From Thuidium tamariscinum (lineage: Eukaryota > Streptophyta > Bryopsida > Hypnales > Thuidiaceae): a DNA stretch of 64,000 nt. This document shows, one piece after another, positions 1 through 64,000 of the stretch; the stretch's first letter is position 1, and every line of letters begins with the position of its first letter. Below the pieces are notes generated by a model that did no database searches, had not been told where the DNA came from, and was given only the letters and a program-made list of their open reading frames with translations. Where the stretch lies: assembly GCA_947034885.2 (NCBI GenBank), contig OX344754.2, positions 14,030,501 to 14,094,500 of the forward strand. Direction: 5' to 3'. Position numbers and translations under genes: made by a program.

Positions 1-3000
1 CAAATAAATGTGTACCCTTTTATCCATAGTTGTATTTTTAAATGTCTATGAAAAATCCATAATTGTTGTATATTTTAATAGAAATAAAATAGAGGCTCTT
101 CTTATTCTCTCATCTATCAATGTTGTCCAATTGAAAGTTTGGATTTACAATTGAAAATGTTATTGTTTGAAAACCACCATACATTCTTGTCAAGGTTCAA
201 TATTTTTCTATGAAATTTAGGACTTATTTGGTCATTATACTATGAGTGATGTCAAATTGAAGGTTTACATTTATAGCTGAAAATGATATGGTGTAAGATT
301 AACCTTTAAAGATTTTTGACTATATTTTCACCAAAAATGCTCCAAAATTGCGATTTCTAATACAAGTGCAAAGTTTTAGGAAAAAAAACATTTTTTGACA
401 CATGTATCTATAGGATCTTGTTGTAAGGTGGTTTGAAAAGTTGTGGAAAACATTTCATAAATTTCCATTGGGTAGATTGCAAGATATTAACATTTGAATT
501 AACAAAAATCTTTTTTTTATCCCTACAAAATTCAGGTAGTTGCATTTTACAAGGCCACATTTGTATGAAAAAATGTTCAAAATGGTGGTTACTCTCTTGA
601 ATCATTCTTCAATGCAAGTTAATCATGATTTAAAAATTTTAAATCATTTGAAATTGTACAACATATAGGAAATAAATAAAAAGTAGAAAAAAGTAGAAAA
701 TGCTTCAAAATACTAAATTGTGAACAATTCATTTATGCAAATGAAAAATGCCAATCCCAATGGTTGTAATATTGTAATAAAAGATCTTCACCCAATGTTA
801 AAATTTTTTTTTTAAAATATTAAAAAATTAATTAAATAAAGAATTTCAAACTCTTTTCTAGTGTAGAGATTCTATAACTACCCAAAAACTACCCCAAACT
901 AAAACTCTTCATAACTCTTGGCTCAATAATCAAAATGGACTGATTCAAAGCTTTGCATTTAGAAAAAAAAATCTAACATACCAATTTCAAATTTTTATTT
1001 CTTAAAAAAGTTCTTTTTCAAGAAGTTTTTTGAATTGCCCAGGTTGCCCAAAGATCAAAGAAAATCACATATCATGCAATAACTTTTTAACCATGTGGTC
1101 AAAAGTTATGAAAATTGTTGGGCCTTAAAAGCACTCCTTGGACACATGTTGTGTGAAGATTTCAAAGAATAAAAACAAAAACTCCATTCATAATGAGCTA
1201 TCCAAAATTGCTATCTTGCCAAAAAATGCAATTTGGTGCTTTAGGGGTTAACCATGTAATGCTACAAGTATTCAATATTTTTGCATGAAAATTACAAATA
1301 TTTTACCTACAATCAAAAAGATATTTAGAAAGAAATACCTCCACATATATAACTGACCTTTGAATTCTAGATCAATTTTTTCATAAAATTTTGAAGATTT
1401 CCATTTCCAATGCCAAGAGAAAAATTTCTAAATATTTGATCTTTTTTAATATCCAACTATAGGATCATCTACTAGAATTGCATAAATATGTATAGAAGAA
1501 ATTTTGAAAATTTTTACTAACTAAAGTAGATTGCAAGGTATTTGCATCTAAAGTGAAAAAAATGAGGTTTTTTGCACCTAATAAAACTAATTTGAAAACT
1601 TTGAATCCTCTTAGTAAATCATTTTTGCACTTTAGATTGTAAATTAAGAATTTGTGTTCAAAAGTTTAGCTTGAATCCAAGAATTAAAAAATAAAAAATC
1701 CCAAAGAAAAACTTAGCTTGAACCATTCTTTAAGAAATTGTTAAATGGAAGTAGGTACTTGACTTGAAGGAAAAAATGAACCAAGAATAGTATTTAGATG
1801 AACTTGAAGCACACTAGTGTAAATAGTATGATTGTTTAATGAAGGAACCAAATCTACAACAATTTTTTTCACAAAGAATGTGAAAATTGAATTAAAAAAT
1901 GGATTCAATGTGTAATTTTCCTTAAGAAAATTCCTCAATGGCTGCCAAAAACAAATGCTCTACAACTTTCAAAATAGTGATTCAAATGAAATAAATCAAT
2001 CTTTTCATATATAGACAAAAACATAGTCAATAAAAAATTATAAAATTTATTTCAAATATCAATGATTTTTTTGTGCCATATTTGACTATTTTTAGCTATA
2101 TGTGGCATAATTTTTGCTCCCATGCATCAATTAAAATAAAAATCATACTTTAAGAAATTAATTAGTTTTTTTATTTTAAATTTTTTTCATAAATCATGCC
2201 AATAATTGATAGGATAGGATTTGAACCTTCAATTGTCTCTTGTTCCCTTAGGACTTTTGGAGTTAATTGTAGAATCAATCAAAATAGAATGAATCAAGGG
2301 TTTGTGAACAAAAATCAATCCATCCAATAAAATTAAAAAAATTAGTGAAGTTTTTAGAGTTAATTTACAACAATGCCCACATTGAGATGGAATCTTATGA
2401 AGACTTTTTTCAATTACTTGTCTTGATGGATGGCACTCAAGATTAGTGTAGACATGAAGAATATACCTAGTTGTTCAATAATCGGATCATTTTGGATGAA
2501 ATACATCAATGATAGGTCTTGTTCCATTTCAAGGTTAAACAAAATCCACTAAGGCAAAATTATACTAATGTAAAAAATATTGTTTGAATGTACTAAATGA
2601 AATTGGACTTCAAGGAACACATTCTAATATAGAGATTTAAATTAACTTCCAATTGTATGTGAAATTAGACAAAGTTTGTATGAGCTTATTTTATATTGAT
2701 GATTTGATTTTTATTATTGGAATAATAATATATGCGCCTATAATAGAATGCCTATATGAGATTTTATCGTAGGCAAAGAGATTTATATTTAATTTGTATA
2801 TTTGACTATCATTTGAATGAATGATTTCAATTCTGTATTATATAGAATTATTTTTTATTGTTTTTTCAATTGTAACAATTCTGACTACAATTTTTATAAA
2901 CTCACATCATAAACTCAAATCTTTTGTGTACTTTGGATATGAATTCTTAGATTCAATTATGAATGACTTTCATTTGAGTTAATTATGTATATGATGACCA

Positions 3001-3100
3001 ACATGTAGCTAAGGTTCCTTCAATTATTTTCAATTAAATGTAAATATAGAATTGAAAAAAACATCCCTAATGATGTAAATCTATTACATTAAATATACAT
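1..3100. other. AT-rich intergenic DNA, no gene
   Basis: Very AT-rich sequence with stop codons in all frames and only short chance reading frames of up to about 65 codons. It contains one delimitable transposon-like element at 299-1,251, listed separately. I see no coding exon, tRNA or other RNA gene in the rest. Confidence 0.7.
299..1251. mobile_element. TTAA-bounded non-autonomous element, 0.95 kb
   Basis: The stretch starts TTAACCTTTAAAG and ends CTTTAGGGGTTAA, so its ends are inverted repeats with TTAA outermost. Internally it is related to the elements at 33,276-34,206 and 59,772-60,690: all share a block around the phrase TATAGGATCTTGT followed by a T-rich stretch ending in an agatatta/agatatgagca motif. 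There is no transposase frame. TTAA outermost at both ends would fit a piggyBac-type target site, but TTAA could equally be part of the inverted repeat. Confidence 0.55.
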
Positions 3101-3272
3101 TGTCATGCAATCTGTCACGACCCATTCTCACAAATATGGTCACATTTTCATCCAAAATATTTTTCATCCAATCCACTCTTCAGGGGTACTGGGGTTTGTG
3201 AGAGCTCACCTCTTGAGTTCTCATCTAGTCAGACTGGAGTTAGACTGGAGTTCTCACGAATTAGGGCTCGAG

Positions 3273-3306
3273 TTAGGGTTTGGGTTCGTCGTCGAAACCC
3301 TATAAG
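3273..3306 (+). promoter_or_regulatory. Telo-box and TATA-like promoter of snoRNA cluster
   Basis: TTAGGGTTT (3,273-3,281) and AAACCCTA (3,295-3,302) are telo-box-like motifs in both orientations. TATAAG (3,301-3,306) directly follows. Telo-boxes are typical of plant promoters for ribosome-biogenesis genes, including snoRNA clusters. The first snoRNA begins about 160 bp downstream, and this is also where the local base composition switches from AT-rich to mixed. Promoter function is inferred from motif and position only. Confidence 0.5.
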
Positions 3307-3463
3307 TGCCGCCATCGCTCTGCAAGCTTATCTCATTCCACCTCTTTCCTCGAGAGTTACCTTGAAGTATAGGGTTTTTGTGCGGCTCGTTCGGTTTCTA
3401 TTGATCGCGGCGTGTTTGTGGTAGGTTCTTTTAGAGTTATCATTTGATATTAGTGGTGTGAGA

Positions 3464-3564
3464 GACTGCAGTGATGATTCGATAATCCCAGCTCGCTTTT
3501 AGCTTTCGCAAGAAGGCGTTGAAGAGAAATCATCGTTTCCAACACAATTTAAACCTGAGCAGTG
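3464..3564 (+). ncRNA. Box C/D snoRNA 1 of cluster
   Basis: Box C AGTGATGA lies at 3,470-3,477 (core GTGATGA 3,471-3,477) and box D CTGA at 3,555-3,558. The boxes are enclosed by a terminal stem, ACTGC (3,465-3,469) pairing with GCAGT (3,559-3,563). The roughly 100-nt length and the position of the boxes next to the stem are standard for a C/D snoRNA that guides 2'-O-methylation. I could not assign a target: the segment upstream of box D (ACACAATTTAAAC) matches no rRNA stretch I can recall. No clear internal D' box is seen. Confidence 0.6.
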
Positions 3565-3599
3565 TCGTCGATCTTTTTCAGTCGTGTCTTGGGAGCCTC

Positions 3600-3684
3600 T
3601 GTCCGCAATGATTAGAAATGATAATCAGCCGTCTGGTTGAAACTATCACAAACTTATACAGAACATCTAAGGGTCTGAGCGGAG
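3600..3684 (+). ncRNA. Box C/D snoRNA 2, guide to 18S rRNA
   Basis: Box C-like ATGATTA lies at 3,608-3,614 and box D CTGA at 3,675-3,678. The terminal stem is CCGC (3,603-3,606) with GCGG (3,679-3,682). The 15 nt CAGAACATCTAAGGG just upstream of box D are the exact reverse complement of the conserved 18S rRNA segment CCCTTAGATGTTCTG (recalled, not aligned). By the box D plus five rule the predicted 2'-O-methylated residue is the first U of CCCUUAG. The guide match makes this the best supported member of the cluster. Box C departs from the consensus RTGATGA by one base. Confidence 0.78.
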
Positions 3685-3776
3685 GCTTCTTTTTCGGTAT
3701 TTTGAGTCGGAAGGCAAATTGACTAGAGTCACTCGTGTGCTTGCAACTGGTAGCACATAGAGCGCTGAAAATTGCC

Positions 3777-3853
3777 GAGAGGAAGGATTATGGGCAGCTG
3801 TTCAACCTGGCCCTGAAGAATCTACCTGGGCAGGAAGAAGCTTCCATGAACAG
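3777..3853 (+). ncRNA. Possible H/ACA-type RNA segment between snoRNAs
   Basis: Between C/D snoRNAs 2 and 3 there is an H-box-like AGAGGA (near 3,778). A stretch whose ends can pair follows (GGAAG near 3,781-3,785 with CTTCC at 3,841-3,845), and then an ACA trinucleotide at about 3,850. That is the order of a 3' H/ACA hairpin, but the internal helix is weak by eye and the 5' hairpin is not clear. It may simply be spacer of the host transcript. Confidence 0.2.
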
Positions 3854-3873
3854 ATTGTTCCTGTTTCGGAGGT

Positions 3874-3958
3874 GTTGTCTGTGATGATATTTATGTCATG
3901 CACCACACTTAGTTTCCCGTGCTGATATGACCTAACACCATAGAAGTTCTGAGACAAC
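3874..3958 (+). ncRNA. Box C/D snoRNA 3 of cluster
   Basis: Box C GTGATGA lies at 3,881-3,887 and box D CTGA at 3,949-3,952. The stem GTTGTC (3,874-3,879) pairs perfectly with GACAAC (3,953-3,958). An internal D' box CTGA is at 3,922-3,925, so there are two possible guides: one ends TTTCCCGTG before D' and one ends CATAGAAGTT before D. I do not recognise a target for either. The complete box set with a perfect 6-bp terminal stem makes the RNA call strong even without a target. Confidence 0.72.
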
Positions 3959-4099
3959 CTCATTTTTTCTCCATATTTGTTTTTTGTGCTCTCCCTATGA
4001 TTAATATCAATATTAGCTCTATCTGAATGTCAGTGTAGAAAATAATGGATCGACTATATGAGGGATGAGTTAACACGTCATTTTCTTGCTTACTCGGTT

Positions 4100-4195
4100 G
4101 TGCACTGTGATGATATCAAAGTGTTTCGGACTAGAGTTTCTGACCTGGGGTAGTAGCCAGTATTGAAGAAACCACTCTTGGCTGTCTGAGTGCAC
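4100..4195 (+). ncRNA. Box C/D snoRNA 4, D' guide to 25S rRNA
   Basis: Box C GTGATGA is at 4,107-4,113, D' box CTGA at 4,140-4,143 and box D CTGA at 4,186-4,189. GTGCAC at 4,100-4,105 and 4,190-4,195 forms the terminal stem. The D' guide contains TCGGACTAGAGT, the reverse complement of ACTCTAGTCCGA in plant 25S rRNA (recalled). The plus-five rule points to the U of ACUCUAG. The second guide (CTCTTGGCTGT, upstream of D) has no target I can name. Length is about 96 nt. Confidence 0.75.
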
Positions 4196-4765
4196 ATTGT
4201 TTCAACCGTCGATTTTCGCTGAGATTTTGTTGATTTAATAAAAGTGAGACTGACTTCACCCAGGTAAGATCTACATTTTTTTTTTGATACACATTTCGAA
4301 ATGCCCTCTGCTGTTTCGGATCGAACCTAAACCGAAATTTTAGGTAGCGACATCATGTCGATTTTTCATGATTTCTGTATTTGGAATTTTCAGAACATTA
4401 AAGAGTTCCCTGCCGAAGAACTGTAATTTAGGCTGCCCTGTATCTTGTGAATACATATAAGTGAGACTATTTCGGAACAGACCTCTGTCCTTGCGGATGT
4501 CAAATGCAAAGGATCATAGCAGTATGCAGACGCACTTTAATATACCGTGTGGGCTCAAGTGTCCCCTCATGCTGGACTTTGTACCGACTCTTGATATTTA
4601 TAAGTGCAATGTTACATGAAGAGCTACAATGAACTGCTTCGATCTAGAGGAGTTGGGTCTTTAACCTCCAGCTTTTCTTAAAAGGTGCACCATCTCAATG
4701 ATAAAGAGCAATTCGAAGGATTTAATTTCAATGCGCAAACTGCAAGGCTACTCTTGAAATGAATC

Positions 4766-6157
4766 TCAGGTACTGCGACATGCTGTGGCAGGGTTTCTGT
4801 TGGGAATTCCGAGTTCGATCCCCCCAGAATGAGGCTTGACATGCTCTGCCCAGTCGAGTTCGATGCGCGAGACCGCCAGGTAGTAAGTGGTCCCTGCCAT
4901 AGTGCTGAGGAGGGCTATAAGTGCCCCTCCCGCGAACAACCCGGCGTTGATGGCGTAGCCGCAGGAGGCTGATGTTGCCGCTGGCAGAGGCTTAGCATTT
5001 GCTCGCGCATGGCGGTTGCTGCTCACTCCTGCTCCGTAAAAGAAAAAAATCACCGCCACAATACAAGACGCCCTGCAAAGACAGTATTTGGAGTTTAAAG
5101 TCCAGAGTACCTCGAGCAAGAATCCTCGAGTATTTGAGCTATCCTAATCAGAAACCTCGCCTCAATTCTGGATTTGGTCATTGTGAAACTATTACACGAG
5201 GTAAAACCACACATTGAAACCATTAGCGCGTGCCTTCAGAGCCGGCGAATTTAAATGAAACTACGAAACGAACATTTTTGTCAAAGCACCGCATCTGTGG
5301 CCTCACCTAAGGGCACTTCTTTACATGATTCCCCCAAGCAGCCCTGACGAAGTTATTCATATGACAGCGTGATGAGAGCTGAGGCACTCCTTGACTGCGA
5401 CGACACGACTTCGACATAGGTTTAATGGAATGAGCAGTGTGCAGGAAATTCCAGGATTATATAGTTTTTGAGAAGTTCGTGAGGACGAGGTGTGAGTGTA
5501 ATACCAAGATACGATGAGACTCTTGAGTGCGAGGGGTGCCGGGCCAGTGAACCTGTTGATCTTGCGATTGCAGCACAGACAGCCTCCAGCAACAGTGAGC
5601 CCCACTTGCGACAGCAGGAGAAGCAAGCCTGCCATGATGGACAGCGACACGGTTTGGTTGGGAGGCATGTAGCACCGATTCTTCCCATCTACCCATACCA
5701 GCTTATCAGCCTGCACAGCAACAAATTTAATCGACACATCATCACAAACATACTCCCGACATCTTGGCCTTTCGTGAACAAGTTTTTCAACTCTATTCCT
5801 TCAGCAGGATCATGTCAATCAGCCTACAGATTGCCACTGCTGGCTCCAGGAGCATTGATAGAAATGGGTTTATGATATGTGTAAGCAGTTGACACAAAAC
5901 CGCTGCTCATTCCATATCATAAGCTCATTTACATGCCATTTTATATACTCACGAGTAATTGCAAGACTCATAGAACCCACAGAAATAGTTGAGTTTCTGA
6001 AATTATAGAACCAGTGGAAGATGAAACATGATGAGCGACGTACGGTGATGCGCTTTCGCTCCGCAGAGAAGCCCATGACGGCCGCGAGAACACCGACCAT
6101 GACCCCCACCGCGGCGATGATGGTCACTTTGAGAGGGTAAATAGTTCCCAGGGCCAT
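4766..6157 (-). CDS. DUF1218 four-helix membrane protein, 3 exons
   Basis: Exons on the minus strand: 6157-6044, 5710-5505 and 5072-4766, all with GT-AG borders and continuous phase (the second junction completes a TGG Trp codon). The product has 208 residues. Four hydrophobic stretches are visible: about 11-30 (VTIIAAVGVMVGVLAAVMGF), 58-78 (ends in the family-typical GGCLCC), 102-118 and 139-160. A conserved Cys-Tyr (NRCYMPPN) precedes helix 2. This layout is that of the plant DUF1218 family, which includes the MODIFYING WALL LIGNIN and VCC/DEAL proteins linked to wall lignification and vein or leaf development. The biochemical activity is unknown. The protein is probably inserted in the ER or plasma membrane. 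The ATG is in the context GGCCATGG on the opposite strand and is the first Met before helix 1. The family assignment is by recalled consensus; the specific role cannot be told. Confidence 0.8.
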
Positions 6158-7230
6158 GGAGCTTCTCGTGAGAGGACCACCAAAACGTAACGGAAACCTG
6201 TGACGATGCTGCTGCTATCTCACAATTGATCAACTAATGCTGATCGATGACAAAAAAGCGTGCAGCATTTGAAAAGTGACGACCTTGTCACACCAACTTG
6301 GGTAGCTTGTCGAGCTTTCCAAGCAAGTATACGCAAAAGAACACCGCAACCATGAACGCCACGAGCTTCCAACAGTAGACGCACATTGATTTCCTTCAAT
6401 AGACGACTGAGCCTGAAATTGAGGTAGCCTACACTGCGCTGTTGGATACAAAGCTTGGTTTGTAGAGATGGCATTCCAAGCTCATCAACAACACGAGAGG
6501 GGAGGGGTGGATGCGTGCAAGCAACAAGGAATTGAAGATCAAAGTGGTGTCCAGAAGAAGTTGGGATGAGAGCAACCGTGGGTTGGTTGTGTCATGGTTC
6601 GGGGATCTTGATCAAGAATCCATTGATAGCTGCCTTGCCAGGTCATCATCCGCTGTAACCGATTGCCTGCTGCCATCATATTTGGAGAAGCTGCTGCTAT
6701 CACTGCATCAGATGGTTTGCGACTCTGGGAGACGAATGTCATGCAGACTGAGTGATTTCTTTACTCACACTCTCGACAAAAAATTCTTGCAATAGAGGAA
6801 ACATGAGAAATCAGGTAAATCACCACTATGAAACCACTACTGGTCTAATTGGTCATCTCTTGTGGGAGCTCTTGAGAATTTTTCCTTGGTTTGTGCACAC
6901 CATGTTTCCTCTCAAGTGTTGCGGTTGATGCAACTGACAAGAACTCAAGATTGTTGTGTGACGGGCCGTCGAATTTGAAGTATCATGAATTGATGTACAA
7001 GGAGGTTGTTTGTAGCCGTGTGCTCCAAGATTTTCTGCAACTTCAATTGGTGCAGAGGTCATCTGAAACACAGCATTGGAGCTGAGCTCAAGAAACATCC
7101 TCTTCATGACACCACTTCTACCATTTCCTGCAAGAAACTCTTGATTTTTGAACAGTTGAAGAGAGGAATTTTTCACTACCTCAGAAAGTGGGTGATCCCT
7201 CCTTGAATTGCCTTTGCTATGTGGCATTGT
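6158..7230. other. Upstream region of DUF1218 gene, unassigned frames
   Basis: Mixed-composition DNA 5' of the DUF1218 gene. It should hold that gene's promoter and 5' UTR. Open stretches occur on both strands (94 codons on + at 6,511-6,795; 124 codons on - at 6,853-7,227), but neither resembles a protein family I know and neither has clear splice partners. I see no TATA box I would defend. Confidence 0.4.
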
Positions 7231-8700
7231 TAATTAATCTATGCGTGGTGTAGTAAAACAGAGTGCTACACACCGATACTTAGTTTGTAGGAAAAATCTA
7301 TTTGTACACAATTGATTTTTGTTTGCCTTATGAGAGCATCATCAAAGGAATAGGATAATATCAGTCCTAAGAAGCTATGCATTAATTATCAACTCAAAGG
7401 GTAATCTTAAGTTATAAAATTGAGGAAAAATTGAATCCCATACAATAGTTGGGTTTTTTTTCCTGGAAGATGCTCTTATTGCCCACAAAATAAGATAATC
7501 TATAACTTTTTTCATCACTAATCCTAATAGAATTGAATCAACTCTTTCCATGCAAACAAAAATATAATGATAAAGTAGGTGGTATTTAAAGAAAGAAATT
7601 GTTGTTAAAAATTAATCCTTGTACACAAAAGAAATAGTTATCATATAATTTGATGAAGCAAGTAGGTACAATATACAAAATTTCATCAAAATCTAATAGT
7701 TCAATTCCAAGATTGTAACAACAAGAATGGGTGAAATTGTTTAAATGAACTTTACCAATATGAAGCTAGCACTTGTATCTCTTGTTATTTATTCTACTAA
7801 AAAAAAAAAGATGTGATGTTCTTCAAAGTGGCAACATATGCAAAAATTGAGTAAGTGTGAGCATGGAGAATCTACAAAGATCAAGGAGTTTAACTTGAAA
7901 GGATGTGCCTATGACCTTGGTTTAAATAATAGTCTAGAACATTATGGTGCAATTTTTGCACCTAGACATTCTATAATTATAAATCAACACTCCATGGTAA
8001 TAGATTTAGAGTTCAAATTGCTATAAAATATTTAATTTTAGGATTTTGTCAAATTTTCAAACTGGAACAAAAATTGGAACAAAAACTAGACTTGACAAGA
8101 TTCATTTCATTACTTGAACTCAAATTCAAAAAATATCAATTTTTGTGGATAAAATTCAGTAAAGAGAAAGGAGCAAAAGTTATCAAAACACACTACATGG
8201 TGAACCATGTATGTGCCATTTTCTCATGACGTATGGAAGTCAAAAAATATCACTAGGAGGGTACGTACATTCAGCATCATTCTCTGAAAATCAGTTCAAG
8301 CAGCTTTCCAAAAAAATTTGGGTGAAAAGACTTCTTTTTTTCATGAAAAGAACTCCGTAAAATCATTTGAAGAGCACAAATAAATCCTCTCAGTCATTTC
8401 AGGATTAAGTTTGTTGGTGGAAAGAAATTGACTGAAGTGTGATTGGTGAGGGTTTCCAATAATAATCCTCTACAGCTTCTGAAGAGTTACACTCGTATAA
8501 AAGCTTCAGCTACTGTGATGAACAGGCCTGCTATCGGATTGAAGAAAGATTGCTTACAAAACTTGGGGACCGTACTGCCACAATGCTCTCAATAATTCAC
8601 ATGGCAAAGCTTTTTTACGAAACGTATTTGTTGCCAGAATAATGATACATAACCCAAGAAATACTGCTCCCAAATTTGGAAGACACTGATCTGCACACTA
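7231..8700. other. AT-rich spacer with repeat remnants
   Basis: No gene seen. The block about 8,040-8,165 resembles segments at about 32,505-32,610 and (inverted) about 45,690-45,790. It is therefore a remnant of the 0.7-kb TTAA-bounded family described there. Confidence 0.5.
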
Positions 8701-9256
8701 AGGCTGCCATCAGTTTTTCAATTTTCGGTTTTCAAATAGTCAATGCTGTTCCCTTGAAAACATGAAAGAACATGAAAAAATGAACAAAAGCACGGTACAG
8801 TTGCTTGCAATGAGTCTGGAGCTCTGCTGAAGTGGTGGTCTGCACTGTTTGCAGTAAACTTATTGACAGACATTGCTCGCATGTTTGACTCCGAAGGTTC
8901 GGCAACAGTGGATTCAGTTCTATTAATGATTGACGTTGCCGGGAATACCTGTAATGACAAAGTTTTACTGCTGATCCCTGATCAACGCTTGATCTCCGGG
9001 AATTCCACAGAGCACTATACAAGCTATGGTAGATTGTGATAACCGCTAACGTAGAAGTAACTAATTGTAACACTGATCTAAATGCAGCACAGAAAAAGCG
9101 GTATGAAAATTTCGGAACCCAAATGAACAAGGCTCTTTGATGTATCGCAATTAGGTCTAGAAGACCTGAAAAGTGCTCAAAAGGAGCTTTGGTTACCTGA
9201 ATTGTAATGGAATGTGAAAGGAATCACACTCCTTCCACAGTACTACTATTATACAC
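8700..9256 (-). other. Probable 3' UTR region of the carbonic anhydrase gene
   Basis: Mixed-composition sequence directly after the carbonic anhydrase stop. A GTAAGT donor at the stop and a CAG acceptor at 9,197 suggest a small 64-bp intron, after which the frame meets TAA again at once. Longer open stretches on the minus strand here (for example 8,732-9,130) match no known family. They are more likely UTR or chance frames than coding exons. Confidence 0.35.
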
Positions 9257-11656
9257 TTACGGGAACCTCTTCTTATGCTCAATTTCCCAGCTCGTCAACT
9301 GCCCTTCGATAAAATCATAATGCATACCATAAATGTGCAATTTCCCAGACTTGACACGCTCTTCAATGAAAGGAAAGGTCAACAAATTAGCGAGGGAAAC
9401 ATTCACCGCTTCCTGCATTTCATATGATGAACATGTCAAAAGACCTTGAACTTCGCAAATTTGAAGCCAAATGCCAGAGCATTGCTTGTAACTACTGCAC
9501 CTTGTGCTGTCGGATTCTCAGATCTAATTGTAAACTTGGAGGCCCTCAAAACATATTAGTCTCAATTTCGTTGTTGATTCTAGGTTTGAGTACGCACATA
9601 AACTCATTTCAAAAAGGTTCTCTCACACCATTAACACAAGAGGACCTGTACAAGACAGATAAGCTCGAAGCGTCTCTACACTGCTCACCAAGGTACATAA
9701 TCTCTTGATGAATAAGGCACCTGTTAGGTAGGCGCCCTCATTCTAGATACTGACCCGACATCATATGATGATAAGAAAGTAGGTGGAGAAAAGAATCATA
9801 CCTGCTCACAGAACTTGCATTGTTCATCAAACGGCTTCCCTGCCATTAATGAAAGAGCTTTCTTCTTGGCAGGAAGTCCGATTCTAACCCAGCTTCCTAC
9901 GAAGTCACTGCAAATAGACAAAACATGAGAACCGAACCAAAATGCGATCTGCAGTGACTAGTAAATTGGTCACATAGACTACATTGAAAGCTGCTGTTGT
10001 TCAGCCACTGCACAATGAGGATTAAGCATGTGTAACCAAGGTTTCCTTAAACCTATCGTAATATCCTCCAGAGAGTTCCATCAACTTGTACTCTCAGGAA
10101 AAATCAAGATTAAGTCACAATTGACATACGGTCGGTATTGGACACTACCGGGTTTAAGGATATAATTCACAAAGAAGTGGTGGATAAGTAATTACCCTGA
10201 ATAGACATCTCGCGTCATTAACGCTCTTATACCTCCACAATTGCTGTGTCCCATGACCACAATGCGATCCACCTGCACAAGGAGCAATGGGTGTGGATCT
10301 AAAACTCTTCGAGTACACAAATATGTCAAGGAAGCAAACAAGCACACAGTAGATTTCTAATATTAATGACAGATTCCAGGCATCGCATCTTCAAAAGAGT
10401 CGATACATAAAAAGGACAAGGAAGGAATAAGTTAAATCAATAGATTCTCCTGTCCACATACCTGAAGAACAGTTACAGCAAACTCAATAGCAGCGCTTGT
10501 ACCATGATGCTCACCCTGCACAAATTGATTCGAGTCAAATCATCAGATGATAGTCCACATGAAGGAACAAAACCCACCAAGAGAAAAATAGCACCAAACC
10601 CTTTTCGAAACCAATTTTGTATTTAAATAAGTGTGACAGGCTGGAACATCACTTACGGATCCACCGCAAGGGGGAACCAAATTCGCAACATTTCGGACTA
10701 TGAACGCTTCACCAGCCTCCAGACCGTGGAGCATTGTTGGACACACCCGAGAGTCTGCGCATGTGATCATCATCACCTACATAGCAATCAATGCAATTCA
10801 TACAGCAGGTAATGACAATTCAATAATAACTTGTCAGCTTTTTGAAGGTGCACATGACTATTCATAAATGCGCATAAAGCATAAAATTTTATCAAGTAAT
10901 TTTTGCACAAAAGTTATCATCAAAGATACTCTGAATGGGGGTGGATGGCCATCCAGCGTCAATTATCATATCAGAAGCATAATGGATGTAATTTTGAAAG
11001 TCGCAAATACAAGTAGAACGGGATAACAAGGCAGAAAAAAATGCACATGGCTTCAAGCTCCTTTATTGAAATACGCCAAACACGTCCTATTTCAAAAATA
11101 TGAACCCATTTCAACATACCTTCGGCTCTTGCCCTTCCGCCAGCTTGGCATACAGATCTGGCTTCTGACTGCCCAAAAAGGATCAACAAATTAGTACTCC
11201 ATTATTATCACCTCTAAGTTAATGGTGGTATGCCCACCTACACGGAAAATTCAACAAAAATGGGATCATAGAAGAGGACACAGGGACACACTTGTATTCC
11301 GTCTTCTTGAAATTCTTGAATCCCTTCTTGAGCTTCTCGATAACGTCGCCTGTCCTTTCCACTGCTGTATGCTCGTCCACAATTCCATGGTTGCGCAGCA
11401 CGTAGTCTTCCTTGAGCAAGCCTCCCAATCCGCGCAGCAGCGAAGCTCGCGTGGTCACGGATCGAGATGCGCGCTCTCGCGCTCTCTCAGTTTCAGCAAC
11501 GGGGTGCCATGCTAACCTCAGAGATTCACTTCTCACAAGCAATGACCCCCTTCTCGACCCTGAACACGACGACGAAGGGTCACCAAGCCCTCCGGGTGCG
11601 AAATCGCTCTTTCCCAGCAGCACGCCCCGAGCTCGCTGCAGTACATCCATTGCCAT
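9257..11656 (-). CDS. BCA: Beta-carbonic anhydrase, 7 exons
   Basis: Catalyses CO2 + H2O to bicarbonate and a proton. Minus-strand exons: 11656-11292, 11168-11120, 10776-10657, 10515-10462, 10272-10196, 9907-9802 and 9412-9257, all GT-AG with phases that join exactly, giving 308 residues. The catalytic block [14 protein letters not shown] supplies zinc ligand Cys144 and the Asp146-Arg148 dyad. MGHSNCGG supplies His205 and Cys208. NVANLVPP and [15 protein letters not shown] are further family signatures. The first 80 or so residues are rich in Ser, Arg and Ala with few acids at the start and look like a chloroplast or mitochondrial leader, though location is inferred. ATG 11,656 is chosen because the codons upstream in frame lack an ATG. 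The stop sits inside the donor-like CCGTAAGT; see findings. The call could not be another family; which isoform it is cannot be told. Confidence 0.93.
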
Positions 11657-12500
11657 GGAACCCCCCACACGTCTCCGCGCAATAGAAGCAGCTGGGTTTC
11701 CATATAACAACAGAAACCCAAATCCAAAAGTCGGCCTCAGCTCGACCTACTTACCACACCACCTCAGAACCTCCACAGCACAGCTCCTTACGCGGAATTC
11801 AAATTCTCCTGTTGCTGCGGCATCCCCTCCAACCCCACAACCATCCTCCAATCCCGCAATTCGCTGCTTCTCTCCCTTGATCAATTACAAGACGGAAATG
11901 ATCATCGACCGATTCTCCAAGACAGGGGACGCCTGTCCCAAGAAATTAATGCAGCAGGCCGGCGGAGTCTCCAAGAGAGAAAAAAGCGAATTGGGGACGG
12001 ACAGGAAAGGTGCATATGGAATTCAGTTCAAATCCTGCAATTTAAGAATTATTACGGTAATCGACTCCACGTTGAAAAGCCAGCTCTGGACCTTGTACGT
12101 GAAATTAAGTAACGGGTGTGTCTACAATTTGAAGAATGAGATTAGCTGCTGTGAGAGAAGAGGCTTGGTGGGTATTTGGCGAATGCGCTGTTCTGGGGAT
12201 TGGCGTGTGCAGCTGGCTTTGGAGGAACATGAAGCTGGGCTTGGAGTGATCGGCGTCGTCCTTGCCGAAGATGTCCGGATTTGCACGACGCTGCAGCTGC
12301 TGCTGACGAGCCGGGAAAGAAAACTGAGTTGGCGCTGTGTTGGACGGCCTTGGCGAGACGTGTACTTCGCGTGAAGATTTGGAATAGGAGCATAAGAGGA
12401 ATCTCGCGGTGGTGGGTACCGGGACTATACCTGTATTGGGCGGGTATATGCTGCGAGGTACGCGTTGGGCGGGTATAAGGATAATTTGATGTCTCAAGTC
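11657..12500 (-). promoter_or_regulatory. Presumed promoter and 5' UTR of carbonic anhydrase
   Basis: GC-richer sequence continues upstream of the carbonic anhydrase ATG to about 12,480, then drops sharply to AT-rich DNA. That pattern fits a 5' UTR plus core promoter. No individual element can be defended by eye. A long plus-strand open frame across this block runs antisense through exon 1 and is not believed to be a gene. Confidence 0.4.
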
Positions 12501-14361
12501 CGCCCTTAGCAATAACATTACTATGCAGTAATTTGGGAAATATGTGAATTTATCTACAATACTGGAATAGACATATAGGTAAATTCAACATAATGTGATT
12601 TACACTTTTTTCATAATTACTATTTCAAATAGTGTAATTGTCATCCAAACTTCATCCAACTTTCATTCCAATGTTCACAATAAGTATTGATATCAACTTC
12701 ATCAAGCATTCATACAAATTAGTATGATGGGGTCAAGCATTATAAGAGAAAAATGTATATAATTCAAACCATTAATTTAAAGCAATAAGAATGTTCATGT
12801 CAACACAACATAAAATCAAATTAACCTCTACATGGTTTTGACTATCAGTGATGTTTTTACCAAAATTCCTTCAAAACTGTCATTTCTAATACATATACCA
12901 AAACTTAGAAAAAAAACATTTTTAACACATGTAACTATAGGATCTTGTAGTACACTTGTTGAAAAAGATGTAGAAAAAATTTCAAAAATTTTCACTATGT
13001 AGATTGTAAGATATTAGCAATTGAATTGATAGAAAATCATTTTTTTGGCCCTACAAAAAAAATGGGCAGTTGCATTTCTCAAGGTCACGTTTATATAAAA
13101 AGAAGTTCAAAATCGTGGTTACTCCTTGGATTCATTCTTAAAAGCAAGTTGGCTAAATGCTTTAAAATTTTCAAATCATTTGGAATTGTACAACATATCG
13201 AAAAAAAAATAAGAAGTAGAAAGAAGTAGAAAATGATTCAAAATACTAAATTGTATTTATGGAAATGAAAAATGCCAATCCCAATGGTTCAAATGTTGAA
13301 ATAAACAATCTACACCTACTATTTGTTTGTTTTTCCAAAAATATTAAAAAATTGAATTATTAAAGGATTTCAAACTTTTTTTGTAGCATAGAGATTCTAT
13401 AACTAAACCAAACTCAAACTCCTCATAACTTTTGATTCATTGATCAAAATAGAATTATTCAAAGTTTTCCACTTGGATAAAAATCTAATAAATCAATTTT
13501 AAAAAAATTATAAATAGTATTTTAAAGAAGTTTTTTGCTACCCAAATTGTCACTTGAATAATGAAAACTACATATCTTACAATAACTTTTTAACTATATA
13601 GTCAAAAGCTATGAAAACTTGTTGAGTAGAGAGCAATGGTCAATCATTTTTAAAGATCTATGGAATATTGTAAAATGCCACATATAATGATAATTTAATA
13701 GTGACTTCAAACAAGAGTTGTAAAATATGATTCAAAATTGTATTTATATAATTAAATTTGTTCATACACAATTTTCAATAAAATTCAAAAAATAATAATA
13801 ATTTCTACTCATGTTGATCACAATTTGATCACAAGTAATTTTTACAAGAGTTTTAAATGGTCTAAAAGAGAATTTTAATTATGATCATATTTTTTAAGTT
13901 TTTTATTTCACTTATTTATTCAAGATTATTTTACAAGTCATTTTCATTACTTCAATCTTAACATTGATTAAACATTTTCTTTTGGGACAAGGTACAATGA
14001 TCTTTAGTAATTTTCTTGTTTGATACACTTATTTTGATAGATTAGATTCACAATTTTTTTGGAATAGTAACGATGCTAGTATGTGAGCATGAAAATGTGA
14101 ATATGTGACTCTTGAGTATATTATATATATATATATATATATATTACAACCATAGAAAGTGCTTACAATGTAAACATCTATAATATAGGTATCTTTAACA
14201 TAAATGCACTATAATCATAAAAGGTTTTTATATTATAGACGCGTATATCATAGGTGTATAATCTTAGGCTTACACTCTTAAGCTCACATAAAAACAATCC
14301 TTGTACTTGTTGTCCTCAACATACACTATTCTTGTCGTCCTCAACATACACTATTCTTGTC
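12501..14361. other. AT-rich spacer with degenerate TTAA-type repeat
   Basis: No gene seen. From about 12,822 (TTAACCTCTACATGG) to about 13,640 the sequence is a diverged copy of the element at 299-1,251 (same order of blocks, including TATAGGATCTTGTAG). Its right end is lost. An uninterrupted (TA)n run lies at 14,117-14,145. Confidence 0.5.
14117..14145. repeat. (TA)n microsatellite
   Basis: About 14 consecutive TA units interrupted only at the edges. Confidence 0.9.
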
Positions 14362-14607
14362 CTATAAGAGGATTTTTGGGCCCCTAGAAGACCATTTCAA
14401 GGTTGTTCCCAGAAACTATTCCCATTGTTACAAATCAGCCCCTTGCTGATCTGAATTTTTGAATTTTGAAAAAAAATATTTAGTAATTAATTAAAATTAT
14501 TAATTAATTAGTATTTTCTAACATGGCAATCACTCAACCACATCAGCATAGCGTTTACAGCATTTGGGAACTCGCAGTCTTCTAAACCGGACAAAAATCT
14601 TCTTATG
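14362..14607. mobile_element. CATTAG-family MITE, copy 1 (diverged)
   Basis: Inverted ends CTATAAGAGGATTTTTGGGC and (reverse complement of the right end) CATAAGAAGATTTTTGTCC, with the family's subterminal GGAACTCGCAGTCTTC near the right end and an AT-rich middle. About 246 bp with no coding capacity. Confidence 0.6.
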
Positions 14608-14828
14608 ATTTAGATTCTAAAGTCATGTTCTCTGTATTCCCTATATGGATGCTCTAATACTCCAAAAGTATCTACCAAACATCATAGAATAATGATTAAA
14701 ATTGTTGCTATATTATGTGGAAAGAACATAGTAATGTTCATTGAAGTTGTAAAATCTTGTAACTCTAGTCCAAACCTACCACTCCAATTCCACATTGAAG
14801 TTATGATACACTATGATGTTTTGAGGGG

Positions 14829-15104
14829 CATTAGAAGGTTGTTTTAGACTCGTTCTTCATAATTGTTGTGAACCAAAAATTATTGGTTAGAATTGAAATA
14901 ATTAAAATTAATCTTTAAAATTTTTTAAATATTATTATTTATTTTTCAAATAATTATTTTTAAATTAATTATTTTAATTATTTTTAAATGATTGTCTAAT
15001 GTGGCAATCTCTTTGCCACATTAGATTGCTTATGTAGCAAAGTTTCTAAAGTTCCTATAGGTTGGAAATTGATAGCCCTTTACAAACCCAAAATCTCATC
15101 TAAT
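14829..15104. mobile_element. CATTAG-family MITE, copy 2
   Basis: Left end CATTAGAAGGTTGTTTTAG and right end CAAAATCTCATCTAATG. It is about 276 bp with an AT-rich core and a GCCACATTAGATTGC palindromic area around 15,020. Same architecture as the better preserved copies at 23,503 and 25,179. Confidence 0.6.
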
Positions 15105-16399
15105 GATTCCAATCTTTTACAATTTTTACTATATGCAAATGAAGTAAGGCATAAATGGTCCCCAAATAGAAATTGCTAAGCATGCTACTCTAGGTACGAT
15201 TTTGGCAAAAGTTTCTAGTATTTAAAATGTATATTTTTGTATCCTAAGTACTTGAAGTACTAAGGGTATTTTTCTTGTTTTTTACCAACTATTGAGTTTA
15301 ATTATTGAAGGCTTTGCTCATCATAATCTACTCCAATAATAATAGATAATGTATGGTAGAGATCTAATTGAACTTTGGAGTAAACAATAGATAATATTAG
15401 AAAAAAATTCTCCAAGTATTCTCGGTACTATTGAAGAGATAAAAGTACTTTTTTATTCTTCTGAAATAGAAACCATTTTAGGGATTTGACCTTTAGCCAA
15501 TTTAGAATAAAGGTTTATATAGCTTCTAGCATCAAAAGATCACCTAAACATTTGGTTTTTTAATCCACTTTTTGCTGCAAAAGAAAATGCCATAAAGGCT
15601 GCTAAATTATAGTAATGATTACGACTATGCCATATTTTTAACCAAGATTCTTTCATGTGGGAGCTAATTTGTATATTTATTTTTAAAAATTGTACATTCA
15701 ATCATTTTTTAAACCTCATCAAACTTTCTTAATTTTGGACAAATCTGATGTACTTTTAATATCAATAAAGTACTTTTTTTTTGCTAGAAAAAACACCTTT
15801 ATGAATTTTTGGCTATAGAAAACTAATTCTTATTAGATTATTCATCTTCTTGAGTTGAATAGAATTAAAAAATATTTAGTTTTCTAAACTAAAAAAGTAT
15901 TTTGACCATAATACATTGCCAAAAAGTACTTTTTTGATGTACTTTTTAGGGGGGCATAGTGTACTTATATTGGACTAGTGCAATTTTAGATTTGAATACA
16001 ATTCTTGCAATATACTTCAACTAAAGTATTTTTAAGTACAATTTCTTTGTGATTATGTTGCAACCAAAAGATATTCACTATTTTTTGTGAAAGAAGTTTT
16101 TCATTTTTTAGTCAAAACTGCCAAATTACTACTATATTCTTAAAGACCAATAGCCAAACATTACCCAAGTTTCATCTGTGTATCACCTAGTTACTGAAAA
16201 AATAGTTATCTCTTCCACAGTGATAAAAAAAGCACCACCTTCAATTGAGCATTTTGGTCCCCTTGAGTCTTGAGTTCCTTCCTTCTCAAGTGAAGACCAA
16301 AGGATCCTTTTTCCTCTCCAACTTTTGCTAGAGAGGATAACTTATAATGTTTTCATTAACTTATTACAACTCTGTTTTCATTGGTAAGTTTTTCTTTGG
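15105..16399. other. AT-rich spacer, no gene
   Basis: No coding exon, RNA gene or delimitable element seen. It contains several short repeats of the phrase AAGTACTTTTTT, which recurs six or more times between 15,440 and 16,040. Confidence 0.5.
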
Positions 16400-16709
16400 C
16401 ATTAGGGGAGATTTGAGCCTTTAGAAGACTACAAATTCCCAAACACTAGGAATGTTGGGAACGTTGCCACATGCCAATCTAATGTTATTGGACGACTAGT
16501 ACATTAGATAATTTTTAATTTTTTTTAATTTTTTTTTTAAAATCATTTTTTTTCTTTTCATAATACATTCTAAATTTTTGAAAAAAAAATTTAATTTTTT
16601 TTTATGAAATTTGAAAATTTAGACCAACAAAAGTTGGTTTGTAGCATTGGGATTAGTTTCAAGAAACAAGCCAAAAATAATCTATTGGAGGCCAAGAAAT
16701 CTTCTAATA
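16400..16709. mobile_element. CATTAG-family MITE, copy 3
   Basis: Left end CATTAGGGGAGATTTGAGCC and right end GGCCAAGAAATCTTCTAAT, with AGAAGAC just inside the left end as in other copies. About 310 bp, non-coding. Confidence 0.6.
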
Positions 16710-17841
16710 TTTTTTTGTCTGTTTTTTGTTTGTTTTTTCAACAAATGCTAAGGTTTCACTTCACAGGGACTGAGCAATAGACTTAGCAATTTATTAAGTA
16801 CAGTAAGCCTAGTGAACCATATTTTGTCTACTAAGTGTCAATATTGACCTTGTGAGAGAGGTAAATAATTTAACTCAATAAGGTTTAGGCATCAATAACC
16901 AACTATGCCCAACTTCTAATTTGTAGGGGTGCAGTATTTCCAATCAAGGTTAGAACAAATTTTCAACCAGAATTTGGATTGTATTTTTTTGGTCCTTTTC
17001 AAGGTTGAGACTAATAAGGTTATGATGCATGTTCCAAATTAGTGAGCATATGAAGTAAGAAGTAGTGGGTAGAAAAGTAATTCTTGGATTATGAGAATTG
17101 GAAGACTCTACACATTGGCTATTGGTCAAAAGTACTTTTTGCCCTTTTTGCTTCCCAAAATTCACAGTAATTTCAATTTCGGAAATAAAAATTTGAAAAA
17201 TATTGTATCTCCATGTTTCCTAATCATACATTGAAGAAATGTCCACCACATCATACTATATACGGTCTGCTTTGAAATTGCTTACATTGTCAATTACTAG
17301 TGCCTCCACCTTACCATACACGTAGGTTAGTTTTAGCAAGTTCATGCCAAAATATTTTACTTTTTTCAATTCAACAATTTGTCAAGCATATAGAATTATT
17401 TTTTAATGTGTGGCACTTTATAAGGATATTCCTAATTTGGGATTGATTCATTTTATGTATGCGTAAATGTGTTCCTTTTTCTAATTTTTTTTCAAGAATA
17501 ATTTTTCAAATTTTTAGAAATAGTTGGAAAAATAACTTTCTAAATTTCGAAATCTTCCAAATTTTCCCAAGTTATTTATGAAACTCGGACCTACACTTAC
17601 GGTAGTAGGTACTTGTCAAGTGTAAGCAAAGGTTTTCCAAGGCTCCCAAGTCCAATCCGTGATCCATCCGAGTGATCCGACCCCATCCGTCATTTATGGT
17701 TGCCCCAATTGATGAGAAAGCAAGGGTTTTCCAGGAAGCTACAGTGTGGTGTACCATTGCCCGTGTAGACATTAGGAGGTCCACAAATCGTTCATCTAAA
17801 ACCTGAAGCTGAATTTTGGGGTGAATTTTGGGGAGGTGAAA
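16710..17841. other. AT-rich spacer, no gene
   Basis: No gene seen. Short open frames on the minus strand (up to 71 codons) have no family resemblance and no splice context. Confidence 0.5.
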
Positions 17842-18107
17842 GGCAGGACGCTAAATCCTCCATTCGAACTGGGCCCCGGGTAATTTCAGGGTTTACTGGG
17901 GTAAAAGTAAAAGAGACCCTATTTTTGGGCCGTGTCTTGGAATGTTCAGAATGGCCCTCCTAGCTAATTTGGGGCCCTTGATCGCAAATATGAATTCAAA
18001 ATTTGAAAAAAAAAAATTAGTTCCAAAAAATAAAAATTCCTGCATTTTCCCCAGGGTAAATCTGTCCCTGCGGGGGCCCAGTTCGAATGCAGGATTTAGT
18101 GTCTTGC
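17842..18107. mobile_element. MITE with 8-9 bp target duplication (MULE/hAT-like)
   Basis: Terminal inverted repeats of about 40 bp, read inward as GCAGGACGCTAAATCC on the left and GCAAGACACTAAATCC on the right, both continuing into CATTCGAACTGGGCCCC. AGGTGAAA directly flanks both sides (17,834-17,841 and 18,108-18,115), extendable to 9 bp with one mismatch. Long inverted ends and an 8-9 bp duplication point to Mutator-like or hAT mobilisation. 266 bp, no coding capacity. Confidence 0.8.
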
Positions 18108-18250
18108 AGGTGAAACTTCTTGAAATATTTTTCAATAAATTGTCCTTGAAAGATAAGAGGGATTGGCATTTAACTCAAGTTGTTTCATATGTTTTGAAGC
18201 TTTGTGAAATTATTTATGAATTTTTGAAGTCGAAATGGTACAAGGTTCTA

Positions 18251-18775
18251 AAATAGCCCATCTCCTCAAATGTACATTTTTTTTACAATCTTGTAAAGAT
18301 GAAAAAAGGAACATGTACAAACAATGTACATTTGAGAAGGTGGGCGGTTTTAGAGCCAGAGTGGATTTCAAACTTCCTACCTTTGAATCCATTTTCAATC
18401 AGGTAAGTTGGAGGACCCTGAGGGAACCAGCCACTTGGTTCCATCTGGGACAGCAAAAACACTCATCTGATGAGTACGTTACATCATATGCTTATCAAGG
18501 AAATTGGGAGAATAGCCCACCTCCTCAGATGTACATTTCTTTGTACATTCTTGTAAAGATGAAAAAAAGAATATGTACAAACAGTGTACATTTGAGAAGG
18601 TAGATAATTTTAGAGCCTGAGTAGATTTCAAGCTTCCTACCCTTGAGTCCATTTCCAATCAGGTAAGTTGGAGGACCCTGAGGGAACCAGCCACTTGGTT
18701 ACGTCTGGGACAGCAAAAACACTCATCTGATGAGTACATTACCGACGTCATATGCTTGTCAAGGAAATTGGAGAA
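18251..18775. repeat. Tandem duplication, about 260-bp unit x2
   Basis: Two head-to-tail copies start at about 18,251 and 18,510 (AATAGCCCAYCTCCTCARATG...). Each contains a TGTACAttt...TGTACA inverted motif, then the phrase CAGGTAAGTTGGAGGACCC. The copies differ by scattered substitutions and small indels, so the duplication is not recent. No reading frame spans both units. Confidence 0.85.
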
Positions 18776-21700
18776 ATTGCCACAGTGCACAAAACAAACA
18801 ACCTCACTCACTCACAAAGTTTTGAAGGGACCAAACCTCCATAAATTGGGATGAATAACAACCAGGCCATACCAGTCACAGTTCCGTTTCAGATAATATA
18901 ACATTGTTTAGCAATGAGGCAGGGGTCTGTTTTGCATCCTTGAAAAGGGGATTTCCGTAGTGAACAAAATGGTCTTAGATCAGGATTTCTTAGTCAATCC
19001 CAATCTTTGAATTATTGTACTAGAGAAGTTCCTCCCACGTATCTAGCAAAAGCACAGTACCTTACCTTCCCAACATGTGGAAGACCATTGCTTGGTTAGA
19101 CAATGTTAAGTAATGAACCTTTTGCACTGGGAAATACTCCGTACAACTTACACTTCTTACAATTGGTTGTCTGCTAGGAAACTCAACATGCTAGTTCACA
19201 AAGAGCTTACACGTTAAGGCAAGGGACCGATTTGTGTCATGTGCTACTATTAGTGCTACTTTGTAGTCACTTTACATTCAAAATTTGAAATGTATGATGT
19301 GGGAGCACCTAAAACCATCAATATTAGGAATTCACCATAATTGGAGGCATCTTTTCCTGAAAATAATATCTTCGTAGTATTAGCAAATGAAAATCATCAA
19401 TATTAAAAAAAAATGGATTTTTTGGATGTTGTGTATAATTTCTATGATTTTTTAAAATATTGGTTGCCTAAACCATTGAAGTTATCCTAGAGGTGCACCC
19501 AAATTTGAACTTTGCAAAATTTAGCTGTTAGCAAATTACAATTAAATATGTATCCTTCAAATGCATCAGCAAATAAATATTTAACATGTGGAAGATACAT
19601 TCATCAAAGTCTGTGGTCACAATTCAGTGAGTCTAGGGCCAAAAAATAGGTACAAGTTTGGAAATGGGTATTTCTACCTGGGTGATTGCAAGGAAACACT
19701 TTTCCTTTTTTTATCCCCTTGACCTCTAATAGGTAGTTTTTTGCTAATAACTTTTACATATTTTAAAAAATAAGTTTATTATTTTAACCTATCCCTAGTT
19801 GAATGTCTATTTTGGCCATTTCAAGGAGTTCAGGCCTATTTTTGACTCAAAAATTTGAATTTGAAATCACAAATTAGTTTAGGTGGAGGTCTACTTACAT
19901 TACAACAACTAACAATGAGTTTTTATAAAAATAGCAGCATATTTGTTGTGCACATGGGCCCAAAGTGACCTTCCTTGGTACAAAGGTTATGAAGAGGGGA
20001 AAAATTCCTAAAAGAATCCTTTATTGCAATGTAAGCATAATCTTGTCTTAAAAAAAAAATTTAATTTAATTTTTTTTAATTACTAAAAATGAAAAGGTTC
20101 ACATACCCCTTTTCTACTATTTTTTCTACCAGTGGCCTCTATAGTATTTTGTAGCAATCTATAGTATTGTATAGTACCAAATTGACAATCGAGATCCGCA
20201 AGCAGCCCAAATCGACAATTTAGATTCGCAAGTGCTGTACGAACACGTAGTACTGATAGTATTAGGTAGTAATGCTAGTCTTGTGGCCAAACACTCCGAT
20301 TTTTAGACAAAAACGTGAAGTGCCCCTTCTAGTACACCAGGTAGTTCACATACTAAACCTTACAAAAATAATAATTTTTGACACATATTATCATAGGATC
20401 TTATAGTACTCTAGTTTGAAAAGATGTGAAAAAAAATTGTAAACATTCACACTATACAGGTTGTAAGATATTAGCATTTGAATTGACCAAAATCCTATTT
20501 TTGGCCCTAAAAAATTGGGCAATTGCACTTCACAAGCTCACATTTGTATGAAAAAAGGTCCAAAATGGTAGTGCTTCTCTAGATTCATTCTTCAATTAGA
20601 AAAAATAATAAGTAGAAAGAAATAGATAATGGTTCAAAATACTATATTGTTAAGTATTTAGTTGTGGAATTAAAAAATGCCAATCCCAATGGTTATAATG
20701 TTGCAAATAAACAATTTACACCCAATGTTGTTGTTTCTCATAAATATTTAAAATTGAATTAAAGAAATGATTTCAAAATTTATTTCAAAATTTTGAATCA
20801 AGTATTGCCTACAAACCAAAAAAATTTATAATCTTCATCTCATTAATCAAAATAAAATGATTCAAAGCTTTTCTTAAATACAAAAATCTAGAAAAATCAA
20901 TTTCAAATCAATCTTATTCTAAAGAAAGTCATTTTTTCAAATTTGCCTTAGTTGCATGAGTTGAGAAAGAAAAATATATAATGCAATAAATTTTTAATTA
21001 TGTAGTTAGAAGTTGTGAATTATTGGGCCTTAGAGATAATCCTTGTCTACATGCTATTTGAAATTTTCAAAGAAAAATAATAAAACATGTAGTCACGGGT
21101 ATCCACCCAAAATTTATATATTACTATAAAATGTAGCTTGGTCCTTTAGGGGATAAAATATTGTTGCAAAAATAGAATGGCTTTGGAATTGTAGCATGTA
21201 TAGGGGCTATTAGCTTATGTCTTACATGTAAACATTAGAAGTCACAATAGAGTTAAGATTTTTTTAGCAAAATCACTTCAATGTTATCCTACCTTGAAGA
21301 CAAGTATTAAACTGGGGTATGAAATCTTCTAACAAGTTTATATGAATTTCTCTCAACCACAAACCATGTGTAGACATGTTGCATTGTAAACAAACTGGTT
21401 GAAACTTCCCCTTGCCAACTATAATTCCTTTTACTGGATTCATTTGTTTATCTCTAAACATGTTTGTATGATTTTTTAGACTTTTTGTATGCTAGAACAA
21501 TGGGTGGCTTAGCAATGTGTAAGGTAACAATGGCATGCCAACCCTCATTCACTATTTTAGTGACAATTTTTGACTTGATGCTTTGGATAGTTGAAGGATT
21601 GTCTATAGAAATTCATATGTACCAAAATAGTGTATAAAGTTATAGGAAATGAAATTGTAATTTTTGAATTCATATGCCCAAAAGTCCACAAGTATAAGCA

Positions 21701-23480
21701 AGCCTCTTCCCTCCAAATAACATAGCATAATTTGTAACGCTCATCCTACTCACTTTAACTGGAGATTGACAATACTATTCTAAAATAGTCACAATGTCAA
21801 AGTCCTACTATAGTTGTTAATTTTTTGTTTGTTTTAAAATCTAAAAGTACATGATCCTATTGTAGCTACTAAGACACTCCAAAGCAAACACTATCACATT
21901 CCAAAATGCTTATTCCTTCTTTATTCCCTCTCTTTTAATCCAACATGCACATCACTGATTCACTTTTGGATATGTCTATGATAGGACCATTCCTAAAGTA
22001 TAGGGATTAGCCAAGTGACCTCAATATGGTGGTTTACCTTACATTTGAAGTTGACCTTACAGCTAGGAATATCAACATCTTGTCTCTTGGATTGCAAATT
22101 TACAAAAGGAATAACAAAGATGGTGAATAGTAGAATGACGACAGTAAGGTCAAGTTTGAGAACATGTTTGATGATGAAAGAGATCCATTTACAAATCTAT
22201 AAGGATACCTGGTTACATTTTACAATTCTAGCACGTGTACTATTTTGATAAAGCACAATAATTTTGTTTTTCCAACAATTTTTTGGAAAGAAATCAACAT
22301 CAATTGTGGAATGTTTTTTTTCAAAGACACAATGTCAAAACCTTCGTAATCAATTATGTAAAGGATACAGTTAGTTTCAAAACACTTAATGGCATCATTG
22401 GCATGAAGTTCATTGCCAAGGGTATTTGGATGTAAAATATAATATTGTTATAGTAAAAAATTTTACACTATTCTTCATTGCTATTTGTATACAATAGATA
22501 AATTTCAAGTTAAATGAATAGTCTTTTTAATTTATTTTTATTTTTAGCTAAAAAACTAATATCAATTGTAGTCTTCATCAATATTAATATGATTTTTTAT
22601 CATGATAGACAACACTTAATTTCATGTAATAAAAATACTAGATCAAGACCTTAGAATAATTTAAAGACTTGTGTAAAGATTATAAACGATGTTTGCCCCT
22701 ATAGCAATGGAACCAATACTTTAGTGTTTTTAGTTTACCTTGTTGATACTATTTTATCACAAATGGTTAGAAATTGTAGTATTGATTGTTGATGATGCAA
22801 TATATTATAACTTTCAAACATTCTACAGCTAACCTAATTTAAGAGTTTGTTCATTTTGAATCCCATGTCTTAAGACATATATAATGGGACCCCAAAATAT
22901 GTTTGCAAGAAGAAACTCTATTTCACTCTTGCTTTGGAATTAGAACTTCAAATTCCTATTGTAGGGAAGTGCATCCTAAAATACTGTAAGTAGGTAAAAA
23001 CTCAAGCTTAGACATTAGACAAAAGGAAACAAACCACTTCAAAAGCTAGTTGAAAGACAAAAATTGTAGTAGTCCTTGCAAATCATAATTACCAATGCAC
23101 ATCTTTTACTCCAATTTGCACCCAATTTGGAGTGAAATATACATTGTTACTTGTGATTGGCTATGACCACTTTAACTTTTTGTCTTCTATCTAATTTTTG
23201 AAGTGGTTTTGTCTTCTATATTAAGTGTATTAATAAACTCATGATTTTCATGAAGGTGACAAATATATTGTAATGTGTCAATAGTTTTAGAAGAAAAAAT
23301 AAGTAACTTAGAGCATTACCATCCTAGGGTAGTAAAATCCCCATGACAAAGCAAGGATGGCAAGTCTGGTGACTTGTTTGTGCTTGACAATTAGAGAACC
23401 ACGCACATATGACTTAGTCCCACTAACACAACTTGATTTAGTGGCCACACATTGAATTCTAGTGTAGAAGTTTTAGTGCT
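18776..23480. other. AT-rich spacer with repeat remnants, no gene
   Basis: No gene seen. About 20,330-21,150 is another degenerate copy of the 0.95-kb TTAA-type family (block TAGGATCTTATAG; end CCTTTAGGGGATAA). At about 19,680 stands the phrase GGTGATTGCAAGGAAACAC, an end-like fragment of the element family at 58,129. The remainder has no structure I can name. Confidence 0.45.
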
Positions 23481-23481
23481 A

Positions 23482-23960
23482 CTAAGGTAGGAGGCTCAAA
23501 TTCATTAGAGGAGATTCGAGGGCAACGGGAGACTGTGAGTTCCCAAAGCTGTGAACGCAGGAATGCGGAACTGGCCTGTGCTGACGTGGTTGAGAGTGTG
23601 CCACGTCACCGATTTTTTTTTTAAATTTTAAAAAAAAAAATTTGGACTCTTTTTTTGCATTTCAGGACGAACTTTTTTTTTCAATTTAAAAAAAAATTAA
23701 TTAATTACTGATCGGGAACAATTTGGGGAATAGGGCTTTCGCAGTCTCCTGTTGCCCTCGAATCTCCTCTAATGATGTAGGATCATTTAGAATGGAACCT
23801 ATAAAGGGTCCTAAAACAATGCAGACATCTATGGAAAGGAATGACCCTTTTTGTAAATAGAGGATGCCAATGCACTTGTTTCATTGTAGGACAGGCATGA
23901 GTTCATATATCTTACTCTCATGAGTATAGTTTGCGAATTACAAGCACAGTGAAATACCTG
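23482..23960. mobile_element. TAAGGTAG-family element interrupted by a MITE
   Basis: The left end CTAAGGTAGGAGGCTC matches the ends at 24,240 and 54,849 (reverse). After the inserted CATTAG-family MITE (23,503-23,774), the sequence resumes with TTTAGAATGGAACCTATAAA, which corresponds to internal sequence of the 54,436 copy. This is a nested insertion; the right end is not found. Confidence 0.6.
23503..23774. mobile_element. CATTAG-family MITE, copy 4 (well preserved)
   Basis: The left end CATTAGAGGAGATTCGAGGG continues with a few mismatches through GCAACGGGAGACTG. The right end is its inverse, so terminal inverted repeats reach about 33 bp. An internal CACGTGGC-type pair (GACGTGG and CCACGTC) and a poly-A/T core follow. 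272 bp, no coding capacity. I could not identify a convincing target-site duplication. Confidence 0.8.
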
Positions 23961-24239
23961 CATTGATTGAATACAAATTTATAATGATGCCAAATTTTAA
24001 GGATTGACAAGAACATGAAAAGCACCATTTGCGTCACTTTGGGGGACTTTGCTGCTCCATTAAAAGGCTTGTTTAGCTTGATTTTTGCCATGCCTATGAC
24101 CAAGAAAGCCAACCTATGGCCATCCCACTTTGAAATTTCACATTTAATTCAAATTCAGTTGAAAATTAATGAAAAAAAGGCCAATCACAGCTTTGCCACT
24201 TCTACCTTCACCAAAAAAAATTCAGGTGGTTCTGGTGAA

Positions 24240-24653
24240 TAAGGTAGAGGGCTCGAAAACAGTTCGGGCATTAAGAACCGCCCCTATAACTGGTTGTAGA
24301 ATGGACTTGATGCAGTTTATAAATTGACCTCACGAGTCATTGAATGAAGTGAAGGAAAAAGCATTCTTTATCGCAAGAGCCAATCATTGTCTTGGCTTTC
24401 CCTATTTTTCTTTAGAATTGCAAGTGAACAGTATATGAAGGACCTAGGAACATAAATAGGGACCTAGGACACATCTCCTTTGAAAATTCATAAGTAATTC
24501 AATAATGTTTCAAAAAATATGAAACCACTTGGGCTAGATTTTCCATCAATTTTTCTTGGTCTGAAAAATGAGATAAAAATGTTCCCATCTAAAGAAATAC
24601 TGTAAAAATGCGAAGCAGCCCTTAGACAAGCGGTTTCTGAGCCTTCTACCTTA
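24240..24653. mobile_element. TAAGGTAG-family MITE, 414 bp
   Basis: Begins TAAGGTAGAGGGCTCG and ends GAGCCTTCTACCTTA. It has the same length (414 bp) and, inverted, the same subterminal sequence (CGGGCRTTAAGAA) as the copy at 54,436-54,849. Non-coding. Confidence 0.8.
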
Positions 24654-24911
24654 TAAGTTATTCATGGATATAGTCTCTTTTTCCCTTACCTGATTGCTTT
24701 AATAGCCTTGTACACATTCCATTGTAATCTCTCCAGCAATAACCCAAGATTGGATGCAAAGTGTTCAAAAAACCCTTGCACATGCTCCATTGTAATCCTC
24801 CAGCAAAAAATGTCCACACCCAGCATTTCAAAAACCATGCCCAACACCAAAATGAGGGATGTTTTTGTTCGCAGCCTTACCCTTGGTGCCCTGTCCAAGT
24901 ATAGGAAGCCA

Positions 24912-25150
24912 GGGTGAACTGACCCCTTGCTTGGCCACTTGGGAAAACACTGAACTTTTTTATTTTCCACGTATGAAATTCTTTATAAATTCTGGATTCA
25001 TATTTGCAATAAGAGGTTCCAAAATTGCAAGGAGAAGTCTACTAGGTAAATTATTCTAGTACAAAATAGGGTTTTGATTTTTTGTTTTTTCCTGACTTGC
25101 ACCCTTGGAATGACTTGGAGTGGCCGAGTGAAGGGGCCAATTCATACCCC
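24912..25150. mobile_element. MITE with GGGTGAAYTG inverted ends
   Basis: The left end GGGTGAACTGACCCCTTGC and the inverse of the right end GGGGTATGAATTGGCCCCTT both continue into a TTGGCCAC/TCGGCCAC box. Terminal repeats are about 35 bp with mismatches. About 239 bp. A single end of the same family (GGGGTGAATTGGCCCCC) stands alone at about 27,808. Confidence 0.65.
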
Positions 25151-25178
25151 AACCAAATGGGGATGCTCTCAATTGTAA

Positions 25179-25457
25179 CATTAGAGGAGAGTTGAGGCCT
25201 CCAAAGGGCCATTTCGGGGATGTTCCTAAAATTATTCTCGCAGTTGTTGGCCGCTGTCACGCCAACATTTTTTCAAAACAAATAAATAAAAATAAAAATT
25301 GAAGGTCCTAAAATATGAAAAAAAAAATCCAAAAATAAAAAAATTTAATGACTTGACACTCTCTCGATCACATAAAATTCTTGTTCACGTGGCAAAAACC
25401 ACGTTCCCGCAGTCCAGAAACCCGCAGTCTTCCAATGACCTCAACTCTCCTCTAATG
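25179..25457. mobile_element. CATTAG-family MITE, copy 5
   Basis: Left end CATTAGAGGAGAGTTGAGGCC and right end its inverse (ACCTCAACTCTCCTCTAATG), with the family's CGCAGTCTTCC near the right end and a CACGTGGC motif internally. 279 bp, non-coding. Confidence 0.8.
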
Positions 25458-28400
25458 CTAAGTGAGGGACATGGTATCCCTTACATGGCATGTTGATGAT
25501 GCACCACATTGACAGCCCCCTGAGAGGAAGCCTCCACCATCATGGGTGTTGGTGGAATTGGCCCTCCAAGCCTTGAAACAGCAGATGCTAAGAAGTATAT
25601 TAAATGTTTCTGGGGTGGGCTCTAAAGTCTACCATCCAGTCCTCCCTCCCTTCAGTCAGTTCTCCCTCGTGGAGGACGAGCAGCTATTGTGATTGGTATT
25701 GGAGCCAATTTTTGATTCTTTATTCTTCAATGAAAACAATGATAAACAATCTCCAGTAGGAGCAGAGCAGGTGGGATGGTCACTTGGGAGTTCTGAATGG
25801 ATGAACCCAACCGCAAGTTCTTGTCTGTTGCGTGATGCAAGAGAGTGCAAATTCCGCTGTGGATGTTGCGTGATGGAACGTGACATGTTGGAAGTAATTT
25901 GGTTGTCTTCATCTGTCAGTCGGGGGGGGAGATAACTTAAGTGAAGGGAGGGAAAAAAAACTCAGTAAGGTAAGTGTCAATTTCTTGTTTGGCAACACCT
26001 CCACAAAAAGGGGTTGAAATGAAACACTTCTTGCTTTCTGACTCAAAATCTACTCAACTTTTGAGATGCAACCAATGAGAAGGGAGGGAGGAGCTTTTCT
26101 AGAGAAGCACCCAATGAGAGTTGAGGCATTTGGGGCTTCAAGCATGGTCATTCACGGGGAGATCCGTACTCTGTACTCCGTATTTCATAGAAGTTATCTC
26201 ATATTCTCAACTTTGAAAATTTGTAAAATATTACTAAAACTTTGGAAAATTACAAAAAAAAGATTTGGATTGTGTTTCTTTGGGGTTCAATAATAATCTC
26301 ATCAAATGTTTTTGGTCACTTGGGGGATTGGGACAAAAAGATGTTGCTTGTAAAGTGAGTCTTTCAACCCTTGTATGGAGATTAAGCTTATAGTTCAGTT
26401 TGTGAGTTCCTTCAAGGTTGTGGTGCTCCAAAGCTATGATGGACGTTGGAAAATAATTATTGGTGCAATAGTTAACCTCTAAAGGACCAATTTTTATATA
26501 TTTTTCTTTGAAATTTTCACACAACTTGTGTCCAAGCAGTAGTTTTAAGGCCTGACAATTTTCATTACTTTTGACTACATGTTTAAATAGTTATTGCATG
26601 ATGTGTGGTTTCCTTTGATCTTTGGGTAGACGGGTAGCTCAATAAACCTCTTTAAAAATTGTTTTTTGAAAAAATTAAAAAATTGAACTTGATTCTTCAA
26701 GATTTATATGTACACACGAAGCTTTGAATCATTCCATTTTGATGAATGAGGTGAAAGTTATGAGGAGTTTTAGTTTGCAATTAGGTATGGTTTTTAAAGA
26801 CTCTATACCTACCCACAAACTAAAATTCTTCATTGATAATTTTCATCTCATTAATCATCTCATTATTCATAATAGAACGATTTAAAGATTTTCAAATACA
26901 TATAATTCTAAAGAATCAATTTCAAATTTTTATTTTTTCAAAAAGTTATTTTTGAAGAAGTTATTTTGAGCTTTTTGGGCCACCCATAAATAAAAGGAAA
27001 TCACATATCATACGGTAACTTGTTAATAATATAGCCAAAAGGTATTGAAAATTATTGGGTCTTGAAGCTATTGCTTAGACACATATTGTGTGAAAATTTC
27101 AAAGAAAAAAAATAAAAACTTCATTCATAATGAGTTGCCCAAAACTGCTATATTGCCAAAAAACGCAACTTGGTTGTTAAGGGATTAACACAAATTACTA
27201 AGAAGGACTAACTTAACTTATCTATCCCTTCAAAATCCATCTGTGACTAATATACTAATTGCTTCTAGATGGCCATCTCATTAAGGTTGAAGCACCAATA
27301 GAAGATCATTTAAGCAATTTTGGAGGAGATAGTGAGGAATAAGAGCTAGTAGAAAATTTTCCCATGTAGGAAGATAGGAAATATGGGGATTGAGAATTTT
27401 TCAGAATTTTACTCTCAAAATTGAAATTACTATGAATTTTGAGAGCCAAAAAGTCCATAGCACCCAATTCCAATCTTTAAAGTATTCCAATTCTAATCAA
27501 GCTAGAAATACTTTCTCACTCACTTTTTCAGGACATGTCATAATCTTATCCATCCGGACCTTGAATTTTTATTTTTATTTTTTAAATTCCAAACTTCATT
27601 TTTGCTCTAAGGTCGTAAATAGTGCACCCTACAAATTGATTACTAGTTGGCTGGCTATTGAGGAAAGGGTTGTCCTCTAAAATTAATGCTTCAGACCAGT
27701 GTGAGCACCATCTACAGTGTTGTGTGGAAAATGGTCAATGGATTGGATTGGATTTTAACAGTGGAAGGCCACTGTAGGGACTTTCTGCATGATATAAGTT
27801 AGGTCGGGGTGAATTGGCCCCCTCGCTTGGCTGGGAGCAAAAGATATGGCTACAAAAAGTCCTATTTTTTTAGTTTGGTAGATAGAAATGCCTACACACT
27901 AAAAACAATTCAAAAATTGTATTGAACAAATTGTAATTTTGTTGTAATAGAAAGCTTTGATTAATTCCATTTAGATTTGTTATGCAAAAGTTAAAGACAA
28001 TCTTATTTCTCCAATAATCAAAAGTATCTTCTTGAAGCAATAACTTGCAATAGGATTCATTTCTAACTTCAATATTTTGAGTTTAAGAGATCTTTAAATT
28101 TTCTCAAGGTAAAAATCTCTTGCTAGAAAAATCTCACCATTCCAATTGGTGTATTTCAGTTCTAGCTTGAGATATTAGCAATTTAGTTTTTTCTTCAATC
28201 TTCAATCTACTTCTCTTTAATGAATTTGTAATGAGTATAAATTAAATATTTATGATAAATAATAGACTATCAACTCAATCCTTCAATTTAAAAAATTCAA
28301 AATTCAAAATTAGTAGTGCAAAAGTTTTGTGTCAAATGATTCAAAGTCAACAATCAATTATAGTCAAGCAAGGTGCAAGAAAATTTGTTATCTTTACTTC

Positions 28401-29138
28401 AAATGCAAATGTCTGGCAATCAATGGGGGCAAAAAACTCTCAAAATTACCAATTTTGCTCCCTTCACCCAAGAATTTTAAAAAAAATTCTTTTAAAAATC
28501 TAACTGTAGGATCTTGTACTTAATTGAATGGGATCATGTGGTAAAAATTTCATGAGGTTTGACTATATGGATTGAAAGATATGAGCAATATATGTTGGAA
28601 AAAACAAGTTTTTTTGAACTATAGCCTACAGTTTCAAATGACTTTGACTGCCCATTGCCACAGGTGAAAAAAATTTGCACCACATAATTTGAAATGAGGT
28701 TCAAAACGAAGATGAAAACAATAGAAGTTTACACCAATTTCAAAGCATTGAACATTCACCCAGCTACCCATTTCAAGTTGGGTGACAATGAACATAAATT
28801 TCTTTTGTTTAGTAAGCAAAAGATAGATAGCAATACACTCCCAAAGACAATTGCAATGGCAATAGATTCATACTATCTTCCTTCCTTTTCCATTTTCCAC
28901 CTTCCACCGATTATTGTGGAATACCGGTATCCATTCATGGTCGGCAAGAGAGATCCAACTTACCTTACAAGCAACCTGGGGACCCTGAAACTCTTGTTTT
29001 GGATCGCCTGGAGTGGTGGGCGGGGGCTCTTTAGTGTCTCCGTTTCTGGGTGGCCTTTGGAGCTCTTGGTGTTTGGGTTGGCCTTTCTTGTCTGAAAATG
29101 TTCAACTGATCTCACACGGGTGTCCACTCCGGTGGCCC
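25458..29138. other. AT-rich spacer with transposon fragments, no gene
   Basis: No supported gene. About 26,890-27,195 and 28,440-28,640 are fragments of the TTAA-type family (the first matches 990-1,255, the second matches 59,855-60,020). About 27,806-27,840 is a lone end of the GGGTGAAYTG MITE. Some mixed-composition DNA at 25,500-26,180 and 28,900-29,140 carries short open frames without family resemblance. Confidence 0.45.
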
Positions 29139-29141
29139 TTA

Positions 29142-29284
29142 GGGCCGGTTCCCATGGGGGGCCTGGACGTCCAAACGGGGGTCCGGTCCCTCCAGGTCTG
29201 CAGGCGGGGGTCGCAGGACCTGGAGGCTGGAGGGGACCTGGAGGTCCAAGCCTGGACGTCCAGGCCCCCCATGGGAACCGGCCC
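29142..29284. mobile_element. GC-rich Tourist-like (PIF/Harbinger) MITE, 143 bp
   Basis: Perfect 32-bp terminal inverted repeats start GGGCCGGTTCCCATGGG. TTA is duplicated directly on both sides (29,139-29,141 and 29,285-29,287), the typical PIF/Harbinger target site. The whole element is extremely GC-rich compared with its AT-rich surroundings. No coding capacity; it would fold into a strong hairpin. Confidence 0.85.
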
Positions 29285-29676
29285 TTACTGTTTCCTTGTT
29301 TCAATGGGAATTGTCCATGTGTTTCAAAGAAACAAGCAAAGAAATAAACAAAGGAATAGTTTTGTCCCATTGGCTTGTCCGGAGAATCTGTTGTAAATGG
29401 TGAACCTGGCTGCCCTCAGGCAGTGTGTGGAACCTCACTAAGGTAACATTGTTTCATTGTGTCACACGGTCCTTCACTCTGCCACCAGCCTTCCCTTGGA
29501 CAGAGAACTTATTAATGCGTTGGTTACCTCGTGCAGAAAAGGGGAAGGCCGGGAGGGTGGGTCAGATTGTCAATCCAGTGGGACAGTAACTTATGATACA
29601 ACACATTGGCCCAGCACAATAACTTATGGCATGATCAAATTGTGGGCGGGGTAAGATAAGAAAACCCGTAAGATAG

Positions 29677-29938
29677 GTACACCCAAAAACGCCCTGTTTC
29701 TAAAAGCGCCATCTACAATACACATACATTTCCAAAATCAGTCATGTTCACAGACTGTAGATGGCGCTTTCAGAAACAGACTTTGACTAGTAATAACTTT
29801 TGCATACGGTATCCAAATCCTGCATTCTTTGGTGCGTTGGAACATGCTTTCACTTGCCAACAAGACTACATATAAATTTGAACTAATTAATAGCAGGAAC
29901 TAGGCTGAGTATGAATAAGTGGCACTTTTGGGTGTACC
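29677..29938. mobile_element. MITE with AGGTACACCCAAAA ends and inner hairpin
   Basis: Outer inverted ends are AGGTACACCCAAAA and its complement TTTTGGGTGTACCT. Just inside lies a second inverted pair: TGTTTCTAAAAGCGCCATC (about 29,694) and GATGGCGCTTTCAGAAACA (ending about 29,783), separated by about 50 nt. Non-coding. Confidence 0.65.
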
Positions 29939-30013
29939 TCCCTTAATTTGCTTGTATCCAAATCAAGCAAACAAAACCCAGTGCAGGCCACCGGAGGAAC
30001 CACAAATATGGTC

Positions 30014-30424
30014 TAAGAGCATCTCCACAGCAATGCAAGGAATGATGCAACCTAGGTAAGTGATGGGGCCCACCATTTTAATTGTTCCACGGCATGCACG
30101 GCAAAGCCAAAAAAAAGGCTGGGCCCAACCAAATTTGATGATGGCATAGGCAAATAGAGAGTATTTGGCCAAGCACGGTGTGCTTTTAAAAAAAAATTTA
30201 ATTGCTACTTTCAATACATTTTAGAATTGAAAAAGGTTTAACCTTGTCGGCACTCACCTTGGAAGTTGGAAAAGGTACCTTGGAATCTAGAAATGGTTTT
30301 TTCCATACTTGTTGGTAAGTTGAGGTGGGGCAAATTTTTTTGGCCGGGCCCAGGCTTCCTTGATGGCTCAACAAGCAGCCCTTGGCCGCACCATTCAACG
30401 GTCTCTGGAGTAGGGATGCTCTAA
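30014..30424. mobile_element. MITE with AGAGCATC ends
   Basis: The left end TAAGAGCATCTCC and right end GGGATGCTCTAA are inverted. The body carries poly-A tracts and no long frame. AGAGCATC-type ends are common among plant MITEs. The assignment to hAT or another superfamily is open because no target duplication is seen. Confidence 0.55.
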
Positions 30425-30485
30425 TTTACTATATCTGTGTTTCTTGCAAGACTAAATACAAGAAAACGTTTCACAATTCTTCACT

Positions 30486-30601
30486 TAGAGCAACCCCACA
30501 GATGCATTGTAGAGCAGCATTGTAAATGTTTTGCACTATTGATCTTCCTTTGACAAGGGAGATCAATGGTACAAAACATTTATAGTGTGGAGGTTGCTTC
30601 A
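30486..30601. mobile_element. Short foldback MITE, 116 bp
   Basis: TAGAGCAACCCCACA at the left and TGTGGAGGTTGCTTCA at the right are inverted. The inside continues to pair (AAATGTTTTGCACTATTGAT with ATCAATGGTACAAAACATTT), leaving a loop of only about a dozen nt. The whole element is one long imperfect hairpin. Confidence 0.75.
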
Positions 30602-30634
30602 CATAGTGCACATGGGGGGCTATTCTTACTCAAA

Positions 30635-30830
30635 AAGTAATCAAATTTTACAACAAATTTCCATATTGTTCTTGCAAGGCTAAGAAAAAGAATTGGCCCT
30701 CTGCATCACTCTATGTTATCCTATATATCACTTGTTAAATTTCACAACACATTTCTATATTGTTCTTGCAAGGCTTAAAAAAAATTGGCCCTTTGTAACA
30801 CTCTATGCTACCTCATATACCACCTATTCT
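30635..30830. repeat. Tandem duplication, about 98-bp unit x2
   Basis: The block with TATTGTTCTTGCAAGGCT followed by TTGGCCCTYTG and ACTCTATG occurs twice head to tail (about 30,664 and 30,757). No coding meaning seen. Confidence 0.7.
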
Positions 30831-32124
30831 TTGGTTTTGTTGCTGAGGCCATTTGCTTCTAATTTGATGTATTTTCCCCATTCTTTTTTTTTTGAAACAA
30901 ATGGACAATTTCCATTGATAAAAGAAACAATACATCAAACCAAGGGAAAAAACTTCAGCCAAGCAATATTTCTTTTTTTTCTTTTGTGTAATCAAATTGA
31001 AGAGAGGATTGTCACAAGAAGAACAACTAGAAGGCACAAAACAAAGGGGAAGGCTTGATATCAAGTGAAATTTTCCATCTTGGGGCATGCCAAACTTCAC
31101 TCCATTGTTGTGCGGGTCCTAACTACAAAAAAGCTAAGCTGTAACTAGATGCTATCAAACCGCTTGAAGAAAAGCTTAGCTCGGGGTATCATACATTTAG
31201 GTTTGGTTCAACAACTTATTGTCAAAATAGTTTAATTTTCACATTTCGACAATTTGGCAACTTGTTTTGATTTTCCTCGTTTTCTCTTATTTTCAGAAAT
31301 AGTTGAAATTTTCTTAGATCTTCTCTTCAATTTTTTTCAAATTTTCAGAAATAGTTGTAAATTAAAAAAAAATTTAGACACAATCCAGAATTTGCCTAAT
31401 TATTTACCAAACCAACCTACACGTGCAATAGAGTTTACACAGGTTACAAGCTTTTGGTGTGGGCACTGAAAGTTTCCCATAGGGGAGGAGGCTCATAAAC
31501 CACTCATCTAAGGGCTGGTCCGCCTTTTTCATGTATTTGTTTGGATGGTAATATTTTTCACTCATTTTTAGTGAAAGAGAAATAAACGAGGAATCTAACA
31601 CAAGTTGTTTCATATTTTTTGAAGCATTATTGAATTAGTTATGAATTTTCAAACACGGTCTGACATAGGGCCCTATCTGTGATCAGTAGGCCTTGCAAAC
31701 CCATACATGTGCAGTTTGAAAGAAAATCTGGCTTGCTTCAAAAACTAGCACTGCAACATGTAAAAAGTAATAGCATTTGTTTCTAAAAGTGTTCCTTTCT
31801 AAAACTGAAATGAATATTTGAATAAATCATTATTTCAGATTTTTGAACACTTGAAAGAAGGTACTTCAACAACTAATTCTCATTTTAAATATAATCAGGA
31901 AACACTTAACCACTTAGTTGAGAATGAAGCCATTGGGACTCTAAAACCATCCATTCAATTAGCCAAAACCAAATCTTAGCATGCTTCAATGTAATCACAA
32001 TTCATTTTTTGACAATCAACTATCCATTTCAGAGCCTCCTAATGGACAGGTGCAAAAGCCTGAGCAGTTTATGAGCCCTCTCCTATAGCACTCATTCTAG
32101 TTTTTGATCTGACCACAGGAGTTG
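30831..32124. other. AT-rich spacer, no gene
   Basis: No gene seen. About 31,485-31,665 is a fragment of the 414-bp TAAGGTAG family (it shares CATCTAAGGGCTGRTCYGCC and GAGGAATCTAACACAAGT with 54,462-54,620). The remainder is unassigned. Confidence 0.45.
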
Positions 32125-32848
32125 TTAACCCTTAAAGGATAGACCTATCACCACTGGTTTGAAGCCTCCTTGCCCGTCATTCAGTTTGTTACCATTTTTG
32201 AAGCAAATATGTTTGAATTTTTTTTTCCAGAGATGAAAGTACATGTCTTGTATACTCCACAAAAAGAAATTTAAATTTTTTTGAGGAAAATTGATTTTTA
32301 TGTGAATTTATGAATAAAAAGTGAAGACAAAATTATATCAAATAGAAAATTATCTCAAAAAATCTGAAAATCTTACCATGTGCTTACATTATAGTGACAA
32401 ACATCATGGTGGAAACTCAATTTCCATGTATTCAAATAGGATGCAACAAACATTAAAAATGGAGCCAAAGTTCTAAATGCAATAAAATATTTAATTTTAC
32501 AAATTTTACAAAATTTTAATTCGAGTAGAAACTAGAGTGGAGGACCTTCATTTCATTAGTTAGGCTCAAACTCAAAAAATGTCATTTTCAAAGAGAAATT
32601 TTAAATTTAGTCAATTTCTCCAAATACACTAAAATGGCAAATTTTGCCATCCATTTTCTCTAATTACTTCTCGCCTACATGAAAACAAATAGTAGTTAGA
32701 CTAAAAACTCAATTGGAGACTCTTTACAACTCAATGTGAAAGTTCATTAAAAAAAAGTGAATGAAAAAATTACTGTTCAGATCTTCTGCTGCCTCTGCGA
32801 AGTCATCTGAACACCAAAAAATGGTGCCGGGTGTCGCTTAGGGGTTAA
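32125..32848. mobile_element. TTAA-bounded element, 0.72 kb
   Basis: Starts TTAACCCTTAAAGGAT and ends GCTTAGGGGTTAA. The same family, inverted, is at 45,445-46,147: the phrase GGTTTGAAGCCTCCTTGCCC here corresponds to the inverse of the sequence near 46,100. No coding capacity. Confidence 0.65.
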
Positions 32849-33275
32849 AGCATGTCCAGGTATGCTCCAACCATGTGAGCCATATAACCAACCTCTAAAA
32901 TAAAGACTACATATGTGCTCCTTTCTTCAAGTGCCTTGGCAGCTTGGAGCCAAGGATGCATTGTTGTGTACTTTCCCTATTCAATGGAATTGTCCATGTG
33001 TTTTTTTGTTTTTTGTTTTTAAAACATGGACAAATTGTCCATGTGTTTCAAGAGGGACTGAAAATGTCATCTGTAAGTTACTTTTCTTTATACATCCTGT
33101 TTGTATAGTTTTCTGCAAATCAGGTTCCAACCTGCATTATTGAGGGGTTAACTAGCGCAGAATGCCTGCCTTTCAAGTAACTTATTCAAGCTTACCATTC
33201 AGGAGGACAATTTCAGATCCATCCATCCACGATCATGAGACTTCCATTTTGTGAAGCCTCTCATCTCATCTCATT

Positions 33276-34206
33276 TTAACCCCTAAAGGACTAAAGTCCC
33301 CTCGGGGGACACTTGAAATTTCGGGCAGGCTTGTGTGACCTGAATTTTTGCTATGATTTTTTGAAACTTTTTTTGAAGATAGGAAATCAAGTTAGCTTTC
33401 CAAAAATATAATTTTTATTTCAATTGGTGCTTGGAAGCAAAAGTTATGCCTTTCTAAGTCCAAAAAGCAGTTTGCCGGGCAGAAAAAAAAAACACAAAAA
33501 AATTATTTTATTTATTTTAATTTTTTTTCTCAAAGATTATATTTTCTTCTACATCTGAAGCTTTGATTCATTTTATTTGGACAAATAATGAGAAAGTTAT
33601 GAACAATCTTTTATTTCGGACAATCTAAGCACCTTCTTCAAAAAATAACTTATAGAATTCATTTTTGAATGCAATTTTTCAAATTTTTCAAATTTTCTTT
33701 TTTGATAGGGTTTAGGATGTTTTCAAGAACAAGCTCACCTTTGGGATCATGGTTTTTCAATTACATCTTAAAGTTATTAACAACTTAATGTTTTGTTCAA
33801 TCTTGGACCTACTTCTACTTAACAATTTTTTAATGAATGAAAATCAAGTAGTTTTTTTTTAAAATTTTTTCCCCTAATTCTCAACTCAAGTGTTCAACAT
33901 AAAAAATTTTAACTTCATGGTCCATAGTGCAAAAAAATTCAACAAATGGCAGTCAAAGTCATCTGAAATTGCAAGTCAGAGTTCAAAAAAACGTTTTTTT
34001 TTTCAACTTTGAATGCTAATATCTTCCAATCCGTACGGTCAAACTTCATGAAATTTTTACCACATGATTTCAGACAAGTAATTTAGAAGATCCTACGGTT
34101 AGATTTTAAGAAAATTGTTTTATTTTGTTTTTTTAGGAAGAAGTAGCAAACATGGCAGTTTTGAGTGGTTTCAAGCCAGAAAATGCCTCAGTCCTTTAGG
34201 GGTTAA
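33276..34206. mobile_element. TTAA-bounded element, 0.93 kb
   Basis: Starts TTAACCCCTAAAGGACT and ends AGTCCTTTAGGGGTTAA, a 17-bp perfect inverted end pair. It is the same element as 59,772-60,690 in opposite orientation. Its last TTAA is also the first TTAA of the next element (34,203). Non-coding. Confidence 0.75.
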
Positions 34207-35496
34207 CCCTTGAACGATGCTGCGAATGTTTGGTGTCCGCTGAATGACAAAAAATCTTTCCTTCCAAAAGAGATATCTCGGGGAGGACACTTCCCTTTTT
34301 TTAATAACCTACGTGCGGTGGAATATAGGATACATTTAAATAATCTTAGGTAAAATTTATAAGAAATTTCATATAAATTAGGGGACATTAAAAGTGGCAT
34401 GTCCTTTATAAGTAATATAGGGAACCGGAAAATATGGTCCATTAGAATTTAGGTAGATATAAATTAGGCACAAAAGAATGGGATCTTAGGAAAAAAATTT
34501 AGTAGGTTCAATTAATATTTATAATACTAGTCAGATACAGCTCAAGATACAGGTCCTATAGTATATCTACAGCTCATCAGGTACTGTGGTATATCTACAG
34601 CTCATCTACAGCATATCTTTAAGTCATATCTTTCCAGCATATCTGTAACGACAGAGGTCATGTGCAATTGTGAAAGTTGATTCCTTGCTTGATGATTTGA
34701 ATGTTGCGTTGATTCAAGTTGCCAACGACGGAAACCATTTGATACTGAATCTACTAATTGATGTAGGTGCAACGAATTTAGTCAGTGCCATGACAAAGGA
34801 AAATATTAGTTTGGGTAGCACCATGTCATAGAGCTTGATTTTGTTTTTTCACATGTGATGGAGGGCATTAGAACGACGTATTTCTGATGTAATTTTTTTA
34901 TATGAGGCATATATTTGTGGTCATAGTTCACAAATGAACTTCATGTCTGTGTTTTTAAACACATTTTTGTCCCTAAAATCTCTTCAATACTTTTTCAACC
35001 CTAATGTCTTGCTTTTCATGCATGTATTTGTGTTGTATTTGTATTCATGCATTGTTATAACTCGAATCTTTTTTTCTATAAGATATTTGTTAGTCACTTG
35101 TATTCTCATTAGTTTTTTTGTTAGTTTTTTTCCTTTCAAAGAAAATTGCCTCTAATATATTCCTTTGGCCTACATATTATAAGTAATGATAGATATGATA
35201 ATATGGGTAATTTTTTTGCTTTATGTAATAATAGGGGTCCTTTAAATGCTTTTTAGGAGGTAAATAGCCCCCCAAAAAATACCCCACCGCCGCACGTGGG
35301 TCCCCCAAATACACAAGAAGTGTCCTCCCCGAGAGAGAAATGCAACATTTCATCTTCGGTATTGGGGTGGAAAGGGAAGATCTTCTACAATACTTTGACT
35401 TCAAATGCATATATTTGGCTTTTTCAAAGTAGGTGATGTTACACAGTATCAAAATGCATGGTTTCCGTGGCCATAGGTTCGTCCTTCAAGGGTTAA
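34203..35496. mobile_element. TTAA-bounded element, 1.3 kb, long inverted arms
   Basis: Starts TTAACCCTTGAACGA and ends TCCTTCAAGGGTTAA. Inverted similarity continues well inside (CTCGGGGAGGACACTTC near 34,278 and its complement near 35,317, then an ACGTGCGG box), so the arms exceed 100 bp. The middle includes a small tandem of CAGCTCATC/ATATC phrases (34,530-34,640) and an open stretch of about 50 codons at 34,676-34,830 that I do not recognise. Confidence 0.65.
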
Positions 35497-38400
35497 TGGG
35501 GTTCTGGGGCCACTAGCAGTAGAACTTATGTCAATTGCATCACTTAGCAATCCATCAATTTCCATACTCCTTTCCAAAAGGGACCACGAGAAGGTTATTG
35601 GACATAACCGGTTGTTCACTTTCAATTACAACCTTTAATCTTCATGATCCAAAGGTGTAGGAAGCAAGTTGAAAGGAAAGAAGGTTATGAGTTACAACTT
35701 GTAATGGTGATGGATAGCCCATGGCATAGAGCCACATTAGCATTGAAAAGTCAACAACCGGTTATGAGATTTGTCAATAGTTTCACACATTCAGTTGCCT
35801 ATTGGGTGACTACCTCACTTGCACTGTTAAAATGGTTAGGTAACACTTACATTTTTTTCTTTCAAAAAACAACAACTGAATGGTTACTAACAGTAATTAC
35901 TATTTGTCTTAGTGCAATGGTCATAATTGAGATCATTTTTTTCTTCAACTTCAACCATTCAAAAGTATAGTATACTATTATAGAAATGTGTGAAAAAAGA
36001 AATCCGCCCCTTCTAATTGAGTGGATTGAAAGATTATAATGTTTGAAGTAAAAATAAAAAACTTCCTTTTGATCTTGCGAGCCTTCAGTTGGTCAACATG
36101 CTTCAATCCCTCTTTGAGTAAATTTTTTGCTCTACATAGAATTGAGCCCTGATACCAGTGAGTATTAAATAATGTTTGGTGCATGAGTACAAATTTCAAA
36201 AGAAAATAAAGTAGTTATCTCATTTTAAACCCTAGAAAAAACAAAGCCAATCTAAGCTCAACTTTAGATCAAATGTTAGTCTTAAATTAAGTGTATACAA
36301 ACCATGTTTCTATTACTAAAAACACCTTGCAATATGAGGAGATCAAGTACATTGACAATGCACTAGTCAATACATTAATATTTTGATGATTCCTTGTACA
36401 TTAAATCTCTAAACACCCAAGCAACCATTTTTTGGTTGCTACCTACTTTTAGGCAGAAATTTTGGGCAAAAAAACCAATTTAAAACATTTCTTCTTAAAG
36501 ATTGGGATGCCTTTTAATATTTTCATTCAATACTAAGATTGTTACAATCAAACAAAAATTATAAAAGAAATAGCACAAAGAATTTAAATTTGCCTAGTCT
36601 TGAAAAACTTACTATATGGAGAAAGTAATGGTATTCTCATTACTATATGCATTATTTTAAAAATCAATAGAAAACACAATTTCAATCAGTCAAAAAAATT
36701 CAAATGCTAAAGATAGAAATTGTATTTTTGGTGAATTTTTGAAGTTATATCTTGAAAATTCATTTGAAGAGAATTTAAAAATAATTTTGTAATTTTGACT
36801 ATGTGAAATTTTTTTAAGGACTTTAAGAGGCTAGATTGAAAGATAATAGCATTTGCAATATAAAAAAATTATTTTTATTCAAATTTACCTAGTAGGGCTA
36901 GTAAAGAGTTTTTTTTTTACTCAAAGTAGGATTTTGAAAAAAAAGTTCATGCTATATCATCTTAGTTACATGCATACCAAATTTCAAAAGTACATAAATT
37001 TTTTGGAGCAAGTTGCCAAATTGCCCCAAATTGCTTGAACTTTTAAGTTTGTATAATTTTTGACTTAGGGCATTTAAAAATGTTAAATTTGCACAAAGGG
37101 AGTGAATGTCCCCATTTTGTACCAAATTTTTAGTGGAAATGTCCATTCACTTTAATTTGACTTCATCATCATCTACTTGAATTCCAATTGTCCATTGAAT
37201 AGACACTTAGACTTTAGGGATTAAAAAGTAATTTACTAGGGATGAATTGTGTGACTCTATTTTGCATTGTAAAATGAATGCTTTGCAAAATATGACTATG
37301 CACTTATACAATGCCATAATTTATACTATAGGATGGATTGTTTAAAAAATAAAAACAATCATTGAAAGCTAAATAGTTTCACCCCTAAAGGATCTTAATA
37401 TGTTTAAGGTTGAAATTGTCAAGAGTTGTCTTTATAGGGCATTGAGCCAAAATCTATAAGTATTGTTATATTTTGGATTTCAACTATACAAATTGTACAA
37501 GTTAGACCACTATGAAAATAAAAAGAAATAAAATTTCAGAAATTTTGATCATATATATAGTAAGATTATATTGGTTGAAACTATAATTTTTTTTTACTTT
37601 AATTAACTCCTTATAGGGTGAGAGTTTTGCATTCACCATTTCATTTTTGACCATTGCATATTACATCAAGATAATTACTTTTTGCTATGTTTCATAAGAA
37701 AAAGAAGGGATCAAAACTTACTACCTAAAGTTGTTAATCCAATATTTCATGGGCAATATGACTTTGGCTATGATAGCCAATCAACAATAACCATAAAGTC
37801 TCACAAAGATTCCCCACTAGTAGAGAGGGTGATCTTTGAGCATTAACAAAAAGTGCAAGAGTGTGGGGCCTTAGGTCCATGTATTGACACCATAATTTGG
37901 TACTATCAATTCGTGCCTAAAGACCACCATCTACTTTTGTTAGTGTCATATCATACAAGTTTGCATTTTGTGTTTATTCTTGAACATCTATTGCAACGTC
38001 TCTTCATAGGAACTAACTTCAATTGTCCATGACTAATTGAGTCATATTTTTTTGATGCATTTGTTAACAAAATTTCTACTTCTATTCTGAAATAAGTTTG
38101 GAGTTTCCTAGGAATGGCTAGATTAATGCATAAGTTGTTCCTATTTTAAAGGAATGCATAGTTACTATAGCTTCTACTAAGTCCTTTTAGGTGTGAAGGA
38201 ATGAATGTCAACATTGAAGCAATGCAGATTGAAATAAGGAGTGAAATTGAATTTTTTTTCCCTTTATCTTACTACTCCTATGGTATTACTACCTTTGTTC
38301 CATTGAAAAGCTCCAAAAACATTCTTCTTGAAGGATTAACTATAATTTTAATCATAGTGCCACAAATACATGCATTCAAGAACAAGTAAACCATCCCTTA

Positions 38401-38967
38401 GATCTATGCAAAATCTTTAGCTTAGGTATTGTTGTTAAGGCACCCAAAATTCATGTAGAAAGTGTGGTATTTGAGTACATTTTGTAAATGCCACCAGCTC
38501 TATCATTTTAGAAGATTTAAAATGTGGTGGCAGCAATGGGATCTTATAAACATGTTCTTTGATCTAAATACCCCCCCAAAGAATCCTAGCTCATTTTATG
38601 ATCAAATTTCCATAGCATAGAAGTGATCATTAAATGCATTGTCAACACTATGTGTAGAAGCAATTAGTACAAAGTGCCTTATATGGGCAAGACCAAGCTT
38701 GCAAGGGCTAAGGAATGTTATAAGATTGTTTTACTTGCCTCCACAAAGTTGTTCACCACAACAAACACTTTCTAAATGGTTGGAATAAAAAAATGGAACT
38801 TTTTAGTGGGACAAAAATTCTACTCAATTCGGAGCTTTTTAGTGGGATAGAAGTAGTAATTTTTATCATTCTTTGAATAGTGTTGGTGGAGTGATGTCCT
38901 TTACTGTCTTATGTATTCAATTTTGACATTGTCTTGTAATTCAACTCTAGAAAATTCTTAACAAGAC
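35497..38967. other. AT-rich spacer, no gene
   Basis: No supported gene. A 108-codon open frame at 35,644-35,970 has no family resemblance and no exon-like borders. A lone fragment CCCCTAAAGGAT at about 37,383 resembles TTAA-family ends. The rest is unassigned AT-rich DNA. Confidence 0.45.
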
Positions 38968-39223
38968 CTTAGGAGAGATTTGAAGGCTCTAAGAGCCCGC
39001 GAGTTCCCACAACCCGAAGTCGTGTAATCTACCGCGGAAACATAGTTTTGCAGGAATCCTACGTGGTCAAGCGACTGCCATGTCATTAACTTCTTTTTTT
39101 TGAATTTTTTTCATATTTCAAGACCCCCAAAAAATGCTGGCCTGACAGCAGCCAATCGTTTCCAGACCAGTTTCGGGAACAGTCCCGAAATAGCCCTTTG
39201 GAGCCTTCAAATCCCTTCTAATG
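38968..39223. mobile_element. CATTAG-family MITE, copy 6
   Basis: The left end CTTAGGAGAGATTTGAAGG and the inverse of the right end CATTAGAAGGGATTTGAAGG match. GAGTTCCCACAACCC inside the left end and CGGGAACAGTCCCGAAA near the right end are family features. 256 bp, non-coding. Confidence 0.75.
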
Positions 39224-40000
39224 GATTTGTTAGTAAATTTTTTATATGGTTGTTGACAGAATTCCTCACCTTTGATTGGTTAGAGGTTGTCTTTTGATTC
39301 CATTTGTAATGATCAAATTGTTAAAGCATGGCCATGAATGCCCTTTGAAGGTGGCTTCAATGGAATATAACAAGCCCTTGCCCCTTTTTCCTCTCCATTG
39401 TTAGTCTTTGAACTAACACTTCCAAATTGGCCATGTAAAATAACTAAGTGGCCAATCAACTAGACAGGGTCACTTCAACGATGGATATTTGAGAATCTCC
39501 TTGTTAGGTTTTGTTTGAATTTGGTGGTGAAGGCCTTTAGTAACATGTGGCAGTACATAGGCAGTTTGTACAGAAGATATGCAAAGCAAGTAGAAGTGGG
39601 GTCACAACCTTTGGGAGTAGTAGAGAGTGAGGCACGATGGAATTTATTAGAATGAATGGGGCCCTCAATTGAGCCAAGGCCTACTCAATCTACTCTTGCA
39701 CATCAAATTGAGGGGACACTAGTTGGAATGCTCTTGTATAGTTGTATGTAGAGAGCTAATTTCGAATTTAATTTGGAACAAATACATTTAGAACTCTTGG
39801 ATTTATTCGGAGATGGAGGGAGTATCACCACCACAGATAAACTAGAATGAACAAACCCAATGAAAGAGTGTGCAAACGGCAATTATTGTTGTTGTAACAC
39901 AGGAGACATAATTTAAATTTAGTAAACATTGGCCAATGTCGTTGCCCAAAACCACAAGTCCCGGCTTCTTCATTTATTCAAGGATGAAGTTCGTTCATTG
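39224..40000. other. Spacer upstream of left CID gene
   Basis: No gene seen. Composition rises from about 39,960 toward the promoter of the plus-strand CID gene. Confidence 0.45.
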
Positions 40001-40161
40001 GCAGCCCTACTCACTGACGGATTGATTGATGGCGTTGTCTCTCATCCGAGTCTGGGATGAAAATCTGGGATGAATTTCGTCGCCCAATGAGTGAGACTGA
40101 ATTAGCGGGCGTCAGTGGGTACGGTCGCTGCAGAGCTGGGATGGAACCCGAACTTACTACC

Positions 40162-40171
40162 TTACTAGTAA
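40162..40171. promoter_or_regulatory. TTACTAGTAA palindrome, left CID promoter
   Basis: A perfect 10-bp palindrome 491 bp before the ATG. The same palindrome stands 419 bp before the ATG of the inverted paralog, although surrounding promoter sequence has diverged. Retention in both suggests a regulatory or core-promoter site; no binding factor is assigned. Confidence 0.45.
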
Positions 40172-40260
40172 ATGCGAGGACCCGGAACCAGCTAACTTAC
40201 GAAGAGTGAGAACACGAAAGAGAACCCGGCCGCAGCGCGTCTGGGGTCGTCAGTGCATTT

Positions 40261-40320
40261 CTCCGCCTTCGTCTTCCCGTCGTCGTCGTCGTCATCGTCG
40301 TCATCGTCGTCGTCGCGGGG
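40261..40320. repeat. CGT/CAT trinucleotide run in 5' UTR
   Basis: A run of CGT units with a few CAT units in the presumed 5' UTR. The inverted paralog has a comparable run at 54,053-54,087 (GCA then GAC units), so the microsatellite predates the duplication but has changed length and composition. Confidence 0.7.
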
Positions 40321-40652
40321 CATCGTCGAGGTGCTTTTGGTGGAGCCCCTCCAGCAACACTTCGTTCCTCTGACTTGATTGTGTATATGTGTGTCTGTTT
40401 CCGGAGAGTTTTCGGGGCTTGGGGTTGGAATAAAACTGGCAGTTTGGGGCGCAGCTTCGAAGCTCCCGAGCAGAAGCCGGACGGATCTGTGGTAGGAGCG
40501 GGTGGATCGAGCAGCACGAGAGATATGAGGAAGGCGGGGTTCGCGAGAATTGGAGAAGGGGAAACACCAGGTGGGGAGTGCTAACAGTGCTCTGCAGCAA
40601 CAGGGGGGAAGGAGAGGGCGGAAAACAGGGGTGCTTTGCGTGAGGCGTGGGA

Positions 40653-43600
40653 ATGGCCGTGACGGACAATGCCGGGATAGGGCTGGCCATGGGCATGGCG
40701 CAGCTGTCATTGGGGCGGAACTATCCGATGATTGCCATGGAGGCCAAAGAAAATGGGCACCCCGATCAGCTCTACGATCCGCACCACGCCACACCGCTCT
40801 TGGAGCAGCAAGGCCAGGCTCAACAACAGTACGACCAGCAGCTCCAGCAGCAAGCGCAGGGACAGCAGCACCAATCCTACAATCATCAGCACCAGAACCA
40901 GCAGCACAGCAATCCGTCGGGTGTGCCGCAAAATCAACAACAAGTGGCCTCGTCAGCGGGGATGCAGCATGCGGGGCGAGCGAACGGCTTGAATGGGCAC
41001 GTGAAGGCAGAGAGCGCGGGCGACGACGAGGAGTTGCGCAGCAATGGCAGCAACAACAGCATGCGGGAGCTGGAGGACCTGCTCACGAAGCTGAATCCGC
41101 TGGCCAAGGAATTCGTGCCTCCTTCGCTCACGGACGCCAGCGCCAACGTGACGTCGTCCGGGGTATCGTCCAAGGGGCAGACGCGCAAGGTAGGGCATGA
41201 CCTCCGAGTGATCGTGGATTAGGCATGCAATTAGGGATGAGATTAGGACGCATGAGGGGAGTGGGGTGTGGGGATTAAATTTTGGGCCTCTTCTGGCATG
41301 GCTTGTGTTGGGGATGTTGGGGATCTCGTTCGGAGTGGGCGTTGTCTGATCCGCGGTGTTTGTTGCCATGTGTTAGAAGAAGAATGGCTACAGCCAGGGC
41401 AACAAGCGGCGAGTGAACAGTCGCACGAGTCGTGCGCAGCGCGAGGACAGCATCCGCAGGACCGTCTACGTGTCGGATATCGACCAGCAGGTACGGATCT
41501 CGCTCGCTTTGGGGTCGCTCTTCCGCTGGCGGTTAGGCCGATCGCGAGGCGTTGTTGTTTTTGCTTTAGGGTGTCCGCGGGTGTCTAATTGCTAGATCCA
41601 ATGCAATTGGGATGAACATTGCGTTGGAGGGTTCAAGAAAACACAATGCCGCCAGGGTTTGATCACCGTACGGAGGGTGGGCGACGCAAGTACCGCGATC
41701 GTCTGTCCGCGTGATCCCGTCAATTAGTGTTCCTTCTTCGTTTTAATGATCGAATCCAAGATCACTGCGAGAGGTTACTTGGGATTGGCAGGTTTGGCAG
41801 AGGAATTTAAGCTAGGGTGCACGAGAAGAGCAGTTGATTGCCGACATTATGGAGTGTAGAGGGTGCGCATTTAGCATAAGAGCTTGGTATCGGCACAGTG
41901 GAATAGATCTCAATTCGGGCACGTCCTTGAGTCGGCAGGATCCTCGCCAGGTTCCTCTGAGATGACTGTACAATCGGTAGGTGTCTGTTTCGAAACGGGT
42001 GTGGCAGATTGAAGACACTGTAATGTATAGGAATAGTGTAGTGATTTGATTTTGTGCAAGCGATAGCGTTTGATGATGAGTTTGATACAAGCAACTGCCA
42101 CCCTCGTCCCTGGCCTGTCGCTCTGTTGCATTGTCGACGCTGATGACGTTATTGAACTGGGATTTTGGGTTGTGGTGTGCTAGGTCACAGAGGAGCAACT
42201 TGCAGCCCTGTTCATCACTTGTGGCCAGGTAAAGCACAGTCGCCTTTGGTATGGGTTCCATTTCGTAACCTTGAAATTGAGTTCCCGTAGCTCTGATGGA
42301 ATCAGCCGTTCTGGTCTTGGATGTTTTTCTAAGTAGCGTAGGTGGAAGTGTTAGTTTCTTTAATCCATTTTCGGACTTTGGGGATCCGGAAAGGTAGTAT
42401 TCTTGTATATATGGGGCGGGTGCAAATTAGGTCATAGAGGCGTAGGGGTTGTTTGTGAGGACTGGAATTGTGGACTGTTTGAAGAATGATTCCAGGTGTT
42501 TCGGGTTCACAACCTTGCGCTTTTCCAACTGGGTTTTGTGCGATGGTTAGGTGGTGGACTGTCGTGTGTGCGGGGATCCGAACTCCGTGCTTCGATTCGC
42601 TTTCGTGGAGTTCACGGACGAAGGTATGTATTTTCTAACATCGTTCGCAAGGACACCAATCGGATCCCTGAAAATGTTTGCAATTTTGCACGACGAGTAA
42701 TTACTATAGAGAATCGTGGTGTCATGGCACCTTTGTTTGAGTTCGGTGCCGTGTTGATGCCCAGACGGTGCCCGGGCCGCGTTGAGCCTGGCCGGGACGA
42801 TGTTGGGATATTACCCGGTGCGAGTGCTTCCATCGAAGACGGCGATCGTGCCTGTGAACCCGACCTTTCTGCCGAGGGTGAGGAATTTCTTCTTCTCGAA
42901 GAGTGTGAACGATGTCGTTAATGTGTGCCCCCGAGAATTTGAGTGAATGGAGTGGCTAGATCTTGTGTTTGAGGTGCTTCTGGAAGGGAGATTTGTGAGG
43001 TGCTTTGAAAGGGTAGGGACTGTGTGCAACAACCGGGGAAACTGGTGTTGGTGCAGTAACATCTTTGATATGATGCTGTTCATTTTGATGTGCAGTCCGA
43101 AGACGAGCGCGAGATGTGTGCACGCACCATCTACTGTACAAATATTGACAAGAAGGTGAAGTGGAGTGGAACAAGCCTGTGGGTTTTATTGCAGCTGGCA
43201 AGCTTTGTGAAGGGCGGTTGTAGGGAAACAGGGATGATGGGGTAGTGACGTTGTTAGGACGAGCAGCGTTTTGTTTTGTTTTTGTGTTGTTGGTCTGATG
43301 AGAGTGAGAGTGTGTATTGGCGGGGCCTCTGAGCGAGCAGTGACTTGATGCAGGTGTCGCAGGCCGATGTAAAGCTCTTCTTCGAGTCATTATGTGGCGA
43401 GGTAAGGCTTGGGTGCTGGTTGTGGTGAATTTCCGGGGTTGACGGTGACTGTTGGTTTCTATGCGAGTCCTACGCTGGTGGAGGCGTTTGTTGGATTGTC
43501 CATTTGATGATAACGTGTTGAATGTGTTTAGGTTGCGCGGTTGAGACTTTTGGGAGACTATCATCACTCTACTCGCATAGCCTTCGTGGAGTTTGTGATG

Positions 43601-44089
43601 GTGAGTTTTGTGGATTGTTTTCTTGTTGGGACGAGAGTGGTTGGCACACGTGTTTTGCCATGGCGTTGGTGGGATTTGGGTCGGGTGGTGGATGCCGGGT
43701 TTCCCTCCCAGTTTGGACGGAGAGGAGCCTTGGGTGTGGAACTACGTATGATGGGAGCGTTATTTATTTTTCAGAGCTGAACTGTTGTAGAAGAAGCATT
43801 GGATGTTAGCATGTCTTGATAGGGAAGTGCAGATGGATTGAGCCGAAGTGGTGTCCTCCATGTCTGGGTATGTTGCAGGCGGAGAGCGCGATGGCGGCTT
43901 TGAATTGCAGCGGTGCCATCTTGGGGTCCCTTCCAATCAGGTGGGTGCAACGTCGTCGTGTTTTGGGATTTCGTAGAGAGTGTTGGTGCGGTGGTGTCCC
44001 GTTTCGCTGATGCGTTTTCCTGCTGCTGCAGAGTGAGCCCGTCGAAGACTCCCGTGCGTCCGCGGTCGCCCCGGCCCCCTTTGCACTGA
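40653..44089 (+). CDS. CID: CID-type PAM2 + two-RRM RNA-binding protein, left copy
   Basis: Ten exons: 40653-41189, 41377-41490, 42184-42228, 42551-42623, 42765-42877, 43096-43155, 43354-43401, 43532-43600, 43879-43940 and 44032-44089. All are GT-AG and phase-consistent, giving 392 residues. The order is a Gln/His-rich N-terminus (about 50-100), a PAM2 motif KLNPLAKEFVPPSL (146-159), a basic KRRVNSRTSRAQR segment (189-201), RRM1 with TVYVSDI (208-214) and LRFAFVEF (246-253), and RRM2 with TIYCTNI (305-311) and TRIAFVEF (344-351). It ends in SKTPVRPRSPRP. This is the plant CID8-13 class: PAM2 binds the MLLE domain of poly(A)-binding protein and the RRMs bind RNA, implying a role in mRNA translation or stability. 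ATG 40,653 starts MAVTDNAG, shared with the paralog. The first acceptor reads TAGAAG, a possible tandem site. Confidence 0.93.
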
Positions 44090-44890
44090 CGGGCAGGCGC
44101 GCCGTGGAGGCACGAAGGAAGCACCTGTGAGCGGCAGGGTTTTAGAATCTGCTGTTTGCGGCGTCCTGACTGACGACGCGGTGGCGCGGTCGCCGGGCCA
44201 AGACGTGTCTGACTACTCCATGTGACTGGAGACTGTAGAAGAGTCGGAAGAGCTGGAGGCAGGAGCCAGCTCGTAGATGGCCGGAGTGCGTCGGTGTGTG
44301 TGTGCCCGTGAAGCTTTGCGGAGTCGCGGGCGTCGTCGCCGTCCCTTGGGCCCATCCCTGCCAACACGATTATTCATGTGCTTTCCAGAGCTCTACTGCG
44401 GCAGAGCCGTTGTCTGCACAGGCACTAGCTTGCCATCGCCCCGGTGTTTCCCGGGGTCGGGCCCCTCCGCGAGGGAGTCTGTCTGCCTGCTGCTGGGTCT
44501 CAGGACAGGGCCGTGGTCGGACATCTCTTAGTGTAGCAAGTGCGAGCAAGCAAGTCCCGGGAAGAAGTACTCCGTAACGTAGAGTCTTGCTACGCGGCCT
44601 TGTATTTGATACCGTTGGTGCGACCACTGCCTGGCCAGGTGGGTCCGGAGGGCCCCGGAGCATCCAGCGGGGGTCCCCCATTTGTTCTGAGCAATAGCAG
44701 CAGCCTCGTTCCTCCCTGTCGAGAGACCTCTGGCTAGTTCCCACAGCAAATAATGGATTCCTATCCGCCAGCCTAAGGCTTTATTTTTTAAACTAATTTA
44801 TCCCCGCCTCCACTCCACTGTTGCAACTCCACCATCGCGCCGCTCTCCTCGTTGCATCCCTTCACGTCCGCGAGGACTGCACTCACTTCG
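44090..44890 (+). other. 3' UTR / flank of left CID gene inside identical arm
   Basis: About 800 bp after the stop that is matched almost base for base, inverted, by 49,631-50,431. Two substitutions are visible close to the inner edge (near 44,850-44,860). No canonical AATAAA was found on the plus strand; AATAAT occurs at about 44,750. Confidence 0.6.
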
Positions 44891-47800
44891 CGGACTGTTG
44901 AGAAGTCTCGTGGATTGTTTTTTCTCTTGTTTGTGGAGTCATAGCACGTCAGTGCCTTTTGATTGCCGGTATCGTCGGTACTTATTGCTGTTGGAGTTGA
45001 CAATGTTCTCGAATCTGAGAGGTTGAAGTCGGCCATTATCAATTGTGGGTACTGTTGAGGCAAAGCAATGTCCGCAGCTTGCTACTAATATTTTATGAGC
45101 ACATTGCTGTTTTTAAGGTGATAATGGTGATCTTGGTGGTCTGATGGGTTTCAAATTGAAGGACGCTCACGTGTTCTTGAAATGGTTGTTGACCGTGGAC
45201 CACGGACTTACTCATGTCCACAGCAGCAGGAAAGGCGTTGGCAGCTGCAAAAGCTGTGTCTCTTTGACATTTTTGGAGGGTAAAACAGCCCATTGTAGTC
45301 AGATACCCATAGTCGGATGACCCCATTGTGGGTTTTTGCAGTATGTGAGATGTGGGCCACAATCAATTTCTCAATGTGAAATTCATTGTAAGAATTGATT
45401 TTGTAGGCCTCCCAAGTTAAAAAATATTGTGATTATAGTAGGTATTAACCCCTAATTGCCAACAACACCAATTCTTGACACTTGGATGATGAGAAAGTGA
45501 TCTTGAGAGAGGTTGAAAGTAATGTTTTGTCCATTTTTTTGCTTGCTATCGTTTCATAGAGGGTTATGAAGAGCACCTAATTGAGTTTGTAGTCTTGCTA
45601 GTGTTTGTCTTCATGTAAATGAGAAATAAGTAAAAAACATGGATGGCAAAATTTGTTATTTCAATGTATTTTGCTCCTTGCTCTAAATCTGAAATTTCTC
45701 CTTGAAAATGACATTTTTTGAGTTTGAGCCCAACTAATAAAATGAAGGTTCTATAATCTAGTTTCTACTCCAATTTGAATTTTTGTAAAAATTCGTATTA
45801 TTGAATATTTTATTGCACTTTGAACTTTGGAGGTATTTTCAATGTCCACTGTATTCTAATTATAGGACATAGAAATTCAGCTTACACCATGATGTTTGTC
45901 ATTGTAATGTACACATATGGTGAAATTTTCAAATCTTTTAAAATAATTTCTATTTGATGAGATTTTTTTTCACTTTCTCTTCAAAAATTCTCATAAAAAT
46001 CAATTTTTCTCAAAAGGTCCTAAATTCTTTTTGTGAAGTGCAAAAGACATTTGATTTCATCCATATTTGGTTCAAGATGGCAATAAACTGAGTGATGGGC
46101 AATGAGGCTTGAAACCAATTGTTATGGGTCCATCCTTTAAAGGTTAAGATGAATACTATAGATTCAAATTTTGTTGGTTACAGGGTATTCTACATATTCT
46201 TTTGGACCATGGTGCAGTGAAAACTTCAAAAATTCCACGTTGTTGAAAAATATAATTTCAATTTCACTTGGTGTTTCTTACACTTGTCTTTATGTGGGAA
46301 AAATATTGAAAAATTTCAAAATATCATGATGCCAAACTCCTAATTCTAATGACAATGGATTGTTCTACCTTACAAAGAAATCAGAGCATTTGTAATTAGT
46401 AACAAGAACTATGTGATTGTGAGGCTTTGTCTTAGGTGAACAAAGCTATTAGTTTTATATATTAATAGAAAATACTAAATAGATGGAATATTAAACAAAA
46501 TAAATAGTAGAGAAAATGATAAAAGATGATTTCATCTTAATTTAGGAGTATTGATATATTATCTTATGATTTCATCTTAGTTTGGTGAGCATCTGAGATG
46601 CATTGATATATTTCAAGCATTCACTTAACTATTTTCTTAGTTCAAAGTCCTTATTCTAGAGACTTTTGAATGTTTCACTTAGAGACAAGACAATTGTGTA
46701 TTTCTAGAAATTGGGGCAGTAAGGATTATTCACGTAACCAATTAGGGATCCAAATACAGAGACAATGTAGTAGTCAAAGACAATAACAAGCATTAAGGCC
46801 AATCTAACCTATGGAAGTTCAATACAAGAGAGTGTAAAGTGTGTCAATGGAATCATCAAAGTAGATTGCAAAAAGCTATATCTATTTGAGATTTTTATTT
46901 AAGATGACTAACAATTTGTTCAAATAGAAGAGCTTAATGGAATTGAAAGGCTTACTCACTTTTGTGAACGAGGTAGGTGGAGGCTTAGAAGGCAATCAAC
47001 CAAGCTATATACTTTACTTCCAAAAAGAAGTGCTAGACATTGTTGAATCTTCACTTGCTTTGAAGAGATCTCTAAGTTTAAGCTAGTCACGTGAGCTCAT
47101 CAAAATGAGTTAGATGGCTAAACTTGCAACATTAAACTAGGTTATATTGATAAATTGAGCGCAAGAGTGCTTTAAACAAGAAAGCAACAATAGACAAACA
47201 AAAATCTTACTCAAACTCTTAAAGAATGCACAAACCTATAACATTTGGCTCTCTTCAACATTATGACTTCTTTCCATAAGACTTGATAAGCTCCAAGTTT
47301 GTAGTAGTCATTATAATTCCTTCCAAAAGGTGAGGTGATCCAATAAAATCCTATTTGCCTATCATGATTAAAGAACTAGATATCAAAAACCTCAAGGCCT
47401 AAGTAGAGAGTTCTATTCTAATTCTACAATTACATACCTTTACACAAGCTTGATGGATTACACTATCCAAATCCTACAACATATATATGTTTAGAAAACA
47501 AGATGTTCTAAACAAAATCCAAAGTCTCAAAAATCCATCTGAAAAGTACAAATCCAACATATTCTAGTAGTCTACAAATTTGATTCTACAAATTATCAAA
47601 TTTAATGTAAAATATTCCTATTATAGACAACTACACCTTTCATCTTCAACAACCATAGAGAATTAGTTTTAAAACACAAGTACAAAGCTCAATTTTGTAT
47701 TCTCAATTCCATATCTATACACGAGCTCCAAGGATTATAGCACTTAAACCTCATATTAGATGATTATGTTACAATAGACTTTAAACCCTAAACCACACTA

Positions 47801-49630
47801 GCACCAATACAAAAATCAATAAGCGTTTCTTACAATCACCCAAAATGGGTTCTCTCATACTCAAGAAGCACATCTCATACACCAAAAAAATCACCAAAAT
47901 CATATTTTATATGTTTCAAAATACAAGCAAAAAGAAGCTCATTTTATAAACTTCCACACCACACAAAATTAATTATTTTAAAGATTTCTTTGGCCATTAG
48001 CTACAAGTCTTCTAGAAAATCATTCCATCCAAATTTCACCTCAAAATTTGTTTTTTGGGGTACTAAATAGTACTAAAAATCTTCAAATTGGCAAATGTGA
48101 CATACAATCAAGGTCTATTTTTGGATGGTAAACTATTTTTGAAAATTGTGAAAAAATTAAAAAAAGGTGTATAATAGTTATGAAGACCTTTTACATAAAT
48201 CTTGATTCATTTGGAGCCAAAACACAAAATTTATGGACAAAAACCAGATTAGCATGAAACATGTGATACAAATAGTACAATTGTTTCTTGCAATCACCCC
48301 TTTCTACTTCTTTTTCTTTGTAGAATGGTGTTGTAAACATGACCTCTCAAGATTGAAGATGATATGACGTGTTCCCTACTAGTAGGCTTCACAAGCATAT
48401 TGTCATCAACATTAGCCAAGGCCCTCTTGAGCAACGAGTCCATCCAACTCTTGTTCAATTTAAGTTCACAATTTCTTCTTTATGTTTGGCTACGTTTTTT
48501 GCTACAGACAGGGGTTTTGTAGTAGACATCAATACCTACTAGAAGGTGTACGCTTTGTGCTCCATCTTCAACCTAATTGGACATCATGCCGGGGCACTAT
48601 TGTGGAACGTGAAAAGTTGACAAGTAGTCAAGGTGACCCCAATGCAATGTGTTTGTAGAAGGCCCGCTTGCAAGGCAAACAATTAAGATGCATGGACAAT
48701 GTCGTGGGGTGGTGCCGTACGCCACTACAACCACCTTATCACACTCCTCTACACTATTGCAATTGTTGTCTGCTACTCCAACTTGGCCTCTACACTATGA
48801 ATCATTGCTACGCCAACCCACTCTAGTTTGCAGTCGTAGCCTTCCGTATAGCCCTTGCCTTGAACTTGTATTGCATATTGTCACCTTCTACTGCACCTCA
48901 ACTATCATTGGTTGACCAACTCATTGTCTATTTCTTCCACCATGTCTTCTTGCTCAAGGAAGACATCCATGTCCAAGAACTCTTCATATGTTGCTTCTTC
49001 TTTTACGTGCCTTACGTGTTCAAAAACGTCCTTCAAGTATAGTTGCTGAAATGTTGTCTTCATGTTTGGTTTTTTGTAGGATCTTGGGGAAAACTACACC
49101 CACTGGTATTCATGAACTTGTACTAAGTGAATTTGGCAGCCTAGAACTTTAAATTAATCACTTACGCAGCTCAAGGACACTACAGACGTAGTCTCCTTCA
49201 ATGTCCATGGCATGGAAATGAAGGCGATATAGTTTTCTATGGAATTCAGTAATGTACGTATGTCAAAATGTAGCTACCAGCATTTCAGAAATACTTACTT
49301 TCAGAGAAGCCAATCATTGCCAGCAGTGGAAACATGAGGCAATAACTGCATCCTAGCCCTCGCTTGCTCATAAAGCATAAACGAGGCACGTCGGCTGAAC
49401 TCCGCTCATCACACACGCTCCTTCATTTCACAACCTGTTTGAACGCCTTCCTTTCCATACCTTCGGGCGCCTATTACAGACTGCTCGCATTTAGAGCCTT
49501 CTACTACAATCCGTCAAAGCACCAGGAAACAAAAAAATCATCAACAAAGCTGGACATCAAAACTTCACGACACACAGAAGGCCCAAAACGCGAAATAACA
49601 GTCGAAAAACCAAAGTACCAGCAACACCAA
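44891..49630. other. Spacer between the inverted arms (4.7 kb)
   Basis: Unique relative to the arms. The two edges (44,891-45,370 and 49,360-49,630) are of mixed composition and may be strongly diverged 3' flanks. The middle is AT-rich. It contains the TTAA element 45,445-46,147, and 47,870-48,290 resembles the inverse of 58,130-58,560. I see no gene. Confidence 0.5.
45445..46147. mobile_element. TTAA-bounded element, 0.70 kb
   Basis: Starts TTAACCCCTAATTGCC and ends TCCTTTAAAGGTTAA. It is an inverted-orientation relative of 32,125-32,848. No coding capacity. Confidence 0.55.
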
Positions 49631-50431
49631 CGAAGTGAGTGCAGTCCTCGCGGACGTGAAGGGACGCAACGGGGAGAGCGGCGCGATGGTGGAGTTGCAA
49701 CAGTGGAGTGGAGGCGGGGATAAATTAGTTTAAAAAATAAAGCCTTAGGCTGGCGGATAGGAATCCATTATTTGCTGTGGGAACTAGCCAGAGGTCTCTC
49801 GACAGGGAGGAACGAGGCTGCTGCTATTGCTCAGAACAAATGGGGGACCCCCGCTGGATGCTCCGGGGCCCTCCGGACCCACCTGGCCAGGCAGTGGTCG
49901 CACCAACGGTATCAAATACAAGGCCGCGTAGCAAGACTCTACGTTACGGAGTACTTCTTCCCGGGACTTGCTTGCTCGCACTTGCTACACTAAGAGATGT
50001 CCGACCACGGCCCTGTCCTGAGACCCAGCAGCAGGCAGACAGACTCCCTCGCGGAGGGGCCCGACCCCGGGAAACACCGGGGCGATGGCAAGCTAGTGCC
50101 TGTGCAGACAACGGCTCTGCCGCAGTAGAGCTCTGGAAAGCACATGAATAATCGTGTTGGCAGGGATGGGCCCAAGGGACGGCGACGACGCCCGCGACTC
50201 CGCAAAGCTTCACGGGCACACACACACCGACGCACTCCGGCCATCTACGAGCTGGCTCCTGCCTCCAGCTCTTCCGACTCTTCTACAGTCTCCAGTCACA
50301 TGGAGTAGTCAGACACGTCTTGGCCCGGCGACCGCGCCACCGCGTCGTCAGTCAGGACGCCGCAAACAGCAGATTCTAAAACCCTGCCGCTCACAGGTGC
50401 TTCCTTCGTGCCTCCACGGCGCGCCTGCCCG
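49631..50431 (-). other. 3' UTR / flank of right CID gene inside identical arm
   Basis: Mirror image of 44,090-44,890: each position equals 94,521 minus its partner. It lies between the minus-strand stop and the abrupt inner end of homology at 49,631. Confidence 0.6.
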
Positions 50432-53400
50432 TCAGTGCAAAGGGGGCCGGGGCGACCGCGGACGCACGGGAGTCTTCGACGGGCTCACTCTGCAGCAGCA
50501 GGAAAACGCATCAGCGAAACGGGACACCACCGCACCAACACTCTCTACGAAATCCCAAAACACGACGACGTTGCACCCACCTGATTGGAAGGGACCCCAA
50601 GATGGCACCGCTGCAATTCAAAGCCGCCATCGCGCTCTCCGCCTGCAACATACCCAGACATGGAGGACACCACTTCGGCTCAATCCATCTGCACTTCCCT
50701 ATCAAGACATGCTAACATCCAATGCTTCTTCTACAACAGTTCAGCTCTGAAAAATAAATAACGCTCCCATCATACGTAGTTCCACACCCAAGGCTCCTCT
50801 CCGTCCAAACTGGGAGGGAAACCCGGCATCCACCACCCGACCCAAATCCCACCAACGCCATGGCAAAACACGTGTGCCAACCACTCTCGTCCCAACAAGA
50901 AAACAATCCACAAAACTCACCATCACAAACTCCACGAAGGCTATGCGAGTAGAGTGATGATAGTCTCCCAAAAGTCTCAACCGCGCAACCTAAACACATT
51001 CAACACGTTATCATCAAATGGACAATCCAACAAACGCCTCCACCAGCGTAGGACTCGCATAGAAACCAACAGTCACCGTCAACCCCGGAAATTCACCACA
51101 ACCAGCACCCAAGCCTTACCTCGCCACATAATGACTCGAAGAAGAGCTTTACATCGGCCTGCGACACCTGCATCAAGTCACTGCTCGCTCAGAGGCCCCG
51201 CCAATACACACTCTCACTCTCATCAGACCAACAACACAAAAACAAAACAAAACGCTGCTCGTCCTAACAACGTCACTACCCCATCATCCCTGTTTCCCTA
51301 CAACCGCCCTTCACAAAGCTTGCCAGCTGCAATAAAACCCACAGGCTTGTTCCACTCCACTTCACCTTCTTGTCAATATTTGTACAGTAGATGGTGCGTG
51401 CACACATCTCGCGCTCGTCTTCGGACTGCACATCAAAATGAACAGCATCATATCAAAGACGTTACTGCACCAACACCAGTTTCCCCGGCAACCCCAGCTG
51501 TTGCTACCCTTTCAAAGCACCTCACAAATCTCCCTTCCAGAAGCACCTCAAACACAAGATCTAGCCACTCCATTCATTCGAATTCTCGGGGGCACACGTT
51601 ATCACACTCTTCGAGAAGAAGAAATTCCTCACCCTCGGCAGAAAGGTCGGGTTCACAGGCACGATCGCCGTCTTCGATGGAAGCACTCGCACCGGGTAAT
51701 ATCCCAACATCGTCCCGGCCAGGCTCAACGCGGCCCGGGCACCGTCTGGGCATCAACACGGCACCGAACTCAAACAAAGGTGCCATGACTCTATAGTAAT
51801 TACTCGTCGTGCAAAATTGCAAACATTTTCAGGGATCCGATTGGTGTCCTTGCGAACGGTATTAGAAAATACATACCTTCGTCCGTGAACTCCACGAAAG
51901 CGAATCGAAGCACGGAGTTCGGATCCCCGCACACACGACAGTCCACCACCTAACCATCGCACAAAACCCAGTTGGAAAAGCGCAAGGTTGTGAACCCGAA
52001 ACACCTGGAATCATTCTTCAAACAGTCCACAATTCCAGTCCTCACAAACAACCCCTACATCTCTACGACCTAATTTGCACCCGCCCCACATATACAAGAA
52101 TGACCATTCCGGATCCCCGGAGTCTGAGGATTGGCTTAGGAAAACAAGTTAGCAATTTCGCCTACGCTACTTGACAACCGCGTCCGGAACCTGAAAAGCT
52201 CATCACATGAAAGCTAAGGGATCTGAAAGAGCATTCTCATGATTTTCCAATTCAAGGTTTCGAAGCGGAACTCCTACCAATATCGAGTTTGGTTTACCTG
52301 GCCACACGTGATAAACAGGGCTGCTAGTTGCTCCTCTGTAACCTACCACACCACAATACACCACACCAAAGAATTCCAGTTCATGTACTGTTGTCAATGC
52401 CCACAATGCAACAGAACGGCAGGTCCGGGAAACGGGTTCCTGCGGCTAGCACCGACTCCGCCACTACACTATTCATATGCAGTCCAGTGTGATCTTACAT
52501 CCGCTAAACACGCTTGAAAACGGAAGGCTGGGCCAGCCACCATCGCACACACGGTCACCTATCGAATTGAGATCTATCTGACTTAGCCAAGGTTAAGCTC
52601 TTGTGCTACATGCCCACCCTCTACACTCCACAATGTCCGCAATCAACTGCCCTTTTCGTGCACCCCAGCTTCAGCTCCTCTGCCAAACCTTCCAATCTAA
52701 GTAACCTCTTGCAGCAATCTTGGATTCGATCATTGAAACGAAGAAGAAACACTAATTGACGAGATCACGCGAACTGACACTCGCGCACCCTCCGTACGGT
52801 GACCAAACCCTGGCGGCATTGTGTTTTCTTGAACCCTCCAACGCAATGTTCATCCCAATTGCATTGGATCTAGCAATTGGACACCCGTGGACACCCTAAA
52901 GCAAAAACAACAACGCCTCGCGATCGGCCTAACAGTGAGCGGAAGAGCGACCCCAAAGCGAGCGAGATCCGTACCTGCTGGTCGATGTCCGACACGTAGA
53001 CGGTCCTGCGGATGCTGTCCTCGCGCTGCGCACGACTCGTGCGACTGTTCACTCGCCGCTTGTTGCCCTGGTTGTAGCCATTCTTCTTCCATCACATGAC
53101 CACAGACACCGCGGATAAGACAACGCCCACTCCCAACGAGATCACCAACATCCCCGACATAAGCCATGCCAGAAGAGGCCCAAGATTAATCCCCACCCCC
53201 ACTCCCCTCCTGCGTCCTAATCCCCTCCCTAATTGCACGCCTATTCCACGATCACTCGGAGGTCATGCCCTACCTTGCGCGTCTGCCCCTTGGACGACGC
53301 CCCGGACGACGTCGCGGTGGCACTGGCGTCCGCGAGCGACGGAGGCACGAACTCTTTAGCCAGCGGATTCAGCTTCGTCAATAAGTCCTGCAAGTCTCGC

Positions 53401-53753
53401 ATGCTGTTGTGGCTGCCATTGCTGCGGGAGTCTTCGTCGTCTCCATTCGCATGCCCATTCGCTCGCACCCCCGATGATGATACCACCTGCTGCTGGTGCT
53501 GGTGCTGCTGGTGCGACGGATTGCCCTGGTGCTGAGATTGTTGCCCCTGCCCGTCGTACTGTTGTTGATGCGCGTGCACTTGCTGCTGCTGCTGCTCAAC
53601 AACAACAGGCAAGTGGTGTGGCTGATCACCGTAGAGCTGATCGGGGTGCCCGTTTTCTTTGGCCTCCATGGCAATCATCGGATAGTTCCGCCCCAATGAC
53701 AGCTGCGCCATGCCCATTGTCAGCCCTATCCCGGCATTGTCCGTCACGGCCAT
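50432..53753 (-). CDS. CID: CID-type PAM2 + two-RRM RNA-binding protein, right copy
   Basis: Minus-strand exons: 53753-53274, 53085-52975, 52342-52298, 51949-51877, 51745-51633, 51425-51366, 51167-51120, 50989-50921, 50642-50581 and 50489-50432, giving 372 residues. Domain order equals the left copy: Gln/His-rich N-terminus, PAM2 KLNPLAKEFVPPSL (127-140), basic linker, RRM1 and RRM2. Exons 4-10 look identical to the left copy. Exon 3 differs at four synonymous sites. Exon 1 is 19 codons shorter and clearly diverged (different Gln runs), though the start MAVTDNAGIGL and the PAM2 block are kept. The exon 2 acceptor TAG of the left copy has become TGG, so splicing must use the next AAG, removing one Lys. 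Both copies appear intact. The family role is PABP binding through PAM2 plus RNA binding; how the two differ in use is unknown. Confidence 0.92.
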
Positions 53754-54052
53754 TGCCCCTCCCTACCAAGGCAGCCCCGGTTTTTTCCCCTCGCCACTCC
53801 TTCGCTTGCTCCAATTCTACGTCCCCGGCTTCTTCACATCTCTCTCCGAAAACGCACACATGCTCTCTCCCCCGGTGCGGATCCGCCCGAGATCCGGAGC
53901 AGCTGGGTCCCCAAGGCCCCAGTTTTATTTAAATCGGGAGTCTCCCGAAGCGGCAGGAGCGAAGACAGAGGGAGGGAGATGCACGTGTGTTGAAGGGAGA
54001 AGGGGAGCGAGGGTGTTGAAGAAAAGGCGAGAAGCAAAAAGGAGGAGCAGGA

Positions 54053-54087
54053 GCAGCAGCAGCAGCGACGACGACGACGACGACGGA
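54053..54087. repeat. GCA/GAC trinucleotide run in right 5' UTR
   Basis: A run of AGC units followed by GAC units upstream of the minus-strand CID start. It is the counterpart of the run at 40,261-40,320. Confidence 0.7.
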
Positions 54088-54162
54088 AGCGAGTGCTAGG
54101 GGCCTGCACTCAGGCTACCCTCTTGGGTCCTTCTGTCTCTCTCTGGGAGCTGCCGTAGTTAC

Positions 54163-54172
54163 TTACTAGTAA
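54163..54172. promoter_or_regulatory. TTACTAGTAA palindrome, right CID promoter
   Basis: Same 10-bp palindrome as at 40,162, here 419 bp before the minus-strand ATG. Flanking promoter DNA shows little other similarity. Confidence 0.45.
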
Positions 54173-54435
54173 TAACTTAACTGGGCCTTGCTGTTACTCA
54201 AGGAGACGCGATCCTCGGGGAGGGAGTCTGCCGGGAGAGAGACACTTTTGTTACCCGGGCGTGGAGTAGGTGGTTTCCGCACATGAACTGAGATTACTCA
54301 TACTTATTGCAGTTCCCTGCCCTTTCTGTTCCCATCTACGTTCCCTTCCATGTTCCCATGAGGGTTCCCATTTTTGTGACAATTTGTTGTAGGAAACATA
54401 ACATTGTTCACCAGTTAAATCAGATTAAAATATAT

Positions 54436-54849
54436 TAAGGTAGAAGGCTCAGAAATGGAGCATCTAAGGGCTGATCTGCCTTTTTCATGTAATTAAACAA
54501 ATGAAAATATTTCTAGCCCATTTTTCAGAGGAAGAAAAATAGATGAGGAATCTAACACAAGTGATTTCATATTTTTTGGAGCATTTTTGAATTAGTTATG
54601 AATTTTCAAACAAAATGTGTTGTAGGTCCCTATTTATGTCCCTAGGTCCTCCATAAATGGTTCACTTGCAACTTCAAAGAAAAGATGGAAAAGCAAGGAG
54701 AAGGATTGGCTCTCACTATTCCCAATGCTTCTATCTTCATTTCATTCAATGAGTATAGAGGTCTATTTAAGAACCACATATTGTCCATTTCAATGCCTTT
54801 CATAGGTTCCATTCTTAACGCCCGCTCTATTTTAGAGCCTCCTACCTTA
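54436..54849. mobile_element. TAAGGTAG-family MITE, 414 bp, second full copy
   Basis: Begins TAAGGTAGAAGGCTC and ends GAGCCTCCTACCTTA. It is the inverse orientation of 24,240-24,653 and exactly as long. It sits just upstream of the right CID promoter. Confidence 0.8.
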
Positions 54850-55923
54850 CTCCGTATATTTCAAAGGAAAAAATTTGTTGCATTTGTGAAAATTTATGAT
54901 AAGACAATTTATGATAAGACAATTTGTAGGTAACTCACAAAGGATGATATAAGTATGTTTTTTTCATAGGTATGCAATCTTGTAAAAGGATAGTTGTTTT
55001 GTAAATCTTCAATGAATTGAGGTTTCGCGGCTTCAGAAAAATTGGTTTAATTGATCATATCATGGAAAAATAAATAATTTAGATAAATTGGGATTTTATG
55101 TCAATGAAGAAAGTTGCATGTGTTGGTTGAAAAATAAAATATAATTAGGTGAAAGAATGTTTTCATTTGATATATACACAAAGTGATAGAGTTTACATTC
55201 AATTTTAAAGTCTTGGATATTTAGGACTTGATGACTTGTAGTAATTCTTAGGTATTTGTACCACCAATACTTGTATTCAAGAACAATTAACCCATTCTTT
55301 AAATTTATGCAAAATCTTCACTACATAAAAAAGGGGTCTTTCACAACCAACTTATCTATGACTTAGTGTCCTAAACAACTGCAAAACAACTAGAACTCTA
55401 TAATTGCACCTAACCCACAATGTGTACTCAAGAATAGTCATTTTATAGTTGTGCAAATCCAAGAGCAGTCATTTTATAGTCATGCAAATTCAATAACAAT
55501 CATTTTACAATTGTGCAAACGCCTAAATGATGAAGAGTAACTTCAGACTACATTCATCTATGTTTTTTCAATGAATTAAGCATTCAAATAGGTGATGTCA
55601 ACTTTAGAAGCCATATATCCATAGAAGTGAATCTCTACAACAACTAAACAATGATTGCAACTCTCTCATTATAGCACCAGTAGTCATTTATCCAAAGTAT
55701 AGACTAAATCATTCCAAAGTCACCAATGCAACTATCAAATGTATAATTTGTAAAGTGCAAGTTTTATTCACTCTTTTTAATTTATTGAGTCTTCAAAATG
55801 GTAATGTAGATATTGTAAACTTCTACTTTTGGACCCCAAATATAGAACAAGTAGAACATAGTCATTTTGTACGACTACACTTCATTTTAGGGTGACTAAT
55901 CAATGACCCTAGGAAGGAATTCT
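54850..55923. other. AT-rich spacer, no gene
   Basis: No gene or delimitable element seen. Short phrase repeats such as CATTTTATAGT/CATTTTACAATT with GTGCAAA (55,435-55,520) form a small degenerate tandem. Confidence 0.4.
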
Positions 55924-56497
55924 TTATACAAGTGGGTTAGTGGTAGGTAAGACAATCCATATAGGATTTTTGGATGAGGGTAAATAGGAGCTTCACCACT
56001 CATAGTCATAGTTAAAATGCAGGAATTGTGTCAAAAGTCAAATTTCAAACCTCATTTAAGTATAGTATAGATTTTTTTCTTAAAAACTTTGAACTAAAAA
56101 AAGTTGAGTAGTAAAGCTAAGTTTATGTCCCAAAATCCGTTTGGGGTTTTGAGGCTCCACCTAAAAGTTATAGACAAATTTCAAAGAGGGTGTAAAAAGG
56201 ACATTTTTTAGGACATTTTCAAACACCCTCTTTGAAATTTGTCTATAACTTTTAGGTGGAGCTTCAAAACCCCAAATGGATTTTGGGACATAAGACTTAG
56301 CTTTATTACTCAATTTTTTTTAGTTCAAAGTTTTAAGAAAAAGATCTTTTACTATACTTAAATGAGGTCTGAAATTTGACTTTTGACACAATTCCTACAT
56401 TTTACTTCACTATGGCTATGAGTGGTGAAGGTTCTATTTACCCTCATTCACATATCCCATATTAGTTGTCTTACCTACCACTATCCCACTTGTATAA
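55924..56497. repeat. Foldback inverted repeat, about 285-bp arms
   Basis: Two arms of about 285 bp (outer ends TTATACAAGTGGG and CCCACTTGTATAA) flank a loop of about 30 nt centred near 56,208. The innermost 80 bp or so are nearly perfect (AAATTTCAAAGAGGGTGT and its complement); outer parts carry scattered substitutions and a 5-nt length difference. A transcript would form a very long hairpin. No coding capacity. Could be a foldback transposon or a small-RNA-producing inverted repeat. Confidence 0.85.
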
Positions 56498-56671
56498 ATA
56501 GCTTCTCTACTTAACTTAGGACAATGCAATTTGTTAACAAAGTCAATCCTTTAGTTGACATCTAAGGAGTTCCTAGATGGTAGACAAGAACTAAGGGAGC
56601 TTCTACAACAAAGAAGATATGTGATAGGTAAGGGTGTACAAGAAGGTTTCTGCAACACAGTCCATTTCAAT

Positions 56672-56822
56672 AAAAATATTTCATTGTGTGTTTGGGTCAA
56701 GTAGGAGTTGTAAGAAAGTCATTTCAAAGTCACGTTTTAATTTGCAAGAAAAATATTTCATTGTGTGTTTTGAGTCAAGTAGGAGTTGTAAGAAAGTCAT
56801 TTCAAAGTCATGTTTTAATTTG
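56672..56822. repeat. 77-bp tandem duplication
   Basis: The unit with AAATATTTCATTGTGTGTTT, then GTCAAGTAGGAGTTGTAAG, then AAAGTCATTTCAAAGTCA, occurs twice, offset by 77 bp, with very few differences. Confidence 0.85.
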
Positions 56823-56907
56823 TAGTATTGTGCAACAAGTGAACCCAAAAATGACTTGCTAAGCATCACAAGTTTAAAATGACTCCTCTCTGACTTCCTT
56901 CATGATA

Positions 56908-57075
56908 GTCCACATTGGATTTTTCATGGGTTCCTTACAACTTCAAAAAGACTTGCAAATGACTATCCACATGGCTATCCACATTGGATTTTTTATGGGT
57001 CATTTACAACTTCAAAATGACTTCCACATTGTATTTTTTATGGGTCATTTACAACTTCAAAATGACTTGCAAATG
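56908..57075. repeat. Degenerate short tandem array (CCACATTG phrases)
   Basis: Phrases CCACATTGGATTTTT, ATGGGTCATTTACAACTTC and AAAATGACTTGCAAATGA recur three times with variable spacing (starts near 56,910, 56,979 and 57,023). Confidence 0.75.
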
Positions 57076-57121
57076 ATTGACAAATGACTAGCTACGTGGA
57101 TGTCCACATGGCAAATGCACT

Positions 57122-57449
57122 CATTAGAAAAATTCTGAGGCCAAAACAGGGCTGCTAAGCTCTGATTTTCGGCAGCCCCGCAGTGCAGTTACGGAAACAT
57201 TAAAAAATTATTTTTTCAGAAAAAAAAAATTTTTTTTTAAATTTTTTTTCAAAAAAAAATATTTAAAAAATAAAAAAATATTAAAAAATTCGCCATTATG
57301 ACGTGGCGCTGATGTGGCACTAGTAGTGCCACATCAGATTCCGAATTTAAAAAAATAAAAAAATAATTTTTTTTTCCCATTTTTTCTGTAATAGCACCGC
57401 AGGGGTGCAAAACTGGCGGCCTTGTTTTGGGCTGAAATTTTTTCTAATG
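57122..57449. mobile_element. CATTAG-family MITE, copy 7
   Basis: Left end CATTAGAAAAATTCTGAGGCC and right end GGGCTGAAATTTTTTCTAATG (inverted). A second inverted pair lies inside (GCCCCGCAGTGC and GCACCGCAGGGG), and a central palindrome GGCACTAGTAGTGCC is at about 57,316. 328 bp, non-coding. Confidence 0.7.
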
Positions 57450-58128
57450 TTCCACATGGCAATTGAGTTAACATTTCTTTCTCTCTTTGTTTTATCACTT
57501 TTCTTATCCATTTCTACATACATTGGTAAGAGTGTATGGTGATAAAAAAAACTCTAGTCATTTACATAAAGGACTCGTCCACAATGGCTCTCACATCTAA
57601 TTTTTGTACATAGTCATATATGTCATTTATGATAAAAATGTAGTCATAGACGCAGTCAGAGAATCGTGAAATTCTTGTAGTGCTTTAAATTAAGTGTTGT
57701 TGTTAAGGCACCCAAAATCCATATGGAAAGTATGATTTTTGAGCACATTTTGTGAATGCTTCCAATTCTATCGTTTTAAATGATTTAAAGAATGGTGGCA
57801 AAAATGGGATTCTAGAAACATTTTCCCTAATCAAAATATCCACAATAAAAATTTATCTCCCTTTATGATCAAATTTTTATAGTATCAAAGTAGTTACTAA
57901 ATGCAATGTCAACACTACTGTCTAAGGAAGCAATTAGTACAAGCCGTGCCTCATATAGGCAAGGTGAAGCTTGCAAGGCTAAAGGAATGCTCCCAAGTTG
58001 TTTCAATTGGCCCTTAAAAGTTGTTCAACACAATAGACATTTACTCAACAATAAAAATCAAGGAATGGAGCTTTCTTGTGGGACAAAATTTTTACCTTGT
58101 TTGGAGGGTTTTAGTGGGACTAAGGTAG
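57450..58128. other. AT-rich spacer, no gene
   Basis: No gene seen. The stretch 57,690-58,110 resembles 38,420-38,850 (shared phrases include GTTGTTAAGGCACCCAAAAT and AGCAATTAGTACAA). It is therefore a dispersed repeat of unknown type. Confidence 0.5.
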
Positions 58129-58856
58129 GGTCATTGCAAGAAACACTTGTACTATTTTGTGTCACACTTTGCATGCTGGTCTGTTTTTTAGCCATAACTT
58201 TTGTGTTTTGACTCCAAATGACTCAAGATTTATAGGGAAGCTACTCATAACTATCATACACCTTCCGTAATTTTTTAGTATTTTTCAAAAAAGTTTTACT
58301 ATCCAAAAATAGCCCTCAATTGAATGTCACACTTTGCAATTTAGGGTTTTTTAGTACTATGGAATTCTTTTTCTTAATGATTTTGAGATGAAAGTTGGAT
58401 GTGATGGTCTTCTAGTAGACTTCTAGCTTTATAAGGAAGGATTTTCCAAAATAGTTAATTTTGTGTGATGTGGAGGTCTACAAAATGAGCTTCTTTCTGC
58501 TTGTATTTTGAAACATATAAAATATGATTTTGGTGGGTTTTTTGGTTATTGACCATCTCCATAAAGTTGTTGCAAATTATCACTTTTTATTTTTTGAAAA
58601 TACTTATTTTTACTATTTTTCCCTCATTTTTGAATCAAAGTACCTATTTTCTTGAGATTTGACACTTTTCAAGTTCTCCTACTTAAAGAATTTTTCTATC
58701 AATTTCCTTCAGTGAAAACCTTCATTTTAGAGGTGTATACATTATTCATATTTTTTTTAATTTAAAATTAGTTTTCTAATTTTATAGTACTCCTAAAAAA
58801 ATCATTAGTACTGTTGCAAAACGCAACCAAATCCATAGGTGTTTCTTGCAATGACC
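58129..58856. mobile_element. MITE-like element with GGTCATTGCAAGAAAC ends
   Basis: Left end GGTCATTGCAAGAAACAC and right end its inverse (GTGTTTCTTGCAATGACC), flanked by direct TAG on both sides (58,126-58,128 and 58,857-58,859). 728 bp. The segment 58,130-58,560 is matched in inverse orientation at about 47,870-48,290. No transposase frame. Confidence 0.7.
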
Positions 58857-59771
58857 TAGTAGTGCTTTTTATTCTATTAGATTTTTTGAAAATTGTTAAA
58901 ATTATAATCTTTAAGACCCACTAATGATTGCATCTTAATCTCTAACTGCCTAATTGACCATATATGGTTGATTTGAAATTTTACGCTCAATTCTATACAA
59001 ACAATTAAATTCCTTCGACTGTTTTAAAATAAAATTTAGACGAATTTAAGGGCTTGCTATTGAAATTTTTCATTTTTCACTAAAAAAAGTACATATTTGT
59101 TTCTTGAGAGATCTTAAAAGGCATATTTGTACCATTAGTATTGACTAAAGATTGTCATTTTACTTGATTTTATGGCTTTATATAGAATTCAACCAATTTT
59201 ACTTGATTTGAGATCTAAGTAATTGTACTTATCCGTCTGCTTTGAAAATGGTCCCAATGAAAAGACTTGAGTGTTTTCATGATTTTTACCATTGAAGGTT
59301 TAAAAATACAAAAGTTGATTTGCAATTATTTTCAATTTTTATTTATAAAAAAATATCATGTCAACAATTGCAATAGTGGACTGTGTAGTGAATGTGATAG
59401 CTTTTTGTGTATTGTGTGAAATGAAGTTTTTTGGAAGTGCATTTTAGTGTGCTAACACTCTTTGTAATTGTTCATATCACCCCCAATCCCAAAAAACTTT
59501 CATATGCAAATTTCTAAAACATTTTGGGAAAAGGCAATATACTAAAATTAAAAAATGTAAATTTCTGTTGTTATAATCTCACAACTTCCATGCAATTTTG
59601 CACTCAAAATTGGAATGCGTAACAATAATAAAAGCTTTTAAAACATTTATGTAGCTAGATTTTGGAAAAAAAAACAATTTTCTTCATTGGAGATAACTAC
59701 AAGCCAATGTAATTGTTTTTTTCAAAGTCAAAATACACTTGGAAAGGCTTGGGCATTTAGGGGTTAAAAGC

Positions 59772-60690
59772 TTAACCCCTAAACGACCAAGGCTTTTTTT
59801 CTGTCAAAAACCTCTCAAAACTGCCATTTCTATTGCATTCATCCAAGAAAACAATTTTCTTTTAAAGAATCTAACTATAGGATCTTGTACTTAATTTGAT
59901 TGAGATCATATGGTAAAAATTTCATGAAGTTTGACTGTATAGATTGGAAGATATGAGCATTCAAAGTTGGAAATACAAGTTTTTTTGAACTGTAGTCTAC
60001 AATTTCAAATGACTTTGACTGGCATTTATAAAACAAATTCACTATAGATCTTGAATTTATAATTTTTTATATTAAAATATTGAGTTGAGAGTCAAGGAAA
60101 AAAATTTCACTAAAAAAACACTTGATTTGCATTCCTTAAAAAATTGTTAAGTAGACATAGATTCAAAATTGAAAGAAAACTAAATGGTTAATAACTCTAA
60201 GATGGGATTGAAATACAATAATTCCAATGGTGAGATTTCTCTAGAAATTAAAAAAAACCTTGTCCAACAATTTTTTTCCTTAAAATTGTGAAAATTGCAT
60301 TCAGAAATAAATCCTATAAGTTATTTTTTCAAGTAATTGTTTAGATTGCCCAAAAAACAAGATTGTCCATAATTTTCTCATTATAAGTCCAAATAGAATG
60401 AATCAAAGCTTCACATATAGGCAAAAATACATTATTTGAGAAAAAAAAATTTAACGAAATTTTGACTTTTTGCAAAAAAAATTCTGCCCGCTGAATAAAA
60501 ATTTGGGCTTTTTGTGGTATAACTTTTGTTCCTAGTCACCAATTGAAATAAAAATTACATTCCCACAAAGCTAATTAGTTTTTCTATCTTGTGAGAAAGT
60601 TTTAAGAGGTATCACCAAAAATTGAAGTCATAGGAACTTGCCCAAAATCCATTTTGTTCCCTAAGGGGACAATGGTTCTTTAGGGGTTAA
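59772..60690. mobile_element. TTAA-bounded element, 0.92 kb
   Basis: Starts TTAACCCCTAAACGACC and ends GGTTCTTTAGGGGTTAA. Opposite-orientation copy of 33,276-34,206. Only 4 bp upstream, another element end (TTTAGGGGTTAA, ending 59,767) abuts, whose left end I could not find. Non-coding. Confidence 0.75.
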
Positions 60691-63600
60691 AATACACCTC
60701 TTTTGAACATTTCTATCAAATTTCTAATAGTGCAAGCTTAAGGAGTTAATTAATTATACTATCGTGGTTGTCACGATTTCCATTTTTTAAACTTTTATAC
60801 TATTTTTAGAATTTTGTAATTTCTATAATTTTTGCAAATATTTTTTTCCTTAAAATTATATATAAATTTTTTTATTATGGAAAAATGGAATTTTAGACAT
60901 TATAACAGAATTTTTAATATTTGGATATTTTTCAAGTTTTTTAATTTACGTAAAATTGAAAATGTCTAATATATCAAAATCTAATGAAATTTGATGAAGC
61001 CTAAGCATAAAATGTCCTCAAAAGGCTAACTAACCATTTTCCTAGGTGCTTCTTTTCCCCTAAAAGACACTTACAATAGTCAATAGCAAAATTTTACTAG
61101 CCTTACAACTCACCTTTTAAGATTATACAATTTTGTTTTGGATGTTTAAAAATTAATAAAATTATGTACTATGAAAGTTTATGCAATGATCAAATATTGA
61201 TGAAGTTATTTAGTTTGTGATGAAAAATTCAACCAAATTTGAGTGGTAGAATTTACAAACAAATAAAAATTTAAAGTGTAACATATATAAGGCTTGGCTA
61301 CTCTATGTTCATGCAAATTCTTTTCATTTCAAAATAATTACAAAAACAAATTAAAGAAATTTTATTTGTTTATTAAAAATATATAATTTATATTTCAAAT
61401 TTATTTAATAAAATATTGATACAGAATTTTGATATATTTTGTTTCAATATAGGCTATTGAAATCGTTTAAGTAGATTTTAATTGTGTACATTTGCACATT
61501 GATAAATTATCAAATTATATAATGAAAAAAATTCAATTATTGCAATATTCCAAGTTTGATTAAAATTCAGTTTTTTTTACAGAAAATTAAAAGAAACTTA
61601 CATGCCATTCACAAAATATTCATGCTTTGTATTAAAGAGTCTTTATATTTTATATTATAGAGGGAATAATCTTAAGATTAAATTGTAGCCCATCAACCAT
61701 CTTCTTTCAAACTTTATTATGATATATCATATGATGTAAAATTTAAACATGAAACATTATTACAAGTCATGATCAAAGTTTGTGAATTTTTGAAAATTTA
61801 TTTTTCACCAACAAAATCCAATTATTAAGAAAGTAGTTTATAATTATTTTAAGATCAAATTTGAGTTTAAAATATATATATAAAAATTATGAATCTTTTA
61901 TTTTTCTATTAGTGTTACAATTTGACTAAATAAAGTTCATATAAAAAAGTATTTAAAAATATTGATATTATTTAGTTATCATTGCTATAAATCAAGAATA
62001 CTCTTAAATCACTTGGATTTAGAATGATACATGTGAAGGTTATTATATAATCAAATCTATAAAGTGTACATTCACCAATAGATTCTTCACCAAATTGAGG
62101 TGTTTATATATCTTTTATTTTACATTCCTAAAGATTTTATTTAGAAAACTAGGGCTCTGCGACTCTCTACGCTACTAGCGATGTACAAAAGAAGGTTTTA
62201 GGGTTTAGAATTTAAGTTAGGAGATTGTAGTGATGTAGAATTTTCACAAAGATTTTTTGAAATTTGGATTGGCTATTTGGAAAAATGAACCAACTCATCT
62301 TACCATTGCTACTAATTCAATTTGTTTGTTGTTCCAAATCATACATCACATTATGGGGAGTTTGAGCAAAAATAGGAATTCTATAATATTTTTACTCTCA
62401 TTTTTCATTAGTCCAATTAGTTTTCTTAAAAAAATCACCTCCATTCTTGATTATTCTTGATTATTCTTGATATTTGTCTTTATGAATTGAAGTAGCTAAA
62501 TTGGTTCAAAACCCACAAGTTGTCATTTACGGATTGAAAAGACATTCAAGGCTTCAAATTTAGTTGTAGTGCTTTAAAATTGCATCGTTTTTGGAGTGGC
62601 TATATTCCATTATTTCTATTGCATTTTCAAACCAACCCAATGGTTGTAAAATAGACCTCATATTTGGCAATACTAAAAATCCAAAGGTCACTTAAAACAT
62701 TGGCTAAGTTAGTTTTGATTTCAAGGTTGTCACTAGAATTTTCACAAAAAAATGTAGAGTATTTACAACTAATAGAAAATATGTAATCGATATCTTTGGC
62801 AAATAAAACAAAAAATCACATTCGTAGTTAGTTGTATTATAAAGATTGAAATTTTTTTAAAGGCTCATCCTTTTAGCGGTTAAAGTTTATAGACTTCGCT
62901 TGACATGAAAGTCTTGGTCAACTATGAATTTATTATGCTAAAGTTTGGAGGTGCATGTTAACCAACAATTGGTGTTGAACCCTATATTTGTCAATACATC
63001 CCCTTCCCCCTCAAAATCCAACTCCATGGTTGCATAATGAACATATATATGCTACTCATTTTATCTATTTTTAAGCCATAAAGTAATTGAATTCAAAAGG
63101 CATCCTATAATTCTCTCAAATTTTTTATCATTCTATTTGAAGTTGCCACTAAAATGACAAAATGATGTCACCAAAAAAATATATAGTCTACTTTACTACA
63201 CTCAGATTATAGTATTAAGGTACAATCTCTATCTATCAATATAGAATCCCCAAAGTGTACTCAAGAAATTGGTTGGACCAAGAGGTTGTCCCTAGAATTT
63301 GTATAAAAATTCTCAAGGTTTTGGAAAAAAACAAGATCTTATAGAAAAAATTTCACATATAAGAAAAATTAAATTCATACATATTTTAGAATTTTGTAAA
63401 AACACCTCATCTATTGAAGTGGTTGATTTTCAACTTTGGAAACATATTTAAAAAATATTTAGAGTTTTTTAGTCTCTCATCTTGATTCTAAAATGCTTTA
63501 AAGGATGTTATGTGTTATTTGGATGATTTTAGAAACAACTCAAGGATTGGAAAAATTGTATTCTCATTGTGCTCTTTTTAGAGATTTGCTTGAACTCATT

Positions 63601-64000
63601 TTCAATGAATGGTGTTGGATATTCTTTTTTAGTAATACTTTTGACTTTCTTATACAAAAAAATGACAAATCCATATATTTTATTAATATCTTATACTCTT
63701 TTCCCTTTATTTGAATTTTGTTCATGGAAATGACCGTCTTGAATTTGTGTCCACCTATCAAAATAAATTCATATTAAAGTGAGTTTTTTCATCCAATTTC
63801 ATATTTTGGTCGATTCATAAATTTGAATATTTAAAATCAGTTTGAACCTTGAGCATATAACCATGAACTTCAATTTTTAAAATTTAGAATGACAAAGTAA
63901 AAAAGATTACACCATAATGTTCCACATTGCAATGTAAGCCTATTAAATAATTTTTAATTTTCTTAGAATATATTGCAATTGATATGAATTAATTCACCTT
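60691..64000. other. AT-rich terminal segment, no gene
   Basis: Extremely AT-rich with only short chance frames. A tiny tandem TTGATTATTC (three units) lies at about 62,446-62,472, and a TTAA-family end-like CCTTTTAGCGGTTAA at about 62,870. No gene or RNA seen. Confidence 0.5.

Follow-up and report, generated by a model that had tools for sequence, protein, structure and literature searches.

Mosaic divergence between two inverted class D CID genes of Thuidium tamariscinum as a candidate case of ectopic gene conversion

In Thuidium tamariscinum, two intact class D CID genes, each encoding a PAM2 and two RRMs, are arranged convergently on inverted arms 4.74 kb apart, and the identity between them changes along the arms in a mosaic. 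The window analysed here is a 64-kb stretch of a 363-Mb assembly in 19 contigs. This mosaic very probably reflects ectopic (interlocus) gene conversion from one inverted copy to the other, as the introns and 3′ flank are identical beside noncoding sequence at 25-34% divergence. The same contrast had led the initial annotation of the locus to propose conversion, and that proposal stands. Its picture of an identical 3′ half and a diverged 5′ half was too simple, since the arms fall into five segments and identity is patchy within the 5′ half too.

Gene models, domains and copy number

Gene A occupies positions 40,653 to 44,089 of the forward strand. Its ten coding exons (40,653-41,189, 41,377-41,490, 42,184-42,228, 42,551-42,623, 42,765-42,877, 43,096-43,155, 43,354-43,401, 43,532-43,600, 43,879-43,940 and 44,032-44,089) were built by hand from GT/AG edges and the open frame, and the predicted product has 392 aa. 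Gene B lies on the reverse strand at 50,432 to 53,753 and was likewise modelled by hand from splice edges, with the same ten exons and a product of 372-373 aa. Both models are predictions from splice edges and open frames, made from the sequence only; the reading frames of A and B are both open and the ten-exon structure is kept in both arms. The acceptor of exon 2 is AG in A and GG at the homologous site in B (53,090-53,089). The next AG in B lies three bases downstream, keeps the frame and is probably the one in use, which would give one lysine fewer.

PAM2 (PF07145) was recognised in the two proteins at 23.4 and 23.5 bits against a curated cut-off of 20, and the Pfam search placed RRM_1 (PF00076) on two stretches of each protein, B being scored as the 372-aa form. 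A PAM2 followed by two consecutive RRMs is the layout that PMC4574140, where it describes the family, gives for class D CIDs, with the members CID8-CID13. A and B share this layout and thus belong to class D (CID8-13 type). The same source reports two class D CID genes in Physcomitrella patens and Selaginella moellendorffii, and where it describes the family it makes no mention of conversion between members. A PDB sequence search returned 57 matches, RNA-binding proteins going by their names. When the 363-Mb assembly was searched with either the tract or the whole arm, the two copies were the only matches reported at E <= 0.001 (2 of 2 candidates each). All 14 matches of the 392-aa query (E <= 0.001, 31 candidates scored) fell in A or B, so no third CID paralog was found by a search that a distant paralog with short exons could escape.

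Identity along the arms

The initial annotation had named uniform divergence along the arms as the outcome that would count against it, and the aligned arms are not uniform. Penalised likelihood segmentation divided them into five segments with event rates of 0.024, 0.363, 0.084, 0.292 and 0.009 (lnL -812.9, against -1110.8 for a single rate). By gene part, with gaps left out, percent identity was 80.9 in exon 1, 91.4 in intron 1, 98.2 in exon 2, 82.3 in intron 2, 91.1 in exon 3 (4 of 45 sites differ, as first counted), 83.4 in intron 3, 100 in exon 4, 98.5 in intron 4, 100 in exon 5, 93.2 in intron 5 and 100 in exons 6-10 with their introns; positions 44,090-44,890 reached 99.75% on the same basis.

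In forward-strand coordinates of arm A, the first segment (40,652..40,776) holds the opening 41 codons of exon 1, a conserved part with 3 events in 125 sites and a Ks of 0.077. The second (40,777..41,036) is the diverged Q/H-rich part of the exon, with 74 events in 204 sites. Over the whole exon Ka was 0.199 and Ks 0.505, a Ka/Ks of about 0.4 that gives no sign of positive selection, and 41 of the 158 residues aligned by codon differ; the difference of 19 codons reported earlier is one of length (537 vs 480 nt). Synonymous differences number 2 in about 27 sites in the first 41 codons and about 36 in 77 in the rest (p = 0.00016, sites rounded).

The third segment (41,037..41,885) takes in the end of exon 1, intron 1, exon 2 and the 5′ part of intron 2, with 70 events in 836 sites and noncoding divergence of 0.086, 0.032 and 0.120 in three pieces. 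Intron 1 is identical at 169 of 185 positions (16 mismatches) and the start of intron 2 (41,491-41,690) at 183 of 189, or 96.8% (6 mismatches). The fourth segment (41,886..42,441), comprising the 3′ part of intron 2, exon 3 and the 5′ part of intron 3, carries 147 events in 503 sites; its noncoding mismatches amount to 80/237 (p = 0.34, as a proportion) in 41,886-42,183 and 53/211 (p = 0.25, likewise) in 42,229-42,441. Positions 41,190-41,690 are much closer between the arms than 41,886-42,441 (Fisher p = 1e-19). Exact figures for the diverged blocks vary with the aligner: under other settings mismatches were 20-33% in 40,777-41,036, 26-28% in 41,886-42,183 and 21-24% in 42,229-42,441. The description of the upstream introns as barely alignable thus holds for 41,886-42,441 only (66-75% identity) and fails for intron 1 and the start of intron 2. 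Similarly, the 5′ half is diverged in 40,777-41,036 and 41,886-42,441, but not in exon 2 (98%) or in the first 41 codons.

The third segment and the first 41 codons resemble older or smaller conversion tracts, which the pattern of differences suggests, and their identity could come in part from a constrained element within an intron or a constrained coding start. An RNA gene was considered for the conserved part of intron 2 and set aside, as the arms gave no Rfam match at gathering thresholds. The sole Rfam match in the window at these thresholds was to snoZ157, a plant snoRNA family, at 4,098-4,197; this match and the class D CID layout are both indicative of a land plant.

The identical tract and the inner end of homology

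Within 43,062..44,848 of arm A (forward strand) and 49,673..51,459 of arm B (reverse strand) there are 0 differences in 1,787 bp, and partner coordinates sum to 94,521 as first noted for these inverted convergent paralogs. This run takes in everything from the end of intron 5 through exon 10, introns 6-9 included, and continues for 759 bp into the 3′ flank. The long exact run had been placed at about 43,050-44,890; its existence was borne out, with true limits of 43,062 and 44,848 and SNPs at 44,849 and 44,856. None of its 1,490 noncoding sites is mismatched, giving a 95% upper bound of 0.2%, less than 1/100 of the divergence in the diverged blocks. The run was unchanged under all three further alignment settings, and when the 315 difference events were shuffled across 4,099 sites in 2,000 permutations, the longest exact run was 188 bp at most. 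Exons 4-10, described earlier as identical, are so at 483 of 483 aligned bases, with a Ks of 0 across 118.3 synonymous sites against 0.505 in exon 1. Noncoding mismatches of 0/1,490 against 80/237 and 53/211, together with these Ks values, imply very different ages of presumably neutral sites in one gene pair. The tract is probably the youngest homogenised one of the pair, and the last homogenisation would, given a clock, be very young relative to the duplication.

Most of both RRMs is encoded by exons 4-10, and the domain description in PMC4574140 gives these domains as conserved among class D CIDs. The identity of the 3′ half might accordingly be put down to strong purifying selection acting there alone, with no exchange. 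Introns 6-9 and the 759 bp of 3′ flank are identical too, and so are all 118.3 synonymous sites; selection at the protein level cannot therefore account for the tract, and we consider this explanation extremely unlikely.

The last 42 bp of homology (44,849..44,890, forward strand; partner 49,672-49,631) carry the two SNPs, short of the point where homology stops. Their 2 mismatches in 42 sites differ from 0 in 1,787 (p = 0.0005), so that either the exact tract would end at 44,848 or later mutations would have hit these 42 bp. A sharp inner edge of conversion had been proposed at 44,890/49,631. All homology stops there, and the window self-comparison found no self-match of the spacer; this point is the end of the repeat and of detectable homology and no conversion edge. 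The tract is bounded by diverged homologous sequence on its outer side and by just the 42 bp with two SNPs on its inner side. With its neutral sites and this bounding by diverged homologous sequence, it is the kind of long near-identical tract by which conversion is recognised.

An abrupt end of homology is also what a duplication breakpoint would look like, and a recent second duplication could have recopied the 3′ half of one gene, with a rearrangement joining the new copy onto its partner's old 5′ half. Such a history demands a junction at homologous bases in intron 3 or intron 5 with gene order and frame kept, which is conversion in all but name, and a single block fits poorly with the SNP pair near the end of homology and with the differences seen across 42,442-43,061. 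We regard it as very unlikely.

The stretch adjoining the identical tract

Between the diverged block and the exact run lies a stretch of high identity, 42,442..43,061 on the forward strand (partner 52,058-51,460), with mismatches at 16 of 413 noncoding sites and three gap events. Both irregularities that the initial annotation had listed inside the converted region are present: the 10-bp indel near 42,716 spans 42,711-42,720, and the mismatch patch near 43,020 is a 16-bp patch at 43,017-43,032. Absent from that annotation were another 10-bp indel, at 42,909, and the SNPs at 44,849 and 44,856; both 10-bp indels are longer in A. The patch holds 10 of the 16 noncoding mismatches of the stretch and may represent either sequence left unconverted or a complex mutation. 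As to a templated source, it had no match of at least 10 bases elsewhere in 40,500-54,000, and one match of 9 bases at 52,662.

This stretch differs more between the arms than the perfect tract does (16/413 against 0/1,490 noncoding sites, p = 2e-11; with the patch removed, 6 in about 398 against 0/1,490, p = 9e-5). A clean run of 1,787 bp arose under even scatter of differences over 42,442-44,890 in 10 of 2,000,000 simulations with the patch treated as a single event, and in 0 of 2,000,000 when every difference was counted singly. The boundaries for these noncoding counts and run simulations, and for the comparisons of 41,190-41,690, of the first 41 codons and of the last 42 bp, were picked after the differences had been seen. 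The penalised segmentation left 42,442-44,890 as a single segment, with no split at 43,061. The earlier suggestion of more than one event or later mutation is supported by the run simulations, and the segmentation stands against it. The patch and the two 10-bp indels are unexplained by one clean conversion event.

A consensus error has also to be weighed, in which reads of one arm built or corrected both, so that the identity would exist in the assembly or polishing product only. The tract does sit within an inverted repeat, where reads are prone to mis-assignment. SNPs and indels are nevertheless retained on either side of the run (from 43,061 outwards and at 44,849 and 44,856), and blocks at 21-34% divergence are easily distinguished, so confusion of reads would presumably need arms that were already near-identical. 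In the assembly the two loci differ in their flanks and in their 5′ halves. An artefact of this kind appears quite unlikely.

Probable gene conversion between the arms

From the mosaic, which like the open gene models is observed directly, we infer the conversion mechanism, the number of events and their order. An old inverted duplication would have given two convergent CID genes, which then diverged. A break in one arm would have been repaired by copying the inverted neighbour arm, with no lasting rearrangement and more than once. The latest event or events would have made about 1.79 kb uniform between the arms, beginning in intron 5 and stopping shortly before homology ends on the inner side, while an earlier or less complete event may have covered 42,442-43,061, and still older events are suggested for 41,037-41,885.

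Spacer and genomic context

The spacer (44,891..49,630) is 4.74 kb long with 35% G+C, and its fragments at 45,552-46,147 and 47,881-48,299 match elsewhere in the window. The flanks too carry fragments that match elsewhere in the window. A self-comparison of 304 kb, made up of 104 kb (the window with 20 kb added at each end) and a 200-kb block from contig C1, gave 31 pairs of at least 300 bp, less than 40 kb apart and at E <= 1e-20; the 304 kb amount to 0.08% of the genome and yield no genome-wide rate. Twelve of the pairs were inverted, two of them belonging to the CID genes, and the tract was the only inverted match with an exact run of at least 100 bp. Four direct pairs reached such a run, three in C1 and one beside the window. 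The plasmid collection gave no match, and an open stretch of 322 aa at 11,406-12,371 had no Pfam match.

A larger palindrome was considered for the inverted match between 33,273-34,215 and 60,693-59,763 (73.6%), whose coordinate sum of 93,966 comes close to that of the arms. It was rejected and the match read as dispersed repeats, because the right copy overlaps a direct match to 28,430-28,650 and an inverted one to 27,952-28,349, and no further inverted match of similar sum is placed between this match and the arms. GC-biased conversion was likewise considered, the 3′ flank (44,090-44,890) having 60% G+C against 35% in the spacer, but windows of at least 50% occur elsewhere in the 304 kb and we claim nothing from it.

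Comparison with known systems and significance

The palindromic pairs Hsp70Aa/Ab, Hsp70Ba/Bb and Amy-p/Amy-d of Drosophila are presented in PMC3924832 as pairs under ectopic gene conversion, and palindromic orientation is said there to minimise copy-number change while conversion is ongoing. Like the CID pair, they are linked mirror-image paralogs held alike by ectopic conversion. By that account the Drosophila case rests on several species, and for Hsp70 also on shared polymorphisms, whereas the CID case comes from one genome. Concerted evolution of Amy in the melanogaster group is described as confined to coding sequence (PMC3924832), while the CID tract takes in introns and 3′ flank and stops inside the gene. 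GOT1p1/GOT1p2 of Tigriopus californicus, as presented in PMC3728101, show a mosaic of low and high divergence between paralogs under gene conversion; they were studied across populations, and the likeness to the CID pair is in the mosaic pattern. For tandemly arrayed genes of Physcomitrella, PMC3045890, citing Lang et al. 2008, mentions a suggestion of concerted evolution by gene conversion. There too, conversion is suspected between neighbouring land-plant duplicates, as a suggestion at the level of the genome. Among the titles listed by full-text literature searches none names this gene pair, which is no proof of its absence from print. The process is known, and on the best reading the CID pair is another gene pair showing it.

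The locus offers, from a single genome, a clear candidate case of ectopic conversion between plant genes arranged as a palindrome. Its stretches apparently differ in age, and it is suited to testing conversion tract lengths and inversion of the spacer by crossover. Within the pair, the RNA-binding end is homogenised and the end on the PAM2 side has diverged. The class D CID tree in PMC4574140 is described as built on the RRM segment. A tree of that kind would date this duplication as very recent, whereas exon 1 and the diverged introns suggest an old one. Repeated conversion could also have long kept the RNA-binding half and 3′ flank identical, with the Q/H-rich linker by the PABP-binding motif and the intron 2-3 block escaping; such modular concerted evolution is a speculative and rather doubtful extension. 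If it were true, the pair would be evolving differing protein-partner ends on a common RNA-binding end.

Alignment of arm A with arm B, the inverted halves of the convergent CID gene pair, revealed two indels of exactly 10 bp each (42711-42720 and 42909-42918), which are spaced about 200 bp apart and in both of which arm A carries the longer copy. At the acceptor of exon 2 (53085-53090 in gene B), comparison of the two genes under a hand-built splice model showed that gene B has GG where the homologous acceptor is AG. The acceptor role is probably taken over by a tandem in-frame AG located 3 bases further, with which gene B would lose one lysine.

Self-comparison of the window also identified an inverted match outside the arms (33273-34215 and 59763-60693, 74%) with a coordinate sum of 93,966, near that of the CID arms. 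This match is probably a dispersed repeat. Besides, the window contained two side-by-side copies of a direct repeat of about 265 bp (18252-18775, 89% alike) and a tandem repeat of period 78 with 2.1 copies (56664-56822). The snoRNA snoZ157 (RF00333) was matched at full length at 4098-4197 (73.4 bits).
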